Shown here piece by piece: positions 1 to 64,000 of a stretch of DNA of 64,000 nucleotides (within the stretch, counting starts at the first letter, position 1; each line of letters starts with the position of its first letter). The notes beneath the pieces are model-generated. The model saw nothing but the letters and a program-made list of their open reading frames with translations. It was not told where the DNA came from and ran no database searches. Location of the stretch: contig OX439048.1 in NCBI GenBank assembly GCA_949317995.1, positions 23,193,495 to 23,257,494 on the forward strand. Reading direction: 5' to 3'. The translations under genes and the position numbers were made by a program. The DNA comes from Acholoe squamosa. Taxonomy: Eukaryota; Annelida; Polychaeta; Phyllodocida; Polynoidae.

Positions 1-3000
1 CAGAGAGTAATGTCTATGATACACATCTTAAGAGTGTTTGGAATAATTATGTTTTAAAAAATATAAATCTTGCATGTTGTGAAGGTGAAATTATGAAGGT
101 TAACGCCAGCTCTGTACCATACGGCCACCAATTTAGCTCACCTGCCTCCTTTCTGACAGGCCTCCATCTGTGCCTAATGTTGTGTTGAAACCCTCTGAGT
201 AAGGAATCACCTGAGGTCCATACAAATGGCCCTGTGATCTGGTAGACCATGCAGTAACGTGAGTTTCGGCCTCAAAAACTGATGGTTAGCCAGGCAGCTG
301 TTGAGAGGTTCATTATACTGTGTCGTGTGTTAAAGATTATCAGAGATTGTAGCTCATCAGGTGTGGCACGATGGGGCAAAATGATTGGGGTTTGGTTTAA
401 CCCCTGAGGGAGTATCATGCCAACCAGATCAATAACAGCTACAAAATATGTTGCATGTGACAATGGCGCTTTTCTTCAATTCCCGAGTCCATTTAGTAAG
501 CTTAGCTATATAATGCAATGGTGACTTGCAATTCGCCATCACCGAAAAAAAGGTGATGTCTGTGTAATTTTGAGACAGGGGTAAAATTATTTTGACCTAA
601 ACCACTTTTTTTTGTGTGTGCGCTGTACTTTGAGAGTTCTGTTGCACCATAGCCTCAAATGACTGCCCCAGGTTCACTCCTTTACAGTAAAATTAGTAAG
701 TTCTAAAAACACCTTTATCTGTAGGCCTATAGTGGCCGCCATTTGCTCCTACAGGGGGTATGTCTGTAGGCCTACAACACTGGGGAAAAGGAGGGAGAGG
801 GTGAAGGTAGGTTAACAGGATCCTTCACAGAAGTGTATGCCTGACCGATCATATCTATTGCTCTGTTTTGTGGTTGAGCACCTCAGAATTAGTTTGTAGA
901 AACTCCACTTCGGTGGAACATGGGTGTTCTGGTACTTAGAAGGGAAACTTATTAAATTTTCACTAAAGGGTCAGTTAATTTATGAAATATTGTAGTCTGG
1001 GTGGATCAGTCTAAAAAGATGGATAAGAGATTAGGAACTGTGCTGTTTTGTTTGGTCACCCAGATAAGACTTGCCTCTTTGCATGTAGTGTTTTGTAGGG
1101 TTTGAATCCCCCCCCCACCCCCTCAGTCTTTGTGTGACAGGACAGAAAGGGTATAGGGTTCTCATGTTTGCACATGTTTATGTTGGCCTTCAGGTAACAT
1201 TCCCGTCCGCCCCCAACTTAGACCTGACAGGCCCAGGAGGGCCCAGACACCAATTACTCATATATTCTAGGACAGAGAAAAATACGACTCAGTGTCTGCC
1301 AGGTCACAGATGCAGAAAATATAAAGTAGGTAGGTCAATTATTTCGTCGTTTACATGGGAAACTTGGTGCCACATTTAGCCTATGAAGAAGAAATCATTT
1401 CAATACTGATCTGTTCTTAAATCAGTGCTCAATACCTGAGGAAGGTTGCGGCAAATGACATTTTATCTTTAGATGGGGTGGTAGAAGTTATTGATAGGAG
1501 GGGTCAAAATGAATTGAAGCAAGGCTGAAAGCAAAGGAGAAAGCTTTTTGTAAGTTGATTAAGATTAAATATCCCTGAGTGGTCTTTCTAGCCAGGATTT
1601 CCTGGCCCTTTTACTTGAAGCACACCTGTATTTCTAATGAGTAGGTAGTTTAACATTCAGTTACAGAGTGGCCTCATCATAAGGTGGCAGAGTTCGTTTT
1701 AACTGACAGGGGAACTTAATCACAAGCTTTCCCACAGCTGCAGGACAAATTACCTGTGAGTCAAACTCACATTAATTTGTTAAGCTACCGTAATACCCAG
1801 TGTTTAAACTACACCTGCGTACAAGCCTGAGTTTGTGTATTGCTTTGACCCCCCCCCCCCCCCACCTCCCCTCGTCACCAACTTGTGCGGTGGTTATATA
1901 TTGAGGCACTCTTACTTCAACCAGGGACCATATTATTCTGTTCTTTTTTTATTATTGTTATCGATTGCCCCGGGTTCAAATAGACCTATTTTGAAAACAC
2001 AGACCACTAACACACATCTTGGTAACAAAAACGGCATTCCCATCACCAGATCACTCATCATGCGGGTCGTAGAATTCGGAAATGTGTTCAGGGGTGTAAC
2101 TTAAGTCAATAGAAGTAAGGATCAGAGCTTATTGAGGTGGATGATATGACGTGGGAGTGGATTGGGGCATGAAGCAGGGTATGAGGGAAGTTAGTCGTCA
2201 GATTACAGAGTAGGAAGCAGGGATCCAGTCTCCATAGGGGGTGGAAGTGGTAGGTCTCTGGTGTTGGATCATGAACATGTATTATACAAATGCACAATGT
2301 ATATACATGAGTCATTGGTCACTCATGTAAAACAACCACAACATCCTCACTGCTTTAAGTGACCGGAAGTGAGCATAATGCCCCGTCTACCCGTATTTCC
2401 TGTGGTGACTATGGTTCAGGGGGTACCTAGGATCCACCTGTCGGCTTACCTGGCGGAATGCCATTCAACTCTCACCCAGCCAACAAGTTACTGTTATTGT
2501 GGTCACCCTTTCAATAATCTACCCCTTTTCCAAGTATTTGCCAGGAAATTGAGAGCCCAATGAGGACAGATCCCTCACGAGAAAACCTTGTAGCTTTTGG
2601 AGGGGGGGGGGGCATGGCTTTATATACAATCATGTATAGTGGGCATTTCCTTCAATTACCTTTCCCTGCAATCTAATCAGATAAATAGAGAAATTCCCTT
2701 GAATATTTAAACAAAAGCATTATATATACATGTGTAGTGTAACAATATGGCAAAGAATACATTGTATAGTTCTTGTTTTAATAATCTGTCTTGAACCTGC
2801 GCCTGTAGCTCAATAGTGCCTCTTTGTGACAAATGTTCCCGATCCATAAACATATATACGTTTGTACCTTGTTAGGGCGACACACTTAAACCTTTAGATA
2901 AATGTCTTTTCCCAAAAGTCAATTTTTGGCAACCTGTTTACACTTCTCAAACCCTAAATAGCTAGAACAATTAACCATAACTCACTTCAAAAGAACCCAA

Positions 3001-4642
3001 ATAAAATGGACTAGAGATTTCCTTAGAGCCAATATTGAGCTAACTCTTTATGGTCAATAAGTTAATGTGCGGTAGTAGGTTTGCTGTCATTTGAAGCAGT
3101 GTCTACAATTAAAGATAAATATCATTCCGTTTTCAAAGACCCTCAAGGAATGAATTCATGGCTGGCTAGTCCTCGCTACCTTTGGGAGCATTAAAGTGCA
3201 TTAAACTGTTAAAGCACAAAGTACGGCTTGAAATGAAAAGATGGACAAGGCAGGGATCACGGATCGTTTTATATTTTCTGCCTTTTTTTTTTTTTTCTTT
3301 CTATTTCTCTAGAAAAAAAAATCTTTTTAGTTGGTGAGGGGTGTGACTTTAGTCAATTTCATTTACACTAGATTAAAACTGTATATTCTATCTTTGTGTT
3401 AAATGGTCGGCTCATTGCAGTCTGCAGGCAACCTTCACGCTCTGATAGCCTGGGACATGCAAATCATCAATCGGACAAGTGCAATCTATTGGATGTCTGA
3501 GGCTTATGTCATATGATGACGTCATAAATGACCTTTCTGAAACTTGACTTGTACTCCCGGCTTGTACTGCAGTTGATTATTATGTACAAATGTACAATGG
3601 TAGGTCTACTAATCTATCGCTACAATCAAATCAGCCCCTAGAGCAAGTTATGGAAATGAAACCCTTGTCTACAAAGCGAGACAGCCAGTTACCTATACTT
3701 GGGATATGTGGGAAGGGTCAGATTAACCCTAAAGCATTTACCCAACCTTTTCTCTAGTTGAACAAGAGTTTGGCGACATGATTGTATGAAATCATGATAC
3801 AGGAAAGAAAATAACGCAACAGAAAATAAATGATGCTGAAGCATCCTTTCTGGTTGGCTCCTCACAGTTCAAGCTATACTTCTAGTGCAATATGACCACA
3901 TGCCAAGTCCAACTGACACAGTAAAATCCAGTTACATCAGCCCAGTGACGATGACATTGACATACTTCTGGTTGATATGATAAATTCAAAGCATGACCTA
4001 TAATTTGCGCTGATCAGAGAGGATGGATTCGGGGGGTGGGGGTAGGTTCTATGGGCACCACGGGATGGGATTTCCCCCACACGTGCATGTGGAGACTGCC
4101 TATATTAGATAGACAGGGTGTGGTTACTGAGGGTGGTGTCACATCTATTGGATGAGTCTGTTCAGGTACAAATGTATAGCATCACCTGAGATGTCACCAC
4201 CAACGTCAGCATCCGAACTGGGCTTCAATCCCTGGCTCATCTGTCCTCTCTATATGTGACTGGTGCCTGTATGGACGGCCACCGAAACTCAGTCATACGT
4301 TTACTGTAGTTTTCCCGCCGTGGATATAACCGTATATGTAACTTAAGTCACTCATTCAGCATCCCAATACTTCTATCATTACCAGTATTTGCATAATTGG
4401 CTCGAAGTTATCCATCTGTTATCATGAAAGTCATATTGTGTATTGCCAATTTTATGAAGTTTCAATACCAATAAAAAAATTTCTCTAAAGTCGCTGTTTT
4501 CTCACAGAAAATTAAGATTTTAAAAAAGATAACCCTGCCAATAACAGACAACCTCCAATCCAGTCCTCCATAGACTTACCTCCCCCTGCCGCGGGAGAGC
4601 AAATTTTCCCTCTTTGTTCCTATATAATCTTGCGCGATCGGT

Positions 4643-4671
4643 GACAACCGTCTGAATTTAAGACGGTTGTC
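4643..4671. repeat. Perfect 11-bp stem hairpin
   Basis: GACAACCGTCT is followed by a 7-base spacer and then its exact reverse complement AGACGGTTGTC. Just upstream (about 4550-4625) lies a sequence that recurs in inverted orientation near 62280-62342, so the hairpin may be part of an old dispersed repeat. Confidence 0.6.
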
Positions 4672-4737
4672 TCATTGACATACTACTACGGGTGCAAGTT
4701 TTGTTTCAAAAAAGCGCGCGAAAATGTTGATCTGTGG

Positions 4738-4918
4738 GGGCTAGGTGTCCAGGGGGGTAGGTTTCCAGGGGGCCAGGTGTCCAGAGGCTAGATCTCCAGG
4801 GGGCCAGGTGTCCGGGGGCCAAGTGTCCAGGGGGCCAGGTGTCCAGGGGCCAGGTGTCCAGGGGCCAGGTGTCCAGGGGGCCAGGTGTCCGGGGGGCCAG
4901 CACACCAGGGGCCAGCAG
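4738..4918. repeat. 15-bp GC-rich minisatellite
   Basis: About 12 imperfect copies of GGGGCCAGGTGTCCA. Because 15 is a multiple of 3, both strands stay open and give artefactual repeat peptides (LDTWP-type on the minus strand, GVQGP-type on the plus strand). No start context or splice signals suggest coding. Confidence 0.8.
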
Positions 4919-7900
4919 TCGAAGGGGTTTAGTAAGAAGATTATGCCAGACTGGTGTCAGTACATGTATAGATAATAGTCTCTATTTGTAAGTAATTAGT
5001 CAATATTTCGCAAGTGCTGATTCCTGTGACCCTACAGGGTTGATAGATGGTTTTATGGTACCTACCCTGAGCCTTCTGTGCTTCAATGCACAACGCCCAA
5101 TTTTTATCACATGTGATGTGGATTTTGTGCCGGGAAAGGGAGATAGGGATGGGGCAGGAGTCTTCGATTTATTTTTTGACATTTTTGGCTTTTACATCAA
5201 TGAGTACTGCTCTCATTTGTGCACTGATTGATCACTTCAAGATGACTGATTTGAGCTCTGATCACTTCAAGGCTTGCGCAAAATCAGCCTCACAGCCTTC
5301 ATATTCAGTAGTTTGTTAACAACTTTGACCTACGGTGTGTCTCTAGCAATTCAGCAATGGTATGCAGTGTAATGGTAGAGCTATAGCTATAGTAATGGTG
5401 TGTCACATTGTAATGGTAATTTTGTGCATTATGGTGTAATGTAGTGTAGAATCAATCATGTGTAATACTGAATAGGAGTGATCAGTGCAATATGCCGTAA
5501 CATTAATGATGGGCTCACTCCTGCCGTTCTCTTGGTCACACCTCACTTAAATAAAGTAGCCATTCTATACCAGGGAATGTGAACTATTTTTTTTCTCAAA
5601 CCCAGCCTCTCTCGCCTGTTTAAAGTGATCACTCATTATCAAAGATGGATTAGTACTCTACTATGGTCCAATACGAGCTCTATTCAGTTTAGAAGAAGCA
5701 AAGATGTTTGCCCCCTCAAGTCAATGTTAATGTTATCTATAGATGATTGCCATCGACCTATAGTGACCGGGAATCAATATGAAACCTACATTATCTATTC
5801 CTGGGATGTAGATAAAATGAAATAAGCTCTAAAACAAAGAAATCTACCCCACGCACGGAGTATAACCCATATTCTCCATGTTACCAGTAGTGAAATAGCA
5901 TTTACTATACGGTATCAAAGCTGTGTCAGTGAGTTCTCTCCACCTGTTTCCTTACCTGGGCCTTCTGGTGACTGTACACCTTGATATGGGTGGCCTACAT
6001 TACCATGGTAACAACTAGGAAGTAGGCCTATTGATACCCCCCCCCCCACACACACACACGCAGACAGCGAGCAGAGTTACTCATGGGGTTTCCATGGTAA
6101 TGAGCTGTCCCAATGAGCCTGGGGCTGGAACCTATAGAGCCACCCAGCAAGAAACTACCCAGATACAGTGTACCTTTTTGCATATATTGAAGATACCCTT
6201 ACAGTTACACTTTTTAGCTTCAGCTGACATTTGAGAAGCTCACGTGCAATACGAATTTTTCAAATAGCATTACTATCTTACTGAACGTGTTGCTCTTTAT
6301 CACCCCCCTATCGCTCAAGTATTTCAGACGGTACTCTTGTCCCTCTGCCAATAAATCACAAAAAAAATCTGCCCTGTCTCGCTGTAGTGGTCTATAGAGC
6401 TACTCTTTGCTATAAAGGTGTTGCGGGGAGTGGGACACTTGGCAGGTGGTGGCCGAGTGGAGGAGACTGCAAAGTTTACATGGGGAGTAACCAGCAGGTT
6501 TGTGAAATTGATTGACATAGTTCATTACTTATATATAGATATGAATAATTTATATGTAGATAATGTTTGGCCATATGGAGCCTAAATGGGTAGTGTAATT
6601 AGCAAGACTGCGCTTTATGCAACCCAAGGTTATTTCTGCACAGACTGATATTGATTAGGTTAATTACTAATGCTGTCAAGCGTTAATAGCTGACGTACCA
6701 GAGGAGTTATTGAGTCTAGACCATCGTGTAGGAGCGTGGGCTACTCCCACATCATATCTATACATTATGGGTATAGGAGAACAGACACATAAAATTACTT
6801 TCTTTTGCCATTTACGGGTATATTATTTATTTATGGTACATTTATAGCGCATGTAGAGAGACGCCACCCTTCCCTGCATTTGATCAAATCTGTCAAAGTA
6901 CCTTCAGTGTATATAGGGAGATAGTTTTTACCCTCATACATAAGTTTTTTGCAATTTTTATAAAAGTAGTCTGGGTTTCCTAGAAATAATCAATAGTATC
7001 TCTGACAGTGTAAATGTTCCTTGTATTTACCTTCCTCCCTGCTGATAGGCATGTAGATAAGGCTGTGAATGTTGTTATCTGGATAGGTCAGGGCAAAGAG
7101 AACAGGTGTATGTTATACAGGACATGGTCAGACTATCTTTGCTAACCATAATATATTTTCATTTGAAATATAGAAAGTCACGTTGGACCTTTGCTATGAA
7201 TTAGGGGTATTTAAATCAACTCACGGATCTTGGTAAAAATTAGGATCCTCTTCAAAGTAGGTCAGCCAACTTGAAACAAGCATGTCTTTAGTCATATTTT
7301 CACACTTATGACATGTATATTTGTGTATGGTGGATGCGGTCAGTTGATGGGAAATTTGAATTTTAATTCGGTCAGTATTGTGAGAGGATCGGACGTTGGT
7401 TTGATAGCAATATTTGCCTATATCCTAGAGAGGCAGCAGCAACACCCCCCCCCCCCATACACACACACCCCATCCAACCATAACTCACCTACTCACACTG
7501 ACCCATGTATATAGCTCACATAGCCATTATCAGCTGGGGGCCGCCATTAGACCCCGACGGCACTATGACTAACACCTTCAGCCCCCGACTCCGCAGTATA
7601 TGCCAGGGATGCCTCCCATTGGTCAATAATACAATAGCCATGTGCCGTATACCTTTACATTTTACACCTGTTCTCCTCTATCGTAAGATCCAAGCCTCCA
7701 TCACCAGGTTGTCAAATATAATACAAGCCATAGAGGCATATAGCTCAGTCATCTATCTCCCGTGTATAACTGTACGTACAAATATTGACACCTTTGCAGT
7801 ACATGTACATGTATCATAATGCAGCACTTCCTGGTGGAATTACAGCTCACAATAACCTTAGATATCTCCATTTTTATGCAGGGGTGGGGGCGGGGGGGGG

Positions 7901-8253
7901 GTACACGTATGTGGTCCCGACTTGAACAATGCATTACTCGTGATGCATGTAAATGCCATGGTGTAAGGTTACAATATCTCCTTCTTCTCACAAAAGAGTA
8001 GCACCTTACAATACCTGCGTTCCAACCAGGTGACCTACCCTTGTACTGTGATGCTGTGGCCCTTATATCACCTTTGGACACGGCTATAGGTGTGTCATCC
8101 ATTTTCAGGAGAAGGTCAAACATGCAGATGGCAGATTTCTAGATAAGGTCATGTAACCCAAAAAAGAAAATCACTGTAGAACTAGCTTAAAGTTGTAAGC
8201 GATTCTAAAACCACACTGTATAGTATATAAAAACGGAGATTTGTGTCGGGTCT

Positions 8254-8266
8254 CTTAGTCTCTCTG

Positions 8267-8297
<31 letters not shown>

Positions 8298-8312
8298 GTC
8301 TCTCTCTCTAGC
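8254..8312. repeat. TCTG/TC microsatellite
   Basis: Imperfect run of TCTCTCTG and TCTG units ending in a TCTCTCTAGCAG sequence that looks like a splice acceptor. No open exon follows it. Confidence 0.8.
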
Positions 8313-11300
8313 AGTTCAAAATGTGTATCTCTTAACTAATGGTCTTTTCTCCTTTTAATTAATTAGGGTAGAACAACAGATGATCCATGTGCCCATGGAT
8401 CTCCAAAAAACTCTCTATTTTCATTTATGTCTAATTAATTTTTGAAAAAAGGGTTTAAAGATGAAAATTGAGTAATCTGTATCATATCAAACCCTGTATC
8501 CGGTTCCTGTGGTGTCATTGAAACTTTAGAAAACAATACAGACAGGCTGAGTCTGTGTTACTGATTAGCATTTTCTGAAGCTTCACTAAAAACATGTGTT
8601 TCTTATAACCTAGCTCCAATTTGGGTTCATGACACAAAACAGGGTCGCTATACTAGATTATTCTTATCCAATTGTCACAAATTATTGGGGCCTTTCTGTT
8701 TAACTGAATTAAAAACAGTGAATGTTTCTGGGCTTTAAAACAATCTAACATAGATCTCATGACTATGTTACCTGAATCGTGTTTCATTGTATTTGTGTTT
8801 GGCGTGTGGTTATTTTGGTGTAGACTGTGACGGTGGTGTTTGTCTGTGGTGCTGGAGCTCTGGGCCCCTGATATTATGGCATTGCCCACCAGTCGTCGTT
8901 CCTCTCTGGTGTTTAGGCTATCTGCTGAGTCTCAATAGTCCCTGTCTTGGTGAATATCATCACACATTGTATCTATAACCCAGATTTATTCATCATACGA
9001 CAACATACTTTTTATAACTTTGTTTTCTATTGTCAATGTTTTATTGTGTTGTTTTTCCCCCCTCTTTTTTAGTTTCTTAATAGTATGTAGGAAACAGTTG
9101 TCCTTGGTTGTTTAGGAGATATGAAGAACTGCTGAGTGTATCAAACACGAATACACTCCTTTGCTAAAATTCCAAATTCACCCGGTAAAGATTTAGATAG
9201 ATTTAGTATTTTCCCCTGGAAATTCAATCCCATACTACCCCCCTCCCCATCCACTCCACCCCAACACCCCACCCTCAGCTCCCATCCCAACTATTATCGC
9301 CTCACATTCAATCCAGATAAACAAAATACATTTAGCTTTAGCTCTGAAAACCTTTCGAAAGATTTAGATTTTAACGTTTACATTGGCCGGTGGTTTGTGC
9401 TCCAGTAAGACTTGACAGGTAAGAAATGGCTGGTAACTTCCCACTGGAGGAACACACAGGTAAATAGCCACCATCCCTACCCTAACACTCCACCCCACCC
9501 ACCTGCAGCTCCACCATCCCACTCGTATAACATGTAACTACCTAACTAAGTGGTCAGCTACACACTGGGCACTAGTGGTGGTACTGGAGAGGATCTATAG
9601 TCAGTGTATATCGAGAAATTTCCTATAAAGGCGAGAATTTTCTCTTCTTTTTCTTTGGGGCTGTTACCTGAGCTTCGATGAGTGCACCGCGGGTGTAAGG
9701 GGATAAGAAACATACATTTGTGTTTGCTATATTTCATAATATAGTGAGATCTGTAAAGATGGCATAACCTCTGATGCAATGGGCCTACATATTGCTAAAA
9801 TGGTTTTCTCTGATAGGGGAATCCAGGTTATCATGGATATTTTGAATAAGGTGGGATTAGTAAAGGGATGAGATAGGTTGATTAAACATGTCGTGTGATA
9901 CATCTTGTCAGGTGAGGTGCAGTGAGTTGAATGAATGAGGTGAGAGACTTCAGTCACCCCCTACATGTAGACCACCACTTGGGGCTGCATGCATGGGGCG
10001 TATGGCTGCATTAGCACCCACACTCACGCACACATCCACATGGGTATACATCTACATGACCAGTTCATCTCACACACTCACACACCCTGCATGTTAGTTA
10101 CCCAGACCACAGGAAGGGAACATGTACAGTCTACTGGACGTGGTACATGGTACAGGCAGGAGATGGGGATAGGGTTGTAGTAAGAACAACAGGACCATTG
10201 GATGTTGTGTCGGGTAGTGGACACATACATGTACACGTGGGAGGATAGCATCATACACTGAGTTACTGTGGTAAATGGGTGAAACTCCATCCTTCAGCCT
10301 CTGCTCTTCAACATAGGCTTATATAATGTATCCCTATGCTTAGTTTCATCTCCCCAGGCATAAAGGACTCTACCAGATCCCGCAAAACTTTACCCACACA
10401 TACCCTGCTGGATATTGCCTTCTACCAAAATGTTATGCAGAGGCCAATATTAGCCTACTAAATGGCTGTACGTGGATGGACCCACTGGACAGAGTGATAA
10501 GACCTAATCAGTTAAGGTAGGAGCAGCAGGATTAGGTGAGAGAGGCAGGAGGATTAGTGTTAATGTGTGTGGGACCACAAGGAGACTGCTGTAAGAGTAG
10601 GTGTGTCTAAGTAGGGTAAGAACAGCCTGCAGGTGTAAGCTTACCTGGGTAGTGCTTTTAGTGAATACGTCTGGAGTGAAATGGGCCTTCAATATTAGCA
10701 TGGAATCTCCCCCGTGCATGTAGACCTTAACTAGGTAAAGTGAGTATAGTATCCATTATATGGATGACATAGACTTGACATGGCATGGACTATAGAGTCC
10801 TTTCAGGTCAGTAGAATAGGCATTGATGTCATCATTCAGGCCGATGGCCTTCAATTACTTCTCGACCAAGATTTTTTTTTCAAATGCGTCGTTTTTTTCA
10901 TAGTGAATCTGAATATGAGAATATCCCAAATTATATAATTGTAAAAAGAAATAATCACTTTAGCTGGCCACAGTTCCCACAGGGACGTTATCATTTCCTT
11001 TATACTACTTACAGAGAGCCCTCCAATATACCCATGAGACTGGTATTCCATTTTAGAAGCAGAAATAGACAAATTGAAAGTGAGTAAATCTATTAAGGCT
11101 ACATCATGCCATAATTACAGGGTACTGTCCCAGGCTCTGTACTTTCCACGTCCAGGGACCCACCCCCTCTCCCACGTGGTCCATTATCCTTATTCCCAAG
11201 TGAAAACTTGGTAACTACACCTGTAATTATACACCTGTATTGGGCCACCTACATTAAGGCCCCTCAGGTGTCACTTAACTGACAAGGTAGGGCATGACCA

Positions 11301-13466
11301 CACCTATCTGGTCACACCCTATCCACCTTTCCCCCTTAACAAAGTATTGCCAGTATTGTGCTTTGGTGCACCTGCTGGAGTTAGGGATACAGGTCTGATA
11401 AGTAACCCCTGGATGCATCAGTCCTATGAAGATGATACACTGGCTATCATTCAATATGATGCACTGGGGATGTCACTTGAGTGTCAGATAATATACAGTT
11501 CTTGGTAAAAGTGCGTTCCAAATATTTAGAACTAATGCTACATCCTTCAAGACACTTGTGTGTAAGATACTTTATACCTTAATTGACGGGATTCGGGGTT
11601 GATATCCAGGCTTCAAATACTTTGCCCTCCTTTTCGTTTATCACAATACTGAACTTGATTCAAAAGACAGTGTTTAGGAAGTGGTTGAACTTGTCACGTG
11701 TCCCCGGCAAGTACCTGGAGCTTGCAAATAACAGGGATGATCACTTCCTTTGTGTATCCTTGTTTTTTTTTTTCATTATAACAAGACAGAAATAACACTT
11801 TAAAAATAGTTCTTCGGCACCACAGCTACATTTATTTTAGAAGAAGACTTAAGGTTTCTCTAACCATGATTAACAGTGGACATGATGAGCATAATTTAAA
11901 CATCCATTCCAGGTCATGAGGGTCTTTTGTATACTGTATAGACTATAGGCTTTAGTGACAAGTCCATTCCCAAGATCATTCAAAGCAATTGTATTCTTTC
12001 TCAACCACACCCTACTTAGCATAGAATGGACGTAGCAATGAAATTTCAGACAGTCCTATTTTGGGCCCTATAATAATTAGAATGCAGGATATGTTTAAGT
12101 CAAGCGGACATTGTGTGTCATACTACTCTACTCTGGCTCTATGTACTCTACCATATCTGGTCCCCGGGGTGGGGGGGTGGTTTGTTTACATCCGTATAAC
12201 ATCCATAGTTAGCTGAGGTCAGGTCCTTCCCAGACTCCTGTCGCATCAGGCACACATCATGTCACATTCCAGGATCCAGAGGCCACCTCTAGGGTTATCA
12301 TGCTGACTCTAGGGGCTGTATGTTTTAATAATATTATTATCATGGTAGAAATATTAGCTGTTGGATCGGGATACTGAGGTCATATGGCTAGAAATCATCC
12401 GGGTAGGCCCCTGTCAGATTGACTTCCTTTAAGCTTTAACATTTCTCCCAAGCTTTACATGTACAATTTACAAGCAGATACACTACCCTGATGTCTTTGT
12501 GGTTCATGGCTCATTGTAGTTTGGAGAATAATGTGGAGTTGAAAGGGGTGACTCCAAGAAATATGCCAAATGTTTAATTTTCCCTGAACTGGAGGCTTAG
12601 AAGAGCAAGTTGTATACTTTTCTGTCATGGTTTAATTTTCCCTCATCCTTTATTGCCAGGTGTCGTATTCGTAGACAATGGGATATCTCTTTGATATATG
12701 AAACCAATTGGACTGATGAGGTTTCACCGAACAGGACAACTTTCGCCCACCTGTATATATAGGCTACCTTATAAAGGCCTATACAAATTCTCTTTCGCTA
12801 CAACATTGAAATGTGCTGGATTCTTTTCTAAAATCGTCCATAGCCATACATAACATCTTTCACAACCAAGGAACCATACATGGAGGAAGTTGGTTTTGAC
12901 AAGTGTAAAGCAGTTTGTCACCATAATGTTGTCATAAAGTACCATTCCATAACAGCAGGGGGCTTATTGGAAGTGCTGTACACCACGAGGAGGTGTTCCC
13001 CACCACTGTGCACACAGGAATAGGACTCACGTCAGCCTCTCCCCTAATGTCACCAACCCTCTGAGGAATGACATTGTCATCCACTGACCCGGAACAGGAG
13101 GCAGTAGTTTCAATTCTCCCCTGAACCAAACGCGGCCCAGTTTTCGCTTTGATTCTACTGTGGACGGACGCAGTGCGACGTAGCACCGTCCACCTTTCGC
13201 TGGTGCCCGCTCTATCACATTGAATGCTGGTTGCCACCTGCAGGAAACCAGCAGCAGCCTTGGGGCGAGATTTGGAACTATTGTGTAAAAGTCGTCTGCT
13301 CGCCAATTGTACTTTAGTCACGTCACGTGATTGAAAGGTCACAGGGACGCTGGTCGTGGATACTGATGCTAAAAACATTGCTGGAGTAACCAACTCACAA
13401 GGAGCCACTGTTCGTATTTATACCTGGATTGTTATTTGGTGATTAGCCAATACCGCAGTCGCCACA

Positions 13467-13606
13467 ATGTGTTTCTCAACAAAAGCACTCTGGAAGAAAT
13501 TTATGAAGAAGACAAACTTAAAAAACATCAAGTCCTCCAGTTCCAAGAAGTATAAACATTGCATAGTGAGGACAGATACCATCGTCATCTCACCCCAGTT
13601 CAAGAC
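13467..13606 (+). CDS. PP2C-like gene exon 1 (start codon)
   Basis: Encodes residues 1-46, a basic N-terminus starting [15 protein letters not shown] and ending VISPQFK plus two bases of a Thr codon. The donor is AC|GTAAGT. The phase-2 end matches exon 2. Confidence 0.85.
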
Positions 13607-16600
13607 GTAAGTGTTTGTTGATGTGAGGTTAAGGTTTATATATAATTACATTTATTTCAGAGTCCCATCCATGCACCTACTGTTTCCAACTTTGCAATGA
13701 AGCTAGTCAAAGTGGGATCAGATATTGCCTTGGTAACTGTAACTAACATGTCCCAGACGGCCATGCAGTGCCGCTGATCGATTGGGCCTCTCTCTGTCTT
13801 CATATCAATATCTCCATGTATTCATATCTTCCTGTCTGTGCGTTTTGCTGTTGTGAATTGTGATGGTGCCATCTAATGCATGATTGATATGAAATGATAT
13901 GGCAATACCATGCCATGATGCCTTTTGAAACCAATTCAACTTCATCTACAACATGTGTGAATGGGAAGGGGTTCAGTCCAAACCTCCTTTCACCCCATTA
14001 TCTTTGGTTGGTCATTAATAGGCATTGACCATGACCAAGAAATTACATTGATCTGTTCATATTTGAAATCTTATGTATTTATTCTATATTTGAAATGTGC
14101 TGACGTTGAAAGTGACAGGATCCACGTGATTTCGTGCATTGTCCTGCTATATATTTTACTCTCCCCATGGTGCACAGATAACTAGCAGAAGATAGCCAGT
14201 TCTACCACCTCTATATCGTTATTATGGCTTTACAGTTTGAGTAGACCAATGCTGTCACCACCATACATGCCATTTATGTCATTTTACCGACTCTTAACGT
14301 AGTTGAGTACCCTTAGCATGGCTGTTAAAAGTCAGATATACCTGTGGCCAGAAGGAAGAGGTAAAGGTTTCAGACCACTTATCCTAGGCACCAAAATGTA
14401 GTATACAGATAGGAAAGACGAGCGATCCTAGCTCTTTAATGCAATATTGTTTTCTCTCGTTTGTGTTTGGCACAAATACAGGGACGAGAGTCGTAGAGGG
14501 TTTTTCTGGATTTCATGGAGTTAGATGCAAAACCCAATAATTTCCCGTGGGGAACCTCTATTCAGGAGCCTCTATTTTAGGATATCAGGGATTTTTTTGG
14601 GATCCCTATATACTTTAATCCCAGCACCCAAGTTGATTTTATTTCGCCAATATCTTTGATTTACGCCCCTTTTCACGAACTAGTCATGTAAATTTACCTA
14701 AACCAGACCTGTTGTTTTTAAAGGTTTGAGGACTATAAAGGTGGGTTTTGACATGATTCTCAGTACCAGGATATCCTTAGTGTGGTTGTACAGGAGATAA
14801 GGGTATGAGGTCACTCTATAGGGGTCCATAATAATGTATACCTGGATGAAATGTGGGCTGGGGTCACTTCTAGGGGAGGTTTTGTAATAACACCATGGGT
14901 TGAGAATTTGCACAGATTTAGCCAATTGCTATGTTATCCTGGTTTTATCTATATGAATGCCATTGAGTATGCATTGGTTAGCTATCCCTCGTCTGTACAT
15001 GGTAGAATGACACACCAAGTAACCTCTTCAGTTCCTGATCCCAGACATATAACCCTAGGTCTATATATGTATGTAGTAGCTATTAAAAGTTAGTATATCC
15101 GACGATTGGCTCACAAAAACCTTCCCTAAAATGTGCTAGGATTGTCAAATAGACCATAGTTACTGAACTAAATACTTTGATCACCCTTTTTTCTGAACGA
15201 TTCCACTTGTATTTAAGTGCGACTGCTAGATTTAAGCAGAAGGTGCACCTTTGGAGGGCACGAATAAAGTTGGAATGTTCTAACTTTAGGTCAAACTTCC
15301 TAGTTCTGATGTGCGTTACATAAATTATAGTCTTTTTATACAAATGCAGAAAGCTAAAAGCTGCTTCGCACTGCACTCCCATCTTGCCTTCCCAGAAAAC
15401 GTTACTGTGTAACATCAGTTTTATCAACAGAACCTCCCATTGAATGGGTTGGAGCAGTTTCTATTTGTATAACGGTCACCACAACAACCGGGTCTCATCA
15501 CGGCCATGTGCATGTTGTACCTAGGCATTGTATCCAGATGTAGTCTACTCTCCCTTAAACCATCATAGAGTGTTTTTTTCTTTCTTTAAAAGGCCCCCTT
15601 TTTATCTCTCAGATCGATTTTAATCTGTATCGTAGAATTGAGCTTTATTAACCCTTTAACGGTCGTATAGTAGGTTACATTCCTGCATTATGCTAATTTG
15701 TCGCCATGATACTTGAATCCACCCCTATAGCGAATAAAGCGCTCTGCTTCATGCATCATGTCAACCATATGGTTTGATACCCAGTGGAAGGTTCAGCATG
15801 ATGCCCTAATGCAGTGCTGGCCGGACTCTCTACCACTGCACTGATGCCGGGACTGATGCATCATGACGTCCAAGGAACATGAACCTCAGGGAGGCATCTT
15901 AATTTCCTCCCTTCCCCAGGTGGGAGGATGCGTGTGTAGTGTAGTGTATGCAGAATTAGTACACGGCTTTGATGCATTGCATGTCCGTAGGTCGCCTTGT
16001 GTAGCCATGTTTAACTCGAAAAGCGAGTTATAAGGAGACACCTTGGGCCCTGCACTTTCAGTCATTTTGGTATATAAAAGGCAGAATTACTTAATGAATT
16101 TGTAGTGCCATTAAAGGAGGAGATGTAGGGTCTTGCAGGAAAAGGTATTTCATTACAAAGTTTTGTAAATTTTGAGAAATTGTCAATATTGTACAGACTC
16201 AGTTTGTTGGCAGCCATAAGACGCTTTTTGCCTCCAATGGTAAAGGTATATGATGTTGATCCATGAATCAACTTTCCCGCCTTTTTTTAGCAATGTGGTA
16301 TGAATAGCTCAGTTTTGGCAGGAGTTATGCGAATAGTGGCTTGGTGGTGCGAATAACCTGGGTGAGGTAGTGCTGATGCAACAGGATGAGTGCACAACTC
16401 ATGGGATCCAATCACAGGCTTTTTACTTTTCGAGTTATCAGCAATTTACATTGCTGCATTATATTGTGTATAAGGGGGTATTGACTGTGCGATACCACAT
16501 AATTCTCATTATACATGCTAGTACCCGATTGAGCAACCACACCAATTAACTGCTCAAAGTCATACAGATATTTTTTTCTATCTACAGGTATTGTTAAATG

Positions 16601-19600
16601 GAGCTGTTCAAAGTTACTCTCAGTGTGTAGTCTAACGCAGAGCTATGATAGGGTCGCCGGTCCACCCAGCACCCACATCTGAGATAAGAAAAGATAAGAG
16701 CTTCTTGATACCTGCATTGGGGCTCCCTACTAGTGGCCACTGGGTTACCCAGTATGGATTTATCTTAAAGGGACCCTAGCATGGTAATGCATGCCCGCAT
16801 TAAAAATGGTTAAGGCTAGGGCACAGCTCTAAGATACCTATGGTCAACTGTGTTCTATGTGCTATGCTAAACTATGCTATAACTAAATGCTGACAAATAG
16901 TGAGTAATTACTGACATATATTGACTAATTGCTGAGAAATGTTAACTAGATACTGACTTAATTATATCGACTAATTTCTGACAAATAGTGAGTAATTACT
17001 AATATAAATTGACTAATTACTGACAAATAGTGCATAATTGCTGCCATATTTTGACTAATTACTGACAAATAGTGAGTAATTACTAGCATAATTAATAATT
17101 ATATTGACTAACTGCTGATAAATAATGACATAGTGGACGTCCTTCCATTTCTCCATTCTCTGGTGTTTGATTGAAAAATGTTGACGCCATTCTGTGTTTT
17201 AATTTGTGTTTTAATCTGTGTTTTTATGGTACATGTATTGAGTTTAAGGCTATAACAGGTTAGTATTAGTGCTATGGTATGATAGTTATTACTCACTATT
17301 TGTCAGTGGTTAATCAACATATGTTAGTAATTAATCACCATTTGTTAGCAATTAGTCAATATACGTCAGTACTTAGTCATTATAAGTAACACAGGGATCC
17401 AGGCCATATATGGTGAATTTTGATCTTTAAAAGTTATCAGATTGATATTAGTGACCATTAGGAAACCTCAACTACCCTAATTCTTTTGTTTTCCATGTGT
17501 GTCTGCCATTTTGGTTTTCGGAAACACAGGGATCCAGGCCATATACAGTAAAATTCCTTTACAACGAATTCTGTTACAACGAATTTTCGTTTACAACAAA
17601 CAAATCACATTGTCCCATATCATTCCAATATATTTCTATAGTAAAATAATTCCCTTACAATGAACTTCAAATAGCCGAAATTCGTTTACAACGAATCTTT
17701 TGGCTTGTGCAGTAGTTTACCTGGTCTTACAATGACTTCAAGGTAAGATGTGAGAGGTGTAAATATGTGTGATAGAGCTTCTAGCCTTGCACCTTTTTTG
17801 CTACGAACGGCTGTAAGTGAAGGTAAGATGTGAGAGGTGTAAAAACATGTGATAGAGCTTCTAGCCTTGCACCTTTTTTGCTATGAACAGCTGTAAGTGT
17901 AGGTAAGATGTGAGAGGTGTAAAAATGTGTGAAAGGGCTTCTAGACTCCACCATTTTTGCTATGAACGGCTGTAAGTGTAGGGCTGTGTACGTGTAAGTG
18001 TACGATTTTGGCTTGGACAGTGCTTTTTTGCTCATAACCCCCGTGCATTATCCAGCCATAACGCACTCTGAGACCTTTTCTTCCTCTTCAAGAAGCTGCT
18101 GGTTTCAATCCGGACATGTTTAATAAATTGGAGAAGTATACAATGTCAACTCCTCCATACGTTTTCCAGTTAAAACCGTTTAGGGTTCAACGGGGAATCG
18201 ATCCCCGGCCGCTGTGGCAGGAGGCGAGCTCGCTGTCCACTATACCAAGCCAACCGTGGTAGAACACAATACACATGGAAGATATGAAAAATTTGTCCGA
18301 CATACCTGATGTTTACAGACCTCTTTAGCATAGAATCCAATGGTGCCAGGTGGAGTTATTCACAGGAAAACATCCTTAGATATCCTATATGAACATGCCA
18401 TGCCTAACTTCTCCATTTTCTTCGAAATAAATAAGAATCCATTGATTTTCCATAGCGATACGCGACTGACCCGGCTGACCTCCTTGCCGGAAGTGGGTTC
18501 AGCCGAAAGTAGGTCAGTTACATCCGGGCACCTACCCGCTTCGTCAACAAGACGAAATGGCCGTGTACCGGGCCGTGTGCATTGGATCGTTATGGAAAAT
18601 CAATGGATTCTTATTTATTTTAAAGAAAATGGATACAAAATGTAAGTGAACACCAACTAGATATTGTATATTTGGCGGTGCTAGAATAACAGGGCTTGAC
18701 ATCCTTGGATTATACCCGAAAAATTGTTGGAAAGATGAGGGTATGACGGGTGGAGTAAAAACAATGGCTACGATGGATTGGCAAACCGAGCGGATCGCAT
18801 GCACTTACAAAATGTCTTCTCCTGGATTAATTCTTGGGTTATAAGGTAAGAAATTAATACAAAATGGAGGAATCTATGAGATAAATGCCTTAATGCATGT
18901 TATGGGAACGCACTCGTGTATTTACGGGGTAATAATCCACTCCCCCTACGGGGTCGTGGATTATTAACCCGTAAATCCACTCGTGCGTTCCCATAACATA
19001 CATTAAACGCATAGTAATTACTCGCCATTTATCAGCAATTAGTCAATATATGTTAGTAATTACTCACCATTTGTTAGCAATAAGTCAAAATATGTCAGTA
19101 TTTACTCACAATTTGTCAGCAATTAGTCAATATATGTCAGTACTTAGTCACTCTATGTCAGTAATTATCAATACATGTCACAATCTGTCAACAATTAGTC
19201 AATATATAACAGAGAAATAGCCATTGATTCCTCCTCCTGTGCATCCTACCTTGAATGGTATTTGTCAAAATTAGTATGTCAGTATCTATGGACTATTTGT
19301 CAGCAATAAGTTAATATATGCTAGTAACTATTCACTATTAATTTTGTCAGCAATTAGTCAATACATGATAGTAGTTACTTACATTTTATCAGCATTTAGT
19401 CAATATATGTTAGTAATTGCTCACTATTGACGAATATATGACGAATTGTGAGTAATTACTGACAGAAAAACAACAAAAAACGGACCCACCTTACTAAAGG
19501 TATAGAGCCCCACTACACCCACCTGGTGTAAAGGTGGGGTAGGGGGTAGGGCGGGGGGCAACAGACCGTGACCTCCCCGTTGGGGACGTCTACACTGTCG

Positions 19601-20877
19601 TTAGACTACACACTGCTCTGTCCAATGTAGGCTACCATTCTATCAAATGTACCTCCTTTACTTAATAAGAACGCAGGAGAATCTGCTGAAGAAAATTGTA
19701 AAAAAAAAAAGAAAAATGGCTATAGGGAATTTAAGTATCTTTCGGCAGAATCCATACTAATGTACGTCATAAATGTTTCATCATAGATAGACACGCGCAC
19801 TAAGTCCACATACAGGGCGCATACACAGTCATGACTTTCCCAGGGAACTTTTTGTCCAATGCGGGGGGGGGGGGGGGTAAAAAGGTTTAACAATAAATAC
19901 AGAACTTGTGTCCACACCCATGAACCCTAGTGAGTGCATAGAGGGTTAAAAATAAAATAAAGAGGTGCTCAGTTTTGGTGTGTGTGTTTTATTTTTTTTT
20001 TTTTTCACACAAAAACTAATGACTGGTCAGGGACTTAACTACCTTCACTGTTACCAATCATCCTGTGGGAACGCTTACAGATGACGTCACTGTATCGGGC
20101 TTGGGGTGGAGGGATCATGAGTACCGTAGTACTGCATTTGTATGTGTAAATTCGCAACAACAAAAAAGGAAGAATGGGCGAATCTGAAACTTTTGAAAAT
20201 CAAAGGTGCAATTCGTTAGTGCATTGTTACTGTAGAATGGGCTTATAGGAAATGTAATTGGAAATTAGAATTGCTAAACATTTCAAAAATAGCTTCAACC
20301 CCATCATATCTCTCTATTTACTAAATGCTTTTATATATCATAAAGATATGGTATGATTTTATACACTCAAATATACTCAACCTTGCGATGAAAGGCTTAC
20401 CCCCGAGGGCTTTATACCCCTGTATCTGAGAAATTGAGAAGAAATCGGTACAATGGGTATGTTCCTTGTTATTAGGCGTGAGTGTACACGTTTAGAGGGT
20501 TGGTTGGTGAGGGTAGAGACCCCCACCGCCAACAACCCCCTACTCCTACTCTGGCCCTCCCTACATTGGTCTGACCTTGAATAACCTACACTTTTTTCCC
20601 TCACATAAAAACCAAAAATTGATCACAAGATGTGTGAGTGCAGGTCCCGTTTTGTGTGGGCCACCCTACTGGTGAAAAGGTCTCTAGGTGTATGTGTGAT
20701 GAACCGTTATTTGTATGTTTAAAAAGGGTGGGGCACTTCAGTATAAGCTAAGAGCACAGAATAATAAATATTTGAGGGCCACATTGTGTGTATTTGCATC
20801 ATGCTGATTTGCGACCAAGCTGCATGGATGCATCAGTGATGAACCTCCTTAGCAGGATTGCATGCCACCTTTCATTA

Positions 20878-20941
<64 letters not shown>

Positions 20942-23900
20942 CGTGTGTTACACATAAGGACCCGCTTTACGGGGACCAAAGGACCCACCTGGGTCCTCAT
21001 GTTGATGGAGTGGGTCCCTATGTTGACAACATAAGAACCCTGGGTCCTTATGTTGCCGAGATGGGTCCTTATGCTGCCGAGATGGGTCCATGTGTTGATG
21101 CAGCTTTTCTCTCTCAAAACTGGGTCCTTTGGCTGCCGGGTCACCGCAGGTAGGGAGGTTTTGGTAGTTGAGGGAGCTTTTTTCAGAAACACATAGGAGA
21201 GGGTGGGGGAGGGTTTTGAAGGGTTCAGGACCACAGGGAAAGGGTTCAAGAACATAGGGAAAGGGTCCAGGACCATGGGGAAAGGATCCAGGACCACCGG
21301 GAAAGGGTCCAGAACCACAGGGAAAGGGTTCAGGACCATAGGGAAAGGGTTCAGAAACATAGGGAAAGGGTTCAGGAACACTGGGAATGGGTCCAGGAAC
21401 ATAGGGAAAGGGTCCAGGACCACAGGGAAAGGGTCCAGGACCACTGGGAAAGGGTCCAGGACCACTGGGAAAGGGTTCAGGAATTTGGAATTTTTATTCT
21501 GTAAGATGAAGAATTTAGAATGAAATGTTTCATAATGTAGGGCCTACAGTATCTGAGAGATCTTCTTGCTTTTATTTCCAGGTCTCCCCCATTGGTGTCC
21601 AGCCTTCTCTACCTTTCCTTTTCCAAAGTTGGTGTTAGTTACCTTATATTGCTGTATTTCTTACAGGCACTAGGCAGATTACCAGCAGATAGTTTGGGAA
21701 TCTATAGAGCCTCATAGGAACTTCATTGATTGAATTGTATATATAAGGCTGGAAATTGGTTGACAGTAGACCTATGAACCTATATATAATGTGATAGGTC
21801 CCTAGATCAAAGTCTGTGCATTTTGATGGCTCCTTTTCGATGGCCATAACATAACATAGCTAACTTGAGAATAAATTTGTATCTTTTAGGTGGACCAAGA
21901 AGAAGAAGGCGGGTACAGATGTGTGGTTTGGGTCATGCCTGGAGGAGATGCCTAACAAGAAGGTGGCGCCACTGGTACCTGATGTGTTCGCATCCTACAC
22001 AGGCCCTGACCGGGGACTGGCAGCTGTGGCCAGCATGGAGAATGCTAATACACAACCTGCCCCCACAGAGGGTGCCACGAGTAAGTGCTGCAATACTATC
22101 ATAATTCATTGTGCCTTGCATATAAGGTGCGCCTTATATATAAGGTGCAACCCTAACTCGGGCCCATTCTAGCCAGTTGTAGATCCATAAAGGCAAAATA
22201 CCATACTTTGAGGATTTTTTTTACCAATGAAGAAATATGGAACACCTTAGCGACTACATTCAAATTAAAGCTCAAGATGAGGTCTTTCAGGAAAAAAATA
22301 TTGCAGTTCAATAACTTTGGGGTCACATGACTTTAATGGCTGCTGAATATAGGTCATTTGACTAAATTGGCTGACTTTGGCCACCAGCAGCGCCACCTGT
22401 ATGGTGTTTTCAGGTTAAATTCTCATACCAATACAAGCCCCACATCTACCCGAATATATGTTTCCCAAAGTTGCTGGAGATAATTTCTAATTTTGACGGA
22501 TTTTTGATTATTTAAAATTCTTGACAGCCCATTGATTTTTTCCTGTTTTCCAAGCCTCAGTGCATCAACACATAAGGGGTATGATTTTATGCTTGTTTGC
22601 TGGTCTCTCCAACTAGTAGTACATGTCTGATTAATTTAGGACCTGTAACAATAGCGGTTTTCTTATGACAGGCTTCTGAAAATGGCCCAGAAATAAGGGT
22701 TTGCTCCCCAGGGCTGACCCCCCTCCCACAACATGGGCCAAAACTCGGAGACTGTTTGGAATTTTAAGGAAATATTTGGGGAGAGTACTTCAGATACATG
22801 GACCAATCATATATATGAGTTAAAAGAAAATCCGAGATGGTCATCCAGGAAGATTGGTTGAACTGACACGGAATAGGCCACCAGTTAGTAGTATGTTGGA
22901 ATACAACGCCCAGGGGTGGGTTCAGAAAGGATGCTCTAGGTGGGAGGGGGGCACAGCCAGGGAAAACTGAACAAAAAAGGTGCCCTTTGTACCTCTAGCA
23001 TAATTTCAGGTTGCACCTTATATCCAGGATGCACCTTAAATGCTAGGTATTGTGGTAATACACAACATATCCCCATGGACATGTCATTATTCCCTTTGTC
23101 TCCGACAAAGGATGGAGATCTTTCTATAACATTTTATTATCAATATTTTTCTCTCTTTGAATGTTCCATTATGGTGTCACCATCCCAAAAGCCTTGTGGC
23201 CATCCAAAAAATCACAGGTCTTCCACCTTTGACCTGATATTAAAAATACCTAAAATTCTCACAGTGCTTAGCAACCTAGACCATAGTTTAGCTTTTGAAA
23301 TGGAGAAAAAAATAAGATCTAAGGGAATGAACACAATGAATCACATTATTCAAACATAGTTTGAATCTCTTTTGTTTTTAGTTATTTAAGTTCATCTCTT
23401 CATTAGATTATATAAGAACTTCATAGTGGTGCCATCTGGTGTAAACCATAGGAAGGTCTAATGCATGTAAATGGTATTAAAGAAACTGCTGTTCTTAGAC
23501 CACATCTTAGACCTGACCTGCCTTGTCTGAGGCCTGATATTATATTTTAATTGATGGTTGAAAATACACCAATCACATTTGGATGCAGAGACAAAGGCTA
23601 GAGCTTGCTCTACATCCTCGAACTCGTTATGATGAGATTTTAATGCCCCCCCCCCCCCTCCCCAGATAGAGAAGACAGGCCCCAAACGTCCACAGGGGGA
23701 CCGGGCCGGACAAATGACGTGACGCCATGTGATCCTAAATTTAAAAAGGTTTGCCCCAATAGTATTATAGCTGTGATAGTAGTACATGTATATGCAAATG
23801 AAGAATAGCCATAGGCTTGATATTGAGCGACCCAGGTATATGTAAGAGAGCAGCAAATGCCATAGTTGTTATCCTACTCAGATATCAAGGGGGGTATTGA

Positions 23901-26541
23901 AAATACATGTTTCTGCCATATACTAAGAACTGCTCATTTTTAACATTATAGCGGCTGCAGTTCCGTCCAGTCCTCAACAAAAGCCGGACATCGCGGGTGC
24001 CCGGGCATGGAACATCAAGAGTAGGAAGGCGTATGGCATCTGTATGTCACTGTACGACCAACACCCAATTAATGGAAAGATCTCAGGTACATTTCGACAT
24101 CATGCATGATCAGTTGATCCCTTGATTTTAGAGGAGTCACATAAAAGATTTTCATGTCAATGAGAAAAATGCACACTTATAGTAGATAGAGTAGCGATGT
24201 TGCTTGTATTTTGTATACCGAAAAATTAAGGGGTTTAAGATGATGACTATAAAGTATTTTAATTCCTCATGCATAAGGTTGTCCAGATGGGAAAATGAAT
24301 TGGTGAAACAGTACTGTTTGTGAAGATTGCATATCATAAGATAATACCATACAGCTGATTTGTCTACTTCCAGGTGACCCTATAGCAGATGCGTTTGGGA
24401 TCTGTGCCCGTAAAAACAATGCTTTGATGATCGTAGCTGATGGTGTGAACTGGGGAGAGAAGTCTAAAATAGCCGCTCGATGTGCCGTCTATGGGGTCAT
24501 GAAGTTTATGAATGAGAAACTCTTCTCATCAGGAAAACCACTCAAAAATACACAAGTAAGGAATGATATATACTCTATCAAGTATTGGGGTGAGCAACAC
24601 ACAGGTGTCTATGAGGACGCAAAGTATTAATGTCTTGGTATCAAGTAGTTTAGCTTGAATGCTTCACTAATGCCAAATGGAAATGCATAGGCAGACATGT
24701 TGGATTCTATGATTTTACAGTAGAATTATGAAAAACAAGAAATGTGAAGCACATGTAAAAGATATGAATAGCTGTTATGAACTGTATACCAATAGATGGG
24801 GACCTAGATAAGCTCCTCGAAAAATTGATGAAAAAATATGAAAATTACATGAGAAATGCCTAGAAATTGCCAAAAAATGTAAAAAGAATTCACAAAATAA
24901 AAATAAATAATTGCAGGATCGGCCCTGTTTTGCCAGGGTCAGTCGGGTAACTATAAAAAAAACCTTTTTTTTTAGGCCTAATATTGTATTCTACAATAAC
25001 ATTGGTGGATCTAGACAGGGGCTTGGGGCAATGAGTACCTGGGGATATATTTGCGGTTTAGGACCCCAAAATTTTCTCAAAAATAGGGGATGGGCCCCCT
25101 CATTATGGGCTACTCTCCCTCCTTTCCCAGATCCTCCATCCGGCACTCCCAGTAAAATCTGATATACCGAGTACTTTGAGTAGAATATTCCAATATTTTG
25201 CAAAGGACTGTTTGTATACTTTGGAATTTTAGAATAGGTTAGCTTCAGTTTTTATCCAATAGATTGAACACAGTTAAATCATATTTATCTTCTACCTTAA
25301 TCTCCCGCATAGAAGGCGCAGCTCGCGTAGAAGGCGCACCCCCAACTCAGAGAATGCCTTTTCACGTAGAAGGCGCACCCATAAAGGTTGAATTTTGTAA
25401 GATTAGTACTTTTCTATAACAAAAAAAAAACGCGTATAAGGCGCATCCCCAACTCAAGGCAATGTCCCTCCCACGTATAAGACCCAGCAGCATTTTGTTT
25501 GGCGTAGAAGACGCACCTTCTATGCGAGAGATTACGGTAACTAAATATCGGGTTAATAAAAATATCTTCTTCCTTCCATTCAAAACATGTTCTAACCAGT
25601 TTTATTTTAATCTCTTATGTCATCTACAGGAAGCGTTTCAGTTCCTACTAAAGTCCTTAGACGTGGCCCATCAGACGATCCTTGACCACGAAGGTGGACT
25701 TACGACTCTCTGTGCAGCTCTGATCCTACCTGCTAAAGACTCCAAACAGTTTATTGTGTGCATCGTCAATGTTGGCGATAGTTTGGCCTATGTATTTAGC
25801 AAACATCACGGTGTTCGGGAAATCACCACCGGCTCACATGACATAGAAGCTGAGCGAGACATTCGGGATGCAGGTGGTGCACTTGGCCCAGTCAACGGTC
25901 GCGACCCAGAACTTCATAACTTAACATGTTCAATGACATATGTGGATCCAGGGGATATCCTCTATCTAACCACAGATGGAATATCAGACAATTTCGACCC
26001 AGTTGTGACAAAGATCGCGATGGCAAAACGTCGCCATAGCGATCCAAACCTGGAGGATAGCAACCAGAATGATAGTGTCGGCATGAAAGACGGTAAACCC
26101 GAGATGAGGCCGCATGAGCGCCATCTGTACTCCGCTAAGGAGATGGAGCGAATCATTCATGAGTTTGAATTGAACACTGAGATGCCATGTTCAGCACAAG
26201 AACTATGTGGGGCTCTCTTACAACATGTGCTTAAACTCACCGACCCTAAGCGGAAGATACTCGAGAACCCAGATCTCTATGGCAAGAAGCTCCGGTCAAA
26301 GGAGCGGAAACGCCGCGATTCAGAGATTGTCTCAAAAATGTCAAAGGCCCCAGGGAAGTTGGATCATGCATCTATAGCGGCGTATGAGGTTGGGATATAT
26401 CATGGTAATGATGATGAGGATTATGAAGCTGAGTCGGAGGAGGAGGTTGTCGACAATATGCCGACCACCACCACCGCTGCCAATGGAGACTCATCATCAA
26501 CTTACGCTGTGAGAGAGATTTCTTTTGAATCTAATGTGTAG
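13467..26541 (+). CDS. Divergent PP2C-like phosphatase domain protein (CG9801-type), 5 exons
   Basis: Complete spliced gene. Exons are 13467-13606, 21890-22080, 23952-24086, 24374-24555 and 25630-26541, totalling 1560 nt or 519 residues. All introns are GT-AG and phases match (2, 1, 1, 0). The start ATG has A at -3 and is the first ATG after an in-frame TGA at 13440. PP2C core motifs are recognisable: a metal-binding DGVNWG (Asp178), GGLTT (238-242), NVGDS (263-267), TTDGISD (Asp332) and [11 protein letters not shown] (Asp461). The motif-1 acidic pair that precedes DGHGG in canonical PP2C is not evident in exon 3, and GG-TTLCA replaces the usual GSTA, so phosphatase activity is uncertain. The N-terminus is Lys-rich ([15 protein letters not shown]) and the C-terminus is acidic then Thr/Ser-rich. 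The DGVNWG signature matches what I recall of the Drosophila PP2C-like domain protein CG9801. Probably cytosolic or nuclear: no signal peptide or membrane segment is seen. Confidence 0.9.
16870..17385. repeat. 21/42-bp AT-rich satellite in head-to-head arrangement
   Basis: From about 16870 to 17110 units read CTGACAAATAGTGAGTAATT; from about 17285 to 17385 the same unit is reverse-complemented. The two arms flank about 175 bases of unrelated sequence. The unit is a 42-mer made of two related 21-bp halves. Confidence 0.7.
17388..17545. repeat. Direct repeat pair of 23 bp
   Basis: A 23-bp sequence beginning AACACAGGGATCCAGG occurs at 17388-17410 and again at 17523-17545, flanking about 110 bases. 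It could mark an insertion or duplication boundary. Confidence 0.6.
17540..17715. mobile_element. Possible pogo/Tigger-like terminal fragment
   Basis: CAGTAAAATTCCTTTACAAC directly follows a TA, and TTTACAACGAAT-type repeats recur in both orientations to about 17700. This resembles ends of Tigger/pogo non-autonomous elements. No matching right end with a TA duplication was identified. Confidence 0.4.
17741..17985. repeat. 80-bp tandem repeat, 3 copies
   Basis: Units begin AGGTAAGATGTGAGAGGTGT at 17741, 17821 and 17901. The third copy has small deletions. The minus-strand open frame through it is a repeat artefact. Confidence 0.85.
17999..19012 (-). repeat. Composite repeat with tRNA-derived (SINE-like) segment, copy A
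   Basis: This about 1-kb unit recurs in reverse orientation at 34915-35700. On the minus strand, roughly 18256-18184 resembles a tRNA: an A-box-like GGTATAGTGGACAGCG and a B-box region GGGGATCGATTCCCC with a complementary stem, closest by eye to tRNA-Asp/Glu. It also holds an inverted pair at about 18424-18461 and 18589-18627 and ends in a ~130-bp palindrome at 18884-19012. The tRNA-like part suggests a Pol III-derived SINE module inside a larger foldback element. Confidence 0.6.
19013..19460. repeat. 21/42-bp AT-rich satellite, second block
   Basis: Repeats of GTCAGCAATTAGTCAATATA and TAGTAATTACTCACCATTT. This is the reverse complement of the satellite at 16870-17110, so the two blocks bracket copy A of the composite repeat. 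Confidence 0.75.
20879..20940. repeat. GA microsatellite
   Basis: Nearly pure (GA)n of about 60 bases, followed by irregular GGGTCCTTATGTTG-type repeats to about 21130. Confidence 0.95.
21229..21482. repeat. 21-bp minisatellite, about 12 copies
   Basis: Units of the form AGGACCACAGGGAAAGGGTCC. A 21-bp period is seven codons, so both strands are open: TTGKGSR repeats on plus and VVLDPFP repeats on minus. It lies inside intron 1, so coding is not supported. Confidence 0.9.
21890..22080 (+). CDS. PP2C-like gene exon 2
   Basis: The acceptor is TTTTAG|G and the donor ACGA|GTAAGT. It begins [15 protein letters not shown] and encodes a lysine cluster and a linker up to residue 110. The first base completes the Thr codon from exon 1, and one base carries into exon 3. 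Confidence 0.85.
22112..23052. mobile_element. Inverted-repeat element in intron 2
   Basis: Left end (about 22112-22160) with GCATATAAGGTGCGCC and AAGGTGCAACC; right end (about 22965-23052) carries the reverse complement with some divergence. No transposase open frame lies between. Motif style resembles the 25-kb and 61-62-kb MITEs (TATAAGGCGCA-type), but membership of one family is an inference. Confidence 0.45.
23952..24086 (+). CDS. PP2C-like gene exon 3
   Basis: The acceptor is ACATTATAG|CG and the donor CTCAG|GTACAT. It encodes residues up to 155, including [20 protein letters not shown], which sits where canonical PP2C motif 1 should be. An AG nine bases further on would give an in-frame alternative acceptor. 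Confidence 0.8.
24374..24555 (+). CDS. PP2C-like gene exon 4 (DGVNWG motif)
   Basis: The acceptor is TACTTCCAG|GT and the donor CAA|GTAAGG. It contains [12 protein letters not shown], the metal-binding motif equivalent to YDGHGG, and ends in phase 0 after LKNTQ. Confidence 0.9.
25293..25540. mobile_element. Palindromic MITE in intron 4 (TAATCTCCCGC family)
   Basis: Ends TAATCTCCCGCATAGAAGG (left) and the complement of TAATCTCTCGCATAGAAGG (right). Between them are repeated TAGAAGGCGCACC/ TATAAGGCGCATCC motifs. About 248 bp, non-coding. Full-length relatives lie at 61203-61439 and 61792-62014. Confidence 0.75.
25630..26541 (+). CDS. PP2C-like gene exon 5 (last exon)
   Basis: The acceptor is CATCTACAG|GAA, and the exon is open to TAG at 26539-26541. 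It holds most of the PP2C core (GGLTT, NVGDS, TTDGISD, LDHAS), a basic Ser-containing segment ([10 protein letters not shown]-like region before KAPGKLD), then an acidic and Thr-rich tail. Confidence 0.9.
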   Translation, partial: EAFQFLLKSLDVAHQTILDHEGGLTTLCAALILPAKDSKQFIVCIVNVGDSLAYVFSKHHGVREITTGSHDIEAERDIRDAGGALGPVNGRDPELHNLTCSMTYVDPGDILYLTTDGISDNFDPVVTKIAMAKRRHSDPNLEDSNQNDSVGMKDGKPEMRPHERHLYSAKEMERIIHEFELNTEMPCSAQELCGALLQHVLKLTDPKRKILENPDLYGKKLRSKERKRRDSEIVSKMSKAPGKLDHASIAAYEVGIYHGNDDEDYEAESEEEVVDNMPTTTTAANGDSSSTYAVREISFESNV

Positions 26542-27283
26542 AATGAGTCATTTCAGGGTTTACTGCCTCCTAATCACATTATGTTCATTGTCCTTCTCAT
26601 TTCCTCATTGAGTTTCTCTGGCCTTACTGAGGTCTATGCTCCACTTGCGATTGGAACATATGCGTCAAGTTCACAATTATGACCATATTCATCATCTTTC
26701 TACAAACTTTCGCATAATACTAAAAACAAATCAAATATATATTCTATCACACAACCGACTTGCCGGGACAAAATCTAGTCTTCATTCAAAGCATTTCTCA
26801 TTTTTTTAATCACGACAGTCTTCGTTTCCAGAAAACTTATCACCCCAAGTTTGACATTAAGTTATTACAATTGTATGCGCTATCCATGTTTGTTCAGTAT
26901 TATATAATCCAATCAATTGCAATAATTGATATATCTATGATATGTAGTTTACCATTATCATGTGGTTTCCAAACTTGGTACTCTGACCACTGTGAATTTG
27001 CCATGTCGTCCTATCAAGAGAAGTAAGATTTAATTTGTGTGCAGGACAACCTAACTATCTACACATATGAATTGTATACATGTATCTAACAACATATCTA
27101 AATTACATGGTTTTTCCATAGTAGGATGTAGTCAGGATAATGACGATATGCTATGATTGCTGAAAAGAAAATAATACAGAAGTCGGGAAATATGAAGAAC
27201 TAAGTATGAGTTAAGGGAGCTTACTGATTTCAAGTATGATGTTAAGTATCAGATATTCGTCTTAAAGATGCAAAGTCAGCCAA

Positions 27284-27289
27284 AATAAA
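27284..27289 (+). terminator. Candidate polyadenylation signal of the PP2C-like gene
   Basis: AATAAA about 740 bases after the stop codon on the same strand. It was chosen only by motif and distance. Confidence 0.25.
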
Positions 27290-29351
27290 CACTATTTAGG
27301 CTTTAATAACTTTCCATGGTGGGACCCAAATTCATTATAGCGGCCATGTAATTAACTAAGTATTTTCCCAGACTATTATATATGATCGGTTCAATTTGAT
27401 TAGTCATTCTTCTTAAACAGAAAACTGAATGTATAAAGACACAAGGCCACACCACCCCTACACTAATCTCGTCTATTGATTTCTTGTATCTTTTTATTTC
27501 TTTTTAGATTTCATAACTATATGTTTTCATTAGTAAATAACCATACACTTCATAGCTTGCTATAAGTCATTTCATGTACAAATTCCACTGGCTAAGGAAT
27601 AAGAATCAATAATTGAATTTTGTTAACAAGTCATTTAAAAACGCAGAAATCCATAGACCAGGTTTAAGTTCTGGTGTAGCCCATGGGGTGGTGATAGAAC
27701 AGTGTACAGTGTTATTAACTGAGATCAGTCAAACAGTAGTAGGGAAGTAGACAGTGAAGGAGCTAGGAGCGATTTTGCCAACCAAAATATAAAAAAGAGT
27801 AATTTTGAGGTTGCATGGGGGAAAATTTGAAGATATCAACCCAAAAGGCATCCAAAAGATTGCTTCATGTGCTTAACCTTTACTGCTGGGACAGATGGAG
27901 TAACCAGACATATTTAATTCGTGTTAGGTTGGAATAAGTATACCTATGAACTTCCATCCAGAAAGACTTAAAATGTTGAATAGTACAGCCGGCCATGGTA
28001 CAATGATATTGAGTTAAAACCAAATGAGAAATGTGTAAGAGCGACGCTTCCCGGCGACGCTTCCATTCAGGCTTATGAAGAAATCAGGGACAATGTTCTT
28101 AATCGGTGTGTTCATATCAAACATAGGATTGCTTTATATGACTGGTTATAAATCGAGTGCTATCAGTTATATCCTGAGGGAAACAGTCGCATGAAACCAT
28201 TTTCTTGGAATTTGGATAGTTTACCTCTAAGAAAGTTTCAGTGGAAGTCGCGCTTAATAACACAATTAAGACTCGTGTAAATTAACGTCCAGATACTATA
28301 GTAATGTACAGGTAGAGACCATTGGTTCATGTAGGTAGGATTTAACATACCAAAATTTCATCATTTTAATGTTCAGAAATAAGAGAGTTTAATTTTTGTC
28401 CAGTTATGATATTATTATTGCCCATGTATTTGTCATAAAGACCAATTATTTTGGTGAGGAGATGGATCAGATATAATTGTCTGTACATAGATATAGCAAC
28501 ATATATCTAGACTTCCCCCTCCTCCCCGCCCCCCACTACCCCCACTGTAATTGTGAAGAGTCTTACAGAAAAGGTCATCCATGTAGGGACTGTTCACAGT
28601 CCTGATGTCGATCCTCTACCCTTTTTCCATTGTTATGAGCTAAGCGGAAAGGATCACCCCCCCACCCCAGCACTGAACACCCTTGATGTGTAACTGCCCA
28701 TTAATGTCCCTCTGTGTAACCTACTTCCGATAACAGTTCTTCCCTTCTATATTCCTCATTCTTTCTGAATATTGGGTTCTCTTTTTTTTATCATTATTAT
28801 TAATGAAGATATTGTTTGAATTAGGTTGAGGGGAAGAGGCCCTATTGCTTGACTGATTTTTCCCTTTTTGTCAAAGCCATTATTTTTATTGTGTTTTTGA
28901 GCTTGGCAGGGACCAGAGTTGATATGATACAAGGAAGTATATAGCTAGTCATTGTAAAGAGAGATACATTTTATATGACTATCACTTACAAATACATGCA
29001 TGAGCAATAGGGCTTTATGCCTCCCTTAAATATTAAATATTAGATCTGAATTCACAATCTGAATTTCAACGATAATGAATAGTGTAGAACGTGTTTCTTT
29101 TTTTTTTCATTTGTTTTTTTTTTGAGATTTTCTCCGTGTATATTGAAGCACTCAAAGGTCGAGTCTATTTATGAGAACGCTACATTGTTCAATGTCAAAA
29201 TCGTATATATCTATTGTAATATTTTGCTGTCAGGACCTTGTACAGTATATTTGTGATTTTGTTCCCATGTCCATCATGATAATATTAACAAAGTAACATA
29301 AGGCATAAATAATATGTGAACATACAAGTCAAGGTTTGAAGTGTCTGTATT

Positions 29352-29777
29352 AGGCCACACTTTTTTTCTTTTTTTTTTTGGTTACGGGTACCCAAAATCA
29401 AAACTCCAGGTCGGAGGGCAAAATAAAAAATAAATAAAAACAAACATTGTGTGGTTCACGGGCATCACACGACCATTATATGAGATATTTCTTTGTGACA
29501 GTACTTTTAGATGTTGGGATTCTTTTGTTTTGAGCCTCTTCTATGATCCAACTAAGCTTTCAATGCAGATGACATCACAATGAATGCATTCCTGACAGTA
29601 TAAGCTCCGACTTGACACCAAATACACCTACCTTTTCAATAACAAGTGTCATAGATATGGCAGGGGATGTCGGAGGAAATAAAAAAAAAGTTGCTTTTTC
29701 AAATTTTATTTTTATTTTGGTTTTTGACTTCTCTACGTCGGCGGGCCCGTAACCCAAATAAAAATAAAAGTGTGGCC
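29352..29777. mobile_element. MITE with GGCCACAC ends
   Basis: Left AGGCCACAC followed by T-rich sequence and GGTTACGGG; right end has CCCGTAACCC and GTGTGGCC, so the inverted repeats are about 30 bases with gaps. GTATT flanks both sides (29347-29351 and 29778-29782), suggesting a 5-bp target duplication. No coding capacity. Confidence 0.65.
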
Positions 29778-32700
29778 GTATTCCCAGAATTATGTCCATA
29801 GATCTTATCCAAATATCAAGTTAAGCAGATACAACTGAATTTAATTCCAATAATTTCCGCTAGATGCAAATTTTTCGCTAGATTCAAAATTTAATGGATG
29901 TAATTGAATCTATTCGCTAATTTTCCAGTATTCCCCCGAGAATAATGAGTTCCTTACAAGAAGAACTTTGGATCCAATAATGGAAATAGTGAGTACATAA
30001 AATAATGATATTGGTTTTTGTCAGTAAATGTTCCCCTATTTAGTTACACCCAGGTTTTGTGGTTTAATATATTTTTTTCCCCTCCAGTTGTCAGGTAGAG
30101 ACATTAGTCCCAAGTAATTCCCACTTTTTATGAGATCCATCATTGTGATCATCTGATTTGGGATATGGACATATGGGGATAGGTGATATCAATCCTATCT
30201 AAACGATTGATACTGATATTTCTTTTTCTGTATGTTTTATAAGTACTATTTTAACAATTTTTTTCTAACCCAAGACTACAGAAAACCTTGACTTGTATGT
30301 ATTTAAGCATGCTGCTCTGGCATGTGCAACCTTTATAGACTGTTTTCCTGTCAATGTCTTGATAACAATATTAACGACTGTAGCTTAAATATGAGTTTAC
30401 CCAGCATGTATGTATGTGTGCTACAAACCCAGCTACGTCACATGGGCAGCCAAGGCATATCAGACAACCTAATTCTGAAATTCGTATTCACATGTTCTTC
30501 ATATCTTCCCACTGTTTGTACCTAATATTTCATATGAGGTCAAAAAGAATGTTAGAATTTCAGAAAGCACATCCGATGCAACAGATATCTATTTTGTCAT
30601 CTTCAAAGTTCGAAACAAATAAATATGAATGTCTGTTTTCAAACGAATTATGGGGCATGGTTGGAATTGGCCATGCATACCCTAAACATATCCTATAGTA
30701 GCTTGATACTGATTGAATCTTCAACAAGGTCGAATCGTCATTCTCAAAATGAATTGTTGCTGGCGATATTCAAACGTTCATATCTTATCATGGATTCGAG
30801 AGGAAAGTCTGGAATTAAAATAGAACAAAATTTAATGAATTTAATTAACCTTTCTTTTATGCTACTACCAGTTGCAATTAACTTCATAAAGAAGCTATAT
30901 CTTTCAGACCTAAAAATACCTAGGCATATCCAATGGTTACACTGGATACTGTACAAACATTGACTTAATGCATGGAATTTGGAAGCTGATTTAGGATTGG
31001 TTGTATGAGAGAAAAAAAATTCCTGTATGAATTGCAGTGGACATTTGATAGTATAGAATGGGCTGTATATTGCCAATGTGTGATTCCTTCCATAATTGTA
31101 CTTCTTGTATAGTCAATATAGAACAGGAAGGAAGCATAAAGTGCTTGTTATATTATGGATATATCATTGTTAGAGTGGACTATGGTTCACTTGCTGTGAG
31201 AGTTGTTGGCTTATTGTTGTCGCTACAAACTGTTGTGCCGTTATCAAACAACCTATCTCTGATATCTCTGGGATTTGGGGGCTGAGACAAGCAAGGATTT
31301 GATAGGGGCGTAGCTTTGCAAAGATCTTGCAAAGCTATATCCTTCAAAGTCAAAATTACAAAGAAAGGGGAACAAACTAAATGTGTTGTTTATTATGGTC
31401 ATATATCTACCGATATGATACATACATAATCAAACTTACTGCTTGTGTTCTAAGGAGCATTTACTTAAACCAAAGTGAGAACAATTATATTTGGAAACTA
31501 AAATTTAATCATATTACTTTAATAGACGAAAAAGACAAACTATGTGATCGAGAAAATTAGTGCCATGATGTATATCTATATCATATGTAATTTATTTTTA
31601 ATCAATTTCTAAGGGATAATGACAATTGAGTTCCTGCTTTATTTCAGATCTTATGTGACCTTGGTGATAAACTGTAGATGTTTGACATTGATCTTCATCA
31701 GTAACCTTGAAATTGAGCTACCTTGACCTTGGTTATCAGCGGCTTCTTGTGTACTTATTTGCCCACATTAAACGTGCCAATGCAGATGCGCAATGTGTTG
31801 TCATATTAGTCTATTTACTAACTTGTATGATGGTAGCCATAGCCTTGATTGTGCTCGTATAAACTAGAGAACTGGTCATTTTTACCAAGAAAAGTCTGGA
31901 GATGGGTCAAATAGTTTTTGCCCTGTCATCCTACTTAATTAAACTAATATTCTATCCCATTGTATACCATTGCAAATTTCATGTAGCTTCAATTCAAGTG
32001 TCCATTATATCTTTTGTTTTCCTGTTAGTCATTTTTTTTCTCACCACATCAAGCCCTATTATTCACTGTCCAAGCACAGTTGGTATAAATGACCAGTCCT
32101 CTGTTCTTTGGAATCTTGAGTACCGGGTACCAGTAGTGGGCTGTACAAGCACATGGTCTTGACTGAGCGCCGCTATTGAATAAGCATCGCGAGTAGAGGA
32201 GCATTGAAATCAAAGAATACACTATGAAATACGCCTTGAATAAGCCCCAGGCTTGAATAAGGACCGGGGGGTATAGGGCCAGTTTGTGAACTGGGGGGGG
32301 GGGCTTAAACAGGCCATTGCGATAGGTGAGGTGTGTGCATACTCGAAAAAAAATGACCATCAGATAGTCAACGCCAATATACACTGCTCCTGTACCTGTT
32401 TCTCCAGCTCAAACATGAATGAATTTAAAACAATGCAGAGAATAGTTGTAAATGATTAAATCACTTACAACATGCCTCGCATATTTGGAAAAGACCAATG
32501 GAAAAATATGGTGCCGCCTAAGTATACAGTATGATATGCATTCCTATAGGAGCATCCAATGACATCTCTATCCTGCAACAGCAATTATAGGGCAGCTGTG
32601 CTTCAGTGAAAAATGGAGAGTGCTTCTTTGTTTGAAAAGCTTAACAAAGTGTACCATGGAATGGTTGGTGTGTGGAAGGCTTTCTAGATGTTTACCTGTA

Positions 32701-32943
32701 GTAGAAAATCTTAACACATGAATGCCAAATATGGATAGCCATGTGGAAAAAAAAACACTAACTGAAATGCAAAATGCATTTGAATAGTAAATTTTGGCAA
32801 AAAAGATCTCCGCTGGATGCTAGAAACTGTACATAGTGTTATGCTTTTAGAGTAGCGTTATTAGATAGTCAGAAGGGATGATCCAGCAACCAGTACATGA
32901 AGCATCCTTTCTGAGTAGCCCCTCACGGATGTGTATATTTTCA

Positions 32944-32996
32944 GGATTATTTTGACCAGTTTGAGGGAGAAGAGATCTTCGTCTGAGAGTGACAGT
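32944..32996 (+). other. Orphan exon-like sequence
   Basis: The acceptor is TATATTTTCAG|G and the donor GTGACA|GTAAGT, enclosing 53 bases. One frame is open and reads ILTSLREKRSSSESD. No neighbouring exon in phase was found, so this may be chance. Confidence 0.2.
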
Positions 32997-34914
32997 AAGT
33001 ACCATTTTTTATATGGGCCTAGGCCCACAAGTTTGTAACAAGTCTTATCTCATTGACGTAGATTAAACCCTGGTTAGTACCTGCAGACACAGCAGTAGAC
33101 CCTCCAAAAGAGGCATACTTAAGGAGTTTAATGCAGGATCATTACTAATGGCTACAACTTGTTTTTCCATCTTTGGAGATATCTGAGGGTCAAGAACGGT
33201 ATAGTTGTACTGATATAGTCACATCCATATGATATGAAACTTGCGTTTTTTTCATTATCAGTTTGTTACATTAACAGAATAACAAAAACATACATGGTAC
33301 CATTCATTGGATAAATATGTTTATCTCAAAAATCAATCTGATGATATCTATGCCCCCTCGCTTAGGAAAAGGGAATCCAGCCAAGCCATAATTTTATTGC
33401 TATAGCAACTGTTGCTAAGCAACAGTAGCTTTTCATGGAAACAAGTTCTATTACTAATCATCACCAAGAGGCTTTATAAAAGATTTATTTCATAGTTGCA
33501 ATAAAAAGACAACCTGGTTTAAAAAATAATCCATGTTTAAAGTTAGTATCTGCAATTTCATAGCAACAGCAATATTACATAGCAACAGACATGTCATTGA
33601 CTACTAACAAATGATCTTCCTATTCTAATCTACATTTATCACAGAAAGCAACCAGGATTGCTAGACTCAACATATGAGTGTTGAGTATCATGTATATTCA
33701 CAGCTTCCTCATCATAGAGAGTTACTTAGTAGTGGTGATGATTTCTTCCCCCAGGGATGTCTCTCAGCTCCAAACATACCAGGAGGTGTGGTCATGAGTT
33801 TAAGTATCTTACCTATAGTGGTGTATACCTATTTCTAATAATATGACCCATAATGGCATAATGTTCACTGATTTTAGTACAAAATTAGGTACCAGGGGTA
33901 CACACAATCAAGGTCCTCTTTACACAGAAGGAAAGATTGATACTCAGTGTGTTTCCACTTACAAATAACACCTCAGGTATCAATTTGTGTGATATAGCCA
34001 GTATTATAGCTAGGAGTGCTGTTACCTGGCCAAACCAACATTCTCCTAGTTCCATTAACATGAATAACCAATTCTATTGGGTTCGGGAAAGTATGGATGG
34101 GGCCCTCAGCCCTCGGTATATAGGGCCTCTGGTCCTACATGAAGGGGCCTTTGGCCCCTTTAAATAGGACCCTATATATAGGTACCCCTATATAGGCTTA
34201 TAGGGACCTAAATTAAGTTTAGGTCATTTTTGACGTGACTGTTATGATTTTAGTGGCCAAAAATCGTAACCAAAAGTTGCGGCCATTTTTTAACACCCAC
34301 TTTTTGAGTAACCACTTATATACTGCATTCATTCTTTCTAGCAACCTAATCGTATGTATGGCCATAAAACTCTATGCCCAATGTGTAAACTAATCCTGTC
34401 ATCAGCCCAAACCCATACCCCTAATGGAAGTAACCCTTGAAAATACACCCTTATAGGAGTACGCCATTCCCCTCCCTGGAGGCTCAAAATGGACCCATAT
34501 CCTTCCAAATTATGACCACACCTGGTACGATTTGGGCTAGGAGACGTCCCAGAGTTTCTTCCCTATTGTGACATCAATAGGCACTTGGGTAGTTTTCCAA
34601 TGTATATAGATTTGAAATGTTACACCCGATCTAATACATCAGATCATATAGGGTGTGTAATATTGAAAACTGATCGATCCTTTCCCTTTTAGTATGTGTG
34701 CACCATGAGCAGTGGTCAAGAAATCAATGTAAAAGTGCAGGGAAATTAATGCCCATTATAGATCAGCGTAGTACTTAGCAGGTTCTCTCTACAGCTTCTC
34801 CGTACAGCTACCTCACTAATACCAATCACATGTGGACCCAGTTGTTTCAGGCCCCTTTTGTATAGTATCAAGTAGATCATGCAGTATACATGGTATCATA
34901 TTTGAACCTCTATT

Positions 34915-35700
34915 GAGCAACTCAGTGCTATGAGAAAGCACGAGTGGGTTTATGGGTTGATATTAATCCACAACCGCGCAGCGGGAGTGGATTATTAACC
35001 CTAAACTCAGTCCTTTCCCATAACATACATTAATGCGTTTATCTAACATATTTCTCCATTTTGTATTAATTTCTTACCTTATAACCCCTTAATAAAGCCA
35101 GGTGAAGAGATTTTGTTAGGCCAAGTGATAGAAATTGATTCCTTGGTTTGCCATGTTGACACTGTAAAAGTAGACCGGATGTCGGTGCCTGATCTAGTTA
35201 CGGGGTCAAAGGTCAGCAAGCCGCAATGGCAGGTGCCGAGACGTAGCACTATGGAAAACCATCGGATTCTTATTTATTTCGAACAATATGGAGAATTTAG
35301 GCATGGGATGTTCATATAGGATATCTAAGAATGTTTCCCTGTTAATAACTCGACATGTCACCTTTGGATTCTATGCAAACAAGGTGCGCAAAGCCCCAAG
35401 TATGTCGGACAACTTATTCAAATCCTTCATGTACATTGGCTTCTAGTACCATTGGGCTTGGTATAGTGGACAGCGAGTCAATCTCTTGCCACAGCGGCCG
35501 GGGAACGATTACCATAGAGCCCTGAACGGTTTTAACTGGAAATGTATGACGATATTTGCTTTGTATACTTCTCCAATTAACATGTCCAGGTTGAAACCAG
35601 CACCTTCTTAAAGACGAAGAAAAGGTCTGAGAGTAGGGTTATGGCCTAATAATGCACCTGGGTTATAACCAAAAAAGCACTGTCCAAGCCCAAATCGTTA
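34915..35700 (+). repeat. Composite repeat with tRNA-derived (SINE-like) segment, copy B
   Basis: Reverse-oriented relative of 17999-19012. It starts with a diverged palindrome (about 34927-35021), continues through GGATTCTTATTTATTTCGAA, and carries a tRNA-like stretch at about 35455-35520 (GGTATAGTGGACAGCG, then GGCCGGGGAACGATTACC with a decayed B box). Divergence from copy A is easily visible, so both copies look old. Confidence 0.6.
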
Positions 35701-35844
35701 GATAATGGCATGTATTGATTGACTCTGTAGAAGGTAACATCAGGTCACTCATCAATAGAGTGGTGACGTCTGGCAGGTAGTGCCTGAACTACACCGAGTT
35801 GCCTGCCTATGGGAGGGTTCTACTGGAGTGGCATCTAGTGGGTA

Positions 35845-36928
35845 GCTCGATGCAGCAAGTTGGGAACCTGAGTGTTTTCCAGTTTTGGAGGCAGCTGTGC
35901 ATGTAAAATGCCTTCATTCAAGGGACATTTTTGTATATGCAGCAGAAGACAAGTCTTGTGTATGATTCTCTCTCAAAAATCATAACAAAATATGAAAATA
36001 GAATCATTTGCTATGCATTATTCCCTCATGATACATGTCAGACTAGACAAAATGCCCTCCGTAGGTCCCATATGGGCTGGAAAAGCACCATGCTCATAAA
36101 TGCCTTCATCATTTTCAAGATAAGAATATCTGAAGACCTGAACAATGTGAACAGGTCCATGGTGCAAAACCCTTTTGTTTCTATTAAATTCCATCATCAA
36201 TTATTGTTTTGACCTGATTACCCATTGAAAACCATATTGAAATGCTATTAGAACCCCATATTAGGCATGTGAGGCCTATTATAATGCACTATTGAGCTAT
36301 TTAGCTGCAAAAGCGTTGCCGGCACCAAAGACTAAAATCATAAGATGGGGCTAATTCTTCTCACACTTATTGTATCACTTAGATATTTCCCATGCCTTTA
36401 AAGATGATCAAGTAGACCATAAAAATGGATAATTCTGGTATCAATGGGTGATCACGCATCCATATATGGTGATCTATGTGGTCCCACATCAAAAACCAAG
36501 CAGAAATTTCGCTGAAAATCACAGTTTTTGCAAACTAACAAAAATCACATGTCTCCCATAGTGTTATAAGCCACCATAGAGGTAGGGAGAAAAAGCATAC
36601 TCATTGATAAACTTGATGGGTCAGTATTATGCACCATCTATCGAAAACTGATGATTAGAATATTTTTTCACAAAATATATAGGGCCAAACTTTGAAAAAC
36701 AGCAATTTTTTCAAACTAATGATTTTTAAATTTATAATTTGTACTTCAGTGGTAAACTGTGCACTATATTATTGTAATACCATCTACCCTGGCCTAAAAG
36801 CAATGAGTTTCATCTTTCATTTGCTGCAAATATTGTGTAAATCGGATAATTTTTGGCTAAACCACAGCATTTCTTACCAAAAATTCAGGAAAAACTAAGT
36901 TTTAGGTTCCCAACTTGCTGCATCGAGC
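35845..36928. mobile_element. 1.08-kb TIR element flanked by TA
   Basis: A perfect 25-bp inverted repeat begins GCTCGATGCAGCAAGTTGGG at 35845-35869 and is mirrored at 36904-36928. TA dinucleotides flank both ends (35843-35844, 36929-36930), as in Tc1/mariner-type insertions. The interior has only short open frames, none recognisable as a transposase, so it looks non-autonomous. Confidence 0.75.
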
Positions 36929-36952
36929 TATATAGTTTTTGTCGTCTGTTAA

Positions 36953-37273
36953 CTCTTTCCTGCCCACTAGTTCATTAATGCACTACCAGGTGAAATATGG
37001 CTAGTGCATTGATGCACTATTTTAAATATAGTATATGATAGCCTTATCCTCAGCCCTATCAATAGTAATTTTCAATGACACGAGGAAGCATGGCATAACA
37101 TGAAAGGAAATTACATGCAGAATTCAGATCGATTTTTTTTTATACATTTCAAAAACATTCATTCTTTCCCCACGGTAGCTGTAACCCCATGCATGTATCA
37201 ATACAACGGGGTCTGGGACCTCAATCTGTCATATTCTAGGGACTTTTATCAATAGAGAGCCAGCTGGAAAGAG
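36953..37273. mobile_element. 321-bp TTAA-flanked MITE
   Basis: TTAA at 36949-36952 and 37274-37277; ends CTCTTTCC and GGAAAGAG are inverted. TTAA targets are typical of piggyBac and Kolobok elements. The interior includes a repeated TAGTGCATTGATGCACTA palindrome-like motif. Confidence 0.6.
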
Positions 37274-38827
37274 TTAATGTCATGAATTGGGCTACAAAAA
37301 AGTGCAATTTTTATGTTATATGGACATGACTTCATTGGTACAACAATATTTATCTGGATCCCTGAAAATACAAGAACATCGAAAAGCAAATTTTAGCCAT
37401 TAGTAATGACCCTGCATTAAATCTATTTTGAGGTAGCTTCTGCTGCTGTCCTACATGGGTAGCACTACAGAGGTTGGGGTGGATGGTGGCTTCATCTGGT
37501 GATTAATACATGACATATAACAGGTGATTCATACCGTATTACAGTCGTAGTTTAATTGATCAAGAGAAAGAATTGCTAGGTACATCATCAGATATCTCCC
37601 ATAATAACCTGAGTCTTCTTAAGCCAAAACAATGAATTCCAGCAAAAGTATTGTGGTTGACGCATTTCCAAACCCTCAGGAAACCCTTGCATCAAGTATA
37701 AGACGAACCCTTCTGGGATTGCCTAGAACTATCAATTATTATTGAAAGGATGTAATCCAAATCCAAACGCCTATTCAGGCTGAATTAGTGATAGAACCTC
37801 ATAATTTTCGATTGTGAAAGAAAAAATAGAGAAATAAAACAAGAGACTGACTTTCAAATGACCTTCTTCTGCTTTTAGTATTTGAAATGAGATTATCTTT
37901 CAGCAAACCCAGGAATGACGTTGAAGTGCGTTCGAAGTGGACTGGTCCTGCCATAGCTCTCTCAGAAAATGAAGACTGCGACCGAGGCCACGGAATAGCT
38001 AAATGAGTTGACAATACAAGGAGAAACATGACTTGCTACCATGAAGGACACTGCACTTGTTTTAAAATCAAAATATCTCTGCCTCAACAGAGTTGTTCAC
38101 ATATGAAATGGGTAATTTTTACTCGATTATAACATCTGTAATACCAAATGGATATTTGATTAAAACATGATGTTCTGTGATTTACATATGGGGTAGCCCT
38201 GGTCAGGGAACTCAGATGATTGATAATGTGGGCATTAGGGATTTAGTCCAAGCAATTATTTGCTTTTATGTGTGTTTGACTGTGAGAGCACAAATCGATG
38301 TGTGATGCTTTTACTAACATTTTAGTAGGCTAGAAAGGTAATACATGTATATGTTATTGTTGTTGTTTTCTTCTTCTTACCTATAAAGTTCTGCAAGGGG
38401 AGAATCGAAATACAGAGCTCTGTCCAAACCACCTACACTTATACACCTGGAGGTGTACATGTATTTATATCTATGTTGATGAGAAACTGAGTATGAAAAG
38501 GGAATGCAGATAGAGTGTTCTTATGTGTGTGGACTGAAGTGGAGGTGGGAGCGGGCTATTAAAGTGTGGTACATATACTGCTAAAAGATTTCCTCAATTC
38601 AACAGGGACTAATTCAACTACCAAAATATCCCAAATATATATAGTTCAATGAACAGGTTCATTCTGTTTGGAATATCTATAAAGTAAGCTCCACTCCGGG
38701 CTCCACATTTATCGTATTTCAAGCGAGTATCATGCAAGGCAAAAAAAAAGAGTACATGCAAATTGGCTAAGTCCGATTTTGTAATTAATCTTCTCTGTCT
38801 CTCCATCTACCCTCTGGACCACATTGA

Positions 38828-38936
38828 GACGCCAGAGAAAAGGTGCTGCCTCCTGCAGGATAAGTCTAGAACCTCTTTGAAAGACGCCAGAGAAAAGGTG
38901 CTGCCCCTGCAGGATAGGTCTAGAACCTCTTTGAAA
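38828..38936. repeat. Tandem duplication of ~55 bp
   Basis: Two copies of a unit beginning GACGCCAGAGAAAAGGTGCT, at 38828 and 38883. The second lacks two bases. No gene is recognised here. Confidence 0.85.
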
Positions 38937-39270
38937 GGAAGCCTTTTGGCAACGTGAAATGAAATGTCCTTTTACACTGGTACAAATGTGATTTTGCATG
39001 GTTTTAGTTTTCTCATGGGAAGTATGACATAATTTGAATTTTCTCTGAACTTCTGGTGTTCCAACTCGCTGAACCAGACTTTTCATAGGTCATCAAAGAA
39101 GCCCAACATTTTCACATGATTAATGAAACTTCAAGTTTAAGATGAAATGAATGCAATATGATGATGTCATAAGCGATGAGATCTATTGTATGTGTTGGAT
39201 TGATTCAGTGGCTATCATTCAAAATGCAGGCCTTATATGTAAGGCTTTTTCTGGTGAACCTAGGACATTA

Positions 39271-39961
39271 AGAATATCCCTCACAGAATTGTCATTTTCA
39301 AACTACAAATAATTGATTTCCCTAAATGCACTATGGGGATACAACTAAATTCTGATCATTGTATATTCTATTAAGCTAATTCTATCAGACAGTGAAGAAA
39401 TATTCTAGATATTCCACATAGTTCCTGAAATATTCACAAATATGTGGATAGGGCTCATGTGCAAGATTCAACCAATTAGGACTGAAGAGGACCAGTGTAG
39501 TTCAGGAGTCACTGAAGCAGTTTAGCCTCACAGAGCAAACACACCACAGAGAACTAATTTCCACCTCATCTCCAGTGTTTTAGTTCCACACTCTCCCACT
39601 GCTGGCGAGGTACCTGTACTGCCACCGAGTGACATATCCTTAAACTACAACACTGGAGCCAGGACAGGTGAAAAATGGTTCTCTGTGGTATGTTTGCTCT
39701 GCGAGACCAAACTCTTCAGTGACTCACGGCCTACACTGGTCCCTCTTAAGTCCTAATTGGTTGAATCTTCTACCCTAGCCAAATTCGCATTTTTAAGGAT
39801 ATTTCAGAAACTATGAGGAGTTTCTGTGAAATTCCTTCACTGCTAGATAGGTTTAACTTATTAGAATGTATAATAATGGGAATCAAGTTAAATTACATTG
39901 GACACCAAAAGTAATTGAATAATTTGTAGTTTGAAAATGGCAATTTGGTGAGGGCAATACT
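39271..39961. repeat. Large imperfect palindrome (~690 bp)
   Basis: The left half (39271-~39600) is mirrored by the right half (~39640-39961) over nearly its whole length, for example GATTCAACCAATTAGGACT in both arms and CATTTTCAAACTACAAAT near both outer ends. Similarity looks roughly 75-90 percent by eye. It is non-coding and is best read as a foldback element or a MITE with arm-length inverted repeats. Confidence 0.8.
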
Positions 39962-40693
39962 TCACTCCCTGAAATAATCAGATTTGTCTCTGTAGGCATG
40001 GCTCACACCCTGAATGGTAGGTATTGAATCACCCCTCTATGTCTATGATATTATATGGCATATGGGACCTTCGTTTGTCTTTGATATTATCTTGAAGTTG
40101 AACTTTCATATTTCATGTCAAAATGGCATGTTTCTTTGACGACCTAGGATAAATCAGGGGCATGAGATTAAGGTGAAATTATACAAGGGAAGGATTCATA
40201 GAGGTCACAAGTAGACAAAAAGGCTTGCAAAATAACATTTCTACCCCTAAAAATATGCGTTTCTGAGTTGTCACTGGAAGCCTACTTTTCAGGACGAGAA
40301 ACGGGGGTTCGATATTTCGCCTAAAGAGGGCAGCACATGTCATTTAAATGCGACTCTGCCTATCCATCATGGCCAATGGACTGTGATTGGCAAGTGATAT
40401 ACGGAGACAGAGAGGGGGTGGGGCTACTTAAAGCCCGTTAGAAAATACTCTTTGAAGAATAGTTTTATGTTCTATGCTACTTACCAAGGAGTATTGCTGT
40501 AAATGAGTGCTGTGTCAATTCTGGCCTCAATCTCAGTAAAGCTGTATTATAGAATTGCAGGAATGCTTTTGAGGATGTTTTGTGCATTACCGGTAACCCT
40601 TATCTAAATTTTGAATAGTTATGATAAATGTACATATGATATCGCATGCTGTGGTCAGGTCTTTGTAATCAGACTTGTCTTTATCTGTAAATG

Positions 40694-42226
40694 GGGGGTG
40701 TGGATGGGAGGTCCCCCATGCCACATGTCCAATTTAAAGAATGGCCATGTCCCCATGTCAATTTTAAGAAATGGTCATGTCAGCATGTCGATTTTAAGAA
40801 ATTGTTCATGTCACCATGTCAATTTTAAGAAATTGTTCATGTTTCATGTCATTAAGCCAAAAATAGCGCATGTCGCCATGTCGATATTAGTGGTCCACAC
40901 CCATTAAATGATGACATGCAGGCACAGGTTCACGTATGGAATGCTAGGATAATAATGTACTGTGTATGCGCCTTGTCTTCAAATAAGTGTTTGTCCTAAA
41001 AGCTGGTCTTAAAGCTGCTACAAGACGTGAAATATGTGGATTTTTCATTTTCTTCATTTCTACCATTAACCCACTTGTTAGAATGTGTTGGTCAAATCTC
41101 ATTATCTTTTGTGAGCTTTCGCCATGCTAATTCCAAGCATAGAGATGTGCAAAAATATACCGATTTAGCATATCGTCCAATGGCCGCCGCCATTGCGGAA
41201 GCTGATTACCAGTGGTCATCACTGATAGTAGTTATCAGATGGGTACCACCTATCCCCCGAGAGGACCGCAGTGATGAGTTGGTGGCATTTCATTGCCTGA
41301 TAATTAAACCAGTTAAGTCTGTATAATGCTTCCAGCATTTTATCCATGTTGACAAACACCTTATTAGACCAGCTCAGTGGCTCCATCTGTTATTGTCAGA
41401 TGGGGGTTTTGTGCCTAAGATTGCATATTTTCATGAATTTTCGGGCTAAAAACTAACAGGAACATGGTTGAAATGAAAAAGTGTAAAACCATAGGTGCCA
41501 CAGTCTTGAAAGAAAGAAGGACTTGGTTGCTCTGGGGAAATTATTCAAAACTATTTAGCTGACTGTTGTCCCTTCCCACCAAAAAGCAGACAGCAGCTAA
41601 GACCTAAGACCTTATCTGTATGCCTCTCACCAAAATGAATGGCACTGGATATGAGGAAAGGTGGTGTAGAATTATCTGAGATGGAGGTCAGAGAAGGGTA
41701 TTCCAACATTTATTGCAGCTTTAAGTATACACCAGTCCGATATTATGTGCTATCCACCATGTGTATAAGGTATTGCAGCCCAGCGCTTAAATGAATGAAT
41801 ATAGTAGGTTTAAAGACGACAGGTGCTATAATAGAAAAGAGCTTCCTATCAAAATGATGACAGCATCAAAATCTGGGTTAGGGAATTGTGTAATTAATAT
41901 AAGAGAATCTTGAAATGTAGGTAGAAACTAGGATATGGAGGCTGATGCGTTTTCTCGGTCATGTTTAATATAATGCACTCTAATAGATTGGTGTGGACCA
42001 CTAAAATTGACATGGCGACATGGGCTATTTTAGGCTTAGTGACATGGGACATGACCAATTTCTTAAAATTGACATGGTGACATGACCATTTCTTAAAATT
42101 GACATGGTGACATGACCATTTCTTAAAATTGACATGGTGACATGACCATTTCTTAAAATTGACATGGGGACATGGCCATTTTTTAAAATCGACATGTGAC
42201 ATGGGGGACCCCCCATCCACACCCCC
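40694..42226. mobile_element. Foldback element with 30-bp tandem repeats in both arms
   Basis: Left arm 40694-40901 and right arm 41991-42226 are inverted copies. Ends are GGGGGGTGTGGATGGG and its complement. Each arm is built from a 30-bp unit (TTCTTAAAATTGACATGGTG plus ACATGACCAT); the right arm has one more unit than the left. The ~1.09-kb middle has a 99-codon open frame (41027-41326) without a recognised domain. Organisation is like Foldback (FB) transposons, but kinship is only inferred. Confidence 0.75.
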
Positions 42227-43232
42227 TAATAGGGGTCATCATTGTTCCACAAAAGGAAGATTGGGGTTCACTCCGTCTTTCTTTCTCTTTGAGTGTGGAA
42301 GGAGGGTTCTCTATTAGCTCTTTCAGAGAATTTGTAGGGGAGGGTTTAGGCAACTTACTAGCACCCAAATGAAAATCCCCTGTAAAGGTGGGCTCATTAT
42401 TTTATGAACCATGTGAGGGGGAGGGGCCCGGGGGGGCACTCTCTATGTAATGTATACACATATGTGCGGCTGGCAAGGGTACTTTTTCAAGGAAAAGTCC
42501 CTAGCAAGCCTCCTGTTTCAGCCACAAATGTCCCTAGCAAGGGTCTACTTTTGAGCAAAATGTCCCTAGCAAGGGTCAACTTTCGGCAAAATACCCTGAT
42601 TCATGCAGAAAATTTAGAAATTTTCATAAATATTTTCCAAGTTTTCATGAAATTAGCATGAACAAAATACAATTTTCTCCCAAACAAGGTCATTTTAAGA
42701 TATTTTGAGCAAAACCTAAGACTATTATGTAAAAGGTTCCCTAGCAAGGGTAGGGTTTGGAAGAAAAACCCCGTGAACAAGTGCCCTAGCAAGGGTAAGG
42801 GTAGTCGGGGGTTCAGCCACACACCCGTATCAAAAAGAATTGAAGTGCCCCCCCCCGGGGGGAGGGGGAGGGGGTCAGCTTGGGAGGGGTGCAAGATAAT
42901 GTGCCCCTCTTGAGGGAGGGGGGGGGGCGTAAAACAAAGTTTAAAAAAATAAAATAAAAACAAGAGCGTTATTATGGTTCTAAGAGGAGGGGGGGGGATG
43001 ATTGCCCCTTTTTGAAGGAGGGGGGGGGTTAAAGATTTCTGTGCATCCGGGTAAATCTTCATCACCCCGTTGTTGATATATGATGATTACTGTACTCTGT
43101 ATAAATTCTGGTATAATCCAAGTGCAAGACGATCGACCCCTATATTACAGGATAGTTGTCCAATGGTTCCTTCAAGTCAGGTCGAATAAATAGTATGGAG
43201 ATTGATTGCTGTGTGACAGTGTATATTATCTG
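42227..43232. other. Repetitive non-coding stretch
   Basis: From about 42470 to 42800 the near-palindrome CCCTAGCAAGGGT recurs at least five times at irregular spacing, followed by several G-rich runs (42845-43030). The minus-strand open frame across it is proline-rich from these runs and not a credible gene. Confidence 0.6.
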
Positions 43233-43378
43233 CAGGGATGAAAGTCACTGAGGCCAAAAATCCCTGAAATGACCAATAAGAACCCACCTAAATATTGCTT
43301 TTGTATATGAATGTACATAGGACGTTGGGGCTTGAAAATCCCTGAAATCAGGGAAATCCATGAAGACTTCCATCCCTG
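43233..43378. mobile_element. 146-bp MITE with TATCTG target duplication
   Basis: Ends CAGGGATGAAAGTC and GACTTCCATCCCTG are inverted with one mismatch. TATCTG is present on both sides (43227-43232 and 43379-43384). CAGGG ends are seen in hAT-like elements, but those normally make 8-bp duplications, so the superfamily is open. Confidence 0.7.
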
Positions 43379-44098
43379 TATCTGAGCTTTCTCCAGACAA
43401 GCAATAATACGTGAAACAGAGACAAGAGGCTACATCCACTGTTTGATTATCGAATGTTGCCTCGATGTATATTATTTTCTTTACAAGCTTCACATTTCTC
43501 TTAAAGGTCTCAGTATGAATGGGATAACTGAAACATGTATTGCTATTGTCCAAAATGTGAAAAGAAGAGAAACATGCTTGAAAGTTCCAGTTGTTGAATA
43601 AAATGTGAATTAATAGCACACTGAAGTCAGACTTGACACGGCTATACATAAGATGTTTTACATTATCCTACGGCATCTTCATTGAAATCGTATAAAGAGC
43701 TCCATTGTAATCGCACTATTATACGAACACTGGCTTTGAAAGAATAAACGTTATGAAATTATCTTAAATCGTTTTTCTTTTATTTAGCTTTTTTTCTAAA
43801 CAAAAAATGTAAGTGTGATGTAAGACTAGCTTAAAGCCATCCCATCAAAGGAGTCTTTGAAAATCTAAAGCCAATTGGTGCATATCTGGTACCTTCTGAT
43901 GCTGGCTGCTGTCCGAATTAAACAAACGAGGGGACAATGTGATAAGATATCCATTTTAAAAGATTTTGATCAAAGACTATATGGACTAAAGATAGAAGTT
44001 CAATGATATTATGATAGCTGAGAAGGTACAGCACAGCTGTAATGCCAGTCGGTTACTATAGATTAATATTTAAATATGATTGTTCGTTGGTAATCAAA

Positions 44099-44101
<3 letters not shown>
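43379..44101. other. Unannotated stretch before the satellite cluster
   Basis: AT-rich sequence. The minus-strand open frame 43245-43649 overlaps the MITE and shows no domain. I see no gene or structured repeat in it. Confidence 0.5.

Positions 44102-44165
<64 letters not shown>
44102..44165. repeat. AT microsatellite
   Basis: Uninterrupted (AT)n of about 64 bases just left of the 22-bp satellite. Confidence 0.97.
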
Positions 44166-44168
<3 letters not shown>

Positions 44169-44187
44169 AATGACTTTGTGATACGTT

Positions 44188-44223
44188 GCTAAGGTATTCA
44201 TGGTTCGTTGCTAAGGTATTCTT
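44188..44223. repeat. 22-bp satellite, left fragment
   Basis: Units of the form GTTGCTAAGGTATTCATGGT. The array is interrupted here by the copia insertion and resumes at 49484. Confidence 0.85.
44219..44223. repeat. Target site duplication (TTCTT), left
   Basis: TTCTT immediately before the 5' LTR matches TTCTT at 49484-49488, the 5-bp duplication expected of a Ty1/copia integrase. Confidence 0.9.
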
Positions 44224-44259
44224 TGTTAGAGTGTAAACCCACGATCCTCGGTAAATGAG

Positions 44260-44268
44260 CGCGGGAAC
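44260..44268. repeat. 9-bp target duplication of nested element, left
   Basis: CGCGGGAAC here and CGCGGGCAC at 44986-44994 (one mismatch). The uninterrupted 3' LTR has a single CGCGGGAAC at this place. Confidence 0.85.
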
Positions 44269-44985
44269 GCAGGACGCAACTTCTTGACCTGGACTATGCC
44301 CCCGGGGCCTACAGACTGCCGCGTGGGAGTGATGCGAAAATTACGCGGACAGCAGTGGCTGAGGCGTGCCCTTTCCCACACTCCCCATGGCAAGTCTGGG
44401 AAAATGCCCCCAGGGCATCCATGGTAAGGATGATGCTCCCAGGACATGTAGGCCTATATAGGGTATTGGACTATGCCCCGGGGGCATTGTTTAGTACATG
44501 GATGCCCCCAGGGCATCGTCAATTTTTTTTATGCATGTATGATTATCCTTACTATGAATGCCCTGAGGGCATTTTCCCCCATTGTTCTCTGTACCATGCC
44601 CCTGGGGCATCCATAATATGGATGATGTGTGATGATGCCCCCCAGGGCATAGCATTTACTTCTATATTATAGACTGAATACTATTATGTCCCGGGGGCAT
44701 CACACACACCACAAATGCCCCTGGGGCATAGCCTTTATTCTATAATCTGAAATCTACAATGGCATGCCCTGGGGGCATCAGCAATTCCATCAATGCCCCC
44801 AAGGCATTTTCGTTACTCCTACACAAGAAACGACTAAAGTATGCCCCAGGGGCATCACTGGGCCGAGAATGCCCCCGGGGCCTTTCCTTATAAACTCACA
44901 CCAGAGTCACAATCTGACACAGCACGCGTGGAGCAGCGCGTGAATGCCCCGGGGGCATAGTCCGGGTCGAGAAGTTGCGTCCTGC
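44269..44985. mobile_element. 717-bp palindrome-array TIR element (Mutator-like MITE candidate) nested in the LTR
   Basis: Terminal inverted repeats begin GCAGGACGCAACTTCT and run about 40 bases with two mismatches. The 9-bp target duplication plus long TIR fit the Mutator/MULE superfamily. The interior carries 15 copies of ATGCCCCNGGGGCAT (N varies, some with one or two changes), starting at 44296, 44404, 44433, 44473, 44502, 44558, 44596, 44635, 44686, 44715, 44764, 44793, 44841, 44869 and 44944. No transposase frame. Absence from the 3' LTR shows it inserted after the copia element landed. Confidence 0.85.
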
Positions 44986-45187
44986 CGCGGGCACAGCGCT
45001 ACTGTGCCGCCCTCTGTGGTGAGAGAATGGAACTAACTTTGTTGTTTTAACTGGAGACAACTTAATAAAGTGGTACTTCCGGTCCTGCAGCGTGGGCCAC
45101 GAGGAGTCAGAGAATCCAAATGGAAGAAGTGTTTCTTGATTAATCCTTTCATTTGAAGAAGTAAATGCCCAAATTATCCTCCACAAA

Positions 45188-46171
45188 ATGGCTTCCACAC
45201 TAACAGGTCATGGACCCAGGCACAGGTTGATGTTTGATGGAGATGAGGGCAAGTATGAACTCTGGGAATGTAGATTTTTAGGCCACATGAGGCAAATGAA
45301 GTTACTGGATACAATTGCTGGGAATGGTATTGCAGCTGCAGATAAGAAGGCAGAGGCATATGCAGAAATTGTACAGTATTTGGATGATAGGAGCTTATCC
45401 CTTATCATGAGAGATGCTAAGGATGATGGCAGACAGGCTCTTAAAATTCTCAGAGACCATTACAAAGGCAAAAGTAAGCCCAGGGTTATTTCCCTTTACA
45501 CTGAACTGACATCATTGAGAAAAGGTACTGATGAGTGTATCACCGACTACGTCATCCGTGCGGAGACCGCTTCAAATGCGCTGAAAGAAGCAGGGGAAGA
45601 AGTGAGTGACAGTTTACTTGTTGCTATGGTTCTGAAAGGTCTTCCAGCTGAATATAATACTTTTGGAACTGTTACCACCCAAAAGGATGACCATAGGTTC
45701 AGTGACTTTAAAGTGGCACTTAGAAATTTTGAGGAGACGGAAAAGTGCCGGTCGAGTGACGCTGAGTTAAACTCGAGACAGGAGAATGTGATGAAAACTG
45801 TGTCCGATGCCGGGAAGAGCGACAACCCCAGCAAACCGAGTTATACATGTTATGCTTGCGGAAAACCAGGACACAGATCTTTTGAGTGTAAAAATAAAAA
45901 GCAGGGTAACAAGTGGTGCAATAACTGCAAAACCAAAACTCACTATACAAATCAGTGTAGGAAGAAGGACTCGGCTAAAGTAGCCAGCGACGATAGTTCG
46001 AAACCGGGTCATGCATTTGCGTTCAAGGTTAGCGTTGATTATGCGGATGTTTGTAATACAACTAGCCTGTATAGTTTATTGGTTGATTGTGGTGCAACTA
46101 CTCATATTGTTACCGAAAATCCAAATTTGTCAAATTTGATGAAAGTTTTGTTCCAGAGAAACACTACATAG
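45188..46171 (+). CDS. gag: Copia Gag (with start of protease), 327 codons
   Basis: Structural protein of the retrotransposon particle. The ATG lies 18 bases inside the 5' LTR. The N-terminal region is a copia-type Gag helical domain; two CCHC zinc knuckles follow at 45848-45889 (CYACGKPGHRSFEC) and 45917-45958 (CNNCKTKTHYTNQC), both CX2CX4HX4C. The frame then enters the protease active site VDCGAT (46082-46099) and terminates at 46171, while the rest of the protease continues in the -1 frame. The single gag-pol reading frame usual in this group is therefore broken, or is passed by ribosomal frameshifting at two A-AAT-TTG heptamers (46123-46129, 46132-46138). Confidence 0.93.
   Translation: MASTLTGHGPRHRLMFDGDEGKYELWECRFLGHMRQMKLLDTIAGNGIAAADKKAEAYAEIVQYLDDRSLSLIMRDAKDDGRQALKILRDHYKGKSKPRVISLYTELTSLRKGTDECITDYVIRAETASNALKEAGEEVSDSLLVAMVLKGLPAEYNTFGTVTTQKDDHRFSDFKVALRNFEETEKCRSSDAELNSRQENVMKTVSDAGKSDNPSKPSYTCYACGKPGHRSFECKNKKQGNKWCNNCKTKTHYTNQCRKKDSAKVASDDSSKPGHAFAFKVSVDYADVCNTTSLYSLLVDCGATTHIVTENPNLSNLMKVLFQRNTT
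45206..45220 (+). other. Primer-binding site (internal tRNA-iMet type)
   Basis: GGTCATGGACCCAGG follows the LTR directly. It closely resembles the Drosophila copia primer site, which pairs with the anticodon stem-loop of initiator tRNA-Met (half-tRNA priming). It overlaps Gag codons for GHGPR. Confidence 0.65.
46123..46138 (+). promoter_or_regulatory. Tandem -1 slippery heptamers at the gag-pol frame change
   Basis: AAATTTG occurs at 46123-46129 and again at 46132-46138, each in the zero frame as A-AAT-TTG (pattern X XXY YYZ). Shifting back one base at either places the ribosome in the pol frame, which has no ATG of its own here. G in the last position is not an efficient slippery site in known examples, and no strong downstream pseudoknot is obvious. 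Confidence 0.4.
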
Positions 46172-49104
46172 AGTTGGCGGATGGCAGCCGTACAAACGGT
46201 GTTGTGGCAGGTAGAGGTACAGCCAGTGTACAAATTCAGGACAGTACAGGTAGGCCACACAACATTCTTTTAGAGAATGCCCTCTATGTCCCATCCTATA
46301 AGCAGGATATATTTTCAGTGCAAGCGGCAACTGAAAAAGGCGCCAGTGTTAAATTCAGTCCCGACTCAGCTGAATTAAATGCGCCAGATGGTACTCGCTT
46401 TGAAATAGAGAAATATGGTAGATTATATTTTCTCAACAAAACTAGTAAATCTAGTGTTCGATCCCACCCAGTGGAAGAGTGGCATAAAATTCTTGGTCAC
46501 TGTAATGTAAGAGATTGCATGAAACTCGAGTCAGTAGTTGATGGTATGAAAATCAGCGATAAGAACAGTTTTGATTGTGATACCTGTGTAAAAGGTAAAA
46601 TGTCGCAGTTCAGAAATCATGATCCAGATAAACGGGCAGAGGCCCCACTTGATGTTGTTTACTGTGATCTCGCAGGCCCAATTGATCCTACAGCAAGAGA
46701 CGGTTTCAGGTATGCCTTATCTTTTGTAGATGACTATTCAGGGGTAAACATGGTTTATTTTCTGAAGCAGAAGAGCGACACCGTAACAGCTACAGAGAAG
46801 TTCCTTGCTGATTGTGCACCATATGGTAAGGTGAAGTGTATTCGTTCAGATAATGGGGGCGAATTTACTAGTGCAAGTTTCGAAGCTCTGTTGGTCAAAA
46901 ATCAGATTAAACATGAGAAAACAGCTCCCTATTCACCTCACCAAAATGGTACAGTAGAAAGATCGTGGCGCACAATATTTGATATGGCAAGATGTCTGTT
47001 ATTAGAAGCCAAATTACCTAAAGAAATGTGGACTTATGCTGTTATGTGTAGTGTATACATCAGAAACAGATGTTTCAATGACAGGGTCAATATGACACCA
47101 TTCGAAGCGCTCACAGGTAAGAAACCAGACTTGAGCGGTATGCATGTATTCGGTACTGTGTGTTATGCCTATGTACAGGAAAAGAAGAAGCTGGATGATC
47201 GCGGCGAGAAGGGTATCTTTGTAGGTTATGATAAGTGTAGCCCAGCATATCTTGTGTATATTCCCGAGCGTAACATTGTGCGTAGAGTAAGATGTGTGAA
47301 GTTCTTTGATAAGTTTGAGGAGGTAACAGACAGTTGTGATGAACCGGTGTATACCACACCGCAGGTAGAACCTGAACTTTACCCAGCTCCGGATGTAGCT
47401 GATGATGCTCCTCAGAATGGGGTTGGTGGTGAACCCGATCTAAACCTGCAGGGTAATAGGGACAATGCTAGGTATCCCCGCAGAGGACGTAACCCGCCTG
47501 GCTATTTGCAGGACTATGTAACCACCACTGTGGACTATTGTTATCGTATGTCACACATCCCGAACTCATATACTGATGCTATGAACTCGGACAATGCGCA
47601 AAAATGGCAGAACGCCATGGATGTAGAAATGGATGCGTTAATTGACAATGATACTTTTGAACTCACCACACTACCTGAGGGTAGATCTGCAGTGGGGGGT
47701 AGATGGGTGTATGCAATGAAAATGGGACAAAACGTTGATGAACAGTACAAGGCACGGTTTGTTGCCAAAGGATATTCTCAGGTCCCAAATATTGACTATC
47801 ATGAGACTTTTTCACCCACTGCCCGTATCACATCGATTCGCATGCTTATGCAGTTGGCCGTCCAAGAGGACATGGTTGTTCACCAGATGGATGTTAAGAC
47901 AGCCTATCTGAATGCGCCGATAGACTGTGAACTCTATATCGAACAACCAGAAGGCTATGAGGTGAAAGGTAAAAATGGTGAGAAATTGTATTGCAAGCTT
48001 AATAAATCTCTGTATGGTTTAAAGCAAAGTGGTAGGAACTGGAACAACATGTTGGACACTTACCTTGAGGAGGAAGGTTTCCAACAGTCTGAGACTGATT
48101 CATGTGTATATACTAAGTTTGAACAAAATTCCAAGACTGTTGTTGTAGTTTGGGTTGATGATATTATAATTGCAGCAAGCGATGAGAAGACACTCAACAC
48201 AGTCAAACAGTCTCTGTCCACCAGATTCAAAATGAAGGATCTTGGTAAGTTATCATGGTTCCTAGGTATTGAGTTCAAATGTGAAGATGGATCTATTGAA
48301 ATGAACCAAACCAAATATGTCGAGAAGTTGTTGAAAAGGTTCAAAATGGAAGATTGTAAACCCAGATCGACTCCTTGTGATGTAGGGTCCAATACTACAA
48401 AGGATGAGGATTCCGAAGAGCTAGCTGACGCTAAGCAGTATCGAGAAATAGTGGGAAGCCTCATCTATTGTATGTCAATCACAAGACCTGATCTGTGTTA
48501 TGTTGTAACAAAACTATCTCAACATATGGTGAATCCCACCAAAGCTGATCTTGGTAGAGCCAAGCAGGTACTACGGTATATCAGAGGTACACTTGATTAT
48601 GGACTAAGATTTCAGAAATCTGATGCTGAGTTAGAACTTAGTGGCTTTTGTGATGCCGATTGGGGTGCATCTGATGACAGAAAGAGCATAACTGGTTATG
48701 CATTCAGGTTGACCAACAATGGTCCACTCATTTCGTACAAAAGTAGAAAGCAACAGACAGTTGCACTTTCCACTTGTGAAGCTGAATATATGGCTCTGTC
48801 AGCTGCTACCCAAGAGGTAAAGTTCCTTAATCAACTTTTTACCGACATGACTGGTATTAAACAAACAGAGAGTGTTGTTTTGTATGGGGACAACCAAGGT
48901 GCATTGGCACTAGCTAAAAATCCTGTACATCATCAAAGGTCTAAGCATATTGATATCAGATATCATTTTGTGAGAAATGAAGTGCAGAATAATTCTCTCA
49001 AGCTAGAGTATGTACCCACAGCAGAAAACATTGCCGATGTTTTCACAAAGCCGGTTGCAAAACCCAGGCTTGTGAAGTTCCTGAGTGTACTAATGGGTAC
49101 ATAA
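46123..49104 (+). CDS. pol: Copia Pol: protease C-terminus, integrase, reverse transcriptase, RNase H
   Basis: This frame is open across the overlap with gag (from about 46087) to TAA at 49102-49104. It completes the protease, then carries the integrase zinc finger (His/His/Cys/Cys, ~46483-46605, ending FDCDTCVKGKM) and the D-D-E core (YCDLAGP at ~46660, RSDNGGEF at ~46840, HQNGTVERS at ~46940). Reverse transcriptase follows with KARFVAKGYSQ, QMDVKTAYLNA and the active-site box WVDD (48151-48162). RNase H has SGFCDADWG, TCEAEYMAL and a C-terminal ADVFTKP. The open frame, all catalytic residues and near-identical LTRs indicate a recently active element. The lack of a start codon means expression depends on frameshifting, or that this copy is inactivated by one indel. 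Confidence 0.93.
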   Translation, partial: KFVKFDESFVPEKHYIELADGSRTNGVVAGRGTASVQIQDSTGRPHNILLENALYVPSYKQDIFSVQAATEKGASVKFSPDSAELNAPDGTRFEIEKYGRLYFLNKTSKSSVRSHPVEEWHKILGHCNVRDCMKLESVVDGMKISDKNSFDCDTCVKGKMSQFRNHDPDKRAEAPLDVVYCDLAGPIDPTARDGFRYALSFVDDYSGVNMVYFLKQKSDTVTATEKFLADCAPYGKVKCIRSDNGGEFTSASFEALLVKNQIKHEKTAPYSPHQNGTVERSWRTIFDMARCLLLEAKLPKEMWTYAVMCSVYIRNRCFNDRVNMTPFEALTGKKPDLSGMHVFGTVCYAYVQEKKKLDDRGEKGIFVGYDKCSPAYLVYIPERNIVRRVRCVKFFDKFEEVTDSCDEPVYTTPQVEPELYPAPDVADDAPQNGVGGEPDLNLQGNRDNARYPRRGRNPPGYLQDYVTTTVDYCYRMSHIPNSYTDAMNSDNAQKWQNAMDVEMDALIDNDTFELTTLPEGRSAVGGRWVYAMKMGQNVDEQYKARFVAKGYSQVPNIDYHETFSPTARITSIRMLMQLAVQEDMVVHQMDVKTAYLNAPIDCELYIEQPEGYEVKGKNGEKLYCKLNKSLYGLKQSGRNWNNMLDTYLEEEGFQQSETDSCVYTKFEQNSKTVVVVWVDDIIIAASDEKTLNTVKQSLSTRFKMKDLGKLSWFLGIEFKCEDGSIEMNQTKYVEKLLKRFKMEDCKPRSTPCDVGSNTTKDEDSEELADAKQYREIVGSLIYCMSITRPDLCYVVTKLSQHMVNPTKADLGRAKQVLRYIRGTLDYGLRFQKSDAELELSGFCDADWGASDDRKSITGYAFRLTNNGPLISYKSRKQQTVALSTCEAEYMALSAATQEVKFLNQLFTDMTGIKQTESVVLYGDNQGALALAKNPVHHQRSKHIDIRYHFVRNEVQNNSLKLEYVPTAENIADVFTKPVAKPRLVKFLSVLMGT

Positions 49105-49218
49105 ATCTAAATCATCATGTATTGATAACCTGATGTATTATCATAAATATTGTATTGATCATATCTGATATATGTTATTCAAAGTTGTATACATAAGTAA
49201 TGTATCGATCGTAAGTTT

Positions 49219-49227
49219 AAGTGGGGG
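49219..49227 (+). other. Polypurine tract
   Basis: AAGTGGGGG directly before the 3' LTR, the usual plus-strand primer position (one pyrimidine interrupts it). Confidence 0.7.
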
Positions 49228-49483
49228 TGTTAGAGTGTAAACCCACGATCCTCGGTAAATGAGCGCGGGAACAGCGCTACTGTGCCACCCTCTGTGGTGA
49301 GAGAATGGAACTAACTTTGTTGTTTTAACTGGAGACAACTTAATAAAGTGGTACTTCCGGTCCTGCAGCGTGGGCCACGAGGAGTCAGAGAATCCAAATG
49401 GAAGAAGTGTTTCTTGATTAATCCTTTCATTTGAAGAAGTAAATGCCCAAATTATCCTCCACAAAATGGCTTCCACACTAACA
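49228..49483 (+). repeat. 3' LTR (256 bp)
   Basis: TGTTAG to CTAACA, intact, lacking the nested insertion. It differs from the 5' LTR by one base (A for G in GTGCCACCC) outside the insertion. AATAAA lies at 49342-49347. The ATGGCTTCC that starts Gag in the 5' copy is also present here. Confidence 0.95.
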
Positions 49484-50054
49484 TTCTTGATGCATTGCTA
49501 AGGTATTCGTGGTGCATTGCTGAGGTATATGTTGTGCGTTGCTAAGGTATTCGTCGTGCGTTGCTAAGGTATTGGTGCTGAATTGCTCAGGTATTAATGA
49601 TGTGTTGCTATGGTATTCATGATGTGTTGCTAAGGTATTCATGATGCATTGCTAAGGTATTCATGATGCGTTGCTAAGGTATTCATGATGTCTTGCTAAG
49701 GCAGTCATGATTTGTTGCTAAGGTATTCATGGTGCATTGCTAAGGCATTCATGATGTGTTGCTATGGTATTCATGATGTGTTGCTTTGATATTCATGATG
49801 AGTTGCTAAGGTATTCATGCTGCATTGCTAAGGTATTCATGATGCAATGCTAAGGTATTCATGATGCATTGCTAAGGCATTCATGATGTGTTATGCATGA
49901 TGTGTTGCTAAGGTATTCATGGTCTTAATGGTTTGTTGCTAAGGTATTCATAGTGCATTGCTAAGGAATTCATGATGTGTTGATAAGGTATTCATAGTGC
50001 ATTGCTAAGGTATTCATGATGTGTTGCTAAGGTCTTCATGATGTGTTGCTAAGG
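49484..50054. repeat. 22-bp satellite, main block
   Basis: About 26 units of GATGCATTGCTAAGGTATTC plus AT, with substitutions and a few indels. The first five bases (TTCTT) are the right copia target duplication. Confidence 0.93.
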
Positions 50055-50278
50055 CAGTGGTGTGAAATCCTAAAATCTATTTCCTCTGAAGCTACTTTGC
50101 AATGATTTCCAGTTTACATTTTCTCAATATATAAAGGTCATTTAAATAGTCAATTGGACACATGCTATCTTCTCTTGTACAGAGAGACTAAGAAATACCA
50201 GTGATACTCAAATTTATGATTTCGGATGACAACAGATCTTAACATTTGAAAATATGCTAAGGACCCCCCCCCCATATA

Positions 50279-51265
50279 CAGTAAACTCTCTCTATTGTGG
50301 TCACCATTCGTTCTTTCGAAAAGTGACCACATTGGCGAGGTGACCACATTAGAGAGAGTTCCTCTTGAGGGCATAGAGTTAGCAGGCAGAAACCAAGAAA
50401 GGTTATGTGTTGTTCTGTGTTCGTTTCTATTATGAGAATAAGCTATATCTGAAACTTGGTAAGTTAAATTTGGTTTAAAAAAATCCCTTATATTGAGATT
50501 TGGATGTATTAACAAAAATGCTTGATTTGGGATAAGGAAATGTGTTGCTGGCCCCTGGGACAAGAGTGGGTGCCAATGAAGGGACCAGAGGGGCAACCTG
50601 AGAAGTCTTCTACCTGCTATGGCATCCCTCAGATCTCCAACCCCAACCCCCCCCCCATACTCCCTTATAGACTTTGAGGGGACCAGAGGTGTGACCTGAG
50701 AAGTCCTAGAGTTGTTCCAGTCCACTGACCATATCCTAGAGTTGTTCCAATCCACTGACCATGCCCTAGAGCTATTCCAGTCCACTGAGCACACCCTAGA
50801 GTTGTTCCAGTCCACTGAGCACACCCTAGAGCTATTCCAGTCCACTGAGCACACCCTAGAGTTGTTCCAGTCCACTGAGCATGCCCTAGAATTGTTCTAG
50901 TCCAATGACCATGTCCTAGATTTTCCTTTTCTGGCTCCTCTCAAGTTTCCTCTCTGGATATGACCTTAGCTGTTGAATTATGTGTTACACAACCATTACC
51001 CACTCACTAAGAGCCACCCAATATCCCTTCAGGCTTCTATAAGGCTACAACTGAATTTGGGGTGACCACATTAGAGAGAGTAAATGTGACTTTTTGACTG
51101 GAAATTGGTGACCACAAGGAGAGGTGACCACATTAGAGAGGTGACCACATACCAGAGAGTTCATTACATTAGAACAAAGAGGGAAATAATTCGGTTCTTT
51201 CCAAAAGTGACCACATTGGCGAGCTGACCACATTAGAGAGGTGACCATAAGTAGAGAGTTGACTG
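50279..51265. mobile_element. pogo/Tigger-like element nested in the 1.3-kb element
   Basis: Ends CAGTAAACTCTCTCTATTG and the complement of CAGTCAACTCTCTACTTATG, flanked by TA on both sides (50277-50278, 51266-51267). Subterminal GTGACCACATT motifs repeat near both ends. The interior lacks a transposase but contains a 30-bp minisatellite. Confidence 0.7.
50711..50920. repeat. 30-bp minisatellite, 7 copies
   Basis: Unit GTTGTTCCAGTCCACTGAGC plus ACACCCTAGA. A 30-bp period equals ten codons, which keeps frames open on both strands. These frames are artefacts. Confidence 0.95.
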
Positions 51266-51372
51266 TAAATACTAATTCATTTTCTCAGTGGATTTGCACA
51301 GATCTCAGGAATGATCCCTGTGAGCATTAAAACCGCGGAATTCCACATTTCCGCGGAGATTTCACACCCCTG

Positions 51373-51604
51373 TAAGGTCTTCATTGTGTGTTGCTAAGGT
51401 CTTCATGATGTGTTGCTAAGGTCTTCATGTTTTGCTATGGTATTCATGATGCATTGCTAAGGTATTCATGATGTGTTGCTAAGGTATTCATGGTGTGTCG
51501 CTAAGGTATTCATGGTGTGTTGCTAAGGTAATCATGGTGTGTTGCTAAGGTAATCATGATGCATTGCTAAAGTAATCATGATGCATTCCTAAGGTATTCA
51601 TGAT
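51373..51604. repeat. 22-bp satellite, right block
   Basis: Continuation of the GTTGCTAAGGTATTCATGAT array after the 1.3-kb insertion. Confidence 0.92.
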
Positions 51605-51618
51605 GTCCCTATCCCTAG

Positions 51619-51700
51619 TTCTATGATAATAATAGAATGGAGGGCAATGGAGCCCAGCTCCTACCTCGACGGCAGTTGCTGTAAGAATGATACCATGCAG
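51619..51700 (+). other. Orphan exon-like sequence
   Basis: The acceptor-like TCCCTATCCCTAG|T and the strong donor ATGCAG|GTAAGG enclose 82 bases. One frame is open and reads WRAMEPSSYLDGSCCKND and on to the donor. No partner exon was found downstream before the convergent KANSL1-like gene. Could be a first exon of a small plus-strand transcript, or chance. Confidence 0.25.
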
Positions 51701-54700
51701 GTAAGGTCACAATAGCATACTATAGGTACCCCTATGGCTAAATGTCATAGCTCTTAGGAATGATTCATATTAAGTTAGGTTCAATATCAGACTTGTTAAC
51801 TACCTATTAAGAGGATTAGTGGTATCCTCATGGTCAAGGGCTATTGGTTTTTCCAAATGTTTTCATGTTTAAGAGTCACAGATTATATGAGTGAAGATTA
51901 TTTGCTAAGGGCTATGATGAGCTGTGCAAGTCTAAACATCCCAGAAAGTGAAGAGTTCTGTGTTGGCTAGAAATGGCCAGTTGGCTATGGCCAACTGGCA
52001 ATAACGTGTCTTTTCCCCCATTCCCTATTTAAGTATAAAAAATGTCATCTTTAATCACAAGAAGTACTCTCGTGGATTGAAACTGTCATTTAGCAAACTT
52101 AAGGGGCAGCCGTTTCACTATTTTGAAGAAATTTCTGAGATTGTGCCTAAATCCTTTCAATGGGTGTGCTTTTATATAAGTTTTTTGGGGTGGTTGCCGT
52201 TGAAAAGCAAAGCCTCTACCATTAATTGTAAAAACATTTTCTCAATAGATCTGTGGGGTGACCCATTCAGACGTCAGATTTCCAAAAGAACTGCCATGCC
52301 TGATGAAGGTGTCATATTTTTACCTCATGAAAGCAGGCATACCTGCTGGTTCAGTTAGTTTAGATGGACCCTCGGTCTAGCTTTCATTTATTGATCCCAA
52401 GCATTACAAACACATCATTCTTTTTACATGCGTGACAACGGCATGTTTCAGTTGCTTCTATACAACTTGATCTTTATTCACAGTTTTCTCCTTATTTTTT
52501 TTCATCACAATTTTCGGTATCTCCCAATTACATATATATGGTATGCAGAGGGGGAGGAGACCATAGTATAGTATACAACGCACCGCCACCTGGTGCAAAG
52601 GACAAGCAACAGTGGTAAAGCCTAGAGTCGTGCCACATAGGGCAAAACCACAAGTAATTTCTTTTCTCAAGGTCAGGAATTGTAAACCTTTTAACATGTA
52701 TACACAAAATCAATCGTTTTAACATAAAAAGGTCAAATCAACAGTGGCATCACAGGCATTCTGCCAACACCTAAACCAACCTGTACTCTAGTAGTAGATA
52801 TTGGGGTTTCTGTTGTCATTAACTCTTGTATGAAATTTGAATGGGGTGAACGAATGCCGCATTATGCTTCCCGCAAAGGACTACTGTCATAACTGTTGTC
52901 TATATTCTTATGCCAAACAAGGACAAAGGGTGATTTACCTATAACACTAAGGTGGGTTTAGTGAGACACACGTCAACAACTACGTGCCAATGGCTATCTG
53001 GTCGGGGATGTGAGACTGTACACCAGCGTTATCATCAACAGGGTATGTATGTACAGAGTAACCGCATCACAACACATTCCGCACCACTAGGTAGGCTATA
53101 CACACCCATCTACCGCTTCCTGCATCTATTACAAACATAATAGAAACCCTCTAAGTAATGATCTTGGATATTAAACAAACTTAGTAAGAGTTATCCCAAG
53201 ATAGGGGCCCCTCTCTAAACCAGGCATACTGTAGACTACACAAAACAGACAGTGGGTTGAAAACAAACTATACCGACTGGCTCTCCGCTAGTCTTAGATA
53301 CAGATGACTATAAACAGGGTTCTACACATGTGTATTGAATATGCACTACATGAGATGCTTTAGTATTGTATAGCTTATTCCACTCTAACTTTGATGCCTC
53401 TCCTCCCCAGCAAACAGTTGCTACAAACCTACCACTTTCAGTTATCAAAATGGCAATGTATGCCACAGCTAACCTTACCTCAAGTTTAACATCTTAATTC
53501 AAATTAAAACATTACAAGGAATGAAACCATGTAGAACTGGTCAGGCAAGACCGTTCTACTTTTTATCAAAGCTGTGATCTATAATGTGCTACATGCGCAG
53601 CATATGAGACAATCAGCGTACAGACCGGGACCATCGGAATCCTTTGTTTGGACACAGTTTTGGAAAGTCATGCCATTGATGTTAACATAGTTTATGCGAT
53701 GACGTTGACAGCAATAGGATACGCTACATTGTTCTTATGCGTTTACTTGCCATTACCATCTTACCATTCAAAAATATAAACAGGGTTATGGGATTACTGC
53801 CAAAAGCACTGGGTTCTGCATGTACAAATATATAATACATTCTCACACTTTGAATATTCTATTGGTTTTGTTGGTTGTTTTTTTAAATGAGAAAGCAAAT
53901 TTTTCTAGATCCTAAGATTTGTAATTCAATTTCGGACAATTAATTCAAAATGCAGGAACACGTGTAGAAAACTCTATATAGACTTCTTTCAATTTATATT
54001 ATAACAGGGTAACATAGAATAGTTAAAATAGTGGTAAATTAATTTGAAACGATACTGTTTGCCATATCAGTTAAACGACAAGAGACACAGAGACTGTTCT
54101 TTTACCTTTATCGCATGACATTTGTGTAGCACACAGGCATTATACACATATCAGTACAGAGATAAACATTTTCCTATCACGGGGAGTAGACATCACCAAA
54201 GAGTGTACAGTACAACAAATTCAGTTTGCGAGTTCTCCCATATATGCAAGTCGATAATTAATATGTATGGTTGATAACAAAAAGAAATCAACAAATTATT
54301 TTCAACAGGTGTTCAATGAACAATGTTTTGTTAAGAGCAGGGGTCAATTCTGGATACAATGCAGTTTATCTAAACACCAAACCATCGGCAGTACACTTCA
54401 CACATTGCCTGCGTCTTCATATTCAATACAAGCACCTCACAAAACAAAATTTACACATGTTGGGAAAATTTACACATTTTACCATCATCACCGGTGTTTT
54501 CTGCTCAGATAGATGAAAAGACATTTTCACCATTTCTTTCCAAGCACGTGGCAGTGGGGGAAAACTTAAGTGGCTGGAATGCTCAATTTACATGTGCAGG
54601 AAATAAAACAATACTTTCAATATGTAGTAGACGCAACATGTCGAGAAAGTAGGTGCTATGTACAATGCTTTTTTTTCACATTTTCTCATGTTTTTACAAC

Positions 54701-55315
54701 TTTTTTTTTTTTTTTTTTTTTTTTTTACATTTTCTTTATCCATTATTTCTGCATTTATAAACTTGCTCATTTCCATTTTTTTTTGGGGGCCAAAATCTTT
54801 TCAAATTCCATAGTACTAGGTGAGGAGGCACAATTTGTGCAATGCAGAAAGATGTCCTCGGTGGTTTCATGTAGCACCAGACTTAAGCATTTCCATTTTT
54901 TTTCCATTTATTTTAAGCACACAGACGTACATAAGAAATCCTAATAGTAGGTTCCTAATATCCTTCTTTTTTTGGGGGGGTGGGGGGTGGTAGGTGGTCA
55001 TTTTATCCTAATTTTGTTCAGTTAATGCTCAAGGGAATAAGACTGGTATATCTTTCTCCTTGGGGATTTTCTCCCTACAGTTTAAGTACATCACACATTG
55101 CAGCATGTTTCGTGGAAATCTAGGCTACTACCCTTGAATAACATTGGGCTTAGATGCCGGTGCAACTTGTAGAAATATATTCAATAACAAGAGATTGTGG
55201 TGAACCACACTCTGCGTAAACAGAACAAAAACTCACACGAGTTGAACTTGTTTATAACAAAATATCAAATCTCTATTGAGCGGCAGTCTGTCTGAATCCT
55301 CAAGGCCCTTTATAT

Positions 55316-55321
55316 TTATTG
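55316..55321 (-). terminator. Candidate polyadenylation signal of the KANSL1-like gene
   Basis: AATAAA on the minus strand about 610 bases after the stop codon. It was chosen by motif only; others occur further downstream. Confidence 0.25.
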
Positions 55322-55671
55322 TCCACAGTTTGTAAAATACACTACCTCTGACACAACACACCATGGTGTTGGGTTTTGATCAAAACTACAGAGATCATTA
55401 TTCACCGATGCATGCTGGGATTTTCTGGAGACAAACCGACCAGCGCCTGCACGCTATTTCTCATTACACCTCAGCGACAAAAGCCATGGCTACAAGGCAA
55501 ACGTGCTACGCCTGGTGCTCCACGTGTTAAGAACACTTATTGGGATGTCAACAATACATGTCTGTGGGGAGCTACCACCTGTACATTTGTGTGCAGACGG
55601 CTCAACCCACTGACCGCATGGTGTCAAGTCAGTTTGAATGCTTATGCTCTCCGGTCAGCCTGACAGATTTT

Positions 55672-55875
55672 TGTGTCAAGTGACACTGACATCTCATAAT
55701 GACAGACAATGCTGATACTGTTAGTAACAGATGACACTGACACTTTATAAAGTCAGGTGATATTGACAACTTAGAGTGCCAGGTGCCACTGATAGCTTAT
55801 AGTGCTGGATTACATTGACAGCTAAGTGTCAGGTCCCACTGAAAGCTTTGTATCAGGTCATACTGACAGCCTCTG
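55672..55875. repeat. Degenerate TGACACTGACA repeat in the likely 3' UTR
   Basis: Around six to eight irregular units of about 25-35 bases around GTCAGGTGACACTGACA. TGTCAG and CTGACA within units can pair. Confidence 0.6.
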
Positions 55876-55933
55876 TGAACCTTCAGGGTAAGCCTTTCAA
55901 CACACATAATGTGTCAACCACACTGGGGGGCTT

Positions 55934-56722
55934 TTACCTTTTAGCTAGTTTGAGGACAAGTCCTGAATGATGTTGGGGACTGGGTTTTTCAACGCCATCC
56001 ACCACTGACCATTCAGGGTCATTAGGGTCGTCGCCAATTACCGAGCTGTTGGAGCTACTCGGCATGGGCGATGCTGGGTTACTGTTCTCTGGGGTCGCAG
56101 TGTGGTACGTGTAACCGCCTTTGGTCGTCGTTGATGGATGCCGCACCGGACGGCCTGATGCTGTTGTTAGTTCAGGAGTAGTTGAACAGTTTGACATTAC
56201 ATTATTATCCTGAAAGAGGCTCTCGTAGTCTGTGTCACTTAATGGGAAAGTCCGGGTCGGCCATGGGTCCATTCCACCAACCTCATCTTGCATATCTTCA
56301 GAATATATTGATGTAAAAGACACAGAAGACCCGCGGGTGCGCAGTCTGCCGGATAATGACCGTCGCCGCCCTGAGCTGGTCCCGGCAGCTAAGTCTTCGT
56401 GTGAGGAGCAGCTACCAGAACGCAGCCGCTCACCAGCCATTTCCATCTCCTCGTCCAGGAGTGCAGTAAGCTGTGGAGGCGGGGCCATGACTGGAGTACC
56501 GGGTGGGGTGGATGATGCACTCGGTACTGATGCCCCAGATGCAGCAGGTGTGGGAGGTGCATCAGAAATGTCTGTTGGCAGGACTAAGTCATCACCAGCG
56601 TTCATGCTATCTGTTCGTGTGCTACTGCGGCTACGTTTCTTTAATACAGACATGAAGCGCTTCTTCTCCTTTACTTCACAACGCATGTGGCGTGCAGATA
56701 TCAACTCCTCAGACAAGTCCTC
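55934..56722 (-). CDS. KANSL1: KANSL1-like last exon
   Basis: The acceptor is TTGCCTTCCAG|GAG. It encodes [15 protein letters not shown] (second part of the PEHE region), a Ser/Arg-rich stretch, Pro/Thr-rich low complexity, then [15 protein letters not shown] and a Ser-rich tail to the stop after LKLAKR. Confidence 0.88.
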   Translation of the reverse strand, partial: EDLSEELISARHMRCEVKEKKRFMSVLKKRSRSSTRTDSMNAGDDLVLPTDISDAPPTPAASGASVPSASSTPPGTPVMAPPPQLTALLDEEMEMAGERLRSGSCSSHEDLAAGTSSGRRRSLSGRLRTRGSSVSFTSIYSEDMQDEVGGMDPWPTRTFPLSDTDYESLFQDNNVMSNCSTTPELTTASGRPVRHPSTTTKGGYTYHTATPENSNPASPMPSSSNSSVIGDDPNDPEWSVVDGVEKPSPQHHSGLVLKLAKR

Positions 56723-59700
56723 CTGGAAGGCAAAAACATTTGGTATCCTTTAGGGTTTGTATCAATATTTTTCGTCAACTCTGCTTATCAAGACTGACAA
56801 AACTAAACTTTCGTAAGACAATCTATTAAGAAGCATTGAGATGTGTTATTGCTTTCCACAATTTAGAATCTATGCAAAAGTCTGTAGTAACTTGATTCAT
56901 CCAAAATATATATATATATGCGGCTTACACACAGGGTTTTACAATAGGCAGATTATTTTCTGATTCATGAACATCGCTACATGCATCTTTTACTTACTAG
57001 TTCATCTTCCTCGAGGGCAGTTGTCCTTGAGAGGCTGACAAGACCGTTACCTCCCGGAGTTGCTGCATCCAGGCACTTAGGGGGCTCCACAATCTTAAAC
57101 GTGGGGCCTTGCATTGTCTTGTCTGGTATGCTGGTATCATTATTGGTGATGTCCCCAGTGCTAACTGTGGAAGTGCCTGCTGTTTGTTGTGTAGAGTCTG
57201 CTTGTTGTGGAGGTGATAACGTACCCAGCGTACTGATGGCTGGATGGATGCTTGGCGTCTCTGGGGTAACAGGAGTGTCCGGTAGCTGTGGTGCACTTAA
57301 TGTTGAGTCTCTGTGCGGCGTGGTGGTGTGTGCCAATTCAGGTGTTTGTGATGTATGTTTGTGTGTTGTGTGTGAACTACCCGGTGTCGTGGTGTGTTGT
57401 AGCCGGGATGTGCCAGCTAGGTGTGAGGTACTAGGGGTGCTCGGCGTCGGGGGTAGCGCCGATTCAACATGTGAGTCTGAGTCCGTAGGGTGGGTTCGAG
57501 ACCGTGCTTTTTGTTCTGGTGTCGTCATGGGTGTTTCCGCTAATGACGGCTCCTCCTCCCCATCATCCTCCATGCCGACCTTTCTCCATCTAGAAATGCA
57601 AATACAGGACTATTTCAGTTGTCTTATCTAAGACTAAATGGGAACAGCCGCAATAGTCCTGTTTGTTTTCAAAGTAATGGGGAGAAAAACAGAGAACAAT
57701 ACTATTGTAAGATAAAATAATACTTTCAAATCTGCAATGATAGATACCTAAAGGCATGAATATCATCAAAGCAATTGCTGCTCCACGAACGTACCTAGGG
57801 GTTATAATTTCCTTGTAGAGCAGCTTTTCCACTCTTGTTGAGGCAGCCATGCTGTAGGGAATGACGATGTTGTTAATGTCAAAGGCACTCTCCCCCCGTC
57901 GCCGCCGTTGCTGAGCATCCTTCATGTCGCGCAGTGTGGCGGAGGAACAGGAATGTGAGAGCGGGGAGGGCGTGTCCCGTGGTGAGGCATTGGTCGGGGA
58001 CGGTGATGGCTGTCCTGCACTACATGTAGAGATGTTCCGCTTCTTACGGCCCCCTTCTACACAAAGACCAAAAGTAAGACCCATTAATGAAGGGGAAACG
58101 AGGCAGTTAATTAAGAGAAATACACAGATGCCACTTCACTGGCTGGCTGACAAAACCCAGGATTTTGAACGTTATCAAAGGAAACTTAACTCTATCAGAA
58201 ATTTTCAACGAAAGCCAGGAATTCCTGTTAAATCAGAATCAGTGGCATCTCTGTTAAGATTTGTATCAGGCTGTCCCCCATTCAGTTCTATTGCGTAGAC
58301 ATTTCTTACATCTTAAAAATCATATCCTCTATACATTTTTTGCATCATTCATGCTGTGAGTGTGATCTTATTCATTCAAGGATATATATATATAGAGGTC
58401 CAAAATAACCACAAACTTCAGTCATATAAGAGTAAATATCCGATTTTACTCAGATTTCACGAATACGGTTGAGATAAAAGAGCCATGTTCGATCAAATGA
58501 TTTCCGATTTCCATATGATGGACCACTTAAGACTTTCTTTAAAGTGGGCTTTGTTGGGTTTGACTCGGGCAGATAAGTGGTTATTTGGATCTGAATTACA
58601 TTTGAACAGACGGGTGCATTATTTTATTTCAGATGGCTAATATGTGTCACATATTCCGTTTGGGAGATAATCAATTGAAGATTAAACTCGCCAGTAATTA
58701 ATGCCAAATTCAAATACTTCCTGAAATGGCCTACAAAAATAAGTGGCAGTGTCGCCGACAAACTTCAACAGCAAACCATGATATTCGACTTGCATTCTGG
58801 ATGTGCTTTCTCCGCTGGGGTTGGGAACAAAGGAACTACTAAAACTACCAAACTATTAAAAGCTGAAACTAAATCTGAACTGAGAAAAGCTTACCACACA
58901 CACCTAAGCTGGACAGGGATGCCTTTCGCTTCTTGTATTTTGACTCGGGTGTTTGGGAGCTATGCCTGCTGTTGTAACTATGGGATGACACGCTGACATT
59001 GTTTTTGGACGAGGACTCACTGCACCCATGCTTGCTCAAGTCATATTTATTACGTATTTCTGTAAGGAGAGGTTGAGGATCTGTTAGCCTCCATACGGGC
59101 CTAGATGAAGGAAAAACTACCCCAACTACCGGGGTAGTTTAATTCAGGCGTGTTTATCACTCAGAAAGTTGGGGGAAAATAAATGTTGCATAACAAAGAA
59201 GGACTGTTAAAAATGTCAATGAAGAAGAAAATTTTAAGTCCTTATGTTTGTTAAATGCTCAATCTATCCCTTGAACTATTACAATGAATTTCTCATACAA
59301 TGAATTTCTCAATCTATTTACCTGGATATGCACTCCTGCTCAGCATACCTTATGATCAATGCTGATTTGCTATAAAACACATGAGTACCCTTGGGACCGA
59401 GCAGACTTGATGTTCATTTACAACTCCGTGCATGCTTTTGGTCCAAAACGTGTACATTTGTTTTGTCGCATTGTGTTGTGTGTGTTGTGCGTTTAATGGT
59501 TACTTTATATATATACATGTGCTAAGTGGGGTGAAATTTGGGGGAGACTTCAGAAAAGGAGGACATCATTTCTGAGCTACTTACTTGCTGTTATTGCCGC
59601 TGCATTCTTTCTGTACTTCCTTTCGCTAGCTGGACCCTTTTGTTTTCTGTAACATAAAACATAATGTAATTTGAGGTGTTCAACATAGTCAATTTTAATT

Positions 59701-60200
59701 TCACTATTGCGAAAACAGCTGACAATTTTGATGCAAAGAACGATAGTGTATGGTGCTGAATTTTTTCATCACTTGATTCTGCTAGGATACTAAGGGAGTG
59801 ATCATTTTTTAACAAGGGGTGGGGGGGCTGGGTCAGAATTTTTTCAACCATTTGACCGTCGGGGGGGGGGGGGAAGAATTTCTTCAACCCCTCTGATGGG
59901 GGGGGGGGGTCAAAATAATTTCACCTGTTTTCAGGCGAAAACCCTGTGCATTACTATAGGTTAAAAGGGCACGTTGCGCGCAATTTTCGCCCCTTATGGG
60001 AGGGTCGATTTTTTTTTGCGCGTCCGCACACAACCCCCGTTGTTAAAAAATGTTCACTCCCTAAGGACGGTGTACTTTGAAATCCTTGTTGACTTACCCT
60101 TTAGTTGAGCCGAGTGGCCGGAGGGGCTTGGTGGGTAGCGGTTTGTGTTGCCACTCACCACAGCGCAGTAAACTCTCAAAGTGAATGGGTAGTGGTGTGT
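55934..60200 (-). CDS. KANSL1: KANSL1-like NSL complex subunit, C-terminal part (6 exons; 5' end off window or further upstream)
   Basis: Scaffold subunit of the NSL complex, which activates the H4K16 acetyltransferase KAT8/MOF in the nucleus. Exons in transcript order: 60200-60098, 59646-59585, 59059-58904 (or to 58895), 58056-57795, 57589-56998, 56722-55934. All have GT-AG borders and matching phases, giving about 653 residues to the stop. Recognition rests on the PEHE region: [30 protein letters not shown] across a splice, then [20 protein letters not shown], and the C-terminal PWPTRTFPL, all close to vertebrate KANSL1. Basic clusters (KYKKRK, GGRKKR) suit a nuclear protein. Compared with vertebrates, about 190 extra residues separate WRKV from EDLSEE. 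MSL1 shares the PEHE domain but not the PW-RTFPL tail. Confidence 0.88.
56998..57589 (-). CDS. KANSL1: KANSL1-like exon with Ser/Thr/Pro-rich insertion
   Basis: The acceptor is GCATTTCTAG|A and the donor GAACTA|GTAAGT. It begins with [10 protein letters not shown] (conserved PEHE tryptophan) and ends TALEEDEL, but the ~185 residues between are Thr/Pro/Ser/His-rich, with no counterpart I know in vertebrate KANSL1. Confidence 0.85.
57795..58056 (-). CDS. KANSL1: KANSL1-like exon with PEHE core
   Basis: The acceptor is CTTTGTGTAG|AA and the donor CCCTAG|GTACGT. It encodes GGRKKRN, a Ser/Pro-rich linker, an Arg run and the PEHE core [15 protein letters not shown] through KEIITP. This segment binds MOF in characterised NSL1 proteins. 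Confidence 0.9.
58895..59059 (-). CDS. KANSL1: KANSL1-like exon with tandem alternative donors
   Basis: The acceptor is CTCCTTACAG|AA. It encodes [16 protein letters not shown] and a Lys/Arg cluster. Two donors nine bases apart (GTGTGT after 58904, GTAAGC after 58895) keep the same phase and differ by the three residues GVC. The second donor fits the consensus better. Confidence 0.8.
59585..59646 (-). CDS. KANSL1: KANSL1-like 62-base exon
   Basis: The acceptor is TATGTTACAG|A and the donor AGCAA|GTAAGT. It reads [20 protein letters not shown]. The other two frames contain stops, and its phases fit both neighbours. Confidence 0.8.
60098..60200 (-). CDS. KANSL1: KANSL1-like exon, most upstream confident one
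   Basis: The acceptor is TCTGATTGTAG|AC and the donor AAAGG|GTAAGT. It reads [16 protein letters not shown] and ends RPLGSTK. It needs one base from the previous exon. Confidence 0.8.
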
Positions 60201-61202
60201 CTACAATCAGAGAGACAACAGTCATGAGTATGGTGTCCAACAATGTTGATAATACTTGCACAGTACCGTATTGGACATAATGTGTGCTCACACCTTAATA
60301 CTAAGTGCATAACCACTCTTTTTGTTCACATTTTACTTTACCAAAGAACCCTTACCAGCAAACCGGCATCATAGATTCAGCTATCACCTGAGGCAGAAAC
60401 AAGATGTTGTATCTAACTGGGTGTGGAAAGATCTCAATGTCGCATGACCAGACTTTCAATTTTAGACAAGGTGCCGTGCTATATTTTGCATAGTGCATGG
60501 TAATGTGTCTGGAATCCAAAAAGCAAGTTGAGGGTCCCGGGCCCTGAATGTGTGTTTACATCCATCCATCCATCGTGAACTAACCAACCAATATGGCAAT
60601 AGCAGCTCCCCCGAGGTTTTTTCATGCCACAATTTTTTTACGATTTTTTTTTTTATGTACCTTACCTTTTTGCCAAGGAAACGAAACGAAAGACTTTTGT
60701 TGTACTTTATCCAAAGCAGCTATTTTGACCCTTGGTGACATTGTCCCCTTCTCCTGGGGCCCGTTGCAATTTTTTTTTCAACCTCAACCAAAGCCATGGA
60801 TCTGGACAATTGGGCCAAAGTGAAAAAAAATTCACAGCACCCCTCCAAAGAAAAATAATTGAAAAGTGACAAAAAAAAAAATCTAACTATGGTCATACTT
60901 CCCCCCCCAAAAAAATTTCATGGACATAGATTGGGAATTAACCGAGATATAATTTTTTTTTTTTGTTTCAGGCCTCCTCTAACAGCCCCCTTAAGAAACG
61001 ATTCAAGTAGATAATGGAGATATGGTGATCATGGAAAAATGGGAAATGGTACTACTTGACTCGTTAATAAGGCAGTCAATGAGTGAGGTAAACCATGGGT
61101 AGTAATCCAATCCTCCCACTCCATGTGCTGCCAGGTGCAGTCTGTATGCCGTACTGTGCCCAGTTCGACTCAGGTTCAAGTTTCAAAATCTTTATTTGCT
61201 AT

Positions 61203-61439
61203 TACCGTAAAACATCGCGTACAAGAAGCGTCCTCTACGCCAAACAAATGCCTTGTGCGTCTTATAGGATCTCTTCAAGTTGGGGGTGCGTCTTATACGA
61301 GGGGTAATTTTACTATAGAACAGTACTGGATTTACAAAATTGAGCCTTAAAATGTGCGTCTTATATGCGAAAATGCATTTGCTAAGTTTGGGGTGCGTCT
61401 TTTACGCGCAGCGCGTCTTCTACGCGGGAGATTACGGTA
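61203..61439. mobile_element. TAATCTCCCGC-family MITE, copy 2
   Basis: Left end TACCGTAAAACATCGCG (diverged); right end CTACGCGGGAGATTACGGTA. Internal GGTGCGTCTTATACGAGG-type motifs. 237 bp. Confidence 0.8.
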
Positions 61440-61791
61440 ATGAGTCATTTATTCCTCTATTGCTCCAGGGGAAACCAATGCTCTAATTTATCAAGTTTAA
61501 CTTTAGGACACAACTGACCCATGGCATATGAATCTTATGATATAAACAGAAGCTAGTGCATCAAAGTAGTGGACAAGTAGGGATCAACATAGCGAGATGT
61601 GGGTAGGTGGATGCATAGGTGACAAGCTTACTCTAGAATCTTCAGAACCACATTTTAACACCATATTCAGATGCTACTACGGTACAGGTAGTTATATCTT
61701 AATTTCATGACTCACTAAGGTTTTATAGAAGGAGGTTATAGCCCCAGTCTGTTTACTTTCTGCCAGAGGTGATATGAAAATTGTAATCTCC

Positions 61792-62014
61792 CGCGTATAA
61801 GACGCGTCCTCTACGCCAAACAAATGCCTGGTGCGTCTTATAGGATTTTTTCAAGTTGGGGGTGCGTCTTATATGAGGGGTAATTTTACTATAGAAAAGT
61901 ACTAATCTTACAGAATTGTGCCCTAAGAGGTGCGTCTTATACGCTTAACGGCCTTTGCGGAGTTTGGGGTGCGTCCTATACGCGCACCGCGTCTTCTACG
62001 CGGGAGATTATTGT
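61792..62014. mobile_element. TAATCTCCCGC-family MITE, copy 3
   Basis: TGTAATCTCCCGCGTATAAG at left and CTACGCGGGAGATTATTGTA at right. Internal sequence is collinear with copy 2, in the same orientation, about 350 bases away. Confidence 0.85.
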
Positions 62015-62279
62015 AGCTTGTTAGAGTGTGGGCCTATTGTAGGACGCATGCGTCTTAATTCTGCCTATAGCCTGCACAGAATCTGGTGTGTAAACATTAC
62101 ATAACGTGACATTACTGTCTACACATGTACTCATTACAACATTTCACAAGCACCACCCACGCCACTACACACTTAAAAATTGAACGACGTGCATTGGTAC
62201 AGAGGGCTCAGGGTTAATTTTCCCGCGTTTTTTTAAAGGCATCCAAACCGTCTCGCTTTTAGACCCTGTTTTTGAAACA

Positions 62280-62342
62280 CATAGGAACAAAGAGAGAAAA
62301 GTCCAGCCCGGAGGTAAACCTATGAAGGACTGGTTTGGAGAC
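62280..62342. repeat. Dispersed repeat fragment
   Basis: ATAGGAACAAAGAGAGAAAA through GGAGGTAAACCTATGAAGGA is related to the reverse complement of about 4550-4625. Confidence 0.55.
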
Positions 62343-62640
62343 AATATTTTTATGAAATGACTTTTTTTCTTTACTTAATTTTGTATGAACTCATGGACGG
62401 ATTTTTTAATATTTTTCTTTACTGTAACTAAAGACTGAAATATGAACTACTCAGGTATGGTAATTTTATTTGTTTACATGCTTTGTTTCTTGTAGAAAAT
62501 TGTATAACTGACTTTTTTTCCAATGCCACCACCTACCCGGCGGTATAGACTCAGGGTGGTCCCTGAGCCAATTAGGTTACACAGGTCTCTATTCACCCTG
62601 GTATTTTTACCCTACAGTTTGAGTTAATCATCAAATGTAC

Positions 62641-62701
62641 CTTCAGGGAATCTTTTGAGACCTGGCTGTATGCGTCTGAATGAACTTGTGATGAAGCTGA
62701 T
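62641..62701 (-). CDS. Possible further upstream KANSL1-like exon
   Basis: The acceptor is ATCCTGTAG|A and the donor CTGAAG|GTACAT on the minus strand, 61 bases. The frame that leaves one base (matching the 60200 exon) reads SSFRRIQPGLKRFPE. Another frame is also open (SSQVHSDAYSQVSKDSLK) but has the wrong phase for a direct join. No homology is recognised. Confidence 0.35.
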
Positions 62702-63311
62702 CTACAGGATTCAACTACATGTACATGGAGTTCAGCAATTGTCAATGCCCAGGTCAATCTTTGTCAGGCTTGTTTCAATTTTGGACATAGAGCTACCACT
62801 TGGCAGCAATCCAATGCCTCCCTTGTATAGCCTTCTTGTATACAGACTTAGCAGGTTAAATTATTAGCCAATCTAGCCAGAACCCCAATCTATTTACTGC
62901 GGTCCTTCACGGGCCAACTGGTACCCATCTGATATGTCTTATCAGTAGAACTCCCTGGCAACAAGCTCCAGTAATGGCGGCGCCCATGTGACAACCTGCT
63001 AACTCGGAATAGTCTGTGTCATGCCTACCTGTCGACTAATGCCTACCTGTCGACTAATGTAAGTTTAATCTCTCAAATGACATAGCTGCGGTCTGCACCT
63101 TGTTCCCACAGTACACTATGAACGTAGCTTAAATGTAAGGCATTTCATCCTATTACCCGGTAGGCCAAAAACTAAATTGTCACCCGACCCTACCTAGCTA
63201 AACAAGGCGGCAGGCCGCCCCTAGAATTTTTGTCTCCATTTTACACATTTTCGGCTACTTTTTATTCAATTTAGTCTTCCACGAGTCACTGTGACTCGTC
63301 GTGTCTCTTTT

Positions 63312-63677
63312 AGGCCACACCAAATAAAAAAATTGGTCTATGGATTGGTCTTTTGAGAATATGGTGCGGGAGGGCGAAATTTTTATTTTCTAGAAATTAA
63401 TTATTATCTATGGATTCTGAACATCATAAATATGGAGAGGGCGATTTTTTTTTTGCCATTGCATATTTCTGCCTATCCAATGAGGGGTCTGCCATTCCTG
63501 TACCTTTATTATTAATCATATATTTATTGCTTGATCAAAAAAAATAATATGAAAATCCCTGCAAATGAGGCGGGCAGGATCCATAGACATGTTATTTTTC
63601 AAATAAAAATAAAATTTTAATTTCTGAAAAACAGGAGCGGGAAATCCATAGACCAATCTTTTAATTTGGTGTGGCCT
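63312..63677. mobile_element. MITE with AGGCCACACC ends
   Basis: AGGCCACACCAAAT...GGTCTATGGATT at left is mirrored at right over about 35 bases with few mismatches. AT-rich interior. Related in its ends to 29352-29777. Confidence 0.75.
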
Positions 63678-63987
63678 TATCATTTTTTTTTTTTTTTTTT
63701 TACAAAATAAAAAACTAGCCTACCTAATTAATTTTTCAGCATGTTACGGAAATATACAACTTTTTTGGGGCGCTCTATAATGATTAGAATCAAGCCCCAG
63801 TGCAGTTGTAGTACAATACATTCACAAAGTCACAGGGTGGCTCATTCACAAGGTTAAGTTTGCCTTACTTATGTACCTCATCTGGGGGATGAAGATAGGT
63901 GATTTTGTATAAGCGCCCCCCCCCCAACTGGGGACATGGTATAAGCCACACTACACCTCTGAGTTTTCCACAAGCAGTGGCTTACAC

Positions 63988-64000
63988 TACCGTAATCTCC
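63988..64000. mobile_element. Start of a fourth TAATCTCCCGC-family MITE at the window edge
   Basis: TACCGTAATCTCC matches the terminus of the copies at 25293, 61203 and 61792 and is cut off by the window end. Confidence 0.55.

Follow-up and report, generated by a model that had tools for sequence, protein, structure and literature searches.

A young non-autonomous transposon family in Acholoe squamosa with palindrome arrays and patterned changes in its target site duplications

The stretch of DNA analysed here (the window) comprises 64,000 nucleotides of contig C14 in the 1.48 Gb genome of Acholoe squamosa. It contains a copia retrotransposon at 44224-49483, the gag and pol frames of which are long and open and encode gag, integrase and reverse transcriptase domains. 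The 5′ long terminal repeat (LTR) of this element is split by a second, much shorter element bounded by terminal inverted repeats (TIRs) and flanked by a target site duplication (TSD). The principal features are as follows.

44224..45205, + strand: copia 5′ LTR, split by the transposon (direct repeats, LTR alignment)
44260..44268, + strand: left 9-bp target site copy CGCGGGAAC, unedited and identical to the 3′ LTR sequence
44269..44985, + strand: non-autonomous TIR transposon, 717 bp (genome search, repeats, family consensus)
44269..44313, + strand: left TIR, starting with GCAGGACGCAACTTCT; terminal palindrome at 44296-44310
44404..44447, + strand: palindrome pair at 44404 and 44433, starts 29 apart (motif scan)
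44473..44516, + strand: palindrome pair at 44473 (exact) and 44502, starts 29 apart (motif scan)
44558..44572, + strand: palindrome ATGCCCTGAGGGCAT (motif scan)
44596..44610, + strand: exact palindrome (motif scan)
44635..44650, + strand: palindrome with a 1-base insertion, intact in the family consensus (direct reading)
44686..44729, + strand: palindrome pair at 44686 and 44715 (exact), starts 29 apart (motif scan)
44764..44807, + strand: palindrome pair at 44764 and 44793, starts 29 apart (motif scan)
44841..44883, + strand: palindrome pair at 44841 (exact) and 44869, starts 28 apart (motif scan)
44941..44985, − strand: right TIR; terminal palindrome at 44944-44958
44986..44994, + strand: right 9-bp target site copy CGCGGGCAC, in which the seventh base has changed from A to C
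49228..49483, + strand: copia 3′ LTR, unsplit and showing the empty site (direct repeats, LTR alignment)

The preliminary description of this locus had recognised a complete mobile element inserted into a copia LTR, with long inverted repeats, a 9-bp duplication and 15 palindromes within 717 bp, and each of these points was borne out. The TIRs are 45 nt each with 91% complementarity, and the flanking copies CGCGGGAAC and CGCGGGCAC differ by one mismatch. As the empty site in the 3′ LTR reads CGCGGGAAC, the right copy is the altered one. With up to three mismatches, ATGCCCCNGGGGCAT occurs at 14 sites in 44269-44985 (five of them exact) and at two elsewhere in the window, where the whole-window chance expectation was 1.84 sites and none of 100 shuffles reached 16; the copy with the 1-base insertion is the fifteenth. 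The window-wide list of open frames contained none of at least 150 aa within 44269-44985, and hence no transposase gene. The element is thus a non-autonomous TIR DNA transposon with the structure of a MITE.

Several other features of the window were recorded. A long AT microsatellite (44102-44166) lies just upstream of the copia LTR. Open frames of degenerate short repeats (e.g., MDWNNSRVCSV...) on the − strand at 20875-21465 and 50165-50875 are probably minisatellites, and a 359-aa frame at 25462-26541 on the + strand, with a weak, sub-cut-off match to SpoIIE-type (PP2C-like) domains, possibly represents exons of a host gene.

A genome search with the window element returned 640 candidates, and the 40 that were scored were all near-full copies: 39 full or nearly full, and one spanning bases 4-695 of the 726-base query. 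Thirty copies were read for lengths, flanks and consensus. Twenty-eight measure 738–740 bp and one 742 bp, while the window copy, at 717 bp, is 22 bp net shorter than the 739-bp consensus. Once oriented, 29 copies diverge from that consensus by 0–0.7% and the window copy by 1.1%. The consensus carries 15 palindromes. Twelve of the 30 copies have identical 9-bp flanks, and in 26 the flanks agree at 7 or more of the 9 positions, so that the genome-wide check proposed in the preliminary description, for further copies with flanking duplications, gave a positive result. Dispersed copies with common TIRs and a constant TSD length, as required of a MITE family, were both found. The family is very young. 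The recent mobility previously deduced from the absence of the element in the 3′ LTR is supported. Once the insert and a single TSD copy are set aside, the two copia LTRs differ at only 1 of 256 positions.

The window family is part of a large and diverse group with GCAGGAYRCAACTT-like termini, 9-bp duplications and arrays of the palindrome ATGCCCYNRGGGCAT. The exact palindrome occurs 2117 times genome-wide and the TIR pattern GCAGGAYRCAACTT-N9-GWCTATGCCC 1052 times, with no occurrence of the reversed control in either case. Among 100 listed matches to the TIR pattern, 38 pairs faced each other at a distance of up to 10 kb, with a median of 1140 bp; no pair had the opposite order, and 24 ends were unpaired. 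The group was sampled through 16 regions around the first listed exact palindromes on C1, 12 of which hold a two-ended element of 876–2933 bp; L039, L042 and L047 have a single recognised end and L035 has none. All 12 two-ended elements start with GCAGGAYRCAACTT at both ends, apart from one base at one end in L041, L049 and L045. Their 9-bp flanks are identical in eight cases and differ by one base in three and by three bases in one. L050, from this sample, has the same TIR as the window element.

Across 16 elements or element pieces, 301 palindrome sites were found with up to three arm mismatches; block-shuffled sequence gave 12 on average. At the same threshold the 96,741 bases of flanking sequence hold 45 sites, some of which are probably fragments of the group. 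In 13 of 13 two-ended elements a palindrome begins at base 28 from each end. The centre of the motif (position 8) is free, and C- and G-centred palindromes are the same motif on opposite strands; A and T centres may be explained, at least partly, by CpG decay. Position 7 is C in 148 sites and T in 146 (other bases, 7), and position 9 is G in 151 and A in 140 (other bases, 10). The near absence of transversions at these two positions suggests recognition of a pyrimidine and a purine, respectively, rather than neutral drift. In L044 (3617-3895) the palindrome is open in one frame and codes for M-P-x-G-H, so that transcripts could hold MPxGH repeats; such repeated frames are probably meaningless.

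The spacing of the palindromes, earlier given as roughly 25–70 bases, turned out to be broader, ranging from 28 to 108 in the family consensus, with five spacings of 28 or 29. Group-wide, a spacing of exactly 29 accounts for 53 of 285 consecutive intervals, and when all pairs are considered, 79 ranks second in frequency among the distances. Tandem units of 76–81 bp with two palindromes each are present in L050, L053 and L054, indicating that duplication built the arrays at least in part. The preliminary description had favoured selection on the arms over simple tandem duplication. Its first half is upheld by the constraint on the arms, while the tandem units show that duplication contributed as well. 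In colinear alignments of diverged elements, with the TIR ends excluded, identity was 95.4% in the arms, 77.7% at the centres and 84.8% in the rest, and the arms scored higher than the rest in every one of 46 comparisons; these are non-independent and cover both directions. Among the 30 young copies, non-CpG differences were found at 10 of 5400 arm positions versus 38 of 14,256 positions outside (p = 0.34). A McDonald–Kreitman-like contrast of differences between and within families gave p = 2e-4, a rough value based on rounded counts and non-independent alignments. Constraint on the arms is thus evident across families and not among the copies of the young family after insertion. Constraint across successful elements that is absent once an element has inserted is the pattern expected of a site required for mobility.

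The preliminary description had offered either arm pairing or a protein-binding site as the object of this selection, and a protein site proved the better fit. Were the arrays kept as hairpin or cruciform DNA or RNA, and not as double-stranded protein sites, the arms would be expected to change together; arm changes were instead one-sided in 239 cases, with only 2 symmetric and 4 asymmetric doubles, and 93 of the 236 sites whose arms carry no more than one mismatch combine C7 with A9 or T7 with G9. The window element does fold far above shuffled sequence (z −21, 20 shuffles), although strong folding is a consequence of the palindromes themselves, and T7 co-occurs with A9 somewhat above chance, a weak association (p = 0.011). 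On these two observations symmetry or pairing may still play some part, but we regard maintenance as folded nucleic acid as highly improbable.

The mismatches between TSD copies form a second pattern, one which the preliminary description did not treat as part of any process. TSDs were compared in 59 elements with both flanks, L035, L039, L042 and L047 being excluded for want of two clear ends; L023 and L030 have a flank in common and possibly represent a single insertion counted twice. The two copies were identical in 25 pairs, differed by 1–4 mismatches in 30 and by 6–7 in four (L009, L028, L066 and L074), the last being counted among the 59 pairs but excluded from the 48 scored mismatches. 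Two mismatches at the middle TSD base (t5) were likewise unscored. Since the copies are mostly 0.3% diverged, these mismatches far exceed what mutation would be expected to produce.

Edits in the left TSD turn its first four bases toward CTGC (CTGC-N5-GCAGGA), and edits in the right TSD turn its last four bases toward GCAG (TCCTGC-N5-GCAG). Under this assignment 42 of the 48 scored mismatches take the base expected from the reverse complement of the TIR end, compared to 1 of 48 under the reverse assignment, in which the template base stands in the opposite TSD copy; binomial testing assumes that mismatches and ends are independent. The A to C change in the right TSD of the window element fits the same template, placing GC five bases outside the TIR. 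The template leaves unexplained 6 of the 48 scored mismatches, the two at t5 and the four elements with 6–7 mismatches. With these four elements excluded, 27 of 110 junctions are edited (17 left, 10 right), and in all 27 the edit runs contiguously from the sixth base outward for 1–4 bases. Eight runs extend to the ninth base, and in only one of these does the following base match the template, so the edit appears to halt at the edge of the duplication. Genome-wide, GC stands at bases 6–7 outside 69 of 229 ends with the exact window TIR; in the opposite TSD copies of the sample it does so in 2 of 118. The edits are spread unevenly across the group, affecting 24 of 44 elements with the window TIR versus 1 of 11 with other TIRs. 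Among the young copies 15 of 30 are edited, and these show no clear excess of age over the 15 without an edit (p = 0.08).

An edit of this kind would arise during or soon after insertion, when the 9-base flank is single-stranded. It could be made by fold-back, in which the TIR end is copied inverted across a 5-base loop within the open 9-base gap, or by joining, in which the opposite end is transiently joined to the flank five bases out, leaving a 5-base spacer, much like the figure-eight formed by IS256-family elements. Fold-back templated insertions at breaks have been described in yeast (PMC11724301). The two routes predict identical sequence. That the edit halts at the TSD edge points to an event in the still open gap. 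In L062 the element's own end reads ACAG and the flank CTGC, which favours the far end as template, unless the own end mutated later.

The most probable binder of the palindromes would be a protein dimer that acts in transposition, either the missing transposase itself or a partner protein of the autonomous element. The fixed position of a palindrome at the element ends favours such a protein, and elements rich in sites, grown at least partly through duplication of the two-site unit of about 79 bp, would then be the ones best mobilised in trans. Judged from sequence, a transposition protein ranks first as the putative binder and the host transcription factor AP-2 second. The longer AP-2 motif is TGCCCYNRGGGCA, a string that, as text, had no occurrence in the literature searched. 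If the palindromes were host AP-2 sites, elements with many of them would owe their spread to chromatin opening or expression brought about by AP-2 in germ cells, and not to transposase binding. The core CCCYNRGGG can be compared with the AP-2alpha consensus SCCYSRGGS (PMC5392957): the full consensus fits 160 of 301 sites, rising to 235 of 301 with a free centre. Overlapping SCCYNRGGS matches number 24 in the window element and 12 in the other 63,283 bases, and the genome has a single AP-2 locus (five exon matches, C2). However, a palindrome fixed at base 28 in the two TIRs of each two-ended element is what one would predict for a site used in transposition, and less so for an enhancer. The outer ATG/CAT lies beyond what an AP-2 consensus of nine bases requires and is conserved as well as the core, and any GC-rich odd palindrome is fairly likely to fit some factor. 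We therefore consider AP-2 binding unlikely as the reason for the arrays; if AP-2 does bind, the elements would be ready-made clusters of AP-2 sites scattered across the genome.

Taken jointly, the best explanation is a young non-autonomous TIR family in which the palindrome is the site of a transposition protein dimer and the TSDs undergo templated editing around the time of insertion, a reading to which we assign a probability of roughly 0.6. A more far-reaching version, in which the edits would be fossil scars of asymmetric strand transfer by a eukaryotic TIR transposon and the palindrome array a loading platform for its transposase, is rather doubtful. Scars with a 5-base spacer, which an IS256-like copy-out route or fold-back would leave, mark 27 of the 110 junctions, on the left in 17 cases and on the right in 10.

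The transposition protein that this preferred reading calls for would be encoded by an autonomous partner. Mutator-like elements (MULEs) have TSDs of 8–11 bp, and the duplications here, at about 9 bp, agree with this; membership in the Mutator-like group is possible on the basis of TSD length and TIRs only. A partner of this kind, e.g., of the Phantom/Foldback type, is also suggested by the 36 MULE matches in the genome and by the likeness of 9-bp TSDs and long, internally repetitive ends to Tm1 (PMC3169594) and to Muta1 and Muta5 (PMC5225508). It is doubtful nonetheless, although possible: of three MULE neighbourhoods read among the 36, two have neither palindrome nor TIR, in the third a MULE-SWIM gene lies outside the palindrome element, and none of the matches falls inside three giant TIR-bounded spans described below. 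The MULE near a palindrome element on C7 was rejected as a candidate, as the 2144-bp element there has its own TIRs and TSD, with the MULE-SWIM gene outside. In this copy, L053, the palindrome element (1045-3188) adjoins the MULE-SWIM gene (5197-9058), which bears introns, and C17 carries the same arrangement at the same distance.

Alternatively, the window family could have arisen by deletion from a giant transposon of the KDZ type (Kyakuja-Dileera-Zisupton). Of the 14 KDZ matches, two (C11:49590946 and C6:64025122), equal in score and each with an open frame of 551 aa, are located inward of 82%-identical copies of the L050 right end (C11:49576160 and C6:64006565), at distances of 14.8 and 18.6 kb, and facing window-type TIRs elsewhere bound spans of 25.4, 26.3 and 33.4 kb. 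Against this, the far ends of the C11 and C6 loci are not among the 40 scored matches, and the arrangement resembles the MULE association on C7 and C17, which in the C7 copy proved to be a separate element beside the gene. Furthermore, no KDZ match falls inside the three giant spans, each of which could also consist of two elements lacking one end apiece, and none of the listed exact TIRs encloses the four KDZ places on C1. A KDZ-type partner is quite unlikely, though still a lead. The spans themselves (C3:46911907-46938165, C5:27006272-27031684 and C15:61797275-61830731) may represent giant or autonomous elements, or else truncated elements in pairs.

A third candidate came from L054, a 5877-bp copy of a palindrome element with a DUF3504 tyrosine recombinase as its only long gene. 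It was rejected as the mobiliser, for a second copy elsewhere, 97% identical, has nothing but the inner 3.0 kb (L054:2154-5177) in common with it, which shows that the recombinase belongs to a nested Crypton and is not integral to the palindrome element. This Crypton-like element is present at C4:87087993-87091016 (in L054) and in L057. With the encoded protein as query, 112 matches were obtained genome-wide (103 scored of 919 candidates), several groups of which have near-equal scores and open frames. No transposase for the palindrome elements was thus identified among the 36 MULE matches (three neighbourhoods read), the 14 KDZ matches and the L054 recombinase.

To our knowledge, it is unusual for a TIR transposon to carry a single symmetric site throughout the bodies of many diverged families, or to have TSDs edited predictably by its own end sequence. 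Within the library and terms searched, titles and abstracts described no similar palindrome-array transposon and no templated TSD edits. A parallel is offered by the maize En/Spm and Ac/Ds elements, near the ends of which short motifs are repeated and serve as binding sites for a protein that the element encodes. Their motifs are subterminal and are not full palindromes, whereas here symmetric sites fill the element.

Among animal elements, Tm1, of the Mutator/Foldback (Phantom) family in root-knot nematodes, likewise has gene-less, MITE-like members, short repeated motifs in its TIRs and mostly 9-bp TSDs (PMC3169594). The Tm1 repeat is a tandem motif of 13–15 bp within the TIRs, whereas here a symmetric 15-bp site is dispersed through the body, and Tm1 has a known Phantom-like transposase while none was found here. 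The Aedes aegypti MULEs Muta1 and Muta5 have TSDs of 8 or 9 bp, similar to those reported here, and Muta5 has subterminal tandem repeats; the available portions of that account (PMC5225508) describe neither a palindrome array nor a templated TSD change.

For the edits, the nearest precedents are of two kinds. In bacterial IS256-family elements such as ISCth4, which produce 8-bp TSDs, one end is joined to the flank of the other across a short spacer, of 6–8 bp in vitro and 5–6 bp for hybrid promoters (PMC7780238). Either end can act as donor there, much as scars with a 5-base spacer occur on either side here; in the IS256 family, however, the joining has been shown biochemically, whereas here there are the scars alone and fold-back would leave the same sequence. 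The fold-back insertions of yeast (PMC11724301) also involve short inverted copies made by fold-back with microhomology, but those are insertions of 5–34 bp at double-strand breaks, while here 1–4 bases are replaced and the length is unchanged.

What this analysis adds to the earlier reading of the locus is a palindrome platform common to the whole group and templated edits in the TSDs. These edits also caution against putting imperfect TSDs down to age or error. The edits would allow cut-and-paste transposition with fold-back repair and copy-out with a spacer to be tested against each other from sequence alone. If they are scars of strand transfer, the chemistry of a family without a known transposase could be read from its genomic flanks.
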